From a virus, in IMG/VR virus record IMGVR_UViG_3300030388_001434, positions 1 through 31,166 of that record: a stretch of DNA of 31,166 nt. One strand, given 5' to 3'. Position 1 is the stretch's first letter, and the number at the start of each line of letters is the position of its first letter. Below the pieces are notes generated by a model, which saw only the letters and a list, made by a program, of their open reading frames with translations, searched no databases and was not told where the DNA came from. Shown here one piece after another: positions 1-31,166 of the stretch. The translations under genes were made by a program, and so were the position numbers.

Positions 1-498
1 CATGCCGCCAGTAGTCAAGTTAGTATCATACGCTATCACGGCACCTTCTAGCAATACACCCGCAAACAGTAGTGGTGGTACGCCTGTGCTCTCAATATCC
101 GAGGGCATCTGCTCTCGAGCAGACCGAATAAGTTGTCTTTCTTTGGTAAGGTTGTCTAGCCCTACCCGCTCTACTACGCGGAAAAATTTACCATTTGAAG
201 CATGTTTTAAAGCACGGATTAATAAAGCACTAGGTTGTTGGGTTACCGCCGTTGAGAACAAAGCAAAGGAACTGTTGCTCTTTCTTTGACCTGTTTGATC
301 TGTAAACGAGTTAGGGTATATAGCTACGATAGGTTTAACCGAAGGGGGTTTTACGTTTAATAAGTCAAAGGACTGTAGTTTTCCTATCTTAACTGCATCA
401 TTAGCCTCAAACCTTTGCTCATAGGTATCGTTAAATTGGTCAACAATCGAACAACTAGAAGTAAAAATCGCCAACAGGAAGGGTAATTTCCGTAACAT
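1..498 (-). CDS. csgG: CsgG-like outer-membrane curli secretion channel (partial, cut by window edge)
   Basis: The 166 visible residues match the N-terminal half of CsgG, the lipoprotein that forms the nonameric outer-membrane pore for curli subunits. The start at 498 gives a short lipoprotein signal: a hydrophobic stretch (LPFLLAIF) ending in TSSC, with Cys16 as the lipidation site. CsgG landmarks follow in order: 'IVAIYPNSFTDQTGQ', then 'FSTAVTQ', 'LIRALKH', 'VVERVGLDNLTKERQLIRSA' and 'LLFAGVLLEGAVIAYDTN', all in the register of E. coli CsgG. The start overlaps the end of the CsgF-like gene by 44 bases, so the F-then-G order of bacterial curli operons is kept. The pore-constriction segment differs from the E. 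coli one (see findings). Family assignment is strong; the role in a phage is unknown. The C-terminal part lies outside the window. Confidence 0.9.
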   Translation of the reverse strand, partial: MLRKLPFLLAIFTSSCSIVDQFNDTYEQRFEANDAVKIGKLQSFDLLNVKPPSVKPIVAIYPNSFTDQTGQRKSNSSFALFSTAVTQQPSALLIRALKHASNGKFFRVVERVGLDNLTKERQLIRSAREQMPSDIESTGVPPLLFAGVLLEGAVIAYDTNLTTGGM

Positions 499-901
499 TT
501 CCATCTGCATCCGTAATCGTTAGAGTAATAAAATCACCGTCAATAGTGTATTCAATAGTATTACCTTCTAACTCTATTATACCGCCAGTGCTTGCGGTCT
601 CTCCAAACAAGTTATTAACAAGTTGACGGCTAAGTTCTGCATAAATACGAGACTCAAGATTTCTTATAAACCGTGCTAGAGTAGTGTTCTCCGCATCGCG
701 TTCAAGTTCTTCTTGGTACGCTTTAATCTCAGCTTTTATATCAGCCTTACGATTAAACTCTTGGTTCTCAATCGTTAAATAATGCGACGAGGTGTTTTGA
801 CCATTAAAGCTAGGAGACTTAAACTTGTGCGTTATGGTATCTGCGGTAACTGGTATCCAGATCAAGGCCGCTAATAATACGCTAATCTTTGCGTTGGTCA
901 T
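455..901 (-). CDS. csgF: CsgF-like curli assembly factor
   Basis: A 148-residue secreted protein. The start at 901 (MTNAKIS) is chosen because it gives a clean Sec signal peptide ending in VTA and has an AAAGG ribosome site upstream; an upstream in-frame ATG at 949 would bury the signal. The mature N-terminus reads 'DTITHKFKSPSFNGQN', matching the CsgF segment (TFQFRNPNFGGNP in E. coli) that inserts into the CsgG pore. Next come a helical region ('LESRIYAELSRQLVNNLF') and a C-terminal part, 'FITLTITDADGNVTEITLP', matching the CsgF end. The helical linker, about residues 45-85, is longer and more charged than in E. coli. It overlaps the holin-like gene by 20 bases and csgG by 44 bases, so the three are probably co-translated. 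No csgA, csgB or csgE homologue is seen in the window. Confidence 0.87.
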   Translation of the reverse strand: MTNAKISVLLAALIWIPVTADTITHKFKSPSFNGQNTSSHYLTIENQEFNRKADIKAEIKAYQEELERDAENTTLARFIRNLESRIYAELSRQLVNNLFGETASTGGIIELEGNTIEYTIDGDFITLTITDADGNVTEITLPVGDFYF

Positions 902-1232
902 CTCTATCTGCCTTTGCAATTCTATCGGTCTGTAGCAACTGAGGTACACCTAGTACGGTCTTTAACAGTACGTCCTGCCTAATAATTTCGTTATCAACAG
1001 AACGCACCCGGTCTATAAGGGCAATGAGTATCCCATGCTGTCCGTCTATTTTCCCACCTAAACGTTCTTCTAGATGAGCTATTCGTTCTACAAGCTTGTT
1101 GTCTAGAGTATCAACCTTAGTTTCTAAGCCATCAATAATGCGATTAATAAGCTTCCATATAAACATGCCCAAGCCCAACGCGGCGGCAATAGGAAAGCCC
1201 ACCTCGTTGATTAGCTTGATAACGGTGTCCAT
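882..1232 (-). CDS. Holin-like small membrane protein with coiled coil
   Basis: 116 residues. One hydrophobic segment near the N-terminus (about residues 12-27, 'GFPIAAALGLGMFIWKLI') is followed by a heptad-rich helix, about residues 35-65 ('LETKVDTLDNKLVERIAHLE'). One N-terminal transmembrane helix plus a charged coiled coil resembles BhlA/UviB-type holin-like proteins and many unnamed marine phage proteins next to lysis genes. It starts 3 bases after the 54-residue membrane protein and overlaps csgF, so it belongs to the terminal unit of the late operon. Holin function is inference from topology and position; a membrane anchor for the CsgG/F pair is an alternative. Confidence 0.55.
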   Translation of the reverse strand: MDTVIKLINEVGFPIAAALGLGMFIWKLINRIIDGLETKVDTLDNKLVERIAHLEERLGGKIDGQHGILIALIDRVRSVDNEIIRQDVLLKTVLGVPQLLQTDRIAKADRDDQRKD

Positions 1233-1235
1233 TAG

Positions 1236-1400
1236 TTACTGTTTCGCTTTTGGCCCTAAAAAAGCCAGTTTTTCCATCAAGGGGTAAACATGCTTTGCTA
1301 GGAACGCATCGTCTTTGGGCGTGTCTGTCATATTACAAACCACAGACGCAACCGATACTAGCGTGGTCGCTAAAACGTAAACATCAAATAATAGTTCCAT
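1236..1400 (-). CDS. Small single-TM protein, lysis-cassette type
   Basis: 54 residues starting MELLFDVYVLATTLVSVASV, with one transmembrane helix (about residues 5-23). A short soluble tail reads 'DTPKDDAFLAKHVYPLMEKL' and ends near GPKAKQ. Tails with a TPKDD...KAK pattern are common in small membrane proteins beside phage holin and endolysin genes. Its ATG shares a base with the stop of the preceding gene (TAATG), a translational coupling arrangement, and its stop lies 3 bases before the next start. Probable holin, antiholin or lysis accessory; the specific role cannot be read from the sequence. Confidence 0.6.
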   Translation of the reverse strand: MELLFDVYVLATTLVSVASVVCNMTDTPKDDAFLAKHVYPLMEKLAFLGPKAKQ

Positions 1401-1744
1401 TACCAAGGTACTCCTGTTGCTTGCGCTGTTGCACGATCAATTTGACCTTGCACTCTTGCTGTACGGTTATCTTCAACACGCTTTTTAGCTTTAGCCGCTG
1501 TTTCGCTACCTTCTTTTAGGCTGTCATATATCCAACCAAGAACATTAGCTTCTGTCAAAGATGCATAAGCAATAAATCCTGACGCTGAAGCATCATAAGT
1601 ACAGAGTAGCTTGCCGCCCTCTACCGCTGAATAAGCAGGTGTGGTGTCAGACAAAGCATTGCAAGTCCAATATGCTTTAATAACGCCACCATCTGCGTCT
1701 ACGTGTGTCATGTCGGTCACTGACCAAGTAGTAGTTATAGCCAT
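1400..1744 (-). CDS. Conserved small phage protein downstream of the fibre
   Basis: 114 residues beginning 'MAITTTWSVTDMTHVDADGG'. This opening and the 'YSAVEGGKL' segment are typical of a short protein found next to tail-fibre genes in marine and cyanobacterial phages (a DUF7936-like family, from memory). The C-terminal third is charged and helical ('AAKAKKRVEDN'). An AGGAGC ribosome site precedes the ATG. The stop overlaps the start of the 54-residue membrane protein by one base. Function unknown; a fibre-tip or virion accessory is a guess from position. Confidence 0.65.
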   Translation of the reverse strand: MAITTTWSVTDMTHVDADGGVIKAYWTCNALSDTTPAYSAVEGGKLLCTYDASASGFIAYASLTEANVLGWIYDSLKEGSETAAKAKKRVEDNRTARVQGQIDRATAQATGVPW

Positions 1745-1747
1745 TTC

Positions 1748-2041
1748 TTATGCTCCTGCGTTTTCGTTTTGAGTTTTCTTAGCGGCCTTGACCGCATCTG
1801 TCCACACTGCGCTTGTAATGCCTTGAATCTCTGTAGACTCTCCAGATACATCAGTATCAGTGTGCGTCCAAGAGTTATCAGCGTTCTTTACGGATGAAAC
1901 GCAGTGAAGAACGCGCCTATGAAATGAACGCGATAACTCTGTTCCGTCCTCATCAATTACCGTAGCGGTTCTAATTTGTAGGTCTTTATAATCGCCTACT
2001 ACTTCTAATTTGTCGTCTGTTACTGTTTTATTTAAAGCCAT
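1748..2041 (-). CDS. Conserved small phage protein downstream of the fibre
   Basis: 97 residues beginning MALNKTVTDDKLEVVGDYKD, with alternating beta-like segments ('LQIRTATVIDEDGTELSRSF') and a short helical C-terminus. It resembles small hypothetical proteins that follow marine phage fibre genes. A strong AAGGAG site lies 8 bases before the ATG. A 20-base hairpin (2060-2079) separates it from the fibre gene upstream, and 3 bases separate it from the gene downstream. Function unknown. Confidence 0.6.
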   Translation of the reverse strand: MALNKTVTDDKLEVVGDYKDLQIRTATVIDEDGTELSRSFHRRVLHCVSSVKNADNSWTHTDTDVSGESTEIQGITSAVWTDAVKAAKKTQNENAGA

Positions 2042-2059
2042 TCTATTTCTCCTTGTCCG

Positions 2060-2079
2060 TACCTAGCATCCACTAGGTA
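2060..2079 (-). other. Intergenic stem-loop behind the fibre gene
   Basis: A perfect 7-bp stem (TACCTAG and CTAGGTA around a 6-base loop) in the 52-base gap between the fibre stop and the next ribosome site. No T-run follows on the minus strand, so an intrinsic terminator is unlikely; an RNA-processing or mRNA-stability hairpin is possible. Confidence 0.4.
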
Positions 2080-2093
2080 TAATTGTTAAATTG

Positions 2094-5000
2094 TTATGCA
2101 TCAGTAAAATAAAATCCTGATAAACAAACTTTTTTTCCTGAATAAACACTGTTAGCAATATCTGCATTTGAACTATTTCCTATCCCTATGTTTGAGGTAC
2201 CTCTAAGAAAAGGAAAAAATACGTCATCTCTACCAACATCAGTGTTAGCTATTGTTGCCCCATACGCTTGGTCATTTTGATTTCTTACAGGAAAAGGCAG
2301 TCCTGAAAATTGAACAGCGGCAGAGTTAGTGTTACTTGCAAAAGTTACAGCCATTCCTATATGTACTACACGACCAATTTTTGTGTACACAGCCGCATTA
2401 ACAGTGAGTGAAATACCGGCAATACTTGCAGGAGTCCAAGTTCCCTCCTCATAGTCATCCAAAAGCTCACTTGTTCCAGACCCTGCTGTAGCACTAAAGT
2501 CTACACCGTGTCCATTAGCTACTACTAGATTTCCGTCAGCAAGAGTTAAATTAAGACCAACCTTAACGCCACCTCCAAACTCAGCCGAACGAGTTGTTCC
2601 TGAATCTCGCGCAACAACAAAAGGAGTTCCTGCGGCATTGGGAAGTGTGTTCAGACCATTAATTATGTTAGCTCCTCCTAAAACAGCGGCTGTTGCACCT
2701 CCTACAGTTTTAAGAAATATCCCACCATGTTCATCAATTCTCATTCGCTCAGATACGTTCGTAGTTCCTGCCCCACGAGTACCAAAAGACAACTGACCCA
2801 AAACGTTGCCCGAATAATTTGTGTATTTTGCAGATACAGTTGCTAAAGATTCCGCAAAATTTCCTGCGGCTACCCTAAAGTTAAGGGCTGAAAAATGACC
2901 TACTGAGTTATCAGAGTTAGTGATTTCTAAAGCGGCACTTGTAGTACCAAAGCCTGTATCAGAATTGGCTCCAGTAATAGTGACAACATCACGCAAGTTT
3001 GCAGAGCGACCCATTCCAATCTTATCTACGTCACCATTAATGAAGAACATATTATCGTTGTTGTTTGATGCAATGCGGAAGTCAGCGTCTACTCCATTAT
3101 TGTTAATTACAACACCACCCGCACCGCGAATATCTATTAAGCCAGTGCTAGTAGCAAACATCGTTCCAACAGTCTGACTGCCAGAGGCAGAATCCATGTA
3201 TATTGCACCAAGCTCATTAGCACCATTAACAAAACTAACTACACCGCCATCAGCACCATTAGCCGCTGTAGAGCCTAAGTTTAAACGACCACGATTACCT
3301 GTTCCGATAATACCTACATAGGTTCTTGCGGCAGTGTTGTCATTTGTAACATCACCGTCAGCTACGCCTATACCAACGGAGCCTGTTGCGCTATCTACAT
3401 GGAATCTAGGTGTAGTTCCTGACAAATATTGCAAAGAACCTGCTACACCATTCCCAGCATTGATAACTTTAAGTCTGTGGCCTGATGTGTTGACTGCCCC
3501 AGCATCTAGCGTAATTGTAGCGTTTGACGGAGATACAGAGGCTACTAATCCACCACCTGAATAATCATAACTATTTGAATTACTAGGCCCAGCTACAAAC
3601 TGAGTACCAAAGAATTTTAATGTACTTCCATCATCTGCATTGGTGCTATTACGGATTTCAGAGTTCCCTGTTAATCCAATCCCGCCTGTAATTTGTAACT
3701 TTCCGTTTGCTCCTGCCGAAGACGCGCTGTTAATTATTACTCCACTAGAAGTAATATCCATCATCCGCACAGTTGAAACATCAAAGGTATAAGCAGAAGC
3801 CTCAAAGTCAATTCCTGCCCAAGAAGCACTACGGTCAAAGCCTCTTATAACACTACCACCATCAAATTCAATACGCCTACCTGCCCCACCCACTGCAAAC
3901 TGTGCTACTGGATTTGTGGTTCCTATCCCGACCAGACCGTTCAGATTAACTCCGGTTTGGTTGACTACGAGACGGTAAGCGCCTCCATTAGAATCTGCTC
4001 TAAATACTTCCCCAGATGTTGCAACTACTTCTAATCTTGCGTTAGTAGCCGTAGAGTTAATGCCGACATTATTAGTATCTCCATTGACAAACAGCGCATT
4101 AGCGTTGTCCTTAGACTCAACGCGGAAGTCTACGTCTCCACCGGCTTCGTTTAACACCACACTACCCGATGTCATAATTCTAAGAGCAAGGCTATTGTTT
4201 ACTGAACCGATATAGCCATTATTGTTAATAGTTAAATTAGCTAGTTGGCTTGAGTTACTGCCAATATTGCTATTTCCTACAGTAAGCCCTGCGTTTGCTG
4301 TAATTACTCCTGCAAAACTTGCAGTACCGCTATGTGTCATTGCTCCATTTTCATCTATCTTAAATAGCTGTGTGCTATTGTTAGATTGAATATTAAACTC
4401 TCTGTTTGTTTGGTTGTTGTCTGAATCAAACTTTATTAAAACGCTTTGAGTTGACAGAATGTTTAAGTTTCCAGAAGCATTTAGGAATGTGTCAGAAGCC
4501 ACACTAGAATTAAACGTAGCCGCACCTGATGAGTCTATGACAAACCTTTCACCAATCACCCCGCCATTTTCTGTCCAGAAAGAAAGGTTAGAAGCATCTG
4601 CGTTAGTGCTAGTATTTTTGTTGGCAATGTAAGAACGGCCACGACCTACAATACCTAGCGCAATACCGACACCATCTCCTGCCGCTATGTTACTAGTAGG
4701 AACTGTAATGCTAAGACCAAGCGCACTGCCGTTTTCTAAAGTAGTTGCGCTAAGTACGCCAACATCTGCGGCTAAATTTATGTTTGTGCGGGTGGTGCTT
4801 GAAATACCTCCAGTTACAGCTAGTTGTCCAACAACATTTGTAGCATCAAGGTTAGTAACACCGTCTACGTCTATGTTGCCGCTAATGTCTAAGGATGTTG
4901 CTATAATATTCCTACTAGCGTCTATGACTGTATTTCCAGAAATGCCAATAGAAGATGCAACATTTAGAGAGCTACCCATAGTTATCGCTGTATTGAATGT

Positions 5001-5144
5001 TGGGGCAGAGTTAAAAACTACAGTCCCTGTAATCGTCCCACCACCAAGCTCTAGCTTGGCAGTGTTCAAGTTCGTGAAGTTCGCATCAACTTCATTATTA
5101 GTCAGGGACGACCCTTTGCCGCTCCGCGTTACAATCGTAGCCAT
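2094..5144 (-). CDS. Large tail fibre / receptor-binding protein
   Basis: 1016 residues, rich in Gly, Asn, Ser, Thr and Val. The opening, 'GKGSSLTNNEVDANFTNLNT', is the usual N-terminal attachment segment of long marine phage fibres. The middle is beta-rich with a loosely repeated motif: 'NNNGVDADFRIASNNNDNMF' is echoed by 'NEAGGDVDFRVESKDN...LF', each followed by NGD and a short VG/IG segment. Near the C-terminus 'LLDDYEEGTWTP' begins the terminal domain common to such fibres, continuing with 'YTKIGRVVHIG'. No intramolecular chaperone motif is evident. A GGGGGGA ribosome site precedes the ATG. Likely role: host recognition at the tail tip. Confidence 0.85.
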   Translation of the reverse strand: MATIVTRSGKGSSLTNNEVDANFTNLNTAKLELGGGTITGTVVFNSAPTFNTAITMGSSLNVASSIGISGNTVIDASRNIIATSLDISGNIDVDGVTNLDATNVVGQLAVTGGISSTTRTNINLAADVGVLSATTLENGSALGLSITVPTSNIAAGDGVGIALGIVGRGRSYIANKNTSTNADASNLSFWTENGGVIGERFVIDSSGAATFNSSVASDTFLNASGNLNILSTQSVLIKFDSDNNQTNREFNIQSNNSTQLFKIDENGAMTHSGTASFAGVITANAGLTVGNSNIGSNSSQLANLTINNNGYIGSVNNSLALRIMTSGSVVLNEAGGDVDFRVESKDNANALFVNGDTNNVGINSTATNARLEVVATSGEVFRADSNGGAYRLVVNQTGVNLNGLVGIGTTNPVAQFAVGGAGRRIEFDGGSVIRGFDRSASWAGIDFEASAYTFDVSTVRMMDITSSGVIINSASSAGANGKLQITGGIGLTGNSEIRNSTNADDGSTLKFFGTQFVAGPSNSNSYDYSGGGLVASVSPSNATITLDAGAVNTSGHRLKVINAGNGVAGSLQYLSGTTPRFHVDSATGSVGIGVADGDVTNDNTAARTYVGIIGTGNRGRLNLGSTAANGADGGVVSFVNGANELGAIYMDSASGSQTVGTMFATSTGLIDIRGAGGVVINNNGVDADFRIASNNNDNMFFINGDVDKIGMGRSANLRDVVTITGANSDTGFGTTSAALEITNSDNSVGHFSALNFRVAAGNFAESLATVSAKYTNYSGNVLGQLSFGTRGAGTTNVSERMRIDEHGGIFLKTVGGATAAVLGGANIINGLNTLPNAAGTPFVVARDSGTTRSAEFGGGVKVGLNLTLADGNLVVANGHGVDFSATAGSGTSELLDDYEEGTWTPASIAGISLTVNAAVYTKIGRVVHIGMAVTFASNTNSAAVQFSGLPFPVRNQNDQAYGATIANTDVGRDDVFFPFLRGTSNIGIGNSSNADIANSVYSGKKVCLSGFYFTDA

Positions 5145-5160
5145 GAGTAATCCCCCCTAA

Positions 5161-5619
5161 TTAAGATGCAGTTAAAGTAATAGTCCACGTGACACTCATC
5201 GTATCATCTGAGGCCTTGTTTACTACAGGAAACACTGTGCGACACAGCATAGTTCCAGATGTTGAAGCATTGAAGATACCTGCCTCCGTCACCGCACCTG
5301 TCGCATCGCCAGCTTCAAAGCTACTGACGTAAACAACAGTGTTTGTTGATGCAGTAGAACTATCAAGGGCTTCTCTGGAACCTAGTATAGATACTACGTC
5401 TGTTTGCCCAGCCGCTACCGCTGTGGTTCCTGACCCTAGAGCCATATGCGACATAGCTGATGCTGTATCTGCTTTCATTCTTGAGCAAATAAAGGTTAGC
5501 CCAACCGTTACAATTAGGTTTTTCTCAAAACGCTCTTCTTTGATGTTGCCGTTTTTATCTCGCACGACAATGTTTAATTGCCCTGCTAATTTTATACCTG
5601 TGCTTGCTTCGCTATTCAT
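5161..5619 (-). CDS. Conserved phage structural protein (tail/baseplate type)
   Basis: 152 residues from the ATG at 5619, chosen because AGGTGAG lies just upstream; a further in-frame start at 5643 would overlap the previous gene and has a poorer site. Segments such as 'MSHMALGSGTTAVAAGQTD', 'VTEAGIFNASTSGTMLCRT' and 'VFPVVNKASDDTMSVTW' are the signature of a widespread phage protein encoded just before fibre genes. The fold looks all-beta. Likely a baseplate or fibre-adaptor protein; the exact role is unknown. Confidence 0.7.
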   Translation of the reverse strand: MNSEASTGIKLAGQLNIVVRDKNGNIKEERFEKNLIVTVGLTFICSRMKADTASAMSHMALGSGTTAVAAGQTDVVSILGSREALDSSTASTNTVVYVSSFEAGDATGAVTEAGIFNASTSGTMLCRTVFPVVNKASDDTMSVTWTITLTAS

Positions 5620-5630
5620 AATCTCACCTA

Positions 5631-6449
5631 TTAAAAAGTCCAAACTGAACCTACATAATCCTCTAAAAAGTAGTCAAGTGAACAATATCCCTGACTACGC
5701 CCACTGCCCGCATCTGCTAGACCAAAAGCGTCATTCTTCACACCTGTAAAACTAATAGTATCATCATCTGTCAATGCAGACAGATTTGTTCGTGTTTTGA
5801 CAAAGGTGTAAGCGCTGTCATCCCCAGCCACACCATCAGCATCATCTGTAACAAAGGTTGTATCTGCCAAGGTCAAACCAAAGGCAAATGAATTTATTGC
5901 ATCTGCCCATGCCGCTGAATCTGACGGCTTCTTTCCTATGCCCAGCGTATCGCCATCACCTAAAGAAAAGTTATTGGTAAACACCTTTCCCGCACCTAGA
6001 GAGGCTAGGTCAACACCTGCCCAACTATCTGCAAGAGTTTTGCCTATCGTCAATATATTTAAATCAGCAAGGCCAGTGCCATCAGATAAGGCTTTAGTGT
6101 TCGCAAACAACTCATCATCCGCAAAACCAGCACCATCTCCCTTAACCAACCCAAATAAGAGCGTATTGCCCTCTGTGGCATTTAATGAGTCTGATAGGGG
6201 CTTTGTTACGCTTCGTGCGCTTTGCTCTGTAACAGCCATAGAATTGGCTACAGGCTTGCCGAACGAAAGCGTATTTATATCAAGAACGATTGCTGAGTTT
6301 GTAAATGATTGGTTTAGGCTGGGAACAGTTATAACTGAGAATGCCGCTGATAACCCAATATTGATGGGCTTGCTAGATATGGATATATTAACAGGCTTGC
6401 CAACCAAGGAAAGGTCGGTTCGTGTGACCTTGATATAGAAACTACTCAT
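5631..6449 (-). CDS. Repeat-containing putative tail protein
   Basis: 272 residues. From about residue 64 to 205 it is built of tandem repeats of about 18 residues, for example 'GKTLADSWAGVDLASLGA', 'GKVFTNNFSLGDGDTLGI' and 'GKKPSDSAAWADAINSFAF'. The common pattern is G-K-x2-[AST]-[DN]-[SN]-x4-D-x3-hydrophobic. The remaining C-terminal part is non-repetitive and ends LEDYVGSVWTF. Such repeats suggest an elongated beta-solenoid or fibre shaft. It overlaps the upstream gene by 4 bases and sits between a baseplate-like Ig protein and a fibre-adaptor-like protein, so a tail location is likely. No enzymatic motif seen. Confidence 0.6.
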   Translation of the reverse strand: MSSFYIKVTRTDLSLVGKPVNISISSKPINIGLSAAFSVITVPSLNQSFTNSAIVLDINTLSFGKPVANSMAVTEQSARSVTKPLSDSLNATEGNTLLFGLVKGDGAGFADDELFANTKALSDGTGLADLNILTIGKTLADSWAGVDLASLGAGKVFTNNFSLGDGDTLGIGKKPSDSAAWADAINSFAFGLTLADTTFVTDDADGVAGDDSAYTFVKTRTNLSALTDDDTISFTGVKNDAFGLADAGSGRSQGYCSLDYFLEDYVGSVWTF

Positions 6450-6778
6450 GCGAACTCTTCTCTTACTACAAAGTCTACAAGTTCATAAACAGTTTCAATA
6501 TCCCCCCCATTAAATACAACATTAACCTCACCTTCGTAAGCGCCTGCATCTATGTTGGTTAGATTAGCGCCTAACGTGAATAGGAGTATTCCATTTTGTA
6601 GGTTCGTGCCGTTATTTGAGGCTGTAACTGTAAATAGGGTTGCCGTGGCTCCTCTCGCCCTTACTTTGAGGGTGCAGGTAGCTCCGACGCAGTTAACTAC
6701 TGCCTGTGTATCAGCGCGAGTTAAATTGACTTGTACTTGGGGTTTATTGTCCCCATTAACAAGGAATATAGTTGCCAT
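6446..6778 (-). CDS. BppU N-terminal-like Ig-fold tail/baseplate protein
   Basis: 110 residues. The pattern 'VNGDNKPQVQVNLTRADTQA', then a beta-strand pair around 'ATCTLKVRARG', then 'NIDAGAYEGEVNVVFNGGDI' and a final 'VYELVDFVVREEF' matches the small immunoglobulin-like domain found at the N-terminus of BppU-type baseplate proteins and as stand-alone phage proteins. It overlaps the next gene by 4 bases. Likely a baseplate or head-tail accessory; family call moderate, role inferred. Confidence 0.6.
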   Translation of the reverse strand: MATIFLVNGDNKPQVQVNLTRADTQAVVNCVGATCTLKVRARGATATLFTVTASNNGTNLQNGILLFTLGANLTNIDAGAYEGEVNVVFNGGDIETVYELVDFVVREEFA

Positions 6779-6801
6779 CTGTAATTCATCCTATCAAGAG
6801 C

Positions 6802-7119
6802 TTACTTCTTGGGTGCGGCTTTCTTTCTAGGCGCGGCTTTTTTCTTAACTACTTTCGTCTCAACAAACGCCTCATTCACCTCTGGGGTAGATGGGTCATC
6901 TGGTACGAAATGGCCTTTGCTAGTTCTAGCTCTTACCATATCAGAAGTATCTTGCATCTTTACTTCCATAGCCCATCCGCTAGACACGAATGATTCCATT
7001 AAATCTTTTTTCCAAGATTCGTCGGCTGTTACAATTCTGCCCATTTCATACAGAGCTATCCCGCCATCTTTCTCAGATTGTCCTGCTTTTGGTATAACTA
7101 TTTTGTATTGCTTATTCAT
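6802..7119 (-). CDS. Small basic-tailed phage protein, unknown
   Basis: 105 residues from the ATG at 7119 (MNKQYKIVIPKAG), preferred over the GTG at 7128 because GGTGA sits 6 bases before the ATG. The N-terminal two thirds are mixed alpha/beta. The last 17 residues are Lys/Ala/Pro-rich (KKKAAPRKKAAPKK), like DNA-binding tails, though such tails also occur in virion accessory proteins. A strong stem-loop separates it from the capsid genes. Function unknown. Confidence 0.55.
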   Translation of the reverse strand: MNKQYKIVIPKAGQSEKDGGIALYEMGRIVTADESWKKDLMESFVSSGWAMEVKMQDTSDMVRARTSKGHFVPDDPSTPEVNEAFVETKVVKKKAAPRKKAAPKK

Positions 7120-7140
7120 AATAATCACCAGTTAAAGATT

Positions 7141-7180
7141 GAGAGGGGTGGACAAAGGGGAAGATAACCACCCCCCTCTC
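7141..7180 (-). other. Strong GC-rich stem-loop downstream of the capsid genes
   Basis: GAGAGGGGTGG at 7141-7151 pairs with CCACCCCCCTCTC at 7168-7180: 11 pairs with a two-base bulge and a 16-base loop. On the minus strand it follows the capsid and capsid-associated genes and precedes the next ribosome site. The downstream bases are only weakly T-rich, so it may act as a partial terminator or an RNA 3'-end barrier that keeps capsid mRNA in excess. Confidence 0.5.
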
Positions 7181-7206
7181 ACTCATTACACTTTTACATC
7201 TTAACC

Positions 7207-7638
7207 CTAAACTGGGGCGTGATGCGGACTACCTTTAACACACTCAACACTAATCGGAGTGCCGTTTGCGTGGTTTCCAGTACGGACGAGACTTGCCCGA
7301 ACATAACGCTTTCCACCAATGTATCCAGCCTTGTATGACTGAGAAACTTTAGCGGCCGCGTCAAGAGTTAACCAAACACCACCAACAAGAGTAGTACCAG
7401 TTATTCCAGCTTGACCAACATCAGCATAAGTTGTGTTGTCATCACTGTCTTGTATCTTAACGGTATACTTCAAGTTTGCCGCAAGCGTATCACCCTGAGT
7501 ACCAGCAGAAAGAACCAACATCGCGCTCTCAAAACCAACAAGGTCAACACCATTTGTTGCTGTAGTTGTGCCATTCCCTGATGCAAGCTGAGGGATTAAA
7601 CTAGCGACTACTGCTAAATTGCTTCCTAAATCTTTCAT
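7207..7638 (-). CDS. Putative capsid decoration/stabilisation protein
   Basis: 143 residues with a beta-rich pattern: 'GVDLVGFESAMLVLSAGTQG', then 'KYTVKIQDSDDNTTYADV', then 'GYIGGKRYVRASLVRTGNH'. This arrangement is typical of a short protein encoded directly after the major capsid gene in many HK97-fold phages. A consensus AGGAGAC ribosome site lies 5 bases before the ATG, consistent with high expression. Virion surface location is inferred from position and family pattern. Confidence 0.65.
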   Translation of the reverse strand: MKDLGSNLAVVASLIPQLASGNGTTTATNGVDLVGFESAMLVLSAGTQGDTLAANLKYTVKIQDSDDNTTYADVGQAGITGTTLVGGVWLTLDAAAKVSQSYKAGYIGGKRYVRASLVRTGNHANGTPISVECVKGSPHHAPV

Positions 7639-7651
7639 AATTGTCTCCTAG

Positions 7652-8866
7652 TTAAACAGCAATCTTCTGCTTGATGATTGCTTCTGGAAGGATAACCTGT
7701 CCACCAACTCTGCGACGAGCAATATAACGAATATTACCAGTGTTAGCTTGGGTGAATGGGTCGCGTAGTACAGCCATAGCAACACGATCAACAATTAAGT
7801 ATCCACGACGGAAATCACCAAACGCAACAGGGAAGTTTCCACCTGCGATAGACGGCATATCCGTAGCTTCTACATAGCTGTGACCTAAGATAGTTGCAGA
7901 CATATTTCCAGACAGGCTCATGCCAGCTTGGAAGACGTATTGACCTGCGGCATCTTTCAACTTACGAATAGCCGCTAATGAACCACGGTTAAAGACGAAA
8001 GTACCATTACGGCTATAATCACTCTTAATGGCGTGAACCATTGTGATGAGGCCATCAGCAGTTAGTAGCGTACCTGAGCCAGAGTTGCTTTCAGCAACAG
8101 AAGCGTTAGTCAGGATACCTTCAGGCTTACCTACAGCGTTACCAGAGACAAAGGCTAATCCTTCGGCTTTAGCGAACTGCTCAGTAAATTCTGACTGCAT
8201 TTCAGCTTCAAGATTAAATACTGAATCTTCCAAATCCTGCTCAGAAATATCAACCAGTGCATACATCTCATGCGCGGGAATCTCTTCTAGGCCAACTTGC
8301 CATCCAGTAGTCTCTGAACGTGTTCCAGCTTCGGATACCCACTGCGCGGCAAAAGTACCAGTACGCTTAGGAATCTGAATAGAACGCTGTCCAGTTTGAC
8401 GAACGCGAGAAATGCCACGAATAGGTGAGATCTCTGTAATGTTCTTAATCAATTCACGGATGTACTCTGGGGGAGCTAAGTAACCACCAGTTGTATCGTT
8501 AGATACAGTTAGTGCTTTCTTCTCATCTGGAGTAATTCCTTCCATACCTTTACGGCAATAAGAATCAAAGGCTTTAACGCCAGCATCAATTTGCTTATCG
8601 GTGAAACCACCGTTGGGACGACGCATAACAGTTTCCATGCGATCCATCTGCTCTTTGATAGCATCTTGAGTTGCGGCACTAGCTTTAATACGCTGATTCA
8701 CATCTTCGTACTGGTCTAGCTTCGCTTCAAGGGCGGTAATTTTCCCATCTAGGGTAGTGTCTTGGACACCTTTTTCCACGTTCTCTAACTTCTGGTCATA
8801 GCTTTTTTTGAACTCTTCAAAAGCATGTCCCATGTCAGATACTAGGGTTTTAACATCTTCACTCAT
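7652..8866 (-). CDS. Major capsid protein, HK97 family
   Basis: 404 residues. About residues 1-85 form a charged coiled-coil delta/scaffold domain ('KLENVEKGVQDTTLDGKIT', 'KEQMDRMETVMRR'). The HK97 fold starts near residue 125 ('TTGGYLAPPEYIRELI') and includes the N-arm/E-loop region ('RSIQIPKRTGTFAAQWVSE'), 'VDISEQDLEDS', 'SGNAVGKPEGILTN' and a C-terminal beta region ('GDFRRGYLIVDRVAMAVL'). Its ATG overlaps the protease stop (ATGA), and GGGAG lies upstream. In HK97 the delta domain is removed by the neighbouring protease; cleavage between about residues 85 and 125 is expected here. Confidence 0.95.
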   Translation of the reverse strand: MSEDVKTLVSDMGHAFEEFKKSYDQKLENVEKGVQDTTLDGKITALEAKLDQYEDVNQRIKASAATQDAIKEQMDRMETVMRRPNGGFTDKQIDAGVKAFDSYCRKGMEGITPDEKKALTVSNDTTGGYLAPPEYIRELIKNITEISPIRGISRVRQTGQRSIQIPKRTGTFAAQWVSEAGTRSETTGWQVGLEEIPAHEMYALVDISEQDLEDSVFNLEAEMQSEFTEQFAKAEGLAFVSGNAVGKPEGILTNASVAESNSGSGTLLTADGLITMVHAIKSDYSRNGTFVFNRGSLAAIRKLKDAAGQYVFQAGMSLSGNMSATILGHSYVEATDMPSIAGGNFPVAFGDFRRGYLIVDRVAMAVLRDPFTQANTGNIRYIARRRVGGQVILPEAIIKQKIAV

Positions 8867-9849
8867 TGGATTTCTCCCACTATGGTTTTGAGTTTTTGGG
8901 TTAGGTTTTTGATAGCATCTACATCAGGTTGCATTTCTACCTCAGCATCACGCTGAGTAAACGCATCCATTACAGCTTTTGCGGCCATCTTTGCTTCTGA
9001 ACGAGATAAAGAAAAAGCGTCACGCAGTCCATTCTCCCATTCCCTGATAGAAAGCTCCTGTCCCTTAACCGCCTGAACCTTAGCTTTAGGATTCATTGGA
9101 AAGGTAACAACAGATATCTCCATCAATTCTACTTCCTTGATAACTCTGGCTCCTGCCTTATCATAGGATTGCCCCTTGGGGCTTATTCTGAAACCAATAG
9201 ACAGGCCATCAAGTGCGCCCATTTTCATTAGTTCGTATGTCTCTCGTCCAAGCTGGGTTTTCATAGCCAAACGGCCACGAATTTTTAAACCCTTCTCGTC
9301 CTCTTCAATAGACTCATATACGCCAATAGGCATATCTGATTTGTGTTGGTATAGAAGTTTGACCCCTAATGCGCCTGTCTTTTTAACGCTCTTGCTGAAA
9401 GCACCTTTAGCAACAATGTCATTGCCTAGATCGGTGTTACCAAAGATAGAGCCGTAACCTTCAAAGGTTCCATACTCCTCATCCTCAGAGTCAACCGCAT
9501 TTATCTCAGCCTTAACATCTAAGAACTGGTCTAGGGTTTTCTCCTCGCTCTCGGCATCCTTCTTTTTGGGCTTCTTAGGTTTTTTTGGCATACCGTAGCC
9601 GCTTAACTCTAATCCAGTTAGCTCAGTATATTCTTCATGGCTCTCGCAAGGCATGAATACTAGGTTGCCATCTTCATCGTGAGAGTGAGTGCCGACACAG
9701 CCGATTTCCTCAGCCCTATCTTGAGCTTCCTCTTCCGTGGAGAACACATCATCTCTAATCTCTGCTTTCTCAGCTAGGGATGCAGTCAAGGCTTCAATAG
9801 CGGCCTGTATATCCATAGGCTCAGGGTCTTTTTTGATTTCTTTCAACAT
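8863..9849 (-). CDS. Prohead maturation protease with N-terminal Cys/His domain
   Basis: 328 residues. About residues 115-265 form an HK97 gp4-type (S78/U35) prohead protease. His169 in 'LLYQHKSDMPIGVYES' and Ser217 in 'GALDGLSIGFRI' are the expected catalytic pair, with the third residue probably in 'ELMEISVVTFPMNP'. Before this lies a separate domain (about 30-85) with Cys51, His55, His57, Cys68 and His71 in 'GCVGTHSHDEDG' and 'FMPCESHEEY', which looks metal-binding, joined by a Lys/Pro-rich linker. It matures the capsid encoded immediately downstream (4-base overlap). No strong ribosome site precedes 9849; a second Met at 9816 is possible. Confidence 0.9.
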   Translation of the reverse strand: MLKEIKKDPEPMDIQAAIEALTASLAEKAEIRDDVFSTEEEAQDRAEEIGCVGTHSHDEDGNLVFMPCESHEEYTELTGLELSGYGMPKKPKKPKKKDAESEEKTLDQFLDVKAEINAVDSEDEEYGTFEGYGSIFGNTDLGNDIVAKGAFSKSVKKTGALGVKLLYQHKSDMPIGVYESIEEDEKGLKIRGRLAMKTQLGRETYELMKMGALDGLSIGFRISPKGQSYDKAGARVIKEVELMEISVVTFPMNPKAKVQAVKGQELSIREWENGLRDAFSLSRSEAKMAAKAVMDAFTQRDAEVEMQPDVDAIKNLTQKLKTIVGEIQ

Positions 9850-9875
9850 ACACTGTTCCGTCGGTTATAGTTTCA

Positions 9876-9889
9876 CAATCAGGTGATTG
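9876..9889. promoter_or_regulatory. Perfect 14-bp dyad upstream of the protease-capsid genes
   Basis: CAATCA and TGATTG flank two bases, giving a perfect inverted repeat 27 bases before the protease ATG. It could be an operator for a small helix-turn-helix protein. The nearby minus-strand promoter elements are weak, so the assignment is tentative. Confidence 0.25.
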
Positions 9890-10006
9890 CTATGGAATCA
9901 GGCATCTGCTCTGAGACACTTTACATCCTGACATATGGTATCACAACTATTTTTTAAGGACACCCCCTTGAAAACTACAGCTCCCCAGCTAGTAATTATC
10001 TGATGC

Positions 10007-10031
10007 GAAAAAAAAGCCCCCTAAAGGGCTA
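10007..10031 (-). terminator. Rho-independent terminator of the leftward cassette genes
   Basis: On the minus strand AGCCC, a short loop and GGGCT are followed by a run of nine T (read as A on the plus strand at 10007-10015). It begins just after the stop of the 92-residue gene at 10037. It marks the left end of the cassette inserted in the head operon. Confidence 0.8.
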
Positions 10032-10036
10032 ATTGT

Positions 10037-10315
10037 TTAGGCGTACTTATCTAGCTCTTTTTTTACCTCTGAGGCTGTACCCTTAAATGGCTTTCTCTCT
10101 GCGTTTTCCATTGCTATGCCAGCCATAAAATCAATGTACTCCTTTGAGTTATCCTTGCCCTCAACTATAGGAACTAAGTGAGCTAGGAGAAAGAGCATCT
10201 GGCGGGTTTTTGTAATTCCAAGTTTTTGGTGAACATAATCTAGCATTTCAAAATGTTCTCCTTCAACCTTGAAAGTTACATGGCATGAATCTTTTCTTGA
10301 ATTGTGGTGCCACAT
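10037..10315 (-). CDS. Hypothetical cassette protein
   Basis: 92 residues. 'CHVTFKVEGEHFEMLDYVHQ' followed by 'LGITKTRQMLFLLAHLVPIV' looks like a beta strand plus helices, loosely reminiscent of ribbon-helix-helix proteins, but no confident family is recognised. The leader contains ATAAAAGGTATTTAAT before the ATG, the same leader type as other genes of the cassette. Second gene of the leftward pair from the promoter near 10.75 kb; a strong terminator follows. Confidence 0.55.
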   Translation of the reverse strand: MWHHNSRKDSCHVTFKVEGEHFEMLDYVHQKLGITKTRQMLFLLAHLVPIVEGKDNSKEYIDFMAGIAMENAERKPFKGTASEVKKELDKYA

Positions 10316-10368
10316 ATTAAATACCTTTTATGTTGCCCTACTCGCTTGGAGCTTTCAGGCTGGTTAGT

Positions 10369-10686
10369 TTAAAGCCCTACTTCATCTAACATTTTATTTG
10401 TGAAGTAAGTGTTCTGTTTTCCAGTACCAAAATCTTTAGGCTTCTTACCTTTGGTTTTTGGCTTGGCTATCTCAAACAATGTTTTAAGCCTTACTGAGCT
10501 ACTTACATGAGGAACCATTGCAAGTATTTCATCTTTTGTGAGTAACTTGGCTAGGGGTGTAGATTCCCCATAACAAACCACAACACTACCGCACTTGGTT
10601 ACAACGATATCTAACTCTTCATCGTTGCGGCAAAGCATAAGGAACTTTTCAAAGAACTTTTGAGATACTGTTACATCATTATTCAT
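10369..10686 (-). CDS. Hypothetical cassette protein
   Basis: 105 residues starting MNNDVTVSQKFFEKF. The ATG at 10686 is chosen over an upstream in-frame GTG because AAAAGGTG lies 6 bases before it. N-terminal helices are followed by a beta segment ('ELDIVVTKCGSVVVCYGE') and a basic C-terminus ('KPKTKGKKPKDFGTGKQN') that could bind nucleic acid. No family recognised. First gene behind the leftward cassette promoter, with a 5' leader of about 60 bases that holds a hairpin (10723-10743). Confidence 0.6.
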   Translation of the reverse strand: MNNDVTVSQKFFEKFLMLCRNDEELDIVVTKCGSVVVCYGESTPLAKLLTKDEILAMVPHVSSSVRLKTLFEIAKPKTKGKKPKDFGTGKQNTYFTNKMLDEVGL

Positions 10687-10750
10687 ATTGAACACCTTTT
10701 ATTAGTTTAATTTTTAAAGAAGCCAAGCCTTTTTCTTGCTTGGTATGTTT

Positions 10751-10779
10751 AGTATAGCATACTGTGTTTCGCTTTGCAA
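10751..10779 (-). promoter_or_regulatory. Leftward cassette promoter (sigma70-like)
   Basis: On the minus strand: -35 TTGCAA (10774-10779), 17-base spacer, -10 TATACT (10751-10756) with TGC before it (extended -10) and AAAC after it. It faces the rightward promoter at 10835 and shares its GCTATACTAAAC core. Confidence 0.7.
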
Positions 10780-10830
10780 ACATTTTAATTATGGTCTAGG
10801 GTGAAGAATGTTTCCTTTTGTAAACTTTGT

Positions 10831-10846
10831 GTGCTATACTAAACGT
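10831..10846 (+). promoter_or_regulatory. Rightward cassette promoter (extended -10)
   Basis: TGC followed by TATACT (10835-10840) and AAAC, identical in its core to the divergent leftward promoter. There is no good -35 at 17 bases, so it probably relies on the extended -10. The leader runs into ATAAAAGGTG before the ATG at 10879. Confidence 0.6.
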
Positions 10847-10878
10847 ATAAAGAGAAAACAAATAAAAGGTGCAAGATA

Positions 10879-10998
10879 ATGAACTACTCAGCCGCTTACC
10901 AAAACACGCGAACCCAAGCCAACATTAAAAAAGAAGAGAACATCGTTATAGCCGTGGTTCTTATTGGCTTAATTGTTTCTCTAATTACTTTAATTTAA
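10879..10998 (+). CDS. Small single-TM cassette protein
   Basis: 39 residues: a polar N-terminus (MNYSAAYQNTRTQANIKKEE), then one hydrophobic helix rich in Ile, Val and Leu (about residues 22-39) ending at the C-terminus. An AAAAGGTG ribosome site lies 8 bases upstream and a promoter lies directly ahead. Topology suggests a tail-anchored inner-membrane peptide; a role such as superinfection exclusion or lysis timing is only a guess. Confidence 0.55.
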   Translation: MNYSAAYQNTRTQANIKKEENIVIAVVLIGLIVSLITLI

Positions 10999-11002
10999 AT
11001 GT

Positions 11003-11030
11003 TTGCAATAGTAAACAAACCTGCTATAAT
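11003..11030 (+). promoter_or_regulatory. Promoter between the first two rightward cassette genes
   Basis: TTGCAA (11003-11008), 16-base spacer, TGC and TATAAT (11025-11030) followed by AAAC. It is the best match among the five related promoters in this window. Confidence 0.75.
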
Positions 11031-11059
11031 AAACGCATAAACAAACAAAAGGGCTTAAA

Positions 11060-11185
11060 ATGAAAAACCAACAAATTACCAAGCAACTTTTTGCAAGCTG
11101 GGCTAAAAATGATTTAGTAAATCACTACTGGCTGTTAAAGCGCACTAACAAATTAACCGTAAAGCAAGCTCAAAGCCTGCCTATA
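11060..11185 (+). CDS. Short cassette ORF, 41 residues
   Basis: Encodes 41 residues (MKNQQITKQLFASWAKNDLV onward, ending KLKACL). It sits directly behind the strongest promoter of the cassette with AAAAGGG before the ATG. The composition is plausible for a small soluble helical peptide, but no family is recognised. The real-gene call rests on promoter, ribosome site and position. Confidence 0.45.
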
Positions 11186-11221
11186 ATTGCTAACTTACTT
11201 AACTTATAAAAGGTATTAAAT

Positions 11222-11455
11222 ATGTCAAAGCCAACTATAAACTTTAACCATCCTATTGCAGACGAATACTTTTACCTATCGCGCCACAATGTAGGGTTTG
11301 GCTTATCTACCATTGAGCAAGATGAAGTCCTAGATGATTACTACAGCGGTAGGCTAACCAGCAATCCAGCGCAAAATAAAATAATGCAAAAGTCTCGTTT
11401 TGAGGCTCTTAAACATGCCCTAATTCTTATGGGTACTAACGGCCAAGGCGGTTAA
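11222..11455 (+). CDS. Hypothetical cassette protein, 77 residues
   Basis: 77 residues (MSKPTINFNHPIADEYFYLS onward) with ATAAAAGGTATTAAAT before the ATG, the same leader as the leftward cassette genes. It is acidic at the N-terminus and helical toward 'QKSRFEALKHALILMG'. Last gene of the rightward cassette unit; a terminator follows within 10 bases. No family recognised. Confidence 0.6.
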   Translation: MSKPTINFNHPIADEYFYLSRHNVGFGLSTIEQDEVLDDYYSGRLTSNPAQNKIMQKSRFEALKHALILMGTNGQGG

Positions 11456-11461
11456 CCAAAA

Positions 11462-11487
11462 GAAAGCCCCTTTTAGGGGTTTTCCAT
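11462..11487. terminator. Bidirectional terminator after the rightward cassette
   Basis: AAAGCCCC, a short TTTTA loop and GGGGTTTT form a GC stem with T-rich tracts on both sides: TTTT on the plus strand, CTTTCTTTT on the minus strand. It ends the rightward cassette and could also stop leftward transcripts leaving the Mu F-like gene. Confidence 0.75.
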
Positions 11488-11489
11488 CT

Positions 11490-11945
11490 TTAAAAGTTTA
11501 GACGCGATTTGGCGACTCTAAAAAATTACAAATTTTCTGACCACCCAAAACCCCATCAAATTCGTAACTTCTTTTTTTGACACGCTTTTCGGCCTCTAAA
11601 AATTTTATAAATTTCTGACAGCTTGAAAACACCGTCAAATATTTAACTAATTATTTCAGAGCGTTTTCGCGCACCTTAAAAAATGAAAATCAAAACACCT
11701 CCTCTACAGGCCACGCGGTTACTGGGCTGTAGAAACTAATTCCTTTTGCTTCGTTTTTTGAAAGTTTGGGCGAAAATAAATTTATTTGATAGGGGGTGTG
11801 AAATTCTTGCAACTCTTTTTCGTTTAAAAAGTTTTTTCGTTTTTCGGGGCATTTTCAAACGGATTCAGGCATCGGCTAAAATTCTGACCAACTCTTTTGC
11901 TCTTAAAAAGTTTTTCCGTTTTTCGGGGGGTCAAAAAAATGAAAA
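11490..11945. repeat. Noncoding module A: degenerate repeat array with about 79-bp period
   Basis: A gene-free stretch between convergent genes. Unit landmarks: a CTCTAAAAA...TTTCTGAC element at 11516 and 11595 (79 apart) with a weak third copy near 11674; a hairpin with CTACAG (11704-11709) and CTGTAG (11727-11732); then a CAACTCTTTTTCGTTTAAAA element at 11810 and 11889 (79 apart). The last element forms a weak AT hairpin followed by T-runs on the plus strand. The same elements occur in the same order and spacing in module B (22005-22465). No credible coding sequence is seen. Possible roles: tandem terminators, an RNA 3' region, or a replication or packaging site. Confidence 0.7.
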
Positions 11946-12812
11946 TTACACATCTTCGTAATCGTCTATATCAAAATCATCCTGAACCGAATCTCTTGTG
12001 TCCGTGTAGATCACAACGCACCGACAGTTGCACACATTGACAGCCCCGCCTCTTGGGTCACCAGCGTAAGACATTGGCCTACCCCCGATAATGAAATCTT
12101 CATCCATTGATACCTGTTGGCCATTGGCTCTAGCGTGAGTTTCCCTAGTCCGACCATCTCCTGTAGAGACCCATTGCTTGACCATAGCCACTCCATAGTT
12201 ATCGCCTACCTGCTTATGGTAGCTCTGATGCGCAAAGCCAGCCGCGCTATGAGTCTCAGTTCTAGCGATTAAAGCCGCCCTATTGCGGTTGATTGAGCGG
12301 AAGTTCTTTCTTAGCTCACTCGCAATCTGTGCCAAAGTAGCGTCCCCTAGCCTTAATTTCTCTATAGATGCAATGATTAGCAAGCCCTGTGTGCGTGAAA
12401 TGCTACTTATGAAGCTCTCCCTGTTAATGAAGTACAGAGCGACGGCCTGTTCAAAGGCTGATGACCTTCCAAAGAAGAAAGCATCCCCCTCATCGGCTTT
12501 TGCAGATATTACTTGATAGGATTGGTAGTTGTAATCGTAGATAGCTTTGAATATTCGGCTTAACTGGGCTTTAATTACTGCGGTAACTTCTACCTCTACA
12601 TCTCTGACAAGCAAAGCGGCATCCACAACCTCCCCGCCCTCTACTTGCTTGGATGCTATGTTTACCGTCTTGTTGAAGCTAGTCTCTAACCGCCTTTGGA
12701 ATCCCCTACTTAGATTATCCCTTATCCTAGCTTGTTGGACAGCGTAGCGCCTAGCATTGATAGCGCCCTGCCTAAACCCTAGAATCTGATTGGCGGTTTG
12801 TTGCCTAGCCAC
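11946..12812 (-). CDS. Mu F-like (SPP1 gp7-type) minor head protein
   Basis: 288 residues. The N-terminal two thirds are helical. The C-terminal part holds the Phage_Mu_F signature: 'LIARTETHSAAGFAHQSYHK', 'KQWVSTGDGRTRETHARANG', then YAGDPRGGA and NVCNCRC. These minor capsid proteins bind the portal and help head assembly or DNA ejection. It starts 4 bases after the portal stop, so it is translationally coupled. Module A follows its stop, cutting it off from the protease gene that usually comes next. Confidence 0.9.
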   Translation of the reverse strand: MARQQTANQILGFRQGAINARRYAVQQARIRDNLSRGFQRRLETSFNKTVNIASKQVEGGEVVDAALLVRDVEVEVTAVIKAQLSRIFKAIYDYNYQSYQVISAKADEGDAFFFGRSSAFEQAVALYFINRESFISSISRTQGLLIIASIEKLRLGDATLAQIASELRKNFRSINRNRAALIARTETHSAAGFAHQSYHKQVGDNYGVAMVKQWVSTGDGRTRETHARANGQQVSMDEDFIIGGRPMSYAGDPRGGAVNVCNCRCVVIYTDTRDSVQDDFDIDDYEDV

Positions 12813-12816
12813 TTGA

Positions 12817-14691
12817 TTACGCCTTTCTTAGCGTGGAAAACCTATGCCCTACAATAACGTCGGTGGGGTCGCTTCCTTGGTAAATCCTAATGAGAGCCGC
12901 TGGATTATCTTCAGATGCATTAAGCGTGAAGTCTGTTTTAGGTACGGATAGCTTACCGCTTTTTACTATCTTTGTGATCTTACCTCTAGCCCTGCCACCT
13001 GAACTATTCCAGCTAACCATATCACCAACTGATAAATCTCCAGCCTCGGCTTTCGTATCTTCCTCAGCAATAATTTGCGCTCTCTTAGCCTTAGCCCAAG
13101 ATTGCCCTGCATCACCACCCCACAAAGCCCAAGCAATTCTCCCCGCTGATGGGTAACCCTTTTCAGATGGGCTAAACCCTGCGCCTTGCTTATCTACTTC
13201 ATGGCGGGAAAAGTAACTGTGCATCCTAGTAACCACATCAAGGGACAGCTTCTGGCGATCAACTAATTGATTAGCTCTAGTCACGCCTACCTGTGTACCG
13301 CCCCTTTTATGCTTTTTTCTCCAATCTAGCCCTCTCTGCGCTTCCTGAGACATAGCCTTGCTTGGTGTTGAATCTATATCAGATAGTGCCTTAGAATCGT
13401 CATACAGCTCATAATCCTTGCTATCTTCTTCCTCTACTGGAGCATCGGGAAGCCCTTCATTCAAAGGGAACAAACTAGCGTTAACCAACAAGCCATCCGC
13501 TCCATCAATAGCGTTTAGGCCAAGGCGCTCTCTTGCCTCGTTCCTAGTCATGATGCCTTCCTTTACTGCACCGATAACATTCTCATAAATTCTCTTTCTG
13601 CGTTCTGATAAGGCTGGTATCTCGTCGGTGTCAAACTTAAAGAAAACATCCTCGCTAAACTGAGGCATAAGCCATTCGTTAATATCTGACTGAACCTTTG
13701 ATAGCATAGGCAATATTGTTTCTTCGTAAAGAGCCAATCGCGCCTCAGCTACATTTGAGTAAGTTTGTGAGTCTGGCACGCCAACCAACTGACTAGGGAC
13801 GCCAAAACACATGGCAATATCGGTTGCGCTCATGTGTTTTAGGTTAATAAAGTCCATATCCTTGGGTGACAGCCCCATCTCTTTCCAATCAAAATCACCC
13901 TCTAACAGCATCGGCCTACCTGCATTATCAGTTCCAGAGAACCTATTATTTAGGTCAGTCATAAGTTGCTGTCGTTGCCCTGCGGTTAGGCTGGTTGCAA
14001 AACCGTCTGAATCTTTAGGTTTAAATATAACTGCACCTGATGGCCTAGCTCCATTATTGAGAAGGTTAATGTTGTGCTTGCTTGATAGGTTATGCTGGTC
14101 AACTTCAACAGCGGCCGCGTTAAGTGGTGATAGGCCGTAAAAGTCATCAAGTGGGTTCCATAGCTTAGTCTGCTTTAACTCACTAAATCCGCTATCTTGG
14201 TCTACATCATAAACAGCCTCAGTTCGTCCATTTACCTTGTAATCGTACCTTGCTGGCATAGCACCGCGACCACCGCTAATGGTAATTCTATCGGGACGGA
14301 GAAGGTGCAATTCTTTAGGGACGTTACTAATACCCGCCACCTTGAGCATATAACTATTGCCAGATAAAAGAAGATAGCCAAACAAGGCGTTCATAAACTC
14401 AGAATAACTTTGAAGTGGGTTGGGTCTATTGAGAAGGCTTTTAGCTGGATGGTTCTCTATTTCATCCCCATCAGCATTGCATATCTTGAATGGCACACCT
14501 GACGCACCTTTTGCTATTTCATTTACGCACCGATAAACGATAGCGTTCTTCATGTACCCTTCTGATGCTAAATCTTCGTATTGGTAGTTTGTTGGCTGGG
14601 TAGACCCTACTCCGAAATACCCGACCATAGATGAGTTCTTGGTGCTTACTGGTTCTACTGTCTTCGCTCTAAACCTATCAAATATAGCCAT
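12817..14691 (-). CDS. Portal protein with two C-terminal extension domains
   Basis: 624 residues from the ATG at 14691, which shares a base with the terminase stop (TAATG) and has GGAGA upstream; an earlier in-frame TTG at 14706 is less likely. Residues about 35-410 are an HK97-type portal ('NAIVYRCVNEIAKGASGVPF', 'PDSQTYSNVAEARLALYEE'). Residues about 448-540 form a second domain ('GLDWRKKHKRGGTQVGVTRA', 'MHSYFSRHEVDKQGAGF', 'IAWALWGGDAGQSWA') known from other phage head proteins. Residues about 552-624 match the HVA1/DUF2945 Tudor-like domain ('VGDMVSWNSSGGRARGKI'). Typical portals of this type end near 400-500 residues, so this is a fusion. Confidence 0.92.
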   Translation of the reverse strand: MAIFDRFRAKTVEPVSTKNSSMVGYFGVGSTQPTNYQYEDLASEGYMKNAIVYRCVNEIAKGASGVPFKICNADGDEIENHPAKSLLNRPNPLQSYSEFMNALFGYLLLSGNSYMLKVAGISNVPKELHLLRPDRITISGGRGAMPARYDYKVNGRTEAVYDVDQDSGFSELKQTKLWNPLDDFYGLSPLNAAAVEVDQHNLSSKHNINLLNNGARPSGAVIFKPKDSDGFATSLTAGQRQQLMTDLNNRFSGTDNAGRPMLLEGDFDWKEMGLSPKDMDFINLKHMSATDIAMCFGVPSQLVGVPDSQTYSNVAEARLALYEETILPMLSKVQSDINEWLMPQFSEDVFFKFDTDEIPALSERRKRIYENVIGAVKEGIMTRNEARERLGLNAIDGADGLLVNASLFPLNEGLPDAPVEEEDSKDYELYDDSKALSDIDSTPSKAMSQEAQRGLDWRKKHKRGGTQVGVTRANQLVDRQKLSLDVVTRMHSYFSRHEVDKQGAGFSPSEKGYPSAGRIAWALWGGDAGQSWAKAKRAQIIAEEDTKAEAGDLSVGDMVSWNSSGGRARGKITKIVKSGKLSVPKTDFTLNASEDNPAALIRIYQGSDPTDVIVGHRFSTLRKA

Positions 14692-15992
14692 TATGAAATT
14701 CTCCAAGCAATATCACCTGATGATTTGCTTAATTCAGTTAATCCCCATACCAAGGCATCAAGCCTATCGGGGGAGGGTTTTGGCCTGTCACCTGTGTAAG
14801 TACACATCTGCTCTTCTAGCTCTGGATAAATTCCAATGTGGTGGACTTTGCCTTGCTCGTATAACGCTGATATTGGCTCCGCTCTAAGCATCTTTCCTCT
14901 ACTAGCATGAACCGATCTATACTTGCAGTTTACATCAACGCTTCTAATTAGACTCTCAACTAAATCACCGCCATTGTTAACTTCCGCAACGATCAGGTTA
15001 GCTTGCCATGTGTGATAAAGCTCTACAGAGAGCCTTGCCCAATCGTTTGGAGTATAGACACCAGAACGATCATCTAACAGATAATACTTCTTCTCAGCGT
15101 CTTTTCCTACTACAACAATCCCTGACTCGTCAGAATCAGCGTTAGCAGTAACCGCTGGGTCAACCGCTACAATTATTTTAGTGAACTCTGGCTTAGTGTC
15201 TCTCGGCAACCTGCAAGCGTCTATCATGCTGTGATTCCATAGCGCCCCTTCTAAGTTATCAAGCACTTCCGCATAGAGTTCCTGCCTACCCAGCGCAGTC
15301 CCTTCATACTTTTCTTTTAGCATGGCCAGCGTAGATGCCGCTAAGTTATCGGAGTTCTCAAAGGTGTTACCTGTAGTAACTACCACATCCTTTCTATCTA
15401 GCAACTTACGGATGAGAGGCGTGGGTTTGGGTGTGGTGGTAATGATGCACTTGGGGTTCTCACCTAGACGTAAGCCAAACATTAGCTGGTCAAAGGCTTC
15501 TGGGTATCTCCATGCCGCAAGCTCATCACACCAAGCTCTGTGAAACTGTGGACCTCGTAAACGCTCTGGCTCAGTAGCAGAAAACCCATAAATTATAGAG
15601 CCATTAAACAAGCGTATTTCAGATGCAGATGAATTGTAACCCTGACCCCTACCCTTGAGCATACACTCCTCTGGGCAGGTTTTTAGTATCCCTGACACCC
15701 CGCCAAAGGCAACCCTTCTAATATCTCCAAACGTAGGAGCTAGGACGGCTACCTGAACATTTGGATTTCTAAGAGCGTAAAGCAACGCATCGGATGCCCC
15801 TGTTCTAGTCTTACCCCACCCTCTGCCAGCAAGGATGAGCCATATATTCCAATCACCAACTGGAGTTAGTTGAGTCGGCCTAGCTGTAGATAGCCAATCA
15901 GTGTAGAGACTTGCTACCGCCTTGTGACTTTGCGTTCGCAAGCTCGTCAAGTTGGTCCATAACTCGGTGGAAGGCTTCTGGATTGCTGACAT
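14691..15992 (-). CDS. terL: Terminase large subunit
   Basis: 433 residues; the ATP-driven DNA packaging motor with nuclease. Walker A 'LAGRGWGKTRTG' (about 54-65), Walker B with the catalytic pair Asp-Glu at 156-157 in 'HRAWCDELAAW', coupling motif 'CIITTTPKP' (182-190), and an RNase H-fold nuclease with Asp278 in 'IIVAVDPAV' plus a late acidic residue in 'SPDRLDALVWGL'. It resembles the Terminase_6/GTA-type group. The ATG at 15992 overlaps the small terminase gene by 95 bases; AAAGG upstream supports it, but a TTG start nearer the small-terminase stop cannot be excluded. Confidence 0.95.
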   Translation of the reverse strand: MSAIQKPSTELWTNLTSLRTQSHKAVASLYTDWLSTARPTQLTPVGDWNIWLILAGRGWGKTRTGASDALLYALRNPNVQVAVLAPTFGDIRRVAFGGVSGILKTCPEECMLKGRGQGYNSSASEIRLFNGSIIYGFSATEPERLRGPQFHRAWCDELAAWRYPEAFDQLMFGLRLGENPKCIITTTPKPTPLIRKLLDRKDVVVTTGNTFENSDNLAASTLAMLKEKYEGTALGRQELYAEVLDNLEGALWNHSMIDACRLPRDTKPEFTKIIVAVDPAVTANADSDESGIVVVGKDAEKKYYLLDDRSGVYTPNDWARLSVELYHTWQANLIVAEVNNGGDLVESLIRSVDVNCKYRSVHASRGKMLRAEPISALYEQGKVHHIGIYPELEEQMCTYTGDRPKPSPDRLDALVWGLTELSKSSGDIAWRIS

Positions 15993-16458
15993 TTGCGGAT
16001 ACCTTTGAAATTTCCTGCGCTTCGCCTAGTGCGAGTTTCCCAAGTTTTTGGGCGTTCTGTGCAACGTGAGAAGCCGCCTGTAGCTCTTGCATAGATATAG
16101 CCTCAACAGCGGGGTTGTTAGCTTCTGCTTGATAAGCCTTTTGTAGCTTTCGGCCTACCCTACCTAATAGTGCTTGAGCTATCTGGATGGCCGTATCGTC
16201 TAGCCTTTTGCTGTCAGACACCATTCGCTCAACCCTATCAGCATCAACCTTCTCTTGAATGTCTGTCTGAACTTGGTTTTTCTGGCCTTGCCAGTTCTCA
16301 TCGGATGAGTAGCTGTAAAGGGTAGTGCTGGATACCCCATGCTTTATTACTAGAGCCTTCATAGTTGGGTACTGTCTCACACCCTCCTCGTTAGTTACTC
16401 CATGAACAAACTCATCTCTAATCGCTAGTTTTAAATCTTCTGTTAACTTGATTGCCAT
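15898..16458 (-). CDS. Putative terminase small subunit
   Basis: 186 residues. The N-terminus carries a helix-turn-helix-like segment: 'YPTMKALVIKHGVSSTTLYS' followed by 'YSSDENWQGQK', as in small terminases that recognise the packaging site. The rest is helical with a long amphipathic stretch ('AIQIAQALLGRVGRKLQKAY'). It lies directly before and overlaps the large terminase, the usual order. The gene starts 4 bases after the IbrB-like gene, linking packaging to the modification-type cluster. Confidence 0.8.
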   Translation of the reverse strand: MAIKLTEDLKLAIRDEFVHGVTNEEGVRQYPTMKALVIKHGVSSTTLYSYSSDENWQGQKNQVQTDIQEKVDADRVERMVSDSKRLDDTAIQIAQALLGRVGRKLQKAYQAEANNPAVEAISMQELQAASHVAQNAQKLGKLALGEAQEISKVSANVSNPEAFHRVMDQLDELANAKSQGGSKSLH

Positions 16459-16462
16459 ATGC

Positions 16463-17044
16463 TTAACCGTTACCGTTATTTTCTATCTTTTCCGAATCTT
16501 TAAATTCTTTCTTAATTCGTATCTGGTGTTTTGTTACCCATGCTTTGTTATATTCGGTATCTGCAAAGAGCTTAGAGAATCCAGTGATATGCTTTAACCT
16601 AAGCAACTCATCAGGTTCCATCCCTAAGTGGTTACATACCTCTTCATCCTTCCAACCGTTATCAAGCATAGAGAATACCATACTGGACATGCCACTTACT
16701 GAGTGCTGTCCCCTTGCCCTATTGTGCCTAACTGTAGCGGCCATTCTTTCATTAATATCTTTCTTGATTACAACTATTGGAACCCTACCTTGAGTGGTGT
16801 CAAATATATCCTTGTTGTTCTTACAGGTAAAGTATCTGTGGAAGCCGTCAACAATCACATACTTCTTTTTTTCTTCATCGTAGATTGTAACTATAGGCTG
16901 TGTATAACCATCGTGCTTGATTGAGGTATGTAGCAATTTCATCTCTTGCCCTGCAACTGAGTTAGGGTTGTAGTCGTTTGGCTCTACGTCATCAACAGAA
17001 ACCCATAAAACATCGCTAATTGGTTGGTTTGGTATATCACTCAT
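16463..17044 (-). CDS. IbrB-like ParB/Srx-domain protein
   Basis: 193 residues. A ParB N-terminal (ParB/sulfiredoxin) fold is visible: 'VDDVEPNDYNPNSVAG', 'HDGYTQPIVTIYDEEKKK', 'YVIVDGFHRYF' (the nucleotide-binding box), then 'TVRHNRARGQHS' and a helical part with 'DGWKDEEVCNHLGMEPDE'-like HTH character. IbrB, first described with IbrA as an activator of eib genes in E. coli, has this domain, and the two are encoded together. Here it overlaps the IbrA-like gene by 8 bases. ParB-fold phage proteins can be NTPases or nucleases; the substrate is unknown. Confidence 0.8.
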   Translation of the reverse strand: MSDIPNQPISDVLWVSVDDVEPNDYNPNSVAGQEMKLLHTSIKHDGYTQPIVTIYDEEKKKYVIVDGFHRYFTCKNNKDIFDTTQGRVPIVVIKKDINERMAATVRHNRARGQHSVSGMSSMVFSMLDNGWKDEEVCNHLGMEPDELLRLKHITGFSKLFADTEYNKAWVTKHQIRIKKEFKDSEKIENNGNG

Positions 17045-18215
17045 GGGTAGTGCCTCTCTGATGTGGCTTTATGAACCTAAGGTCTCTCTCTGGACGATTC
17101 CAGTTTATTTCTAACCCCCTTTTGAATTTAAGAAAATTAATTGTTTCTGGTCTACCAAGAAAGTTGGATATTTTTGCAAACTCAAAATCATTGGCAAGTA
17201 TCCCTAGTATCTGGGTTTTGTACATTTCATGGATGTTATTCATATCACTAAACTTTCCATCCATCCATAAATGCTTTTTCTCTAGCTTTTTCCTTATGCC
17301 ATCATCTTGTATTAGATTGTCGCAAAGGTGGTCTCTGTACTCCCTCCAATCTTTAAACATAAACGGCAACTCATTAGCCCTAAACATTTCATTTTTTTTC
17401 ATATGCTTAGTTTGATTAATGCCTTTAAGTCTTTTAGTTAACGCATTCCAAGTGTCACCCTCTAGCTCATGCAAATAAAATAACTGATCTACAGCCGTTT
17501 CATGGTGAAGGTTGCTCACCCGCATTTTTATTGGGGCTATCCCATACCTATAAAACTCGTCATATATTTTGCAGTAATCCCAACTGTGGTCGTGAATTGC
17601 TTTCCAAATATCGGTATAGCTCCAATCATACAAAGGATAGAAAACATAATGGCCTTGCTTCTCATCGTAGACCTTGCCATAGGTTATATCTTTATAGGTA
17701 GCCCCATTAGTCAAACCTGCTCGTCTGTTTGGGCTTTCCTCTGCTCTGACACCCCCTAGTAAAGCAACTGACTTACCCTTGTAATGCTTTGCCAGATACT
17801 TGGGAAACATATTATAAAAGCGATCAGTACCGTAAGTATTTTCTTTGATGCTTATAGGGTCTTTCTCCCTCATGTGTTCTTCATTTAAATCCCAGCAGTT
17901 CAACCAAGGGTAATCCATAGTGGTCGCATTAAATAATTTGATAGGCACCTGTAGCCAGTGAGGGGTCACTTCGTCGCGGTACATGACCCTTTTAACGTAA
18001 TCAACAACAGCTTGCCACTCGGCCTCTTGGTCAAGCATCATCACTGTAAGGGGTAATTTGCCCTCTTTCTCAGCAACTAACAGCGCCATTTCAAGCGTTA
18101 CGGTGCTATCTTTGCCCCCACTAAAGCTAACTACCACTTCATCAAACTCTCGGAACAAGAAAGTAATTCTTTCAATGGCTTGGTCAAATACGTTATCTTT
18201 TAGAAAAATTTTCAT
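17037..18215 (-). CDS. IbrA-like PP-loop enzyme (PAPS reductase/ATP pyrophosphatase family)
   Basis: 392 residues. The PP-loop 'VVSFSGGKDSTVTLEM' (about 29-44) binds ATP as in PAPS reductases and thiolation enzymes; 'ALLGGVRAEESPNRRAG' and 'YPLYDWSYTDIWKAIHDHSW' are typical of the IbrA (DUF3440-type) subgroup. The C-terminal 120 residues are helical and basic, unlike classical CysH, and no CysH-type C-terminal catalytic Cys motif is seen. It overlaps the second methyltransferase-like gene by 4 bases and the ParB-like gene by 8. Members could adenylylate and sulfur-modify a nucleic acid or act as regulators; the phage role is open. Confidence 0.85.
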   Translation of the reverse strand: MKIFLKDNVFDQAIERITFLFREFDEVVVSFSGGKDSTVTLEMALLVAEKEGKLPLTVMMLDQEAEWQAVVDYVKRVMYRDEVTPHWLQVPIKLFNATTMDYPWLNCWDLNEEHMREKDPISIKENTYGTDRFYNMFPKYLAKHYKGKSVALLGGVRAEESPNRRAGLTNGATYKDITYGKVYDEKQGHYVFYPLYDWSYTDIWKAIHDHSWDYCKIYDEFYRYGIAPIKMRVSNLHHETAVDQLFYLHELEGDTWNALTKRLKGINQTKHMKKNEMFRANELPFMFKDWREYRDHLCDNLIQDDGIRKKLEKKHLWMDGKFSDMNNIHEMYKTQILGILANDFEFAKISNFLGRPETINFLKFKRGLEINWNRPERDLRFIKPHQRGTTHE

Positions 18216-18802
18216 AGTTTATTCATTTGTCCTGAAATAACCGTAATACACTTTCCATCATAGTCTGATGCCACAAACCTTTGGCCTCCACCTATCATAA
18301 AATTTTTAACTGGATAGCCATATCCGCAAGTAAAATCACCTAGGCATTTATACCTAGAGCCAAGTCTTTGGCAGATAAGTTCTGTTGATGAGAGTAGAGT
18401 CGGGTTTTCATCATTCCAGACACCCATTGAAACCACATCACCATTTAAAGTAGTCTCTACAATCACATCTGGACTTGGCAACTTTGCTAGGTTTGTTGCA
18501 CTCATAATAAGATATATTGGCTTAGTCCACTCAAGTAGAATTTTAGATACGGCTTCAATTAAATCGTTAAATTTTATATCCTCTATACCAGCCCGCTCAT
18601 TAAAAACCTTTAATCCACTAGGAGCGTAAGGAGGCTCAGAATACAAAATGTCACATTCATTAAAATCAACTGCTAAACCGTCAGATACAAAATCATGCTT
18701 CAACATAATTCCATTGTGATGCTCAACCCTAGCGGTCTCTTTTATCCCTTTGTAGGTAACAGATCTGTTCTTCAAAGCCGTATGATAAAACACTACTTGC
18801 AA
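18212..18802 (-). CDS. Methyltransferase-like protein with EPPY motif
   Basis: 196 residues. Near residue 56 'CDILYSEPPYAPSG' replaces the usual D/N-PP-Y/W of amino-methyltransferases with EPPY, and toward the C-terminus 'LGDFTCGYGYPVKNFMIGGG' resembles the AdoMet-binding FxGxG motif. The motif order (PPY first, glycine loop late) equals that of the neighbouring DPPW protein. Glu in place of Asp may change or abolish methyl transfer. It overlaps its neighbours by 10 and 4 bases. Likely DNA-directed; activity uncertain. Confidence 0.65.
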   Translation of the reverse strand: MQVVFYHTALKNRSVTYKGIKETARVEHHNGIMLKHDFVSDGLAVDFNECDILYSEPPYAPSGLKVFNERAGIEDIKFNDLIEAVSKILLEWTKPIYLIMSATNLAKLPSPDVIVETTLNGDVVSMGVWNDENPTLLSSTELICQRLGSRYKCLGDFTCGYGYPVKNFMIGGGQRFVASDYDGKCITVISGQMNKL

Positions 18803-19428
18803 TCCTTACTCAATCTAGCGATTGTTTTTTCTAATCGCTTTTCGTTTAGCTCATTACCGTAAAATATCAATCCCTTATCAACTGTTGCTTGAGCTGTATA
18901 TCCCATACCACACATAGGGTCTAATACCGATTCCGCATCTTTAGGAAGCAAGTAATTAAAAATAAAACTGACCAGCTTCTGCCCCCTTAGTTCATAGCAT
19001 TTTTCAGTAAAATAAGCCTCGTCAGGCATTTTGAAGGTGCCGCTTTTGGATATAATATGAACATCTAAAGGCAACAGTTTGGCCGCAGACCCATACCGTG
19101 ACGTGTAAACACCGTGATGTGTAAATCCTGACTCTTTGCAGACAGAAATAACATCTGACCTCCAGCCTACTCCGTACTCAATTACAGCCAGATCTTTTAT
19201 GTTTTTATATGCCATATTAAAATAAAAAGGCAAAAACTCCGCATAATCAATGTCAGATTTCTCTCTGCCTGTGTGTCTTTTGTTGATGGTTTGCCAGTAC
19301 CGAAGATTTCCCTGCCCCCAAGGAGGGTCGCTATATAAAAAATCAGCTTGAAATCCACTCATTAGGATATCAATTCCGTTCATTACGTCTGATCGCTGAA
19401 CCTTATGCTTTCCTATTTTAGTAATCAT
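18793..19428 (-). CDS. DNA amino-methyltransferase-like protein (DPPW)
   Basis: 211 residues. Catalytic motif IV 'FLYSDPPWGQGNLRYW' (about 30-45) and AdoMet motif I 'VLDPMCGMGYTAQATV' (about 168-183), followed by 'IFYGNELNEKRLEKT', as in N6-adenine/N4-cytosine methyltransferases with motif IV before motif I. No separate target-recognition domain is obvious, so specificity may come from the neighbouring ParB-like protein or be relaxed. It starts 3 bases after the preceding gene. Probable role: protecting phage DNA from restriction or adding the first step of a larger modification. Confidence 0.78.
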   Translation of the reverse strand: MITKIGKHKVQRSDVMNGIDILMSGFQADFLYSDPPWGQGNLRYWQTINKRHTGREKSDIDYAEFLPFYFNMAYKNIKDLAVIEYGVGWRSDVISVCKESGFTHHGVYTSRYGSAAKLLPLDVHIISKSGTFKMPDEAYFTEKCYELRGQKLVSFIFNYLLPKDAESVLDPMCGMGYTAQATVDKGLIFYGNELNEKRLEKTIARLSKDCK

Positions 19429-19431
19429 ATT

Positions 19432-19713
19432 TTACTCCGTCGGCTTTCTGTTTATAAGGATTGTCTCAGATACAGGCGCACCCATAGTCCAATATTTATA
19501 CCCATCAAAATTAAAACAAATATAAGGCCATCCACGAAACTTCTCTTCTATTCCATATTTTCTAATTAAAATAACGCTCTCTTCAAAGGCTTCTGGGAAC
19601 TTCCAGCTCTTTTTTAAGGTGTAATAGTGAGGATTTTTTGGCATCGTTTTGGCAAAAATCCACCTCTGGAGATGAAGCCTATTTGATAAATCTTCTTGAG
19701 ATTTAGATTCCAT
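19432..19713 (-). CDS. Conserved small phage protein of the ParB/methyltransferase cluster
   Basis: 93 residues from the ATG at 19713, which overlaps the ParB-like gene by 11 bases; a longer frame exists upstream but would lie wholly inside that gene. The C-terminal half, 'FRGWPYICFNFDGYKYWTMG' and then APVSETILINR, is a recognisable motif of a small protein often encoded with phage ParB and methyltransferase genes. N-terminal part: 'HYYTLKKSWKFPEAFEESVI'. Function unknown; an accessory to the modification cluster is inferred from context. Confidence 0.65.
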   Translation of the reverse strand: MESKSQEDLSNRLHLQRWIFAKTMPKNPHYYTLKKSWKFPEAFEESVILIRKYGIEEKFRGWPYICFNFDGYKYWTMGAPVSETILINRKPTE

Positions 19714-20281
19714 CAAACGTAAAGCTCTCTGCACAATACGGACACATAACCTCAGTCCCTTGAGCGGAGCGATCACCTGTCAACTTATCCATATTTGCGC
19801 TCATTGAATCTTGAGTTTTTGAAATATCCCCTGCGTTAATATCAGAATAAGAGGTTGTCGGATTCATATTTGGCTCAAAATCTAAGGAAATGTTTTCATC
19901 AAAACCAATTAAATCAAGACTAAAGCCTGAACTATTGATCTCTTTAAGCTCCGCAAAATACAAAGAGCTATCCCACTCACTACCCTCTGACAACTTATTG
20001 TCCGCAATGACGTACGCCTTTTTCTGAGTATCTGACCAGCCTTTTGCCGTTATACATGGGACTGTTTCCATTCCCAAAGATTTAGCCGCAAACAAACGAC
20101 CATGCCCCGCAAGCACAACTTGCTTCTCATCAATCAATATGGGGACTGTGAAACCCCATTCTCGGATGCTATTTGCAATCTGAATTATTTGCTCATTTGA
20201 GTGAATGTTAGGATTTCTGTCATAAGGAATTAAGCTGTCAACAGCAACTTCTGTCATATCTTTGGCGTGAATTGTAGTCAT
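19703..20281 (-). CDS. ParB-domain protein with C-terminal CPYC motif
   Basis: 192 residues. ParB N-terminal fold: 'DSLIPYDRNPNIHSNEQI', 'GFTVPILIDEKQVVLAGHGR' with the GHGR nucleotide box (59-62), then LFAAKSLG and a linker 'AYVIADNKLSEGSEWD' typical of phage ParB-methyltransferase systems. The C-terminus ends with CPYCAESF, half of a zinc knuckle. It heads the leftward operon and probably acts with the methyltransferases encoded next, for example by guiding them to DNA. A weak TACAAT -10 (20311-20316, minus) lies upstream. Confidence 0.82.
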   Translation of the reverse strand: MTTIHAKDMTEVAVDSLIPYDRNPNIHSNEQIIQIANSIREWGFTVPILIDEKQVVLAGHGRLFAAKSLGMETVPCITAKGWSDTQKKAYVIADNKLSEGSEWDSSLYFAELKEINSSGFSLDLIGFDENISLDFEPNMNPTTSYSDINAGDISKTQDSMSANMDKLTGDRSAQGTEVMCPYCAESFTFDGI

Positions 20282-20360
20282 CTGACACTCTTTTTGTAAG
20301 TCAAAAACACATTGTACATCATGGATTGCGGAGAGAAAAGCCCGAAACGAATAAAAAAAC

Positions 20361-20373
20361 GCACAATATGTGC
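20361..20373. promoter_or_regulatory. Candidate operator palindrome between divergent operons
   Basis: GCACA-ATA-TGTGC, a perfect 5-bp inverted repeat around 3 bases, in the 185-base divergent gap between the ParB-like and amidoligase genes, 19 bases before the -35 of the rightward promoter. Its size fits a small dimeric repressor. Confidence 0.4.
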
Positions 20374-20392
20374 AATTAATTCTCAGTAAAGG

Positions 20393-20420
20393 TTGTTTAT
20401 AATACTAAACTCTGTATAAT
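20393..20420 (+). promoter_or_regulatory. Promoter of the amidoligase operon
   Basis: TTGTTT (20393-20398), 16-base spacer, TATAAT (20415-20420) preceded by TG and followed by AAAT. The leader contains ATAAAAGGTG as at the other related promoters. Confidence 0.7.
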
Positions 20421-20466
20421 AAATTATGTAGAGAGAAAGAAACCAACCCATAAAAGGTGCTTGAAA

Positions 20467-21495
20467 ATGTTAAATTTACCAGTAATTAGCAACAAGAGTT
20501 TCGGAATTGAAGTTGAGTTTGTTGGCGCTTGCCCTAGGCACGTTGCCCAAGTTATAAACAGCCTTGAGGGTGTTGAATGTTCTTATGCTGGCTACACTCA
20601 CCTTACAACTAGCTACTGGAAAGTTGTCTACGATGGCTCTTTAAGCGGTGTTCGCGGCCATGCTGGTGAGCTGGTTAGCCCAATTCTTAACGGTGTTGAG
20701 GGTGTTAGAGAGTTAGAGCGTGTAATTGAGGCGCTCAATTCTGTAGAAGGCGTTACTGTAAACCGTAGCTGTGGTTTGCACGTTCATTTAGATTGCCGTG
20801 AAATGAACATTAACGAAATCAAAACTACCTATGAGCGGTACTCAAACCATGAAGAGCAAATTGATCTTTGTATGCCCCGCTCTCGCAGAGGAAGCCCTCG
20901 CTGGTGTGCCAGCACTGCAAGCGTAAAGAACGCTGTTAAACGCGCAACGTGTAAGCCTAACGCGGCTAGAGCCGCAGAGCGTTACTACAAAGTAAACCTC
21001 ACTAACATAGCCAGCAGAGGCTCTATTGAGTTTCGCCAGCATAGCGGAACAACTGAGTTCAAGAAAATTGTGAACTGGCTTTCTTTCCTAATGCAGTTTG
21101 TTGAGAGTAGCATCCAGATGGCTGGCTCAACAGCGGTCAAGCCTAGTGCATGGTATGCACAGCTTAAAACTTTAGTAGGAAAGTGGGGCGGTGATTTTAG
21201 TTATAGCAAGTCTACTAGGAGCTGGAATGTTGTTAAAAACGGAGTCTTAGTAACTAGGCTGTCTAATTGCCAAATCTCAGAGCTATATGTTAGCGGTTCT
21301 GCAATGAAAGCAAAAGGTTTGCGCCCATTGCACCAGTTAGAGAACCTGCTAGAAGTATACGGCCTCCCTTACTCTGAGCTTATGGCCGCTGTAAGCAACC
21401 CTGTTACAGTCTCAGAAAATGATCAAGGCGTTTACCACGGCATAACTACCCAAATCCAAGATTACCTGAGAGAGCGCCAAGAAGAGCTTTCTTAA
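20467..21495 (+). CDS. Amidoligase-family (COOH-NH2 ligase, glutamine synthetase-like) enzyme
   Basis: 342 residues from the ATG at 20467 (AAGGTG 7 bases upstream; an in-frame TTG at 20461 is too close to that site). Amidoligase_2 motifs are present in order: 'FGIEVEFVG' (12-20), 'DGSLSGVRGHAGELVSPIL' (56-74), 'SCGLHVHLDC' (101-110), 'ERYYKVNL' (about 176) and 'GSIEFRQHSGT' (about 189). These correspond to the metal/ATP-binding Glu, His and Arg residues of the glutamine synthetase fold. The family is predicted to join carboxylates and amines into amide or peptide links. Its partner gene downstream is a gamma-glutamylcyclotransferase, so a gamma-glutamyl-type bond is a plausible product. Confidence 0.88.
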   Translation: MLNLPVISNKSFGIEVEFVGACPRHVAQVINSLEGVECSYAGYTHLTTSYWKVVYDGSLSGVRGHAGELVSPILNGVEGVRELERVIEALNSVEGVTVNRSCGLHVHLDCREMNINEIKTTYERYSNHEEQIDLCMPRSRRGSPRWCASTASVKNAVKRATCKPNAARAAERYYKVNLTNIASRGSIEFRQHSGTTEFKKIVNWLSFLMQFVESSIQMAGSTAVKPSAWYAQLKTLVGKWGGDFSYSKSTRSWNVVKNGVLVTRLSNCQISELYVSGSAMKAKGLRPLHQLENLLEVYGLPYSELMAAVSNPVTVSENDQGVYHGITTQIQDYLRERQEELS

Positions 21496-21530
21496 ACCCA
21501 AATTAAACAACCCAAAAAGGAAATATCAAG

Positions 21531-21962
21531 ATGAATACAATAACTGAATACTTATATGGGGCTTATGGCTCCAACCTTAACAAAGACCAGATGGAGTTCA
21601 GATGCAAGAACGCTACGCCTGTGAAAAGCTATACGCTGAAGGGACACGCGCTAAAATTTAGAGGGGTTGCCGATGTAGAGGTATCTACAGATGGAAGCTC
21701 TGTTCCACTAGGATTGTGGAAGATAACAAAAGATTGTGAAAAGAGCCTTGATAGATACGAAGGATACCCTAACCTGTACGTTAAAAAGTTTATTGAGACA
21801 GAGCATGGCTTAGTTATGATTTACATTATGCGAAACCAAGATAGCCTATACCCACCCTCCAACTACTACCTTGACGGAATTGCTACAGGATATTATGATT
21901 TCTCGCTAGACAACAGAAAGCTCAAAGATGCTGTTACAGATAGTTATTTAAACCAGCAATAA
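21531..21962 (+). CDS. Gamma-glutamylcyclotransferase-like protein (AIG2/GGCT fold)
   Basis: 143 residues. The fold signature 'YGAYGSNLNKDQM' (9-21) binds the gamma-glutamyl group, and Glu77 in 'LDRYEGYPNLYVKKF' is the expected catalytic acid. These enzymes release 5-oxoproline from gamma-glutamyl amines or peptides. AAGGA lies upstream, and the gene starts 35 bases after the amidoligase stop, so the two form one transcription unit ended by a strong terminator. In amidoligase gene clusters GGCT proteins are thought to reverse or trim the amide bond. The cellular target (peptidoglycan, polyamine or protein tag) cannot be read here. Confidence 0.85.
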   Translation: MNTITEYLYGAYGSNLNKDQMEFRCKNATPVKSYTLKGHALKFRGVADVEVSTDGSSVPLGLWKITKDCEKSLDRYEGYPNLYVKKFIETEHGLVMIYIMRNQDSLYPPSNYYLDGIATGYYDFSLDNRKLKDAVTDSYLNQQ

Positions 21963-21969
21963 AACCAAA

Positions 21970-22001
21970 CCCCACTAGCTGACTACTAAGTGGGGTTTTT
22001 T
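21970..22001 (+). terminator. Rho-independent terminator of the amidoligase operon
   Basis: CCCCACT (21970-21976) pairs with AGTGGGG (21989-21995), followed by TTTTTT and further T-rich sequence. It lies 7 bases after the GGCT stop; the opposite strand also ends in a T-rich tract. Confidence 0.85.
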
Positions 22002-22004
22002 CTC

Positions 22005-22465
22005 TTCTTTTTTAAACGCGCAATTAGACCCTAAAATATTTTATAAATTTCTGAGACCCTTAAAACAGCATCAAAAAAATTACTTAATTATTTAGACCTA
22101 AGTTTGACCTCCAAAAAAATTGTAAATTTCTGAAGCCTTAAAAACCAGTCAAAAAAAGTAAGTTGTTTTTATTGGACTAATTCAAGCCCCTTCAAAAATG
22201 AAAATAAAATGTCACCCCCTGAAAGCCCCGTACTTAAAGGGCTGTAGAGTAGCGTGTTTTTACTTTAGGTTTTCAAAAGTTTCAGCCATTTTTTTATTTA
22301 TTCAGCCATCAACTAAAAAAAACGCAACTCTTTTTCGCTTAAAAAGTTTTTTGCTTTTTTCGGCAACATTTTAAATTATTCGCTAGTCCTATAAAAATTT
22401 GATCAACTCTTTTTCGTTTAAAAAGTTTTTTGGTTTTTGGAGCGCATTTTAAAATGGTTTTTTGT
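22005..22465. repeat. Noncoding module B: paralogue of module A
   Basis: A gene-free stretch between convergent genes with the same elements, order and spacing as module A. The CTAAAA...TTTCTGA element is at 22030 and 22109 (79 apart), followed by 'TTCAAAAATGAAAATAAAAT' near 22191. Next is a hairpin AGCCC/GGGCT (22224-22243) ending GGGCTGTAG. The CAACTCTTTTTCG element is at 22325 and 22404 (79 apart). A 28-base block at 22404-22431 is identical to 11810-11837. From first to last landmark the module spans 374 bases, against 373 in module A. No coding sequence is credible here. Confidence 0.7.
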
Positions 22466-22822
22466 CTACTTTAAATTTCTTAGACTTACCTGTCGTGATC
22501 TTTCCGTTTCCCATTTAGCCTCTGATATTCTTAATATCCTTTTGGCTGTCTCAGCCCTTACCGATAAAGTTTGAGCCTCAAGATACCTTCCCTCCCAATC
22601 GTTATGGGTTCTCACCAACCCCTCAGCCATAACCCCTGATGCCTTGTTTCTCATATGCGCCATCTTGATAGCGGCCTCCCACGCTTTAAAGCTAGATTCA
22701 ACCTCAATATATCTAATTTGAGCCGCCTCATAGTTAGCAATTGCGTCCTCCCAAACTTCAATGCATTTATCAAGAGGGTCAGACCTTAGGTTTTGTGTAT
22801 AAGAATTGTTTTCACCATTCAC
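22466..22822 (-). CDS. Small helical phage protein, unknown
   Basis: 118 residues, almost entirely helical and charged: 'CIEVWEDAIANYEAAQIRYI', then KMAHMRNKASG, then 'LRISEAKWETERSRQVSLR'. The pattern resembles a small helical protein often found beside phage replication genes. Its start overlaps the XRE regulator by 11 bases. Last gene of the leftward replication operon, facing module B. Function unknown. Confidence 0.6.
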   Translation of the reverse strand: MNGENNSYTQNLRSDPLDKCIEVWEDAIANYEAAQIRYIEVESSFKAWEAAIKMAHMRNKASGVMAEGLVRTHNDWEGRYLEAQTLSVRAETAKRILRISEAKWETERSRQVSLRNLK

Positions 22823-23060
22823 GTCGTTTTCTCCTTAGCAGTTCATCCATACTTACATCAAAGTAATCAGCTAACGTCTGCACAGTCGTAACTCTTGGGT
22901 TGCATCCAGACAAGGTTCTGCTGATAAGTGGTTGGCATAGGTCTGTAGCCCTAGAAATATCGCTCTGGCTTACTCCATGCTCTCGCATCAATCTGACAAC
23001 ATTTGTTGAAAGGGCGTTTAACCTTGATAATTCTTTTTCCGTCTTTTTCATTTTTTTCAT
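22812..23060 (-). CDS. XRE-family DNA-binding regulator
   Basis: 82 residues with a classic HTH_3 domain: 'LMREHGVSQSDISRATDLCQ' is helix-turn-helix and 'PLISRTLSGCNPRVTTVQTL' completes the bundle, ending 'YFDVSMDELL'. It overlaps the nuclease gene upstream by one base and the helical protein downstream by 11 bases. Position inside the replication operon rather than at its promoter suggests an autoregulatory or anti-repressor role, but no operator can be assigned. Confidence 0.85.
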   Translation of the reverse strand: MKKMKKTEKELSRLNALSTNVVRLMREHGVSQSDISRATDLCQPLISRTLSGCNPRVTTVQTLADYFDVSMDELLRRKRREW

Positions 23061-23395
23061 TATTTTCTCTCCGTTTTTATTAAGTATTTAATATCATGTA
23101 TCACGTTTTCGCTTATCTGGCTGGTTGTATATCTTAAGACTCGCCACCCACCCATCATTGCTGTGTTGTACTTAATCAGATCAGCAGAATACCCTGACCC
23201 TCTTGTATGCCGTCCATTAGCATAAACACCCCCCTCAACCTCAACCGCAATTTTTAGCATTGAAGGAAAGTCCCCTATCACAAAGTCAAACCGCCACTTT
23301 CTTATATCGTGAAACCTAAACTCTCTGTGATAAGGTATTTTGTAGTGCCTAAGCAATATGCAAAGCGTTTCCTCGCCTTTTGAACTAGCGGCCAT
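23060..23395 (-). CDS. PD-(D/E)XK/Vsr-like small endonuclease
   Basis: 111 residues from the ATG at 23395 (GGAGGG 7 bases upstream), overlapping the helicase stop. The core 'KWRFDFVIGDFPSMLKIAVE' then VEGGVYANGRHTRG gives the D...E-x-E arrangement of the Vsr/DUF559 nuclease fold, and 'KYNTAMMGGWRVLRYT' completes it. Such stand-alone nucleases are common in phage replication modules, where roles in junction resolution or mismatch nicking are proposed. Confidence 0.75.
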   Translation of the reverse strand: MAASSKGEETLCILLRHYKIPYHREFRFHDIRKWRFDFVIGDFPSMLKIAVEVEGGVYANGRHTRGSGYSADLIKYNTAMMGGWRVLRYTTSQISENVIHDIKYLIKTERK

Positions 23396-25097
23396 TACCA
23401 CGCCCTCCGTATCCGTAATCTTCGTTAGGAGGCTCTACAAACGTCCTACTGGCAAAGTCAAAGTTAAACGTAGCCTCGCCTATCTGTCCGTACATTCCTT
23501 GCTCTCTAATCTTCCTCGTTATCACTTGAATACTGTTGTTATCAAAATCTCTATGAACCACTACCACCGCATCAGCTTGGTTGTGCCAGTGAGCCGCGCC
23601 ACTAATATCGTATGCGCTGGGCGCTTGGTATCCGTTGTTCTCTTTTTGTAGCTTGGTAGGATGGGCAACAACCCACGTTGTAATATCGTGCATCTTACAA
23701 AACCGCTTGCACTTGCTAATAAAATCTCGGATATGCTCGTCTTCCCTATAGCTACCCTTTCTACTTGCATCAACCTCGTTATAAGGGTCTATAACAATGC
23801 CATTGCATCCGTACTTTTGTATGCTCACCTTGGCAAGCTCAAGAATCTTATCCACGCTGGGTATATGCTCTCTGGTTTCAATAAAGAAAAAATGCTTTTG
23901 TATCCAGCGCATACCTTCGGTTGCCTCCTCCTCTGTCATTCGCCCATTGAAGCCTTGGTCAAAAGGTTTGCCAGTAAGCATTTGCAACAACCTCCTGATA
24001 TGCATTTTTGTGGAATGCTCTGGAGAAAACATTACAAATTTCCAATCGTGGTTTTTTGCAAGCTGTATCAAGCACTGGTCTAAAAATGTACTCTTGCCGT
24101 GGTTCGGGATGCCTGTCCAAACATGGAATGTTCCCTTCATAACCTTGTAAATTTTATCAAGGTTTGCGTACCCAACATTTACAGGCTTATCGTAATTGCC
24201 TCTGTATAAGTCCATCACCTCATTGTAATAAGTGCCTACCGTATAAAGCCCATCAACTGGACAAGGCCGCGCATTAGTTATCAGGTTGTGCAAGTATTCC
24301 TTGCCATGCTTTATAAGAACATCGTTAGCGTCTTTGCAATCTTCTGGAGGAACCACATACCAGCACTTTACTTTTCCATATCTATGCATCAGCTCCTTCT
24401 TTAAATTGTCACCAGCACCATCAGCATCACAAAATAAAACAATCTTATTTGCTTTTAGTGGATGGGTTTGTAAGCACTGAAATCTCTTGTCGTTTTCCTT
24501 GTAGGAGGTTTTAGCTGGCGCACCATCTGGCAAAGTAGTCACGCATGTAAACCCGCATTCGTGAACGCTCAAGGCATCCATTTCACCCTCTACAAAAATC
24601 GCCACATTTGATTCAGCCACCGCTTTGTAATTATATAAAGATTTCACTGGGTCTTTGCTTTGCTTGAATCTCTTATCTTTATGCCTGTATTTTATATTGT
24701 CACACTGCCCTGACTCCCCATTGTAAGGAAAGCCTATCCATTCATCATTTTCAGAAAATACCTTAAATGCTTCATAAGTCTCTTTTGAAATACCCCTCTT
24801 CTCAAAATAATCATCTAAGAAAGTTGAGGTGTTTGCGATGTTAGGCGTAAAAGATTTTCTCTGAGGAACTGTTCTTTTTTGTGTGCCAGTTAATGCGCTT
24901 TGCTCCATTACTCCTCCCTTGTTTTCGCAGTGGTGACAAAAGAACACAACCTTATCGTGAGATATTTCCACCGACATTGGCCTATCATGTGAGTCGTGAG
25001 GTGGTTGGCACTCTGGACATTTTATTTTGTGGTTTCCTTCATCTAAGTGGCCTATTTTAAGGCCATGCTTTTCAAACGCTTCATCCAGCAAGGTCAT
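23385..25097 (-). CDS. Bifunctional DNA primase-helicase (T7 gp4/Twinkle-like)
   Basis: 570 residues from the ATG at 25097, which has AAGGAGA upstream; longer frames run back into the initiator-like gene. Zinc-binding primase domain: Cys27, Cys30, Cys54, Cys57 ('KCPECQPPH', 'FFCHHCENKGG'). Toprim: Glu170 ('VAIFVEGEMDALSV') and Asp224/Asp226 ('KIVLFCDADGAGDN'). RecA-like helicase: Walker A 'WTGIPNHGKSTFLDQ' (about 327-341), Walker B 'GIVIDPYNEVDASR', H4 region 'WVVAHPTKLQ' and 'ISGAAHWHNQADAVVVVHRD'. It would synthesise primers and unwind DNA at the phage fork. It overlaps the initiator-like gene by 17 bases. Confidence 0.93.
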   Translation of the reverse strand: MTLLDEAFEKHGLKIGHLDEGNHKIKCPECQPPHDSHDRPMSVEISHDKVVFFCHHCENKGGVMEQSALTGTQKRTVPQRKSFTPNIANTSTFLDDYFEKRGISKETYEAFKVFSENDEWIGFPYNGESGQCDNIKYRHKDKRFKQSKDPVKSLYNYKAVAESNVAIFVEGEMDALSVHECGFTCVTTLPDGAPAKTSYKENDKRFQCLQTHPLKANKIVLFCDADGAGDNLKKELMHRYGKVKCWYVVPPEDCKDANDVLIKHGKEYLHNLITNARPCPVDGLYTVGTYYNEVMDLYRGNYDKPVNVGYANLDKIYKVMKGTFHVWTGIPNHGKSTFLDQCLIQLAKNHDWKFVMFSPEHSTKMHIRRLLQMLTGKPFDQGFNGRMTEEEATEGMRWIQKHFFFIETREHIPSVDKILELAKVSIQKYGCNGIVIDPYNEVDASRKGSYREDEHIRDFISKCKRFCKMHDITTWVVAHPTKLQKENNGYQAPSAYDISGAAHWHNQADAVVVVHRDFDNNSIQVITRKIREQGMYGQIGEATFNFDFASRTFVEPPNEDYGYGGRGNGR

Positions 25098-25491
25098 TTT
25101 TTGTTCTCCTTCTTGTTTGTGGGGGGTTTCTAATATGTATAGGTAATGTATTGGAGGACGCTGGTGTCCTAGGGGGGTGGACACTGGTGGCCTGAGTAGG
25201 GTGGCCACTGGTGTCCGCAGGGGGGTGGACTCTGGTGTCCATGCCTAACTTATATAGGTTGGTTGTTCCCAATCTTTTTTGAACTGTAATATACTCAAGC
25301 TCCTCAAGAGAAGCGATGCACCTACGCACTGATCTATCAGATACTCCGCATATTTCTGCAAGGTGTTTTTCAGATGGGTAGCACTTATGAGTTCCCTTTC
25401 TCGCATAGTTTGCAAGCATAAAAAGAACTAGCTTTGTGGTTGGGGTGGGGCAAGGTAATAACCTAACCCAATTTATTGCGTCTGTACTCAT
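25081..25491 (-). CDS. Replication initiator-like winged-helix protein (lambda O-like)
   Basis: 136 residues. N-terminal winged helix: 'PTTKLVLFMLANYARKG', then 'PSEKHLAEICGVSDRSVRRC' and 'SLEELEYITVQKRLG', as in phage O/DnaD-type initiators. The C-terminal part (about 84-120) is a low-complexity Pro/Thr/His region with an 8-residue repeat (DTRVHPPA, DTSGHPTQ, ATSVHPPR) encoded by a 24-bp DNA repeat that looks like an origin array. The stop overlaps the primase-helicase start, as expected for an initiator feeding a helicase. A palindrome covers its ribosome-site region. Confidence 0.75.
   Translation of the reverse strand: MSTDAINWVRLLPCPTPTTKLVLFMLANYARKGTHKCYPSEKHLAEICGVSDRSVRRCIASLEELEYITVQKRLGTTNLYKLGMDTRVHPPADTSGHPTQATSVHPPRTPASSNTLPIHIRNPPQTRRRTKNDLAG
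25161..25248. repeat. Iteron-like 24-bp tandem array inside the initiator gene (candidate origin)
   Basis: CTGGTGTCC-type units start at 25161, 25184, 25208 and 25232 (spacing 23, 24, 24). Each full unit carries an inverted repeat. In unit 1 it is GTGTCC with GGACAC; in unit 2 both arms have changed together to GTGGCC and GGCCAC. Iterons inside an initiator gene are the arrangement of lambda ori in gene O. Moderately AT-rich DNA (TATATAGG region, about 25250-25300) lies beside it. Confidence 0.6.
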
Positions 25492-25493
25492 CT

Positions 25494-25506
25494 GCCCATA
25501 ATGGGC
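25494..25506 (-). promoter_or_regulatory. Palindrome at the translation start of the initiator-like gene
   Basis: GCCCAT-A-ATGGGC, a perfect 6-bp inverted repeat ending 2 bases before the ATG at 25491. In mRNA the hairpin would hold the only purine-rich stretch (GGGCAG) that could act as ribosome site, so it may be a translational or protein operator controlling initiator supply. Confidence 0.4.
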
Positions 25507-25520
25507 TATGCGCTAGAGAA

Positions 25521-25727
25521 TTACAAGAGATAAAAGTCGTTTGGAGAAACATTTCCATCAGTGGCTTTATGGATGACTTTCATATCTTCTGGTCTAGGGA
25601 TTCTTTGTCCACTACACCATTTTACCAAAGCGTGATAACTAAAGTTAGCAGAATGAGAATTAGCGGCAATTTCTAAAAACTGCTTTTGAGTCATTTTATT
25701 TTCTTTTAGCCAAGCTGATAGTTTCAT
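25521..25727 (-). CDS. Cro/YdaS-like small repressor
   Basis: 68 residues starting MKLSAWLKENKMTQKQFLEI, an HTH with an insertion ('AANSHSANFSYHALVKWCSG') and a terminal 'IPRPEDMKVIHKATDGNVSP', the pattern of Cro-type phage regulators. It is the first gene on the left of the divergent early promoters near 25.75 kb, the usual place for Cro. It probably binds the 100-base gap and switches early transcription. Whether a CI-like partner exists is unclear; no long repressor is seen in the window. Confidence 0.75.
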   Translation of the reverse strand: MKLSAWLKENKMTQKQFLEIAANSHSANFSYHALVKWCSGQRIPRPEDMKVIHKATDGNVSPNDFYLL

Positions 25728-25766
25728 AGTAACGCCTTTAGTTAACGCATGGTATCAAGAAACGGC

Positions 25767-25795
25767 TTGCATATCAACCCAATTTGTCCCATAAT
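25767..25795 (+). promoter_or_regulatory. Rightward early promoter (recombination genes)
   Basis: TTGCAT (25767-25772), 17-base spacer, CATAAT (25790-25795), then AAGGTG and the ATG at 25828. On the opposite strand TTGATA and TACCAT with 17-base spacing give a candidate leftward promoter for the Cro-like gene, overlapping this one. Confidence 0.55.
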
Positions 25796-25827
25796 TAGCC
25801 CACAAACAAAAACAAGGTGCCTGATGT

Positions 25828-26604
25828 ATGAGCAATAACCCATTTGAAAAACACAATGTAGGACACTTGAGCGCAAGCTCAATAAACGAATTCATAACCA
25901 ACCCCCAACGATGGATACTCCATGTCTCTGGCTTCAGAGATAGGTTTGGCATTCCTGCTATGTGGAGAGGCACCGCTGTAGATAAAGCGTTAACCATCTC
26001 TATAGAGGAGCCTGATGTAAGTGATGCTCAAATAATAGCTTGGGCGCAAAATTATTTTGACGAAGAGCATAAAGGCGCTATTAGCGATAGAATACCAGTT
26101 AACAGCATCAAAGCTGAATCTGAAAGAGATAACCTTTCTCGTTACCTTACCCCTGCAATTCCACACTTTAGGTCTCTAGGTAAACCCCTAGCCTCTCAGA
26201 AGAAAATAAAACTAGAATTTGAAGAGTTGCCAATTCCTATTATTGGATACCTTGATCTTCTATATGACGGAGTTGTGCGAGATATAAAAACAGTTGGTCG
26301 CTTACCTACTAAAGTACCTACTGCAACCTGTAGACAGCTTTCTATTTACGCCACCGCTGAGAACTGCATCCCTATTGTTGACTATGTGCATGCTACCAAG
26401 ACGGCTTCTAAGGTAGTTGTGATGCCTGTTGAGAATGTTGATGCTCATATGGTTGTTGTAAGACAGGCCGCTACAAATATGATGCGACTGCTAAGTTACT
26501 CAGACAGCATTCAGGAGGTAGCCAGCTTAATGATTCCTGACCTTGATGATTGGCGATGGTCTGATGGAGAAAGAGTTGCCGCTAGAAAACTATGGAGAAT
26601 TTAA
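25828..26604 (+). CDS. PD-(D/E)XK exonuclease-like protein (RecB/Cas4-like)
   Basis: 258 residues. 'GHLSASSINEFITNPQRWIL' is the usual N-terminal helix of RecB/Cas4-type nucleases; the catalytic core is Asp143 in 'IIGYLDLLYDG', Asp152 and Lys154 in VVRDIKTVG, with the downstream Gln170 and Tyr174 ('CRQLSIYATAEN'). Together with the annealing protein two genes on, it would form a phage recombination pair like lambda Exo/Beta or P22 Erf with its partner. AAGGTG precedes the ATG. No four-Cys iron-sulfur cluster is visible. Confidence 0.85.
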   Translation: MSNNPFEKHNVGHLSASSINEFITNPQRWILHVSGFRDRFGIPAMWRGTAVDKALTISIEEPDVSDAQIIAWAQNYFDEEHKGAISDRIPVNSIKAESERDNLSRYLTPAIPHFRSLGKPLASQKKIKLEFEELPIPIIGYLDLLYDGVVRDIKTVGRLPTKVPTATCRQLSIYATAENCIPIVDYVHATKTASKVVVMPVENVDAHMVVVRQAATNMMRLLSYSDSIQEVASLMIPDLDDWRWSDGERVAARKLWRI

Positions 26605-26607
26605 AGA

Positions 26608-26811
26608 ATGAAATTTTATTTTACAGAACAAGAAGTAGAAGTTATTAGACAATCTATACAGCTAATGGATTTAGAAATCAAAGGTGACGATTCAGGGTTT
26701 TATTCTACAAGCGAAATAAACGCGAGATCTACCGTTGAGAAAAAAATTATATTGGCCATAAAAAATGAAGTGTTAACTCAAAAAATAAAGGATATAAATA
26801 ATGAACGATAA
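26608..26811 (+). CDS. Hypothetical small protein of the recombination operon
   Basis: 67 residues starting MKFYFTEQEVEVIRQSIQLM, mostly charged helices. It starts 3 bases after the nuclease stop and overlaps the ERF start by 11 bases, so it is translated with both. No family recognised; an accessory to the nuclease-annealase pair is inferred only from position. Confidence 0.6.
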   Translation: MKFYFTEQEVEVIRQSIQLMDLEIKGDDSGFYSTSEINARSTVEKKIILAIKNEVLTQKIKDINNER

Positions 26812-27487
26812 ATTGATAACCGCTCTCATAGAGTCGCAAAAAGCAATAACCCACGCCAGCAAAGATGGCAAGAACCCTTATTTTAAAAGTGACTACGCTA
26901 CCCTTGAGGAAGTGATAACTACGGTTAAACCGCCACTCAATCACAATGGCGTTATGTTCCAGCAGATATGCCACCCTTCTGATATTGGCGTTTGTGTTGA
27001 GACTGTATTCTATGGACATGGTGGTGAGCTACGCACTGGACAGTTTACCGTTCCAGCAGATAAGCGCGACCCCCAAGGGTTTGGTTCTGCCCTGACGTAT
27101 GCAAAAAGATACAGCCTATCTATGGCTTGCGGAATTGGACATCAGAAAGATGATGATGCTGAAACCGCTATGATTACTCGCAAGAAAACAGACAAGGTTT
27201 ATGCGGCACCAAAAGCTATTAAAAAGGAAAGTGTCAGCGTACCGACAACGGATACAAACGCCTTGTACAAAATTATGTTGCAAGGAACTTTGATAGAGGC
27301 GTGTACTGGAGAGAGTGAATTTCTTGGACAATGTAGAAAGCATTTAGCCAATCCAGAATCGCAGGCTTGTCAAAATATATATAACTCTGAAACTCAGGGA
27401 TATATTAAAACGGCACTGGTTAACAGTCCCGATGGAAGCGCCATTAAAACCAGCTTTGGCCAGCTAATTAAACTATATGAGAAATGA
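26801..27487 (+). CDS. erf: ERF-family single-strand annealing recombinase
   Basis: 228 residues. The ERF core is clear: 'GKNPYFKSDYATLEEVITTV' (about 23-42), 'FTVPADKRDPQGFGSALTYA' and 'KRYSLSMACGIGHQKDDDAE'. The C-terminal half (about 130-228) is variable, as in other ERF proteins. It anneals complementary single strands during phage recombination or genome circularisation and likely works with the upstream nuclease and the downstream SSB-like protein. Confidence 0.93.
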   Translation: MNDKLITALIESQKAITHASKDGKNPYFKSDYATLEEVITTVKPPLNHNGVMFQQICHPSDIGVCVETVFYGHGGELRTGQFTVPADKRDPQGFGSALTYAKRYSLSMACGIGHQKDDDAETAMITRKKTDKVYAAPKAIKKESVSVPTTDTNALYKIMLQGTLIEACTGESEFLGQCRKHLANPESQACQNIYNSETQGYIKTALVNSPDGSAIKTSFGQLIKLYEK

Positions 27488-27495
27488 GGTGCATG

Positions 27496-27780
27496 ATGAA
27501 AAAAGGTCTTATAGACGCAATAGCAGAGTTAATGTCAGATGGACGCCCTTGGACATTCTGGGGCTTGCAAGAAGCGATTAACCACAGATATGATTGTTAC
27601 TATGGCGAACCAACAATTAGCGCAGGAATTAGGGCGTTAAGGCATTATGACAAAAGAAAGAAATACGACCTGCCACTTTCAGGCGAGGTTTTATTTAGAG
27701 AAAAGATACCTTCAAATACTGGAATCCCAGCTAGAGGTTATCAATACAGGTTAGTAACTAACAATGAGGCTATATTATGA
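27496..27780 (+). CDS. Winged-helix-like small phage protein
   Basis: 94 residues from the ATG at 27496, placed after GAGGTG; in-frame ATGs at 27484 (overlapping the ERF stop) and 27493 are alternatives. 'DGRPWTFWGLQEAINHRYDC', then 'TISAGIRALRHYDKRKKYDL' and 'PARGYQYRLV' resemble the winged-helix proteins in phage recombination operons. Its stop overlaps the SSB-like start (ATGA). DNA binding is likely; the specific role is unknown. Confidence 0.7.
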   Translation: MKKGLIDAIAELMSDGRPWTFWGLQEAINHRYDCYYGEPTISAGIRALRHYDKRKKYDLPLSGEVLFREKIPSNTGIPARGYQYRLVTNNEAIL

Positions 27781-28193
27781 GTGATAACGAAGAGTTAAAA
27801 GGCGCGTTTTTTGTTGATGGAAATTGCCAGATAATGAGTAAAGGTACGATTACTGTTAATGGTGCCACTAGATACTGTTCTCTTTTAAAAGCGCAGTCAC
27901 AGAAGGGTGAAGAGATTTATGAGCTTTCCGTATCCGCTGGTAGAGTTTATTACAACCCGCCAGAAAAAAAGCAGAACCCAAAATCTCCAGACGTAAGCGG
28001 GAAAGTCACTATTGATGGGCAAGGTTATAAGTTCGGGGCTTGGAATAATGTTGCGGCATCTGGACAGAACTACTTAGGCATATCCATGAGTGTTAACGAT
28101 GGCAACAGTCAACATTTTGGTTCTAGCAATCAACAACCAGCCAACCAACAGCCTCATACAAATAGCTTTGACAAAGACGACATTCCTTTCTAA
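27777..28193 (+). CDS. SSB-like single-stranded DNA-binding protein
   Basis: 138 residues. The middle has an OB-fold-like, DUF736-like segment ('GKVTIDGQGYKFGAWNNVAA' then SGQNYLGISM). A Gln/Asn/Pro-rich linker leads to the acidic tail FDKDDIPF, the classic SSB C-terminal peptide that recruits replication and repair partners. N-terminal strand pattern: 'AFFVDGNCQIMSKGTITVNG'. It is not a canonical bacterial SSB; function is assigned from tail, fold hints and neighbours (ERF, nuclease). A terminator and a duplicated tail-coding remnant follow. Confidence 0.75.
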   Translation: MSDNEELKGAFFVDGNCQIMSKGTITVNGATRYCSLLKAQSQKGEEIYELSVSAGRVYYNPPEKKQNPKSPDVSGKVTIDGQGYKFGAWNNVAASGQNYLGISMSVNDGNSQHFGSSNQQPANQQPHTNSFDKDDIPF

Positions 28194-28205
28194 AGTAGAA
28201 TTAGA

Positions 28206-28234
28206 GCCGCGCCTATCTATGGTGGGCGCGTTTT
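28206..28234 (+). terminator. Rho-independent terminator after the SSB-like gene
   Basis: CGCGCC (28208-28213) pairs with GGCGCG (28225-28230) around an 11-base loop; TTTT follows. It ends the recombination operon 15 bases after the stop. Confidence 0.75.
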
Positions 28235-28239
28235 AATAT

Positions 28240-28269
28240 AATAGCTTTGATGATGACATACCATTTTAA
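28240..28269 (+). pseudogene. Remnant of a second SSB C-terminal tail
   Basis: The 30 bases read in frame as NSFDDDIPF followed by a stop, almost the same as the end of the SSB-like protein upstream (NSFDKDDIPF and stop), using different third-position bases. Upstream the frame is closed by a TAA after one codon, so this is a 3' fragment left after the terminator. It suggests a past duplication or replacement of the ssb 3' end. Confidence 0.55.
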
Positions 28270-28371
28270 AAATCGCCTTTAGCAAGCGATGGCTTTAACA
28301 ATGCACCATGTTGCGCGTGTGGTGGCCGAAACGCGCTTAATCAACGCTTGCGAGAAATTAAATTGAAAAAA

Positions 28372-28674
28372 ATGAAAAAGCATTCGGATAGAATAAAAGA
28401 TAGGGCGCATCTTGAGTTTGTTGCTGATCTTGAGTGCTGTGTCAAAGACGTTTCATGCAATGGACATACGCAAGCGCACCATCTAATGAAGCCTTGGGTC
28501 GGTGGGCGCGGTATGGGAATGAGAGCCGACGACAGAAACGCTATCCCGCTATGCTTCTTTCATCACTCGCAACTCCATGTGAAATTTGGAAACGAATTTA
28601 AATTCTTCGCACGATACTTTAGATCAGAGACATTCGGGCAAGAATTAGCTCAATCCCTTTACGAAAATAAATAA
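28372..28674 (+). CDS. HNH-type nuclease (phage recombination nuclease type)
   Basis: 100 residues from the ATG at 28372, which matches the usual family beginning (KKHSDRIKDRAHLEFVA). Cys-Cys in 'DLECCVKDVSCNGHTQAHHL', then the RGMGMRADD segment, 'AIPLCFFHHSQLHVKFGNE' and a terminal helical part give a beta-beta-alpha metal nuclease resembling DUF968/Ref-type proteins. The ribosome site is poor. The same frame stays open upstream to 28270 and would add a PCCACGG motif, but it has no ATG or GTG; TTGs at 28348 and 28363 are the only alternative starts. Confidence 0.78.
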   Translation: MKKHSDRIKDRAHLEFVADLECCVKDVSCNGHTQAHHLMKPWVGGRGMGMRADDRNAIPLCFFHHSQLHVKFGNEFKFFARYFRSETFGQELAQSLYENK

Positions 28675-28706
28675 ATAAAATGTACGAAATGGGCTTTTAA
28701 TTGCTT

Positions 28707-28728
28707 CCTTTGTTTGCTATAATAAACT
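28707..28728 (+). promoter_or_regulatory. Promoter of the distal small-gene operon
   Basis: TGC followed by TATAAT (28718-28723) and AAAC, the same core as the cassette promoters. The leader carries ATAAAAGGTG before the ATG at 28755. There is no clear -35. Confidence 0.65.
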
Positions 28729-28754
28729 CACTAACTAATAAAAGGTGTAAGAAA

Positions 28755-28958
28755 ATGCAAAATTATTTTAGAACTTTAAACGCTACGCGCCAGATGCATG
28801 GAATGAACCAAGTTGCCATTGGCGCAAGATTCTTAAATAAAGCGGCTTTACAGAAAGCGTACAAGAGCGCCCTAAAGAGGCACCACGGCATAACCGCTGA
28901 GGCAAAGTTTATTATTAACTTATACGAAGATGGGCGCAACGCCTATGAGGGGAAGTAA
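28755..28958 (+). CDS. Hypothetical small basic protein
   Basis: 67 residues from the ATG at 28755 (AAAAGGTG upstream); a longer TTG-started frame runs through the promoter and is rejected. Basic and helical: 'FLNKAALQKAYKSALKRHHG'. First gene behind the promoter at 28718. No family recognised; DNA or RNA binding is possible from its charge. Confidence 0.6.
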   Translation: MQNYFRTLNATRQMHGMNQVAIGARFLNKAALQKAYKSALKRHHGITAEAKFIINLYEDGRNAYEGK

Positions 28959-28959
28959 G

Positions 28960-29292
28960 ATGGAAAACTATGTAGCAAATACTATTTTAGCTCAGATAAA
29001 GTGCGGGCAAGATTCTCATGGAAATAGCGGTAGCCACATGATGATGTGCTGGGCGTTCCAAAATCCTTGGGGGAAAACCTCAGATAATGATGAAGGGAGA
29101 GGGTTCCTTGAGTTTACTGTTGATGGTGCCTTATTTGCTGGGCAAGTGAAAGTGACTTTAGGCTGGGATGATCTTTATATGATTGAGTTCATTGAGACGA
29201 ATGGAAACTGCATTACCGTTTTGCATGAGATTTATTTTGATGATCTTGCTAACGTCATTGATAGAAATGTGGAGAACCCTAAAAATGTCTGA
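28960..29292 (+). CDS. Conserved phage protein of unknown function (ANTI-motif type)
   Basis: 110 residues from the ATG at 28960 (GGGGAAG upstream). 'NYVANTILAQIKCG', then 'SHMMMCWAFQN', 'VTLGWDDLYMIEFIE' and 'EIYFDDLANVIDRN' follow the layout of small phage proteins with ANTIL...WxDxYxxxF and a terminal Y-x-D-x-L helix. It starts 1 base after the previous stop and overlaps the next gene by 8 bases. Function unknown. Confidence 0.65.
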   Translation: MENYVANTILAQIKCGQDSHGNSGSHMMMCWAFQNPWGKTSDNDEGRGFLEFTVDGALFAGQVKVTLGWDDLYMIEFIETNGNCITVLHEIYFDDLANVIDRNVENPKNV

Positions 29293-29593
29293 TACAAGCC
29301 ACCTCTCACCTTTCAAAATTATCAACGATGATAGCGATGCTGTCATTGTAATATCCGCGCATAAGGTGACCCTAGAAGAAGCTCAGAAATTTGTTGATGG
29401 TTACGTTCAGGTCATTACCTTGCGTGATGGTTCGCAAGTTCTTATGAATGAGGATGGAAGAACTAGGGACGGAAAAGCACTTGAGTCAAACAAAGCGGCA
29501 ACCGCGATGCTAAAACCAGAGGGCGTTCTGATATCTAAAGATGGAGTTCTTGGGAATGTATTGATTCTCAGAGACGAGTGCAGGTGGAACTAG
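29285..29593 (+). CDS. DUF3846-like phage protein
   Basis: 102 residues from the ATG at 29285. 'DGYVQVITLRDGSQVLMNED' followed by 'ESNKAATAML' and 'VLGNVLILRDE' resembles the DUF3846 pattern (a short beta-rich domain with a conserved NE-(D/E)-G and N-x-A-A-T). Common in phage accessory regions; no known activity. The first 8 bases overlap the previous gene. Confidence 0.6.
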   Translation: MSDTSHLSPFKIINDDSDAVIVISAHKVTLEEAQKFVDGYVQVITLRDGSQVLMNEDGRTRDGKALESNKAATAMLKPEGVLISKDGVLGNVLILRDECRWN

Positions 29594-29604
29594 CACGTTA
29601 TGGG

Positions 29605-29636
29605 TTGCAATTTAGGCCAAAAAAGTTTACTATAAA
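29605..29636 (+). promoter_or_regulatory. Possible internal promoter
   Basis: TTGCAA (29605-29610), 17-base spacer, TACTAT (29628-29633) in a 60-base gap, followed by GAGGAGA and the ATG at 29654. The -10 is weak. Confidence 0.35.
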
Positions 29637-29653
29637 AAACTGAGGAGAAATTT

Positions 29654-29872
29654 ATGACTAAAGTAATATTTGATTTTGATATGTTTGAAAGCAAAGAGGC
29701 AACCGATATGCTGACCTTGAGTTGCATAAAGCATAATTATGAGGAGTTCGTTGACGAGTATGGTCATGACGAAGCTAACGTAAGGCTGGCCAGATTATTC
29801 GGAACGGCTTGGGAAAACTGCAAGGAAAGGGTCTGGCAATGGTACGACTCTGAATGTTCCGATGAAAAATAA
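29654..29872 (+). CDS. Hypothetical small acidic protein
   Basis: 72 residues starting MTKVIFDFDMFESKEATDML, acidic, with 'RLARLFGTAWENCKERVWQW' as a helical C-terminal half. A strong GAGGAG site lies upstream. It overlaps the following 50-residue gene by 11 bases. No family recognised. Confidence 0.6.
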   Translation: MTKVIFDFDMFESKEATDMLTLSCIKHNYEEFVDEYGHDEANVRLARLFGTAWENCKERVWQWYDSECSDEK

Positions 29873-30014
29873 CATTTCTGATATAAGCCAGTTTCTTGAC
29901 GAGCTAGAAATTAAGTACGGCCAATGTCTAACGGATGTTCCTATGCTTGCTTTGCAAGCAATATTAGATGATGGCGATATTGACCAGTTAATTGAGATTA
30001 TAGAGGGTTCTTAA
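29862..30014 (+). CDS. Hypothetical 50-residue acidic protein
   Basis: 50 residues starting MKNNISDISQFLDELEIKYG and ending IDQLIEIIEGS; strongly acidic helices. It fits exactly between its neighbours: 11-base overlap upstream and 1-base gap to the next ATG, which supports real translation. Confidence 0.55.
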   Translation: MKNNISDISQFLDELEIKYGQCLTDVPMLALQAILDDGDIDQLIEIIEGS

Positions 30015-30015
30015 G

Positions 30016-30213
30016 ATGGACGTTTTAAATGTGCCGCTTACAAAACAGCAAGTGTATCTTTTGCTGGAAGCGGTTGTGACTAGAAAAGTAGAGCAGAGAA
30101 GCAAGTCTGGTTGGATTGACGAGCTTTCAAGTGTTCAAGATGCTTTATCTTCTGCTATTAGAGAGCAATCTCTAGGCATTAAATTGGACGAGCTAGATGA
30201 TGAAATATACTGA
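30016..30213 (+). CDS. Hypothetical small protein
   Basis: 65 residues starting MDVLNVPLTKQQVYLLLEAV, helical, with an acidic C-terminus (KLDELDDEIY). It begins 1 base after the previous stop and overlaps the next gene by 17 bases. No family recognised. Confidence 0.55.
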   Translation: MDVLNVPLTKQQVYLLLEAVVTRKVEQRSKSGWIDELSSVQDALSSAIREQSLGIKLDELDDEIY

Positions 30214-30394
30214 TGATATGTTATCTCGCCACGTTTGCGATAGAAGCGAGGCTTGGATGGAGTGCGACCAAACTACATTCCAAGTGATTGTTTGCGATAC
30301 CTGCGTTGATGTAAAGATGCGCCCATATAGAAAATTCATGTTAGAAAACATAAATCCAGCAAAAGCTGGTAAGGAATTAAGCAATGAATATTGA
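30197..30394 (+). CDS. Hypothetical small Cys-containing protein
   Basis: 65 residues starting MMKYTDDMLSRHVCDRSEAW. Cys residues at about 14, 23, 33 and 36 (last pair CDTC) could form a small metal site. It overlaps both neighbours (17 and 11 bases). Function unknown. Confidence 0.5.
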   Translation: MMKYTDDMLSRHVCDRSEAWMECDQTTFQVIVCDTCVDVKMRPYRKFMLENINPAKAGKELSNEY

Positions 30395-30590
30395 TGGAAA
30401 TGAATTAAAAGCAATGAGAGTTTCAGCGGGAGTCACCCAATCAGAATTGGCGGCACATTTAGGATATTACACCAAAGGCGAACCAAACCGATCTGTAATA
30501 TCTAGGATGGAAAGCGGAAGCCAAGATATAAATGTAAGAATCCAGATGTTAGTAATGAGCTTTTTAAAAGGTAAAGGGGTATCGCAATGA
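30384..30590 (+). CDS. XRE-family small regulator
   Basis: 68 residues with a clear helix-turn-helix: 'ELKAMRVSAGVTQSELAAHL' then 'GEPNRSVISRMESGSQDINV'. Between the two HTH helices there is an insertion (GYYTKGEPNRS). It sits in the middle of the distal small-gene operon, overlapping the next gene by 4 bases. Target unknown. Confidence 0.8.
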   Translation: MNIDGNELKAMRVSAGVTQSELAAHLGYYTKGEPNRSVISRMESGSQDINVRIQMLVMSFLKGKGVSQ

Positions 30591-30838
30591 GCAATAAGAT
30601 TGATAAGTTTTTTGACAGTGAGCTTCCCAGAATGATGGAGGAGCAATACCGCTCTGGAGGCATTGATATCATGGAGTCTGTTATTCTTACCATCAAGGCT
30701 CAAAACCATGCAGATAACGCTGTCAAAAAATACAGCTTTAATGAGTTTGTTGAAATTATGGAATCAATGGTAAAAAGCTGGAAAACTGTTAACTCCTCCA
30801 AAAAAACGGATGTTGCAGTAAGGGGTGATTTACATTGA
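30587..30838 (+). CDS. Hypothetical helical protein
   Basis: 83 residues starting MSNKIDKFFDSELPRMMEEQ, charged and helical. ATGA overlap with the XRE gene before it and a 4-base overlap with the TTG-started gene after it. No family recognised. Confidence 0.55.
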   Translation: MSNKIDKFFDSELPRMMEEQYRSGGIDIMESVILTIKAQNHADNAVKKYSFNEFVEIMESMVKSWKTVNSSKKTDVAVRGDLH

Positions 30839-31053
30839 GTACGATGCTGGATAGGGGGGATTGTGACGAATCCCTACCTGATTGCCCTTGGATTAAAGAT
30901 GATGCCGAATATTGCGATGCACATGATCTTGAGTTATCTTATGGTGAAGATGAAAATGGTTGTGAGGTTCGTTTCTGCAAAGTTTGCGATGAAGTTGCTG
31001 AGGAGTTGATGGGCGTTATGGATGTAAAAGATATGTGGAAAAGCAAAGATTGA
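30835..31053 (+). CDS. Hypothetical acidic Cys-rich protein (TTG start)
   Basis: 72 residues. The TTG at 30835 is preferred over the ATG at 30844 because AGGGGTGA lies 6 bases before it and the start overlaps the previous stop. Cys residues in DCDESLPDCPW, YCDAHD and 'CEVRFCKVCDE' could bind a metal. Very acidic overall. Function unknown. Confidence 0.55.
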   Translation: MSTMLDRGDCDESLPDCPWIKDDAEYCDAHDLELSYGEDENGCEVRFCKVCDEVAEELMGVMDVKDMWKSKD

Positions 31054-31166
31054 TAGAGCTTATTATGGGATGTGCATTTTTGCTGTCCCTTAGTGTGCTA
31101 ATGCATGGCGCTTATCTGATTGTGTGCGACAAGCAAAAACAGTGGGAAAATAATAAAAATAAAGAC
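31050..31166 (+). CDS. Partial small membrane protein at window end
   Basis: A frame from TTG 31050 (or ATG 31065) stays open to the window edge: 39 codons with a hydrophobic stretch ('MGCAFLLSLSVLMHGAYLIV') followed by a charged tail (CDKQKQWENNK). The start overlaps the preceding stop, like the other genes of this chain. Likely one transmembrane helix; the end is not visible. Confidence 0.4.
   Translation, partial: MIELIMGCAFLLSLSVLMHGAYLIVCDKQKQWENNKNKD

Follow-up and report, generated by a model that had tools for sequence, protein, structure and literature searches.

The DNA analysed here (the window) is a virus record of 31,166 bases from a tailed phage, and this contig is a fragment. 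Its minus strand carries the structural genes, including MCP (7652-8866), protease (8863-9849), head morphogenesis (11946-12812), portal, TerL, and TerS, as well as a replication operon (22466-25491). Short plus-strand operons lie between the main minus-strand blocks. Next to the head-morphogenesis gene we found an intergenic element of about 435 bp (element A), and self-comparison of the window showed that the same region matches again beside the replication operon (element B). The positions of both elements and of their parts are listed in table 1. At a third junction (window 290-454), no such array was found. In addition, the window includes auxiliary genes at 17037-18215 and 20461-21962 (PAPS-reductase-like, amidoligase, and gamma-glutamyl cyclotransferase) and a promoter-like motif (TGCTATAATAAAC.. 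then ..AAAAGG), which is repeated at 10832, 11022, and 28715 ahead of plus-strand genes.

Table 1. Positions of elements A and B, their parts, and the neighbouring hairpins in the window
Feature	Position	Strand	Context
GC hairpin CCCC-TTTTA-GGGG, terminator-like	11467..11479	.	between + gene 11222-11455 and element A
Element A, ~435 bp core	11490..11928	+	directly 3' of minus-strand head-morphogenesis gene (11946-12812)
Left unit 1 of A, AAAAAATTACAAATTTTCTGA core, imperfect palindrome	11497..11574	+	direct repeat, reverse-complement profile
Left unit 2 of A, TTTGAC..AAATTTTATAAATTT..GTCAAA imperfect palindrome	11575..11654	+	
AAAATGAAAAT motif in A	11680..11690	+	
Central inverted repeat of A, TCTACAG..CTGTAGA	11703..11733	+	
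Right unit 1 of A (CAACTCTTTTTCGTTTAAAAAGTTTTTTCGTTTTTCGGGG)	11810..11849	+	
Right unit 2 of A	11889..11928	+	exactly 79 bp past right unit 1
GC hairpin CCCCACTAG..CTAAGTGGGG + T run	21970..21995	.	after + gene 21531-21962, left of element B
Element B	22004..22440	+	directly 3' of minus-strand replication operon (22466-25491)
Right units 1 and 2 of B, 79 bp apart	22326..22438	+	

The initial annotation had described positions 11490-11945 as a degenerate noncoding array with a period of 79 bp, and our results showed that a periodic array is really present there. The left units form a direct repeat (11497-11541/11575-11619) with a spacing of 78 and 73% identity, and the right units form another (11810-11849/11889-11928) with 90% identity. 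Thus, the spacing of exactly 79 proposed for the right units (11810/11889) holds. For the left landmarks (11516/11595), the repeat was recovered with a spacing of 78; the two values differ because one base is gained within the unit. The proposed central hairpin (CTACAG..CTGTAG) was found as well. Tandem Repeats Finder, with a minimum score of 30, did not report the array, which indicates that it is truly degenerate. What the initial annotation overlooked is the second copy, the palindromes in the left units, and an AA/TT sub-period of about 13.2 bp.

Elements A and B share the same layout: a pair of palindromic units on the left, a pair of units on the right, and between them the AAAATGAAA block and a central inverted repeat. 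Over 412 bp, their identity is 61% and the alignment contains no indel. In the multiple alignment, 160 of these 412 positions differ with zero indels (160-175 substitutions over the aligned core), and pairwise realignment over 434 positions gave two gaps of 1 nt. The left units are imperfect palindromes, and the element profile matches its own reverse complement across the left half, with E-values of about 1e-9 to 2e-15 in A and in two further lineages (C and D) and of about 1e-5 to 1e-4 in B.

A pattern of the right unit was matched to viral contigs. Ten contigs matched, and whenever both right units matched, they were exactly 79 bp apart. Type A was found beside the head-morphogenesis gene in L004, L005, L006, L008, L009, and L013 (and in L010 with the left flank only), and type B in L007, L008, L011, and L012. 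Protein searches added two types at the B site, C (L031) and D (L033), and one at the A site, E (L083). The comparison therefore covers five lineages (A-E) and few complete genomes, and some contigs recur under other locus numbers (e.g., L049 is the contig of L033). A motif-to-hairpin pattern recovered only known members among viral contigs. A looser two-unit pattern matched 44 contigs, and none besides the known loci fit the element profile. Named phages gave no match save one AT-rich match of 51 bp with B, and plasmids gave no match to the element.

The presence of the element varied among relatives. The initial annotation held that absence from close relatives would count against the array; the A copy is kept in all near-identical relatives found (L005, L006, L008, and L009), whereas relatives at a greater distance (L027, L028, L029, L030, L032, L035, and L036) have an empty B site. 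The A site is also empty in the phage carrying lineage D and in L018. Thus, the element is dispensable. At the B site of L034, there is only a remnant of about 60 bp (3686-3762), and it resembles a single unit in which both ends of the element have been fused. Meanwhile, the orientation is the same everywhere, directly 3' of the same two minus-strand operons at both sites. The location of A between convergent genes, as annotated, is correct. However, lineage E has co-directional neighbours, the next gene being a protease in the same direction as head morphogenesis, so convergence is incidental and not a requirement. The GC hairpin at 11467-11479 is outside the element proper and absent in L004 and L013, where the plus-strand gene abuts the element directly. 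In L004, a G-rich tandem repeat (GGGGGGGTAGGTTA, about four copies) lies at 12697-12780 between element A and the head-morphogenesis stop codon. In L049, around 8640-8830, the amidoligase-GGCT operon is missing, and the last codons and the terminator of GGCT persist left of element D.

The period of the array was found across the family. Over lags of 30-200, the top self-match was at 79 in A (0.456) and B (0.45) and at 78 in C and D, and in each of these four lineages, none of 500 dinucleotide-preserving shuffles reached the observed value. The shuffled control suggested by the initial annotation thus did not produce similar self-similarity. The lag of 78/79 was the top self-match in all five lineages, and that of E was not above its shuffles.

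In addition, the length of the element is kept although its sequence has drifted. Identity between lineages is 44-60%, and the aligned core is 431-434 nt in A-E, that is, a difference of no more than 3 nt over about 433 bp. By pairwise alignment with one aligner, the element has about 0.005-0.035 indel events per substitution. Two other intergenic regions of the same phages, with the same aligner, have mostly 0.01-0.1 (typically near 0.025 and 0.065), so the contrast is clear but moderate. The most distant lineage pairs are near the limit of alignability, since shuffled pairs also reach about 50% identity; the gap letters number 79-181 in shuffled pairs versus 1-41 in element pairs. Furthermore, 91 columns are invariant in all five lineages, where about 4 would be expected by chance (an estimate from base composition). 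As many as 83 of them are A or T, a share that the AT-rich composition partly favours. The longest block invariant in all five lineages is AAAATGAAA, at the AAAATGAAAAT motif. The element has stops in every frame and its substitutions lack 3-periodicity, so it is noncoding. This phenomenon, in which length and phase are held while half of the letters are lost, points to shape as the target of selection, something that ordinary similarity searches would miss.

The phase is seen most clearly in the AA/TT dinucleotides. Their top period is 13.3-13.4 bp in A-D and 13.2 bp in E, by spectral statistics against dinucleotide shuffles, which also break the repeats. The arithmetic of the repeat agrees with this (79 = 6 x 13.2). 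The signal of about 13.2 bp resides in units 1-3 and is seen inside most single left units of A-D, and thus does not arise from the repeat as a harmonic alone. Lineage E and the right half show it weakly. Because AA and TT are mutually in phase, the periodicity is a property of the duplex and not of one strand. In 240-bp windows across the 31-kb window, the strongest 13-bp signals all fell within A and B. Meanwhile, the 10.5-bp AA/TT power is near zero in the elements, and the static curvature predicted by a wedge model is unexceptional. Duplex-symmetric phasing, AT-dominated conservation, and fixed length together point to a DNA read by its shape. The suggestion of the initial annotation that periodicity without coding potential implies a function in DNA gains support from the lack of an open frame and of 3-periodic substitutions, from the phasing, and from the conserved length.

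Several other explanations should be considered. One is that the element acts as a structured RNA, namely the minus-strand 3' UTR of the late and replication operons, whose tandem hairpins would stabilise the mRNA, take part in its processing, or give rise to a small RNA. The fixed orientation relative to the operon would fit, and on the minus strand, the left half of every sequence tested is more stably folded than its shuffles (z -1.3 to -5.9). The dyad pairs are 83% standard compared with 28-65% when slid, with some changes on both sides. However, the right half has z about 0 or above on both strands, the covariation term of RNAalifold is unfavourable (+1.2 to +1.4), pairing decays in D and E, the conserved positions are A/T and not the G/C of stems, and there is no Rfam match. 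Mismatches of the G-U type (14) and the A-C type (19) are about equal, so neither strand is the pairing strand. Since none of RNAalifold, unit folds, helix enumeration, and pair counts supported RNA in a strand-specific way, we regard this explanation as unlikely. Tandem intrinsic terminators or decoy hairpins between convergent genes, also put forward in the initial annotation, are highly improbable. The right units do show weak A/T hairpins followed by T runs, but no GC stem with a U run occurs within the units, nothing inside A or B is terminator-like, the sole such structure near A is the flanking GC hairpin, and lineage E is outside the convergent setting. No promoter of note was found within the element. 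A Rho-dependent terminator would need the Rho hexamer to sit on plus-strand RNA with six steps of about 13 nt per 79 nt or so and to halt antisense transcription into the operon. Rho rut footprints have a scale of about 78-80 nt and a step of about 13 nt, and the element resembles them in both numbers. Its position is also suited to antisense control, and the left half has more C than G on the plus strand in A, B, and C. The bias is reversed in D and absent in E, however, so that the C-over-G bias of rut sites on the terminated strand is not seen in all members. It is AA/TT and not the YC dinucleotides that show the 13-nt periodicity, and the conserved columns are A/T. Unlike rut sites, then, the element lacks a C-over-G bias shared by all lineages as well as a YC periodicity, and this explanation is very improbable.

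The element could also be a replication origin, a packaging site, or a genome end, which AT-rich tandem palindromic repeats generally resemble. We consider this most unlikely. Inside the O-like initiator gene (25156-25240), there are 24-bp iterons (GGACACTGGTGTCC..GGGGGGT, 3.6 copies), which are conserved in L012, L030, L032, and L033 and are likely to be a lambda-type origin. They are the better candidate and persist in phages that have no element. A lambda-type origin has its iterons in or beside the initiator gene in all relatives, whereas the element is absent in some. The two copies in this genome, with none at the same sites in some relatives, also speak against packaging. A non-autonomous mobile element or a recombination linker, spreading between intergenic sites and marking the borders of exchangeable modules, is somewhat less improbable than a structured RNA but still doubtful. 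It would account for two related copies in one genome, for the remnant of about 60 bp in L034, and for the fact that L031 has the element while L030 and L032, each 95% similar to it on one side, do not. In the recombinant L031, the junction is the element. However, neither terminal inverted repeats nor a target-site duplication, as in MITEs and insertion sequences, were seen when filled and empty sites were compared with each other by eye. Separate lineages occupy the two sites, so the copies look inherited and not freshly moved. An insertion undergoing decay would not usually keep so strict a length. Recombination also has its border at this junction in pairs of phages that lack the element. 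As to the mosaic structure of L031 (1-10777), its replication side is about 93-95% like L032 and its late side about 95% like L030, with the junction exactly at element C; neither of these parent-like phages has the element. A recombination hotspot was rejected, for identity shifts at the B junction also occur in element-less pairs.

We tentatively propose that the element is a nucleoprotein boundary at the DNA level at the ends of phage operons, which would operate much as phi29 p6 sites do. This is a possibility that we favour without holding it probable, and the wrapping by protein is inferred from the sequence pattern. A phage or host protein would read the phasing of A/T tracts in the duplex through the minor groove and not a strict sequence. 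It would wrap the left half with about six contacts per turn of about 79 bp, and further A/T sites would be available on the right. The complex could then be a roadblock or an insulator that separates one transcription unit from the next, or transcription from replication, and the modules on either side might be swapped or carry added genes without interference. The place of the element after operon stops, together with the plus-strand genes that abut it without a hairpin in L004 and L013, suggests a transcriptional or replication barrier; it is position that suggests the roadblock role. Against the boundary explanation, there are phages with the same junction and no element. Among 20 ORFs scanned with Pfam, most of them small, none had a p6-, HU-, or H-NS-like match; a sequence search can miss p6-like proteins, and this contig represents only a fragment. 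More doubtful is the broader idea of a new class of phage DNA element, in which a nucleoprotein scaffold would be encoded by geometry alone (fixed length, turns of about 79 bp, six AA/TT contacts per turn about 13.2 bp apart, and nearly free sequence drift) and would serve as an orientation-specific boundary at operon ends. The element fits none of the known families tested, and the mechanism is offered as a hypothesis. If the element is wrapped by protein, it would be a natural boundary part between exchangeable phage modules. Whatever the role, a homologous family with two genomic positions and five lineages is a directly testable set.

Finally, the element can be compared with known systems. 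Mycobacteriophage stoperators are repressor sites that are short, asymmetric, and dispersed across the genome. The element would be similar as repeated protein-binding DNA at the ends of transcription units, if the binding we propose is right, but it is one long composite at two sites. REP/BIME sequences are palindromic extragenic repeats of bacteria with hypothesised roles in supercoiling and termination (PMC3733652). The element shares the palindromic extragenic repeats; however, REPs are palindromes of 20-40 bp in many copies per genome, whereas the element is about 435 bp, AT-rich, and fixed in overall length, with two copies in the window. The closest likeness is in phage p6 regions. In phi29, p6 touches the minor groove at intervals of 12 bp, following bendability and not sequence, with 63 bp wrapped per turn; its periods exceed 10.5 bp (12 bp in phi29 and 11 bp in GA-1), and the wrap is right-handed (PMC10899789). 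Both the p6 regions of phi29 and GA-1 and the element are phage DNA with bendability phasing at a period above 10.5 bp, which in the element is the top AA/TT period of 13.2-13.4 bp in five lineages. The wrapping is known for p6 and is proposed for the element. The element differs in its period of about 13.2 bp and its repeat of about 79 bp, compared with 63 bp per turn for p6, and in lying at internal operon ends and not at genome ends. If it is indeed wrapped by protein, the element would be a further case, beside phi29 p6, of a bendability code other than 10.5 bp in phage DNA.

Follow-up and report, generated by a model that had tools for sequence, protein, structure and literature searches.

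Gene content of the locus

The window considered here is a 31,166-nucleotide stretch of viral DNA (IMG/VR record IMGVR_UViG_3300030388_001434). It contains the six genes of the predicted cluster, all confirmed as open reading frames, which run compactly and in the predicted order along the minus strand from 20281 to 16463 and are followed by the genes for the small (TerS) and large (TerL) terminase subunits. The original prediction of a tight six-gene cluster therefore stands, but its description as fused to the packaging operon goes too far, as the cluster adjoins the terminase genes and is not fused to them. The first gene (19703..20281) encodes a ParB-fold core protein with a C-terminal CPYC motif (Pfam ParB_N, 5.5e-6; phrog_620, 9e-49). 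A CPxC tail is found in all 57 relatives of this protein and in none of 78 IbrB proteins. ParB_N is supported by Pfam and PHROG for both ParB-like proteins of the cluster, this one and IbrB, and their scores against the partition model TIGR00180 (25.1 and 31.2) fall below its cut-off of 58.45.

The second gene (19432..19713), which starts at the ATG at 19713 and overlaps the end of the ParB gene, encodes the small domain YWT. It belongs to a conserved family of 58 sequences in which H29, W75, and N88 are invariant, with the signature FAKTMPxxPHxY ... YKYWTMG ... LINR; patterns were sought in a subset alignment (A8), the whole-family alignment being too diverse. The AF2 model of YWT has a pLDDT of 94.6 and no clear match in the PDB (Foldseek best E 0.28; VIA Z at most 3.7). 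In 15 of the 58 members, YWT is fused N-terminal to a SAM methyltransferase (MTase). IbrA is present in only 7 of 80 bacterial genomes with YWT, and the domain is therefore not dedicated to the cassette system in bacteria.

The next two genes fill what we will call the tailoring positions. DPPW (18793..19428) resembles beta-class N6-adenine/N4-cytosine DNA MTases, with profile matches to CcrM (6.6e-6), DpnA, and MboIIA, and a score under the gathering threshold for Pfam N6_N4_Mtase (19.4 vs 26.7). The DPPW motif and the GxG of SAM motif I are invariant in the family and occur in permuted order. Catalytic motif, motif I, and homology to solved MTases place it among the beta-class DNA amino-MTases, and from these residues it looks catalytically intact. 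EPPY (18212..18802) has no Pfam match and is a paralogue of DPPW (hhalign 97.1%, E 5.7e-11). Its model (pLDDT 88.6) matches M1.HpyAVI in Foldseek (1.2e-4, probability 1.00), a fold also common to M.BceJIV and CcrM. It departs from the catalytic motif IV pattern [DNS]PP[YFW], as the first position is E or another residue in most members, and its motif IV reads [ED]xP[YW]. The start was called at the TTG at 18802, although comparison with relatives suggests that it is probably the GTG at 18793. Both proteins share the fold and motif order of beta-class DNA MTases such as CcrM, M1.HpyAVI, and M.BceJIV, but they are short and without an obvious target-recognition domain. Single-protein searches of INPHARED phages with EPPY and YWT gave no matches. 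The idea that DPPW and EPPY form an obligate METTL3/METTL14-like heterodimer was rejected as a general rule because each often occurs without the other.

The cluster closes with two further core genes, IbrA (17037..18215; phrog_2302, 1.9e-80), which resembles PP-loop ATP pyrophosphatases and adenylyltransferases, and IbrB (16463..17044; phrog_2159, 5.6e-71), its ParB/sulfiredoxin-fold partner. Besides these PHROG assignments, tblastn matches named IbrB and IbrA identify the two as an IbrA/IbrB-like pair. TerS (15898..16458; phrog_6299, 9.2e-5) starts at 16458, 4 bases on from IbrB, and TerL (14691..15992; Terminase_6N, 1.5e-16, and Terminase_6C) follows, all on the minus strand. On the opposite strand, and divergent from the cluster, lie genes for an Amidoligase_2 protein (20461..21495; Pfam 1.6e-32) and a paired GGACT-like gamma-glutamyl cyclotransferase (21531..21962; Pfam 1.5e-7). 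An amidoligase gene occurs in 36 of 154 related loci and a GGACT-like gene in 29; these possible accessories are of uncertain membership in the cassette.

A widespread cassette with an exchangeable module

The six genes of the cluster are one case of a widespread cassette, ParB(CPxC) - YWT - [variable enzymes] - IbrA - IbrB - terminase, carried by hundreds of bacterial viruses just before the DNA-packaging gene. When viral contigs were collected with YWT as bait, IbrA was encoded on 80 of 80. An IbrA bait gave 543 matches, from which 80 viral contigs were kept, and every one of these encodes IbrB. Among the 59 IbrA-baited loci with enough flanking sequence, YWT was found in 50 and went undetected in 9. 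The linkage far exceeds chance, and the two independent baits agree. TerL lies less than 3 kb downstream on the same strand in 27 of the 28 related records where it was found. The cassette is also present in the Microbacterium phages Hendrix, Rasputia, Leaf, and Dewdrop, and in the isolated phage Hendrix TerL again adjoins it if the ends of the record are taken as contiguous. Hendrix, which has a YWT-MTase gene, and Rasputia both grow on M. foliorum NRRL B-24224.

What lies between YWT and IbrA is variable. Most relatives lack the MTases and have GNATs or glycosyltransferases in the same slot; across the loci, the module may hold class I MTases or an oxygenase/cupin-like protein as well as these two families. 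Of 144 distinct contigs, 143 encode at least one tailoring enzyme; 15 class combinations occur (counting none as one), and these families are absent from seven IbrAB phages of another clade. Two comparisons with the window illustrate the exchange. In phage L012, TerL, TerS, IbrB, and IbrA are 97-99% identical to those of the window and a pair of other genes, GT1 and OG5, replaces DPPW and EPPY. In phage L003 the flanks are only 76-84% identical, yet YWT, DPPW, and EPPY are 94-98% identical. Over 94 loci, the number of module changes is at least 37 on the YWT tree to 40 on the IbrA tree, against a shuffled mean of 66. The notion that YWT tracks tailoring type much better than IbrA was dropped, as 37 versus 40 changes is a weak difference. 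GT1 is assigned from its match to the glucosyltransferase family phrog_854, and the tentative oxygenase label of OG5 reflects an HxD...H pattern, with a weak Cupin_2 match in one member; profile searches of both against solved structures returned no real relative. DPPW and EPPY are thus one setting of an exchangeable module and not part of the core. Independent, scattered occurrence in relatives, which had been put forward as grounds for abandoning the original prediction, is not seen for the viral ParB, YWT, IbrA, and IbrB genes, whose linkage holds, but it is true of the two MTases, which are exchangeable.

Sulfur chemistry, methylation, and other targets

The PP-loop residues of IbrA are invariant, and its nearest solved relatives are CysD and then FAD synthase, both PP-loop adenylyltransferases. 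IbrA is nonetheless usually mistaken for a gene of sulfur metabolism: Pfam PAPS_reduct matches it at 7.6e-18, the same label is applied by RefSeq and by authors, and viral cysH has been interpreted as sulfur metabolism in virome papers (PMC9301287, PMC8226683, PMC10434257). On that account IbrA would be a CysH carried by the virus to enhance assimilatory sulfate reduction, with its neighbours incidental. We regard this as extremely unlikely, given that curated CysH cut-offs are far off (TIGR00434, 20.8 vs 165.1 bits; NF002537, 21.8 vs 154), that IbrA is obligately linked to IbrB, ParB, and tailoring enzymes, and that an alignment of 54 sequences has no invariant Cys column (best 80%), the Hendrix orthologue (gp158) having no Cys at all. 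The CysD and FAD synthase relationship also argues against it. DNA phosphorothioation or another thiolation by a DndC-like IbrA is supported by a PP-loop enzyme with a ParB-fold partner, as in DndC/DndB, and weak DndC matches (PADLOC, 1.3e-8). However, the DndC model is scored at 24.9 vs 290.4 bits (TIGR03183), and the cysteines that DndC requires (PMC10853773) are not conserved in IbrA. A cysteine desulfurase (PF00266) was found in none of 33 related virus records, although many of these are fragments and a host enzyme could serve. This reading too is very improbable. Since IbrA lacks a conserved Cys, falls below the CysH and DndC cut-offs, and is CysD/FAD synthase-like, both sulfate assimilation and phosphorothioation are unlikely. 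Of the two chemistries offered in the original prediction, the sulfur-based one is accordingly disfavored, while the adenylate-based one fits the nearest solved relatives of IbrA.

Another account is ordinary methylation, in which ParB and split MTases would protect the DNA of the phage and IbrA and IbrB would work separately as a pair that activates transcription. ParB-MTase fusions are common among phages (phrog_498), DPPW appears from its motifs to be an active enzyme, and phage records annotate IbrA/IbrB-like proteins as "co-activator of prophage gene expression". This explanation is unlikely, since GNATs or glycosyltransferases replace the MTases between YWT and IbrA in most relatives and a pure regulator would have no need of such coupling. 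Alternatively, the cassette may act on tRNA, a host glycan, or a protein of the virion such as terminase or capsid. GNATs, glycosyltransferases, and class I MTases act on a wide range of substrates, and the neighbouring amidoligase/GGACT pair suggests peptide or amine chemistry, but the association of ParB-fold proteins with beta-class DNA amino-MTases favors DNA and the position at the terminase is conserved, which makes a target other than DNA quite unlikely.

Proposed mechanism

The reading we favor, and consider probable, is that this cassette hypermodifies phage DNA after replication, by means of a constant core of ParB-CPxC, YWT, IbrA, and IbrB and of exchangeable tailoring enzymes, all encoded beside the terminase. 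It looks like an undescribed means of decorating viral DNA. The architecture is directly observed, and the chemistry and DNA target are inferred. The original prediction of a multi-step DNA modification near the packaging region fits well with co-occurrence in divergent phages, TerL adjacency, and the presence of proteins of the DNA amino-MTase class. Judging by their fold, the ParB-like proteins would bind DNA and nucleotide. IbrA may spend ATP adenylating a target oxygen, most likely on a base, which an N or O nucleophile would then displace; this exact step, suggested by the PP-loop family and the lack of a conserved cysteine, is tentative. YWT, given its MTase fusions and its travelling with the module, could bring or present the tailoring enzymes, which would add methyl, acetyl, or sugar groups to the product or oxidise it, a task that may fall here to DPPW and EPPY. 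Swapping of the module would alter the final mark, plausibly evading host restriction. The full scheme, in which IbrA/IbrB performs adenylation-first, non-sulfur base activation in finished phage DNA at the terminase and YWT is an adaptor for interchangeable methyl-, acetyl-, glycosyl-, and oxygenase modules, yielding combinatorial new nucleosides across many phages, is possible but doubtful.

Relation to known systems

ParB-like ATPases are teamed with base- or backbone-modifying enzymes elsewhere, as in DpdB/DpdA and DndB/DndC (PMC12839542, PMC10853773). The Dnd phosphorothioation system (DndABCDE) resembles IbrA/IbrB in pairing the PP-loop enzyme DndC with DndB of the ParB superfamily, but it differs in its conserved cysteines and DndA-type desulfurase, and the cassette carries swappable transferases instead. 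In Dpd 7-deazaguanine modification, a base-modifying enzyme is likewise aided by the ParB-like ATPase DpdB; however, none of the six proteins has a Dpd/TGT match and the core enzyme of the cassette is of a predicted adenylating PP-loop type. Phage thymidine hypermodification by the hmdU route likewise starts from a core modification of the base, on which diverse tailoring enzymes then act, but the core enzymes differ. A thymidylate-synthase-family hydroxymethylase (PF00303) was found in none of the 33 related records, which argues against a pre-made hydroxymethyl nucleotide; because most contigs are fragments, this absence and that of the desulfurase are soft evidence.

If the favored reading is right, phage DNA modifications gain a widespread modular pathway, YWT becomes a defined family for which no matching fold is known, and some at least of the viral genes described as "cysH auxiliary metabolic genes" and credited with sulfur cycling have been misread. 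New nucleosides and the transferases acting on them would be useful tools. A biochemical direction would also be given to IbrA and IbrB, including ybdN/ybdM, which are near-universal in E. coli. E. coli IbrA/IbrB and chromosomal ybdN/ybdM place the same two families side by side as in the cassette, but neither YWT nor a tailoring module accompanies the named pairs examined from phages and E. coli, whereas the paralogue group of the cassette is linked to the terminase and to tailoring enzymes. The earlier view of IbrAB as known only as a regulatory pair in E. coli is incomplete: ybdM-ybdN, an IbrB-like/PAPS-reductase-like pair, is present in 5329 of 5426 E. coli genomes, and IbrA/IbrB-like pairs occur in about 214 of 50,697 phage records.

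Conserved linkage of the cassette

The original prediction of six compact genes leading into the small terminase was borne out. The cassette, made up of a ParB-fold protein ending in CPxC, the small conserved domain YWT, the methyltransferase-like proteins DPPW and EPPY, IbrA, and IbrB, occupies the minus strand of the window, an IMG/VR virus record, from 20281 to 16463, with few-base overlaps or 3-4-base gaps between adjacent genes, and is directly followed on that strand by TerS (16458-15898) and TerL (15992-14691). Both ParB-fold proteins exceed the Pfam gathering score for ParB_N and IbrA exceeds that for PAPS_reduct, while PHROGs assigns IbrA and IbrB to phage families bearing those same names.

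Linkage of ParB, YWT, IbrA, and IbrB is general. YWT used as the only bait returned 80 viral contigs, with IbrA in 80/80, and the 82-locus YWT set, which includes two loci found via EPPY, has IbrA in 82/82 and IbrB in 56/56 with sufficient flank. IbrA used as the only bait gave 543 matches; among the best 80 of these, which represent one IbrA clade because they are the nearest to the query, IbrB is present in 80, ParB in 77, and YWT in 63 (50/59 with sufficient flank). TerL was found in 28 records, in 27 of which it sits downstream of IbrB on the same strand at a distance of 0.4-2.4 kb. Other phages with IbrAB, among them Pseudoalteromonas XCL1123, Gaia, and Streptococcus CHPC1230, revealed no YWT and no tailoring genes. 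The IbrAB genes of XCL1123 and Gaia are accompanied by an ectoine-synthase-like cupin (L090 5592-5984; L092 4611-5510). This cupin, which scores 1.7e-35 in Pfam for XCL1123 and forms a fusion with IbrB in Gaia, may represent a different type of partner enzyme. A chromosomal IbrB-like/PAPS-reductase-like pair also occurs at ybdL-ybdM-ybdN in 5329/5426 E. coli genomes, where YbdO/CitR represses ybdNM (PMC9068703).

Isolated carriers are the Microbacterium phages Hendrix, Rasputia, Leaf, and Dewdrop. Read over the record ends, Hendrix has the order GT, GT, YWT/methyltransferase fusion, GNAT, IbrA, IbrB, ParB, ParB, gp4, TerL; Rasputia shares its host strain and has a different glycosyltransferase set. 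Such pairs open the DNA-modification hypothesis to direct test. No description of the cassette was found in the literature searched, and we regard its novelty as provisional because that search covered phage base modification incompletely.

An exchangeable tailoring module

DPPW and EPPY represent just one version of a module whose enzymes are exchanged among phages. In other phages the interval between YWT and IbrA holds GNAT acetyltransferases, glycosyltransferases (phrog_854, 2e-8), class I methyltransferases, a protein with an HxD...H pattern, perhaps an oxygenase or a cupin, or combinations of these, and at least one tailoring enzyme is present in 143/144 distinct contigs. Trees built for 94 loci require a minimum of 37 module changes (YWT tree) or 40 (IbrA tree), compared with about 66 upon label shuffling. 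Two comparisons show recombination directly. Locus L012 is 97-99% identical to the window in TerL, TerS, IbrB, and IbrA and about 97% on the replication side, but carries a glycosyltransferase (GT1) and an HxD...H protein (OG5) in place of DPPW and EPPY, with similarity stopping at the IbrA start. Locus L003 has flanks only 76-84% identical, whereas YWT, DPPW, and EPPY are 94-98% identical, and here the module, YWT included, has been transferred between phages as a unit.

Enzyme families and proposed mechanism

The YWT family is approximately 90 residues long with invariant H29, W75, and N88, and its confident structure model (pLDDT 94.6) gave no clear match to solved structures. In 15/58 representatives YWT is the N-terminal portion of a longer protein, the remainder being a class I SAM-methyltransferase of cluster 2. 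The CPxC ending is found in 57/57 relatives of the first ParB and 0/78 IbrB proteins. Many bacterial genomes, from several phyla (L098-L177), also encode YWT, which adjoins or is fused to a class I SAM methyltransferase in 25/80 and occurs alongside IbrA in 7/80.

DPPW is predicted to be a beta-class amino-methyltransferase, given its profile matches to CcrM, DpnA, and MboIIA and the DPPW motif and motif-I GxG kept in all family members. EPPY has no family in Pfam or PHROG; a profile alignment relates it to DPPW (97.1%, E 5.7e-11), and a Foldseek search with its structure model (pLDDT 88.6) matched M1.HpyAVI, M.BceJIV, and CcrM at probability 1.00. Motif IV is changed in the majority of EPPY members, and the reaction may therefore differ.

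Viral cysH has been read as sulfur metabolism in virome papers (PMC9301287, PMC8226683, PMC10434257). IbrA probably adenylates its target without using a cysteine of its own, since profile searches retrieve the sulfate adenylyltransferase CysD and FAD synthase (PAPS reductase weakly), the PP-loop is invariant, scores fall far below the CysH and DndC cut-offs, and the alignment has no conserved cysteine, with none at all in Hendrix IbrA. The subsequent nucleophile may be nitrogen, oxygen, or externally supplied sulfur. Neither a thymidylate-synthase-family gene nor a cysteine desulfurase was found in 33 related records, a soft argument, because these are mostly fragments, that favors in-place DNA modification and disfavors a self-contained sulfur route.

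The observed gene content, order, linkage, module swapping, and enzyme families can be accommodated in a mechanism whose target would be DNA. IbrA and IbrB would produce an activated or substituted base, YWT would couple the tailoring enzymes, and these would diversify the resulting modification, plausibly to counter host restriction; the position next to the terminase suggests that the modification is made late. Known DNA modification systems are helped by the ParB-like ATPases DpdB and DndB (PMC12839542, PMC10853773), but the likeness of the cassette's ParB-fold proteins to these systems is one of analogy, not membership.

Neighboring features

Divergent from the cassette is an Amidoligase_2 and GGACT pair (20461-21962, plus strand), which may be a cassette accessory or an unrelated neighbor. 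The amidoligase occurs in 36/154 related loci and both genes in 29/154; in L012 it is just 72% identical to that of the window, although flanking genes are 97-99% identical. In its C-terminal part the portal protein (12817-14706, minus strand) carries an Hva1_TUDOR domain (residues 561-607, 9.4e-9), which is atypical of portals. Positions 10001-12000 have a GC content of 0.36, compared with about 0.43 in the surroundings, and sparse ORFs; near 11514-11926 the sequence has several self-similar matches that overlap in part.

Follow-up and report, generated by a model that had tools for sequence, protein, structure and literature searches.

The window analysed here is the whole stretch of 31,166 bases (42% G+C) of the incomplete IMG/VR virus record IMGVR_UViG_3300030388_001434, whose source, an uncultivated phage, we take to be probably marine, going by the kind of hosts and samples of its relatives. 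Late genes on its minus strand encode a major head protein (7652-8866), a protease (8863-9849), a head morphogenesis protein (11946-12812; PHROG 2468, E 3e-36) and a portal (12817-14706), and a further minus-strand gene (22466-22822) encodes a 118-aa protein with no Pfam hits. A Cro/C1-type HTH protein (22812-23060), a primase/helicase (23385-25208) and, on the plus strand, an ERF-family single-strand annealing recombinase (26801-27487; Pfam ERF, E 4.3e-19) are also encoded. There are two plus-strand accessory cassettes, the first (10879-11455) with ORFs of 39, 49 and 77 aa and the second (20461-21962) with an amidoligase-like and a GGACT (gamma-glutamyl cyclotransferase-like) gene. The promoter-like repeat TGCTATAMTAAAC precedes small genes, with an AAAGG-type ribosome site in between, and is kept in relatives; it occurs in or near the first cassette at 10832 and 11022, again at 28715 (plus strand) and near 10762 (minus strand). 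Three 22-base repeats with a 24-base period (25171-25240) overlap the start region of the primase/helicase gene.

Between the 3' end of each cassette and the stop of the minus-strand gene facing it lies a noncoding module. The core of module A (11514-11928; nhmmer match 11515-11931) adjoins the stop codon of the head morphogenesis gene, and that of module B (22029-22443), delimited by alignment and profile match, adjoins that of the 118-aa gene; both are assigned to the minus strand, which is the strand of the predicted shared RNA structure. A protein-coding gene was rejected, as the longest-open frame is broken by stops in the A and B copies and none of the frames stays open from end to end. 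Each module starts with two R1 repeats (11516-11588 and 11593-11667 in A; 22030-22101 and 22108-22181 in B), located by profile hits and, for the second repeat of A, also by spacing; the profile also matches on the reverse strand of R1 itself, which marks R1 as an imperfect palindrome (..ACAAATTTTCTGA..AAAAC..TCAAA). A central hairpin, seen in the sequence and in the fold, follows at 11703-11733 in A (TCTACAG/CTGTAGA) and 22218-22248 in B (AGCCC/GGGCT). Pattern and profile hits then place two R2 repeats (11810-11846 and 11889-11925 in A; 22325-22361 and 22404-22440 in B), each a palindrome of the form AACTCTTTT-N5-TTAAAAAGTT with a T-rich flank, whose arms are invariant and whose centre is variable in all copies, and which carry an identical asymmetric C/A mismatch in every copy. 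At the left edge of A a stem at 11467-11479, flanked on each side by a T tail, is read as a minus-strand terminator, and at the left edge of B a terminator-like hairpin (21970-22001) was read from the sequence, the pattern scan for terminators making no call there. The 8-bp sequence GGTTTTTT is directly repeated around module B on the plus strand (21994-22001 and 22456-22463).

A preliminary description of this DNA had proposed that B is a colinear paralogue of A, and the alignments bear this out. MAFFT aligned the two modules end to end over 415 columns without a gap, with 60.7% identity between the window's own pair (39% divergence), and the pairwise global alignment proposed earlier, of 11456-11945 with 21963-22465, scored 227 against -45 +/- 18.5 (maximum 15) for dinucleotide shuffles, the local alignment of the two regions scoring 142 against 26 +/- 3.3. 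The anchor spacing R1a-79-R1b-116-hairpin-86-R2a-79-R2b is common to A, B and almost every relative, with a single exception in module B of L088, where R1a and R1b are 78 apart. The held distances described earlier are thus confirmed, although the 373 and 374 bases then given were measured between other landmarks and the first-to-last distance used here is 361 in A and in B. The 28-base and 16-base blocks that had been singled out are exactly identical, but they pair non-corresponding repeats, the 28-mer matching the first R2 of A (11810) to the second of B (22404) and the 16-mer the second R1 of A (11603) to the first of B (22039).

Searches of 2.9 million viral contigs with the exact R2 pattern and with an independent R1 pattern returned the same ten IMG/VR contigs, all related to this virus; outside the virus itself the module was found only in these. 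Every copy lies at the A or the B junction, each of them an accessory-gene ('moron') slot that faces a late operon on the minus strand. No match to module A was found by blastn in 50,697 phage records, and nhmmer searches with full, R1 and R2 profiles of every locus retrieved, among them about 75 from more distant relatives, gave no confident additional match. The exact R2 pattern was absent from 84,980 prokaryote genomes, and a host or prophage origin was rejected on this ground. Further copies at other junctions, a possibility raised earlier as a check, did not appear, either in the window or beyond it, in 7.5 kb to the right (G004) and 2.7 kb to the left (G002). Literature searches of open-licence papers returned no description of such an element. 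The earlier view of it as real and apparently undescribed holds, with copies at held spacing in related genomes. Several distant relatives have intergenic duplications of another kind, which were considered and rejected as modules, as they are 5' promoter regions of opposite-strand genes. These segments of 60-110 bases (GGAATATT..., with GTAAACC), unrelated to the modules in sequence, are a shared promoter or leader at the 5' end of such genes, in seemingly the same two slots (L017, 8071-8173 and 14230-14327; L078, 8070-8176 and 14126-14230; likewise L015, L052, L048 and L083). Other short duplicated segments occur in L094 (255-297 and 2604-2647) and L096 (1001-1047 and 2585-2631), in the part of these related genomes that lies past the right end of the window.

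The cassettes that meet the modules differ between relatives. To the left of module A an ORF of 38-39 aa is present in every carrier that reaches that far, and the ORFs following it vary (49 and 77, 92, 65 and 63, or 77 and 61 aa); the change in content stops at the left edge of the module, where different accessory genes abut. Such junctions at the left edge of a module are seen in L086/L089, L084/L090, L093 and, for module B, L088. The arrangement described earlier, a terminator to the left and a minus-strand gene to the right, holds within the window, but in L084 and L093 the module comes directly after the cassette stop with no clear terminator, and at module B of L088 the 5.5 kb to the left is replaced and there is no plus-strand cassette at all. 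Because module B of L088 persists in this setting, module and plus-strand cassette are separable. The block missing in L088, and likewise in L005, corresponds to 16472-22035 of the window, encodes ParB_N-domain proteins, a PAPS reductase-like protein and the amidoligase, and is replaced by about 370 bp. In L084 a short G-rich repeat, GGGGGGGTAGGTTAA, at about 12690-12800 separates module A from the head morphogenesis stop, and the contig of L006 ends within this repeat, before any module A could be read.

Module B is dispensable, since one relative (L006) does without it while retaining the minus-strand gene, the terminator-like hairpin, the plus-strand cassette and a single copy of GGTTTTTT. 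This state may reflect either a deletion between the GGTTTTTT repeats or an unoccupied site. The latter would fit a mobile element, MITE-like or a cassette-associated recombination site, inserting at convergent junctions, as would the presence of two copies per genome and the 8-bp end sequence kept in L006. Deletion between the repeats explains L006 equally well, however, the same two junctions alone are ever occupied, the two ends match each other in inverted orientation over 7-10 bases at best and there is no attC core-site pair, so that we regard insertion of this kind as most improbable. A transposable element or MITE was rejected on the same end matches and the two junctions, the 8-bp repeat around B being ambiguous, and an integron cassette (attC) was rejected because GTTRRRY is absent from both modules. 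The earlier suggestion that the element may drive recombination or cassette mobility accordingly divides in two: signs of self-mobility were not found, whereas mosaic sites and comparison with the neighbouring gene point to exchange of module A.

The head morphogenesis gene to the right of module A divides the phages into two groups. Its fourfold-site identity is 94-97% among the phages of group I and 90-94% among those of group II, and falls to 45-50% from one group to the other. Module A, by comparison, diverges by 1-6% inside a group and by 5-10% across groups, ranges which overlap, and because this low divergence lies beside a gene saturated at its fourfold sites, module A appears to have been exchanged between lineages. 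The patterns of individual sites switch inside the module: the ten informative sites of R1a follow the phage groups, while eleven sites between +7 and +201 group L089 and L085 with L084 instead, and at seven of these L093 belongs with them too. As read from these mosaic patterns, exchange of the module A core between lineages is supported as the simplest explanation. Module A is thus a conserved sequence at a junction of changing content that conflicts phylogenetically with its flanks, a result that covers module A, the copies of module B being too few. The encoded ERF recombinase would plausibly be the agent of exchange; Erf of phage D3 efficiently recombines substrates that are 78% identical (PMC3945230). 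A reading of module A as ultraconserved by purifying selection (91% identity beside genes of 77%) was dropped because divergence within groups is similar to that across them.

These same data bear on whether the modules have any role beyond shared homology, the alternative being a relic that was duplicated with the slots and kept alike by frequent recombination. The overlap in module A divergence within and between groups is what exchange predicts, module B can be lost, and within group I module A diverges at nearly the rate of fourfold sites in the neighbouring gene, which makes short-term constraint look weak. On the other hand, columns common to A and B are less variable among the A orthologues than the remainder (19/247 vs 32/157, p=0.0003), and this depleted variation, together with spacing held at 39% divergence between A and B, points to the repeats, and the distances between them, being under selection. 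We therefore consider a relic with no role of its own unlikely.

Folding of the alignments favours the minus strand. In sets of four and seven copies that combined A and B, the minus-strand consensus fold was better than column shuffles (z -3.5 to -4.8), with z = -2.7 for the window's A and B alone and 0 or 1 of 60 shuffles as good across these sets, whereas the plus-strand fold was no better than shuffles (z -0.4 to -0.8) and coding controls gave z between -1.1 and 0.3. Alignments of A copies only gave no fold excess (z about 0). The consensus energy was -43.0 on the minus strand vs -29.6 on the plus strand, and the minus-strand structure was well above slid controls, with 92.2% of cells paired in a structure derived from the same alignment; pairing on the plus strand was slightly lower, at about 89% by hand count. 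Pairs changed on both sides numbered 16 on the minus strand against 10.4 +/- 2.1 in shuffles (1/500), mostly reflecting one A-vs-B contrast. No two-sided change was found in the local hairpins of R1 or R2, the R2 stems yielding no covariation because they are invariant, and the R2 hairpins are A-U rich with stability not above shuffled sequence. At the central hairpin the 3' arm GGGCTGTAG is common to A (11724) and B (22239) and the 5' partner differs, as first described, but the proposal that pairing rather than sequence is kept there is weak: several arm changes among A-type copies break the pairing, about equally often on either strand, and no consistent compensation was found among the A copies. 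Comparative folding thus favours a conserved minus-strand RNA structure with modest covariation. A known Rfam RNA was rejected, the Rfam 15 cmscan of the window (E up to 5) giving three weak matches, all far below gathering, of which one touches a module (RF01772, 28.3 bits vs 55).

Could the structure belong instead to the plus-strand cassette, as its terminator or a structured RNA at its end? The position of the module directly after the cassette stop in L084 and L093 and the form of R2 on the plus strand, a stem and then a T run, would suit this, but the absence of a plus-strand fold excess, the persistence of module B in L088 once the cassette is gone and the hairpin and T run with which the window's own cassettes already end make it very unlikely.

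A different possibility is that the modules act as DNA, the palindromic R1 and R2 forming an array of binding sites at which a DNA-binding protein of the phage or its host would build a spaced nucleoprotein complex, serving as an operator, replication origin or transcription roadblock. The invariant arms and variable centre of R2, the dyad symmetry of R1 and spacing held to the base despite 39% divergence are all consistent with such an array, and the gene for the Cro/C1-type HTH protein adjoins module B. This protein is also encoded in L006 (46% identity), which has no module B, and the link between the two is therefore not specific. In addition, the shared structure is strand-biased and the constant C/A mismatch of R2 fits a minus-strand G-U pair better than a symmetric operator. 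Predicted curvature is no greater than that of shuffles, which led us to reject curved DNA and leaves repeats and A+T richness alone as origin-like traits. Such an array is nonetheless a real possibility, if on balance improbable. Given the fold results, with their limits, and the ordinary curvature, we lean towards a minus-strand 3'-end RNA, with the DNA operator array close behind.

Our preferred reading, to which we give a probability of roughly 40%, sees in the module a structured element at the 3' end of the minus-strand operons, with a second role as a homology joint. It would be a noncoding cis element in two copies, one at the inner edge of each accessory-gene slot and immediately behind the stop codon of a late operon on the minus strand. 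The transcript of that operon would run on into it as a 3' tail, whose successive weak stem-loops would lead up to the terminator on the far side, and the folded tail may set or protect the 3' end where the convergent accessory transcript meets it. Module A would, through its shared sequence, also be the homology joint where recombination in the phages swapped the core and let different accessory cassettes attach. That both modules abut a minus-gene stop and lie behind it in sense orientation supports the 3'-tail reading, while the unclear terminators of L084 and L093 and the existence of L006 without module B weigh against it. It is more doubtful that the modules constitute a new class of phage structured RNA of about 400 nt, forming the 3' tail of two late operons as two paralogues (61% identity, with every inter-element distance kept) that double as exchange joints.

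Candidate structured noncoding RNAs have been sought by comparative genomics (PMC2864571), and the module resembles such candidates in being noncoding, repeated in related genomes and provided with a consensus fold that beats shuffles on one strand; it differs in its weak, A-U-rich stems, in the few independent lineages that carry it and in having no near-threshold Rfam match. A phage moron is an ORF flanked by a promoter and a terminator and inserted between genes (PMC3029335), and both slots likewise carry plus-strand accessory ORFs, promoter-like sequences and, in the window, terminators, but the module is an extra noncoding unit past the terminator and can occur without a plus-strand cassette, as in L088. 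Rad52-like phage recombinases, Erf included, carry out relaxed homologous recombination (PMC3945230); an ERF-family protein is encoded here too and module A is mosaic between diverged lineages, the difference being that recombination is in our case read from sequence alone. Short conserved boundary sequences have been proposed as joints of phage mosaicism, although such linkers cannot be found at most boundaries (PMC3029335). Like them, the module is conserved and noncoding and lies at a junction of changing content in lineages that exchange DNA; unlike them, it is about 415 bp long, repeated, palindromic and constrained in spacing, with two diverged paralogues per genome. The idea of conserved linkers at mosaic joints is an old one, yet such linkers are rarely seen. 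Here a long, architecturally constrained noncoding element occupies both accessory slots of one phage clade and appears to have passed between lineages that are saturated at synonymous sites in the flanking gene, providing a testable case of whether selection maintains such joints for some function that they have themselves or recombination merely borrows them.

Follow-up and report, generated by a model that had tools for sequence, protein, structure and literature searches.

Does the array of repeats inside the replication initiator gene of this virus mark the place where its genome begins to be copied? To place the array in its genomic context, we analyzed the whole 31,166-base virus record (referred to here as the window), which carries the genes of a tailed phage. 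Capsid, protease, portal, and terminase genes occupy the left part on the minus strand, and genes for a PDDEXK nuclease and an ERF recombinase lie in the right part on the plus strand. The initiator gene (25081..25491, minus strand) is followed in the same direction by a primase-helicase gene (23385..25097, minus strand), whose start overlaps the last initiator codons and whose 570-residue product, read from the ATG at 25097, contains Toprim and DnaB_C domains (phrog_239, 2.1e-79). Upstream of the initiator and also on the minus strand, a small gene (25521..25727) encodes a Cro-like helix-turn-helix protein (HTH_3, below the cut-off; phrog_35, 1.4e-4), a possible candidate for the regulator of an initiator/helicase operon. 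GC skew, suggested in the preliminary description as a check on the origin, is −0.140 in the left minus-strand genes, +0.075 in the left plus-strand genes, and +0.057 in the right plus-strand genes; because it tracks gene strand, it is uninformative on origin position and gives no independent support for one, and we dropped it. A plus-strand island of two ORFs (20461-21962), opposite in strand and in GC skew to the genes that flank it, encodes an Amidoligase_2 protein, and a minus-strand gene (17037-18215) encodes a PAPS-reductase-domain protein that is possibly an auxiliary metabolic gene.

The initiator is a protein of 136 residues comprising a winged helix-turn-helix (residues 1-84), a linker encoded by the repeat array, and a C-terminal NDLAG. 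Profile searches place its DNA-binding domain among the HTH_36 and PHROG O-like replication initiators (Pfam HTH_36, 4.9e-13; PHROG replication initiation/O-like, 4.2e-19 and 1.1e-16), and this O-like match, together with the Toprim and DnaB_C gene that follows, bears out the earlier proposal of an O-like gene ahead of a primase-helicase. We detected no sequence relation to lambda O itself by hhalign (probability 1.4), no lambda O family is among the Pfam matches listed to an E of 0.1, and homology to lambda O by sequence was set aside. Sequence searches of solved structures returned only weak, generic winged-helix matches, and the best Foldseek matches are likewise generic winged helices (E 0.01-0.02); they include entries whose titles name an initiator or a Rep-DNA structure (4pt7, 5kbj), which is not decisive. 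In the structural model, the block-mean pLDDT is 91-97 for residues 1-80 and below 50 for residues 86-91 and 93-105; the helix domain is predicted with confidence and the array-encoded linker is predicted to be disordered. The initiators also share a conserved N-x-L/I-A-G tail at the C terminus (LAG in 55 and IAG in 14 of 75 distinct proteins; 25081-25098 in the window), present too in L031, a long relative whose gene stops before the next start codon, and this tail may be a candidate helicase-contact peptide.

Within the gene, we located four 14-bp near-palindromes on the coding (minus) strand with the consensus GGAC(N6)GTCC, namely site 1 (GGACACCAGAGTCC, 25227..25240), site 2 (GGACACCAGTGGCC, 25203..25216), site 3 (GGCCACCAGTGTCC, 25179..25192), and site 4 (GGACACCAGCGTCC, 25156..25169), separated by steps of 24, 24, and 23 bp and followed by an AT-rich element. 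Site 2 is the third counted from that element, and sites 3 and 4 form a two-site core beside it. Tandem repeat detection gave a TRF score of 96 over 25156-25240; the self-repeat score of the initiator gene, 26, was reached by none of 200 codon shuffles. The motif GGMCACCAGTGKCC, with up to three mismatches allowed, matches the window 10 times against 3.2 expected, and eight of these matches are the two strands of the four sites. The preliminary description had reported an inverted repeat in each full unit, as the four dyads confirm, and four units at 23/24-bp spacing that all keep the reading frame of a helix-turn-helix gene; the spacing and the location stand, and the common frame holds for the first three units (MDTRVHPP, ADTSGHPT, and QATSVHPP) but not for the fourth (RTPASSNT), which lies in another frame because the last step is 23 bp. 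This frame relationship is general: the last two sites occupy frames 2 and 1, in that order, in 74 of the 75 distinct arrays, and frames 1 and 0 in one.

Directly adjoining the repeats is the AT-rich tract TCCAATACATTACCTATACATATTAGAAAC (25126..25155, minus strand), a putative unwinding element that reads WATAC-WWWA in relatives. Of the 30-bp steps near the array, the one beginning at 25126 is the least stable (98.4th percentile of the window), and the repeats themselves rank among the most stable DNA. Compared with 60 such tails, the AT region of lambda scored 20.3 against about 15.1 for its shuffles (1/300 each), a likeness that may lie in shared DNA or in a shared peptide (TKD-TK).

To understand how this layout compares with that of other phages, we turned to relatives of the initiator and to searches with DNA patterns. 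A protein search yielded 13 related loci; two near-copies have four sites and the other close relatives three, the more distant of these (L004-L013) having three rather than four, and the 23-bp step is found in all. The three-site, DNA-only pattern GGN10CC-N10-GGN10CC-N9-GGN10CC-NNN-WATACWWWA matched 37 IMG/VR stretches (14 contigs among them already known from the protein searches), all within winged-helix initiator genes as judged by reading the printed proteins, and the same pattern with one base added to the second spacer matched none. Reduced to two sites, the pattern found 96 stretches (80 of them listed). Over both scans, the pair lies inside an ORF matching the initiator HMM in 90 of 92 loci; in the other two, L147 and L172, the motif begins 105 and 29 bases into the contig, and the initiator ORF is missing because the contig start cuts the gene. 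The HMM test took 92 of the 93 skeleton loci, L008 being judged by reading its protein, and loci missed by the text filter for initiators were judged by their printed protein and re-tested with the HMM. The skeleton patterns were built from arrays already known and impose the 24/23 spacing; independent support for that spacing comes from the relatives found by protein and from the empty result of the pattern with the extra base. For co-variation and site counts, the 75 distinct arrays were collapsed to 60, among which the GG/CC rule counts two sites in 36, three in 23, and four in one, several arrays being degenerate (e.g. L026). More distant initiators (L031, L032, L033, L040, and L043) have, at the corresponding position, repeats of the GGGGTGACA type with a spacing of 23 or 24 bp, together with a similar start of the AT element, the same layout with a different, wider dyad. 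The skeleton is not described in the accessible portions of the literature consulted, a body of work in which subscription journals lay mostly outside scope.

On the strength of these comparisons, the repeats are almost certainly the initiator-binding sites of a putative origin, and the array with its AT-rich neighbor is very probably the replication origin of the phage, an origin of the lambda ori kind inside the gene of its own initiator. A lambda-type origin had been proposed for this locus, and the conserved, initiator-specific skeleton, the frozen synonymous sites described below, and the AT-rich element all argue for it. As the available text of one study describes, the lambda origin is situated midway along O and each iteron is an inverted repeat (PMC7466680); the corresponding part of another describes O dimers that bind the iterons and form an O-some (PMC3985674). 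As in lambda, the window has several repeats, four dyads, inside the initiator gene, an AT-rich tract directly after them, and the gene of a replication partner next, in this case a primase-helicase rather than a lambda P-type loader. The annotated lambda iterons (NC_001416) start at 39034, 39054, 39078, and 39101, a spacing of 20, 24, and 23 bp; the period, thought earlier to be unlike that of lambda, is shared in its last two steps and differs in the first (24 versus 20 bp). The two systems also differ in the half-sites (GGAC..GTCC with a 6-bp gap in the window versus ATCCCTC....GAGGGA in lambda), in the length of the initiator (136 versus 299 residues), and in the downstream gene (primase-helicase versus P). 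Two iterons adjoining the AT-rich region suffice for lambda replication in vitro, according to the passage in which PMC7466680 cites older work, and the two-site core beside the AT element in the window recalls this sufficiency.

The arrangement has counterparts beyond lambda. In SPP1, the origin oriL likewise lies inside the initiator gene, gene 38, as given in the accessible text of PMC5499656. Vibrio phages D279 and 1.205.O, Pectobacterium phage ZF40, and Aggregatibacter phage S1249 have O-like winged-helix initiators that belong to one broad family with that of the window and carry lineage-specific repeats right after the helix domain; these repeats have other sequences and a period of 21 in D279 and ZF40, and by eye we did not notice the GG-N10-CC skeleton in any of the four phages. 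The two Vibrio phages, which are cultured, have GTGAC...GTCAC dyads at the same position in the gene. Iteron plasmids, like the window, place a series of initiator sites next to an AT-rich region. Their direct-repeat iterons bind monomers, generally in helical phase, in the portion of PMC5043065 that treats them, whereas the window has dyads spaced 23-24 bp apart inside a gene. We then scanned for self-repeats (30 shuffles in the first run) in 44 distinct winged-helix initiator genes, obtained from 53 loci, two of them truncated, that collapsed to 40 and were joined by lambda O, ZF40, D279, and the window. A significant self-repeat is present in 28 of the 44, with a period of 21-24 in 22 of these, versus one of 126 other ORFs of the same loci, and for this reason we regard intragenic repeats, with lineage-specific sequences, as usual in winged-helix initiators. 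The 16 initiator genes without a significant self-repeat should be read with the knowledge that the scan also misses two-site arrays visible by eye (L026 and L029).

The best surviving alternative to an origin, which we nevertheless consider improbable, is that the sites are an operator through which the initiator represses or roadblocks its own gene, with replication starting elsewhere. Operators are often dyads, and the evidence for binding, from co-variation and from the recognition helix, is equally compatible with this function. The array, however, lies inside the gene near its end and not at a promoter. Our promoter scan returned two matches versus 2.4 expected in the scanned stretch and was set aside as positive evidence; its only same-strand match (25749-25777), which precedes the Cro-like gene, fits the consensus weakly. 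The AT element at a fixed distance, the constrained synonymous sites, and the multi-site arrays at 23/24-bp spacing fit an origin better than an operator, although the two functions could coexist.

The half-site classes can be compared with the initiators encoded around the sites. On the initiator tree, for which 74 of the 75 arrays were used, half-site class changes 6 times versus 15.6 times in shuffles. The arrays that are wholly GGAA...TTCC (L113, L174, and L177) fall together in a single supported clade that branches from within the GGAC lineages; in L201, a fourth GGAA array, the gene is truncated by the end of its contig, and this array stands outside the residue comparison. Among 65 of the 74 initiators, the nine of the GGGT class, a separate clade with an altered, longer helix, being left out, the column of residue 57 has Thr in all three GGAA...TTCC initiators and Arg in the other 62, and that of residue 58 has His in the trio and Cys, Ser, Ile, Asn, or Ala in the others. 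These two columns alone separate the trio from the remaining 62, and both residues fall in the modeled helix 52-64, which we take to be the recognition helix of the winged helix. Because the trio is a single clade, the Arg-to-Thr change counts as about one event, and searches with the GGAA and GGTY classes for further specificity switches added one new locus, cut at the contig end. A natural reading is that Arg57 would read the guanine opposite half-site position 4, a contact lost when the pair becomes A:T. Sites and initiator thus appear to have changed in concert. The case for binding by the surrounding initiator is built from sequence comparison, and another phage or host protein might bind the sites instead; we hold this to be very unlikely, as the half-site classes track the initiator tree and one change of class goes with the two residues that alone distinguish the trio, both in the presumed recognition helix.

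The dyads themselves co-vary, and the pattern bears on whether they act as DNA or as RNA. Over 145 sites in the 60 arrays, position pair 3/12 is complementary 103 times versus 75.9 expected (sd 3.6) and pair 4/11 121 times versus 93.9 (sd 3.2), the shuffle-expected values serving only as a guide among lineages that are kin; pairs 5/10 and 6/9 show no co-variation. Each repeat is a dyad in its outer pairs, and because only these co-vary, we assign half-sites of four bases with a six-base gap. The signal arises between lineages (GGAC, GGAA, GGTY, and GGGT) and not inside arrays, where half-sites vary independently. The preliminary description had read the arms of its second unit as having changed together, but GTGGCC and GGCCAC (plus strand) sit in two adjacent dyads, as right and left arm respectively, across the spacer. 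Statistical support for pairing of either kind is lacking when right arms are shuffled within the 60 arrays, with 224 pairings across the spacer versus 215.4 expected (fraction at or above the observed, 0.067) and 351 within the dyad versus 352.8 (fraction 0.69). For the C/G variant at positions 3/12, the complementary partner lies in the same dyad in L102/L122 and in L136, and on the other side of the spacer in L117/L119, L121, and the window lineage; the excess of pairing across the spacer is marginal, unexplained, and not counted as evidence.

RNA hairpins in the initiator-helicase mRNA, controlling its translation or decay, would account for inverted repeats that stand before the helicase start codon, yet we judge this explanation even less probable than binding by another protein. 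With co-variation confined to the outer pairs, the stems would be 4 bp long with 6-base loops, and coding-strand mismatches are A.C or C.A in 117 cases versus G.T or T.G in 29, most at the inner, non-pairing positions. No Rfam family matches the element, and hairpins leave both the fixed 23-bp step and the change in the recognition helix unexplained.

That selection acts on the DNA of the array is shown by synonymous sites. Among 10 close relatives, synonymous differences at identical residues amount to 1274 of 3086 (41%) in codons 1-83, the helix domain, versus 52 of 864 (6%) in codons 84-118, a contrast reached by none of 5000 column permutations. The synonymous comparison called for earlier finds the array frozen. 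The same peptide on unrelated DNA, which had been named as the case against an origin, is contradicted by its reverse, unlike peptides on a common DNA skeleton, as in L028/L113, which keep the array layout with other letters (GGAAGCTGGCTTCC) and a different peptide. By this comparison, conservation acts on the DNA and not on the peptide. That the repeats were selected as a peptide linker, with the DNA pattern a by-product, has in its favor the shared frame of three of the four units and is of negligible probability given the other frame of the last, peptides that differ between relatives on a persistent skeleton, the frozen synonymous sites, and the predicted disorder of the linker.

The comparisons establish the sites and their conserved spacing, selection on the DNA, the co-variation of outer half-site bases from lineage to lineage, the AT element, and, by sequence, what the two proteins are. 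For a lambda-type origin in the initiator gene, we infer that binding, melting, helicase loading, and the start of replication occur at the array. In this mechanism, initiator dimers would bind each 14-bp dyad, with helix 52-64 contacting the 4-bp half-sites (GGAC...GTCC). Dimers on neighboring sites would interact, chiefly at the two-site core beside the AT element, and wrap the DNA, and the wrapped array would then promote melting of the AT element. The primase-helicase of the phage itself, encoded directly downstream, would be loaded at the melted element. This sequence of binding, neighbor interaction, AT opening, and helicase entry is modeled on lambda as set out in the available parts of PMC3985674, PMC5043065, and PMC7466680.

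The family as a whole may follow a broader principle, which we put forward tentatively, as a possibility somewhat short of probable: a fixed chassis of intragenic 14-bp dyads 24/23 bp apart with ATAC-WAAA, in which half-sites (GGAC, GGAA, GGTY, or GGGT) are swappable and co-evolve with the recognition helix. Because one gene holds both site and reader, the two are hard to part by recombination, and lineages could therefore become orthogonal origins, or incompatibility types, among related phages. If true, residue 57 (Arg with G:C and Thr with A:T at half-site position 4) would supply the first letter of a code that can be read.

Judged by comparison, this putative origin is new in sequence and well defined, and the lambda-type intragenic origin is a kind already known. 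Its recurrence here suggests that the 24/23 iteron layout extends beyond lambda. With site and recognition helix changing as a pair, a switch in initiator-origin specificity becomes testable. It is seldom that an origin is located in an uncultured phage; here, a pattern of DNA alone singles out putative origins in about ninety environmental contigs with hardly an error.
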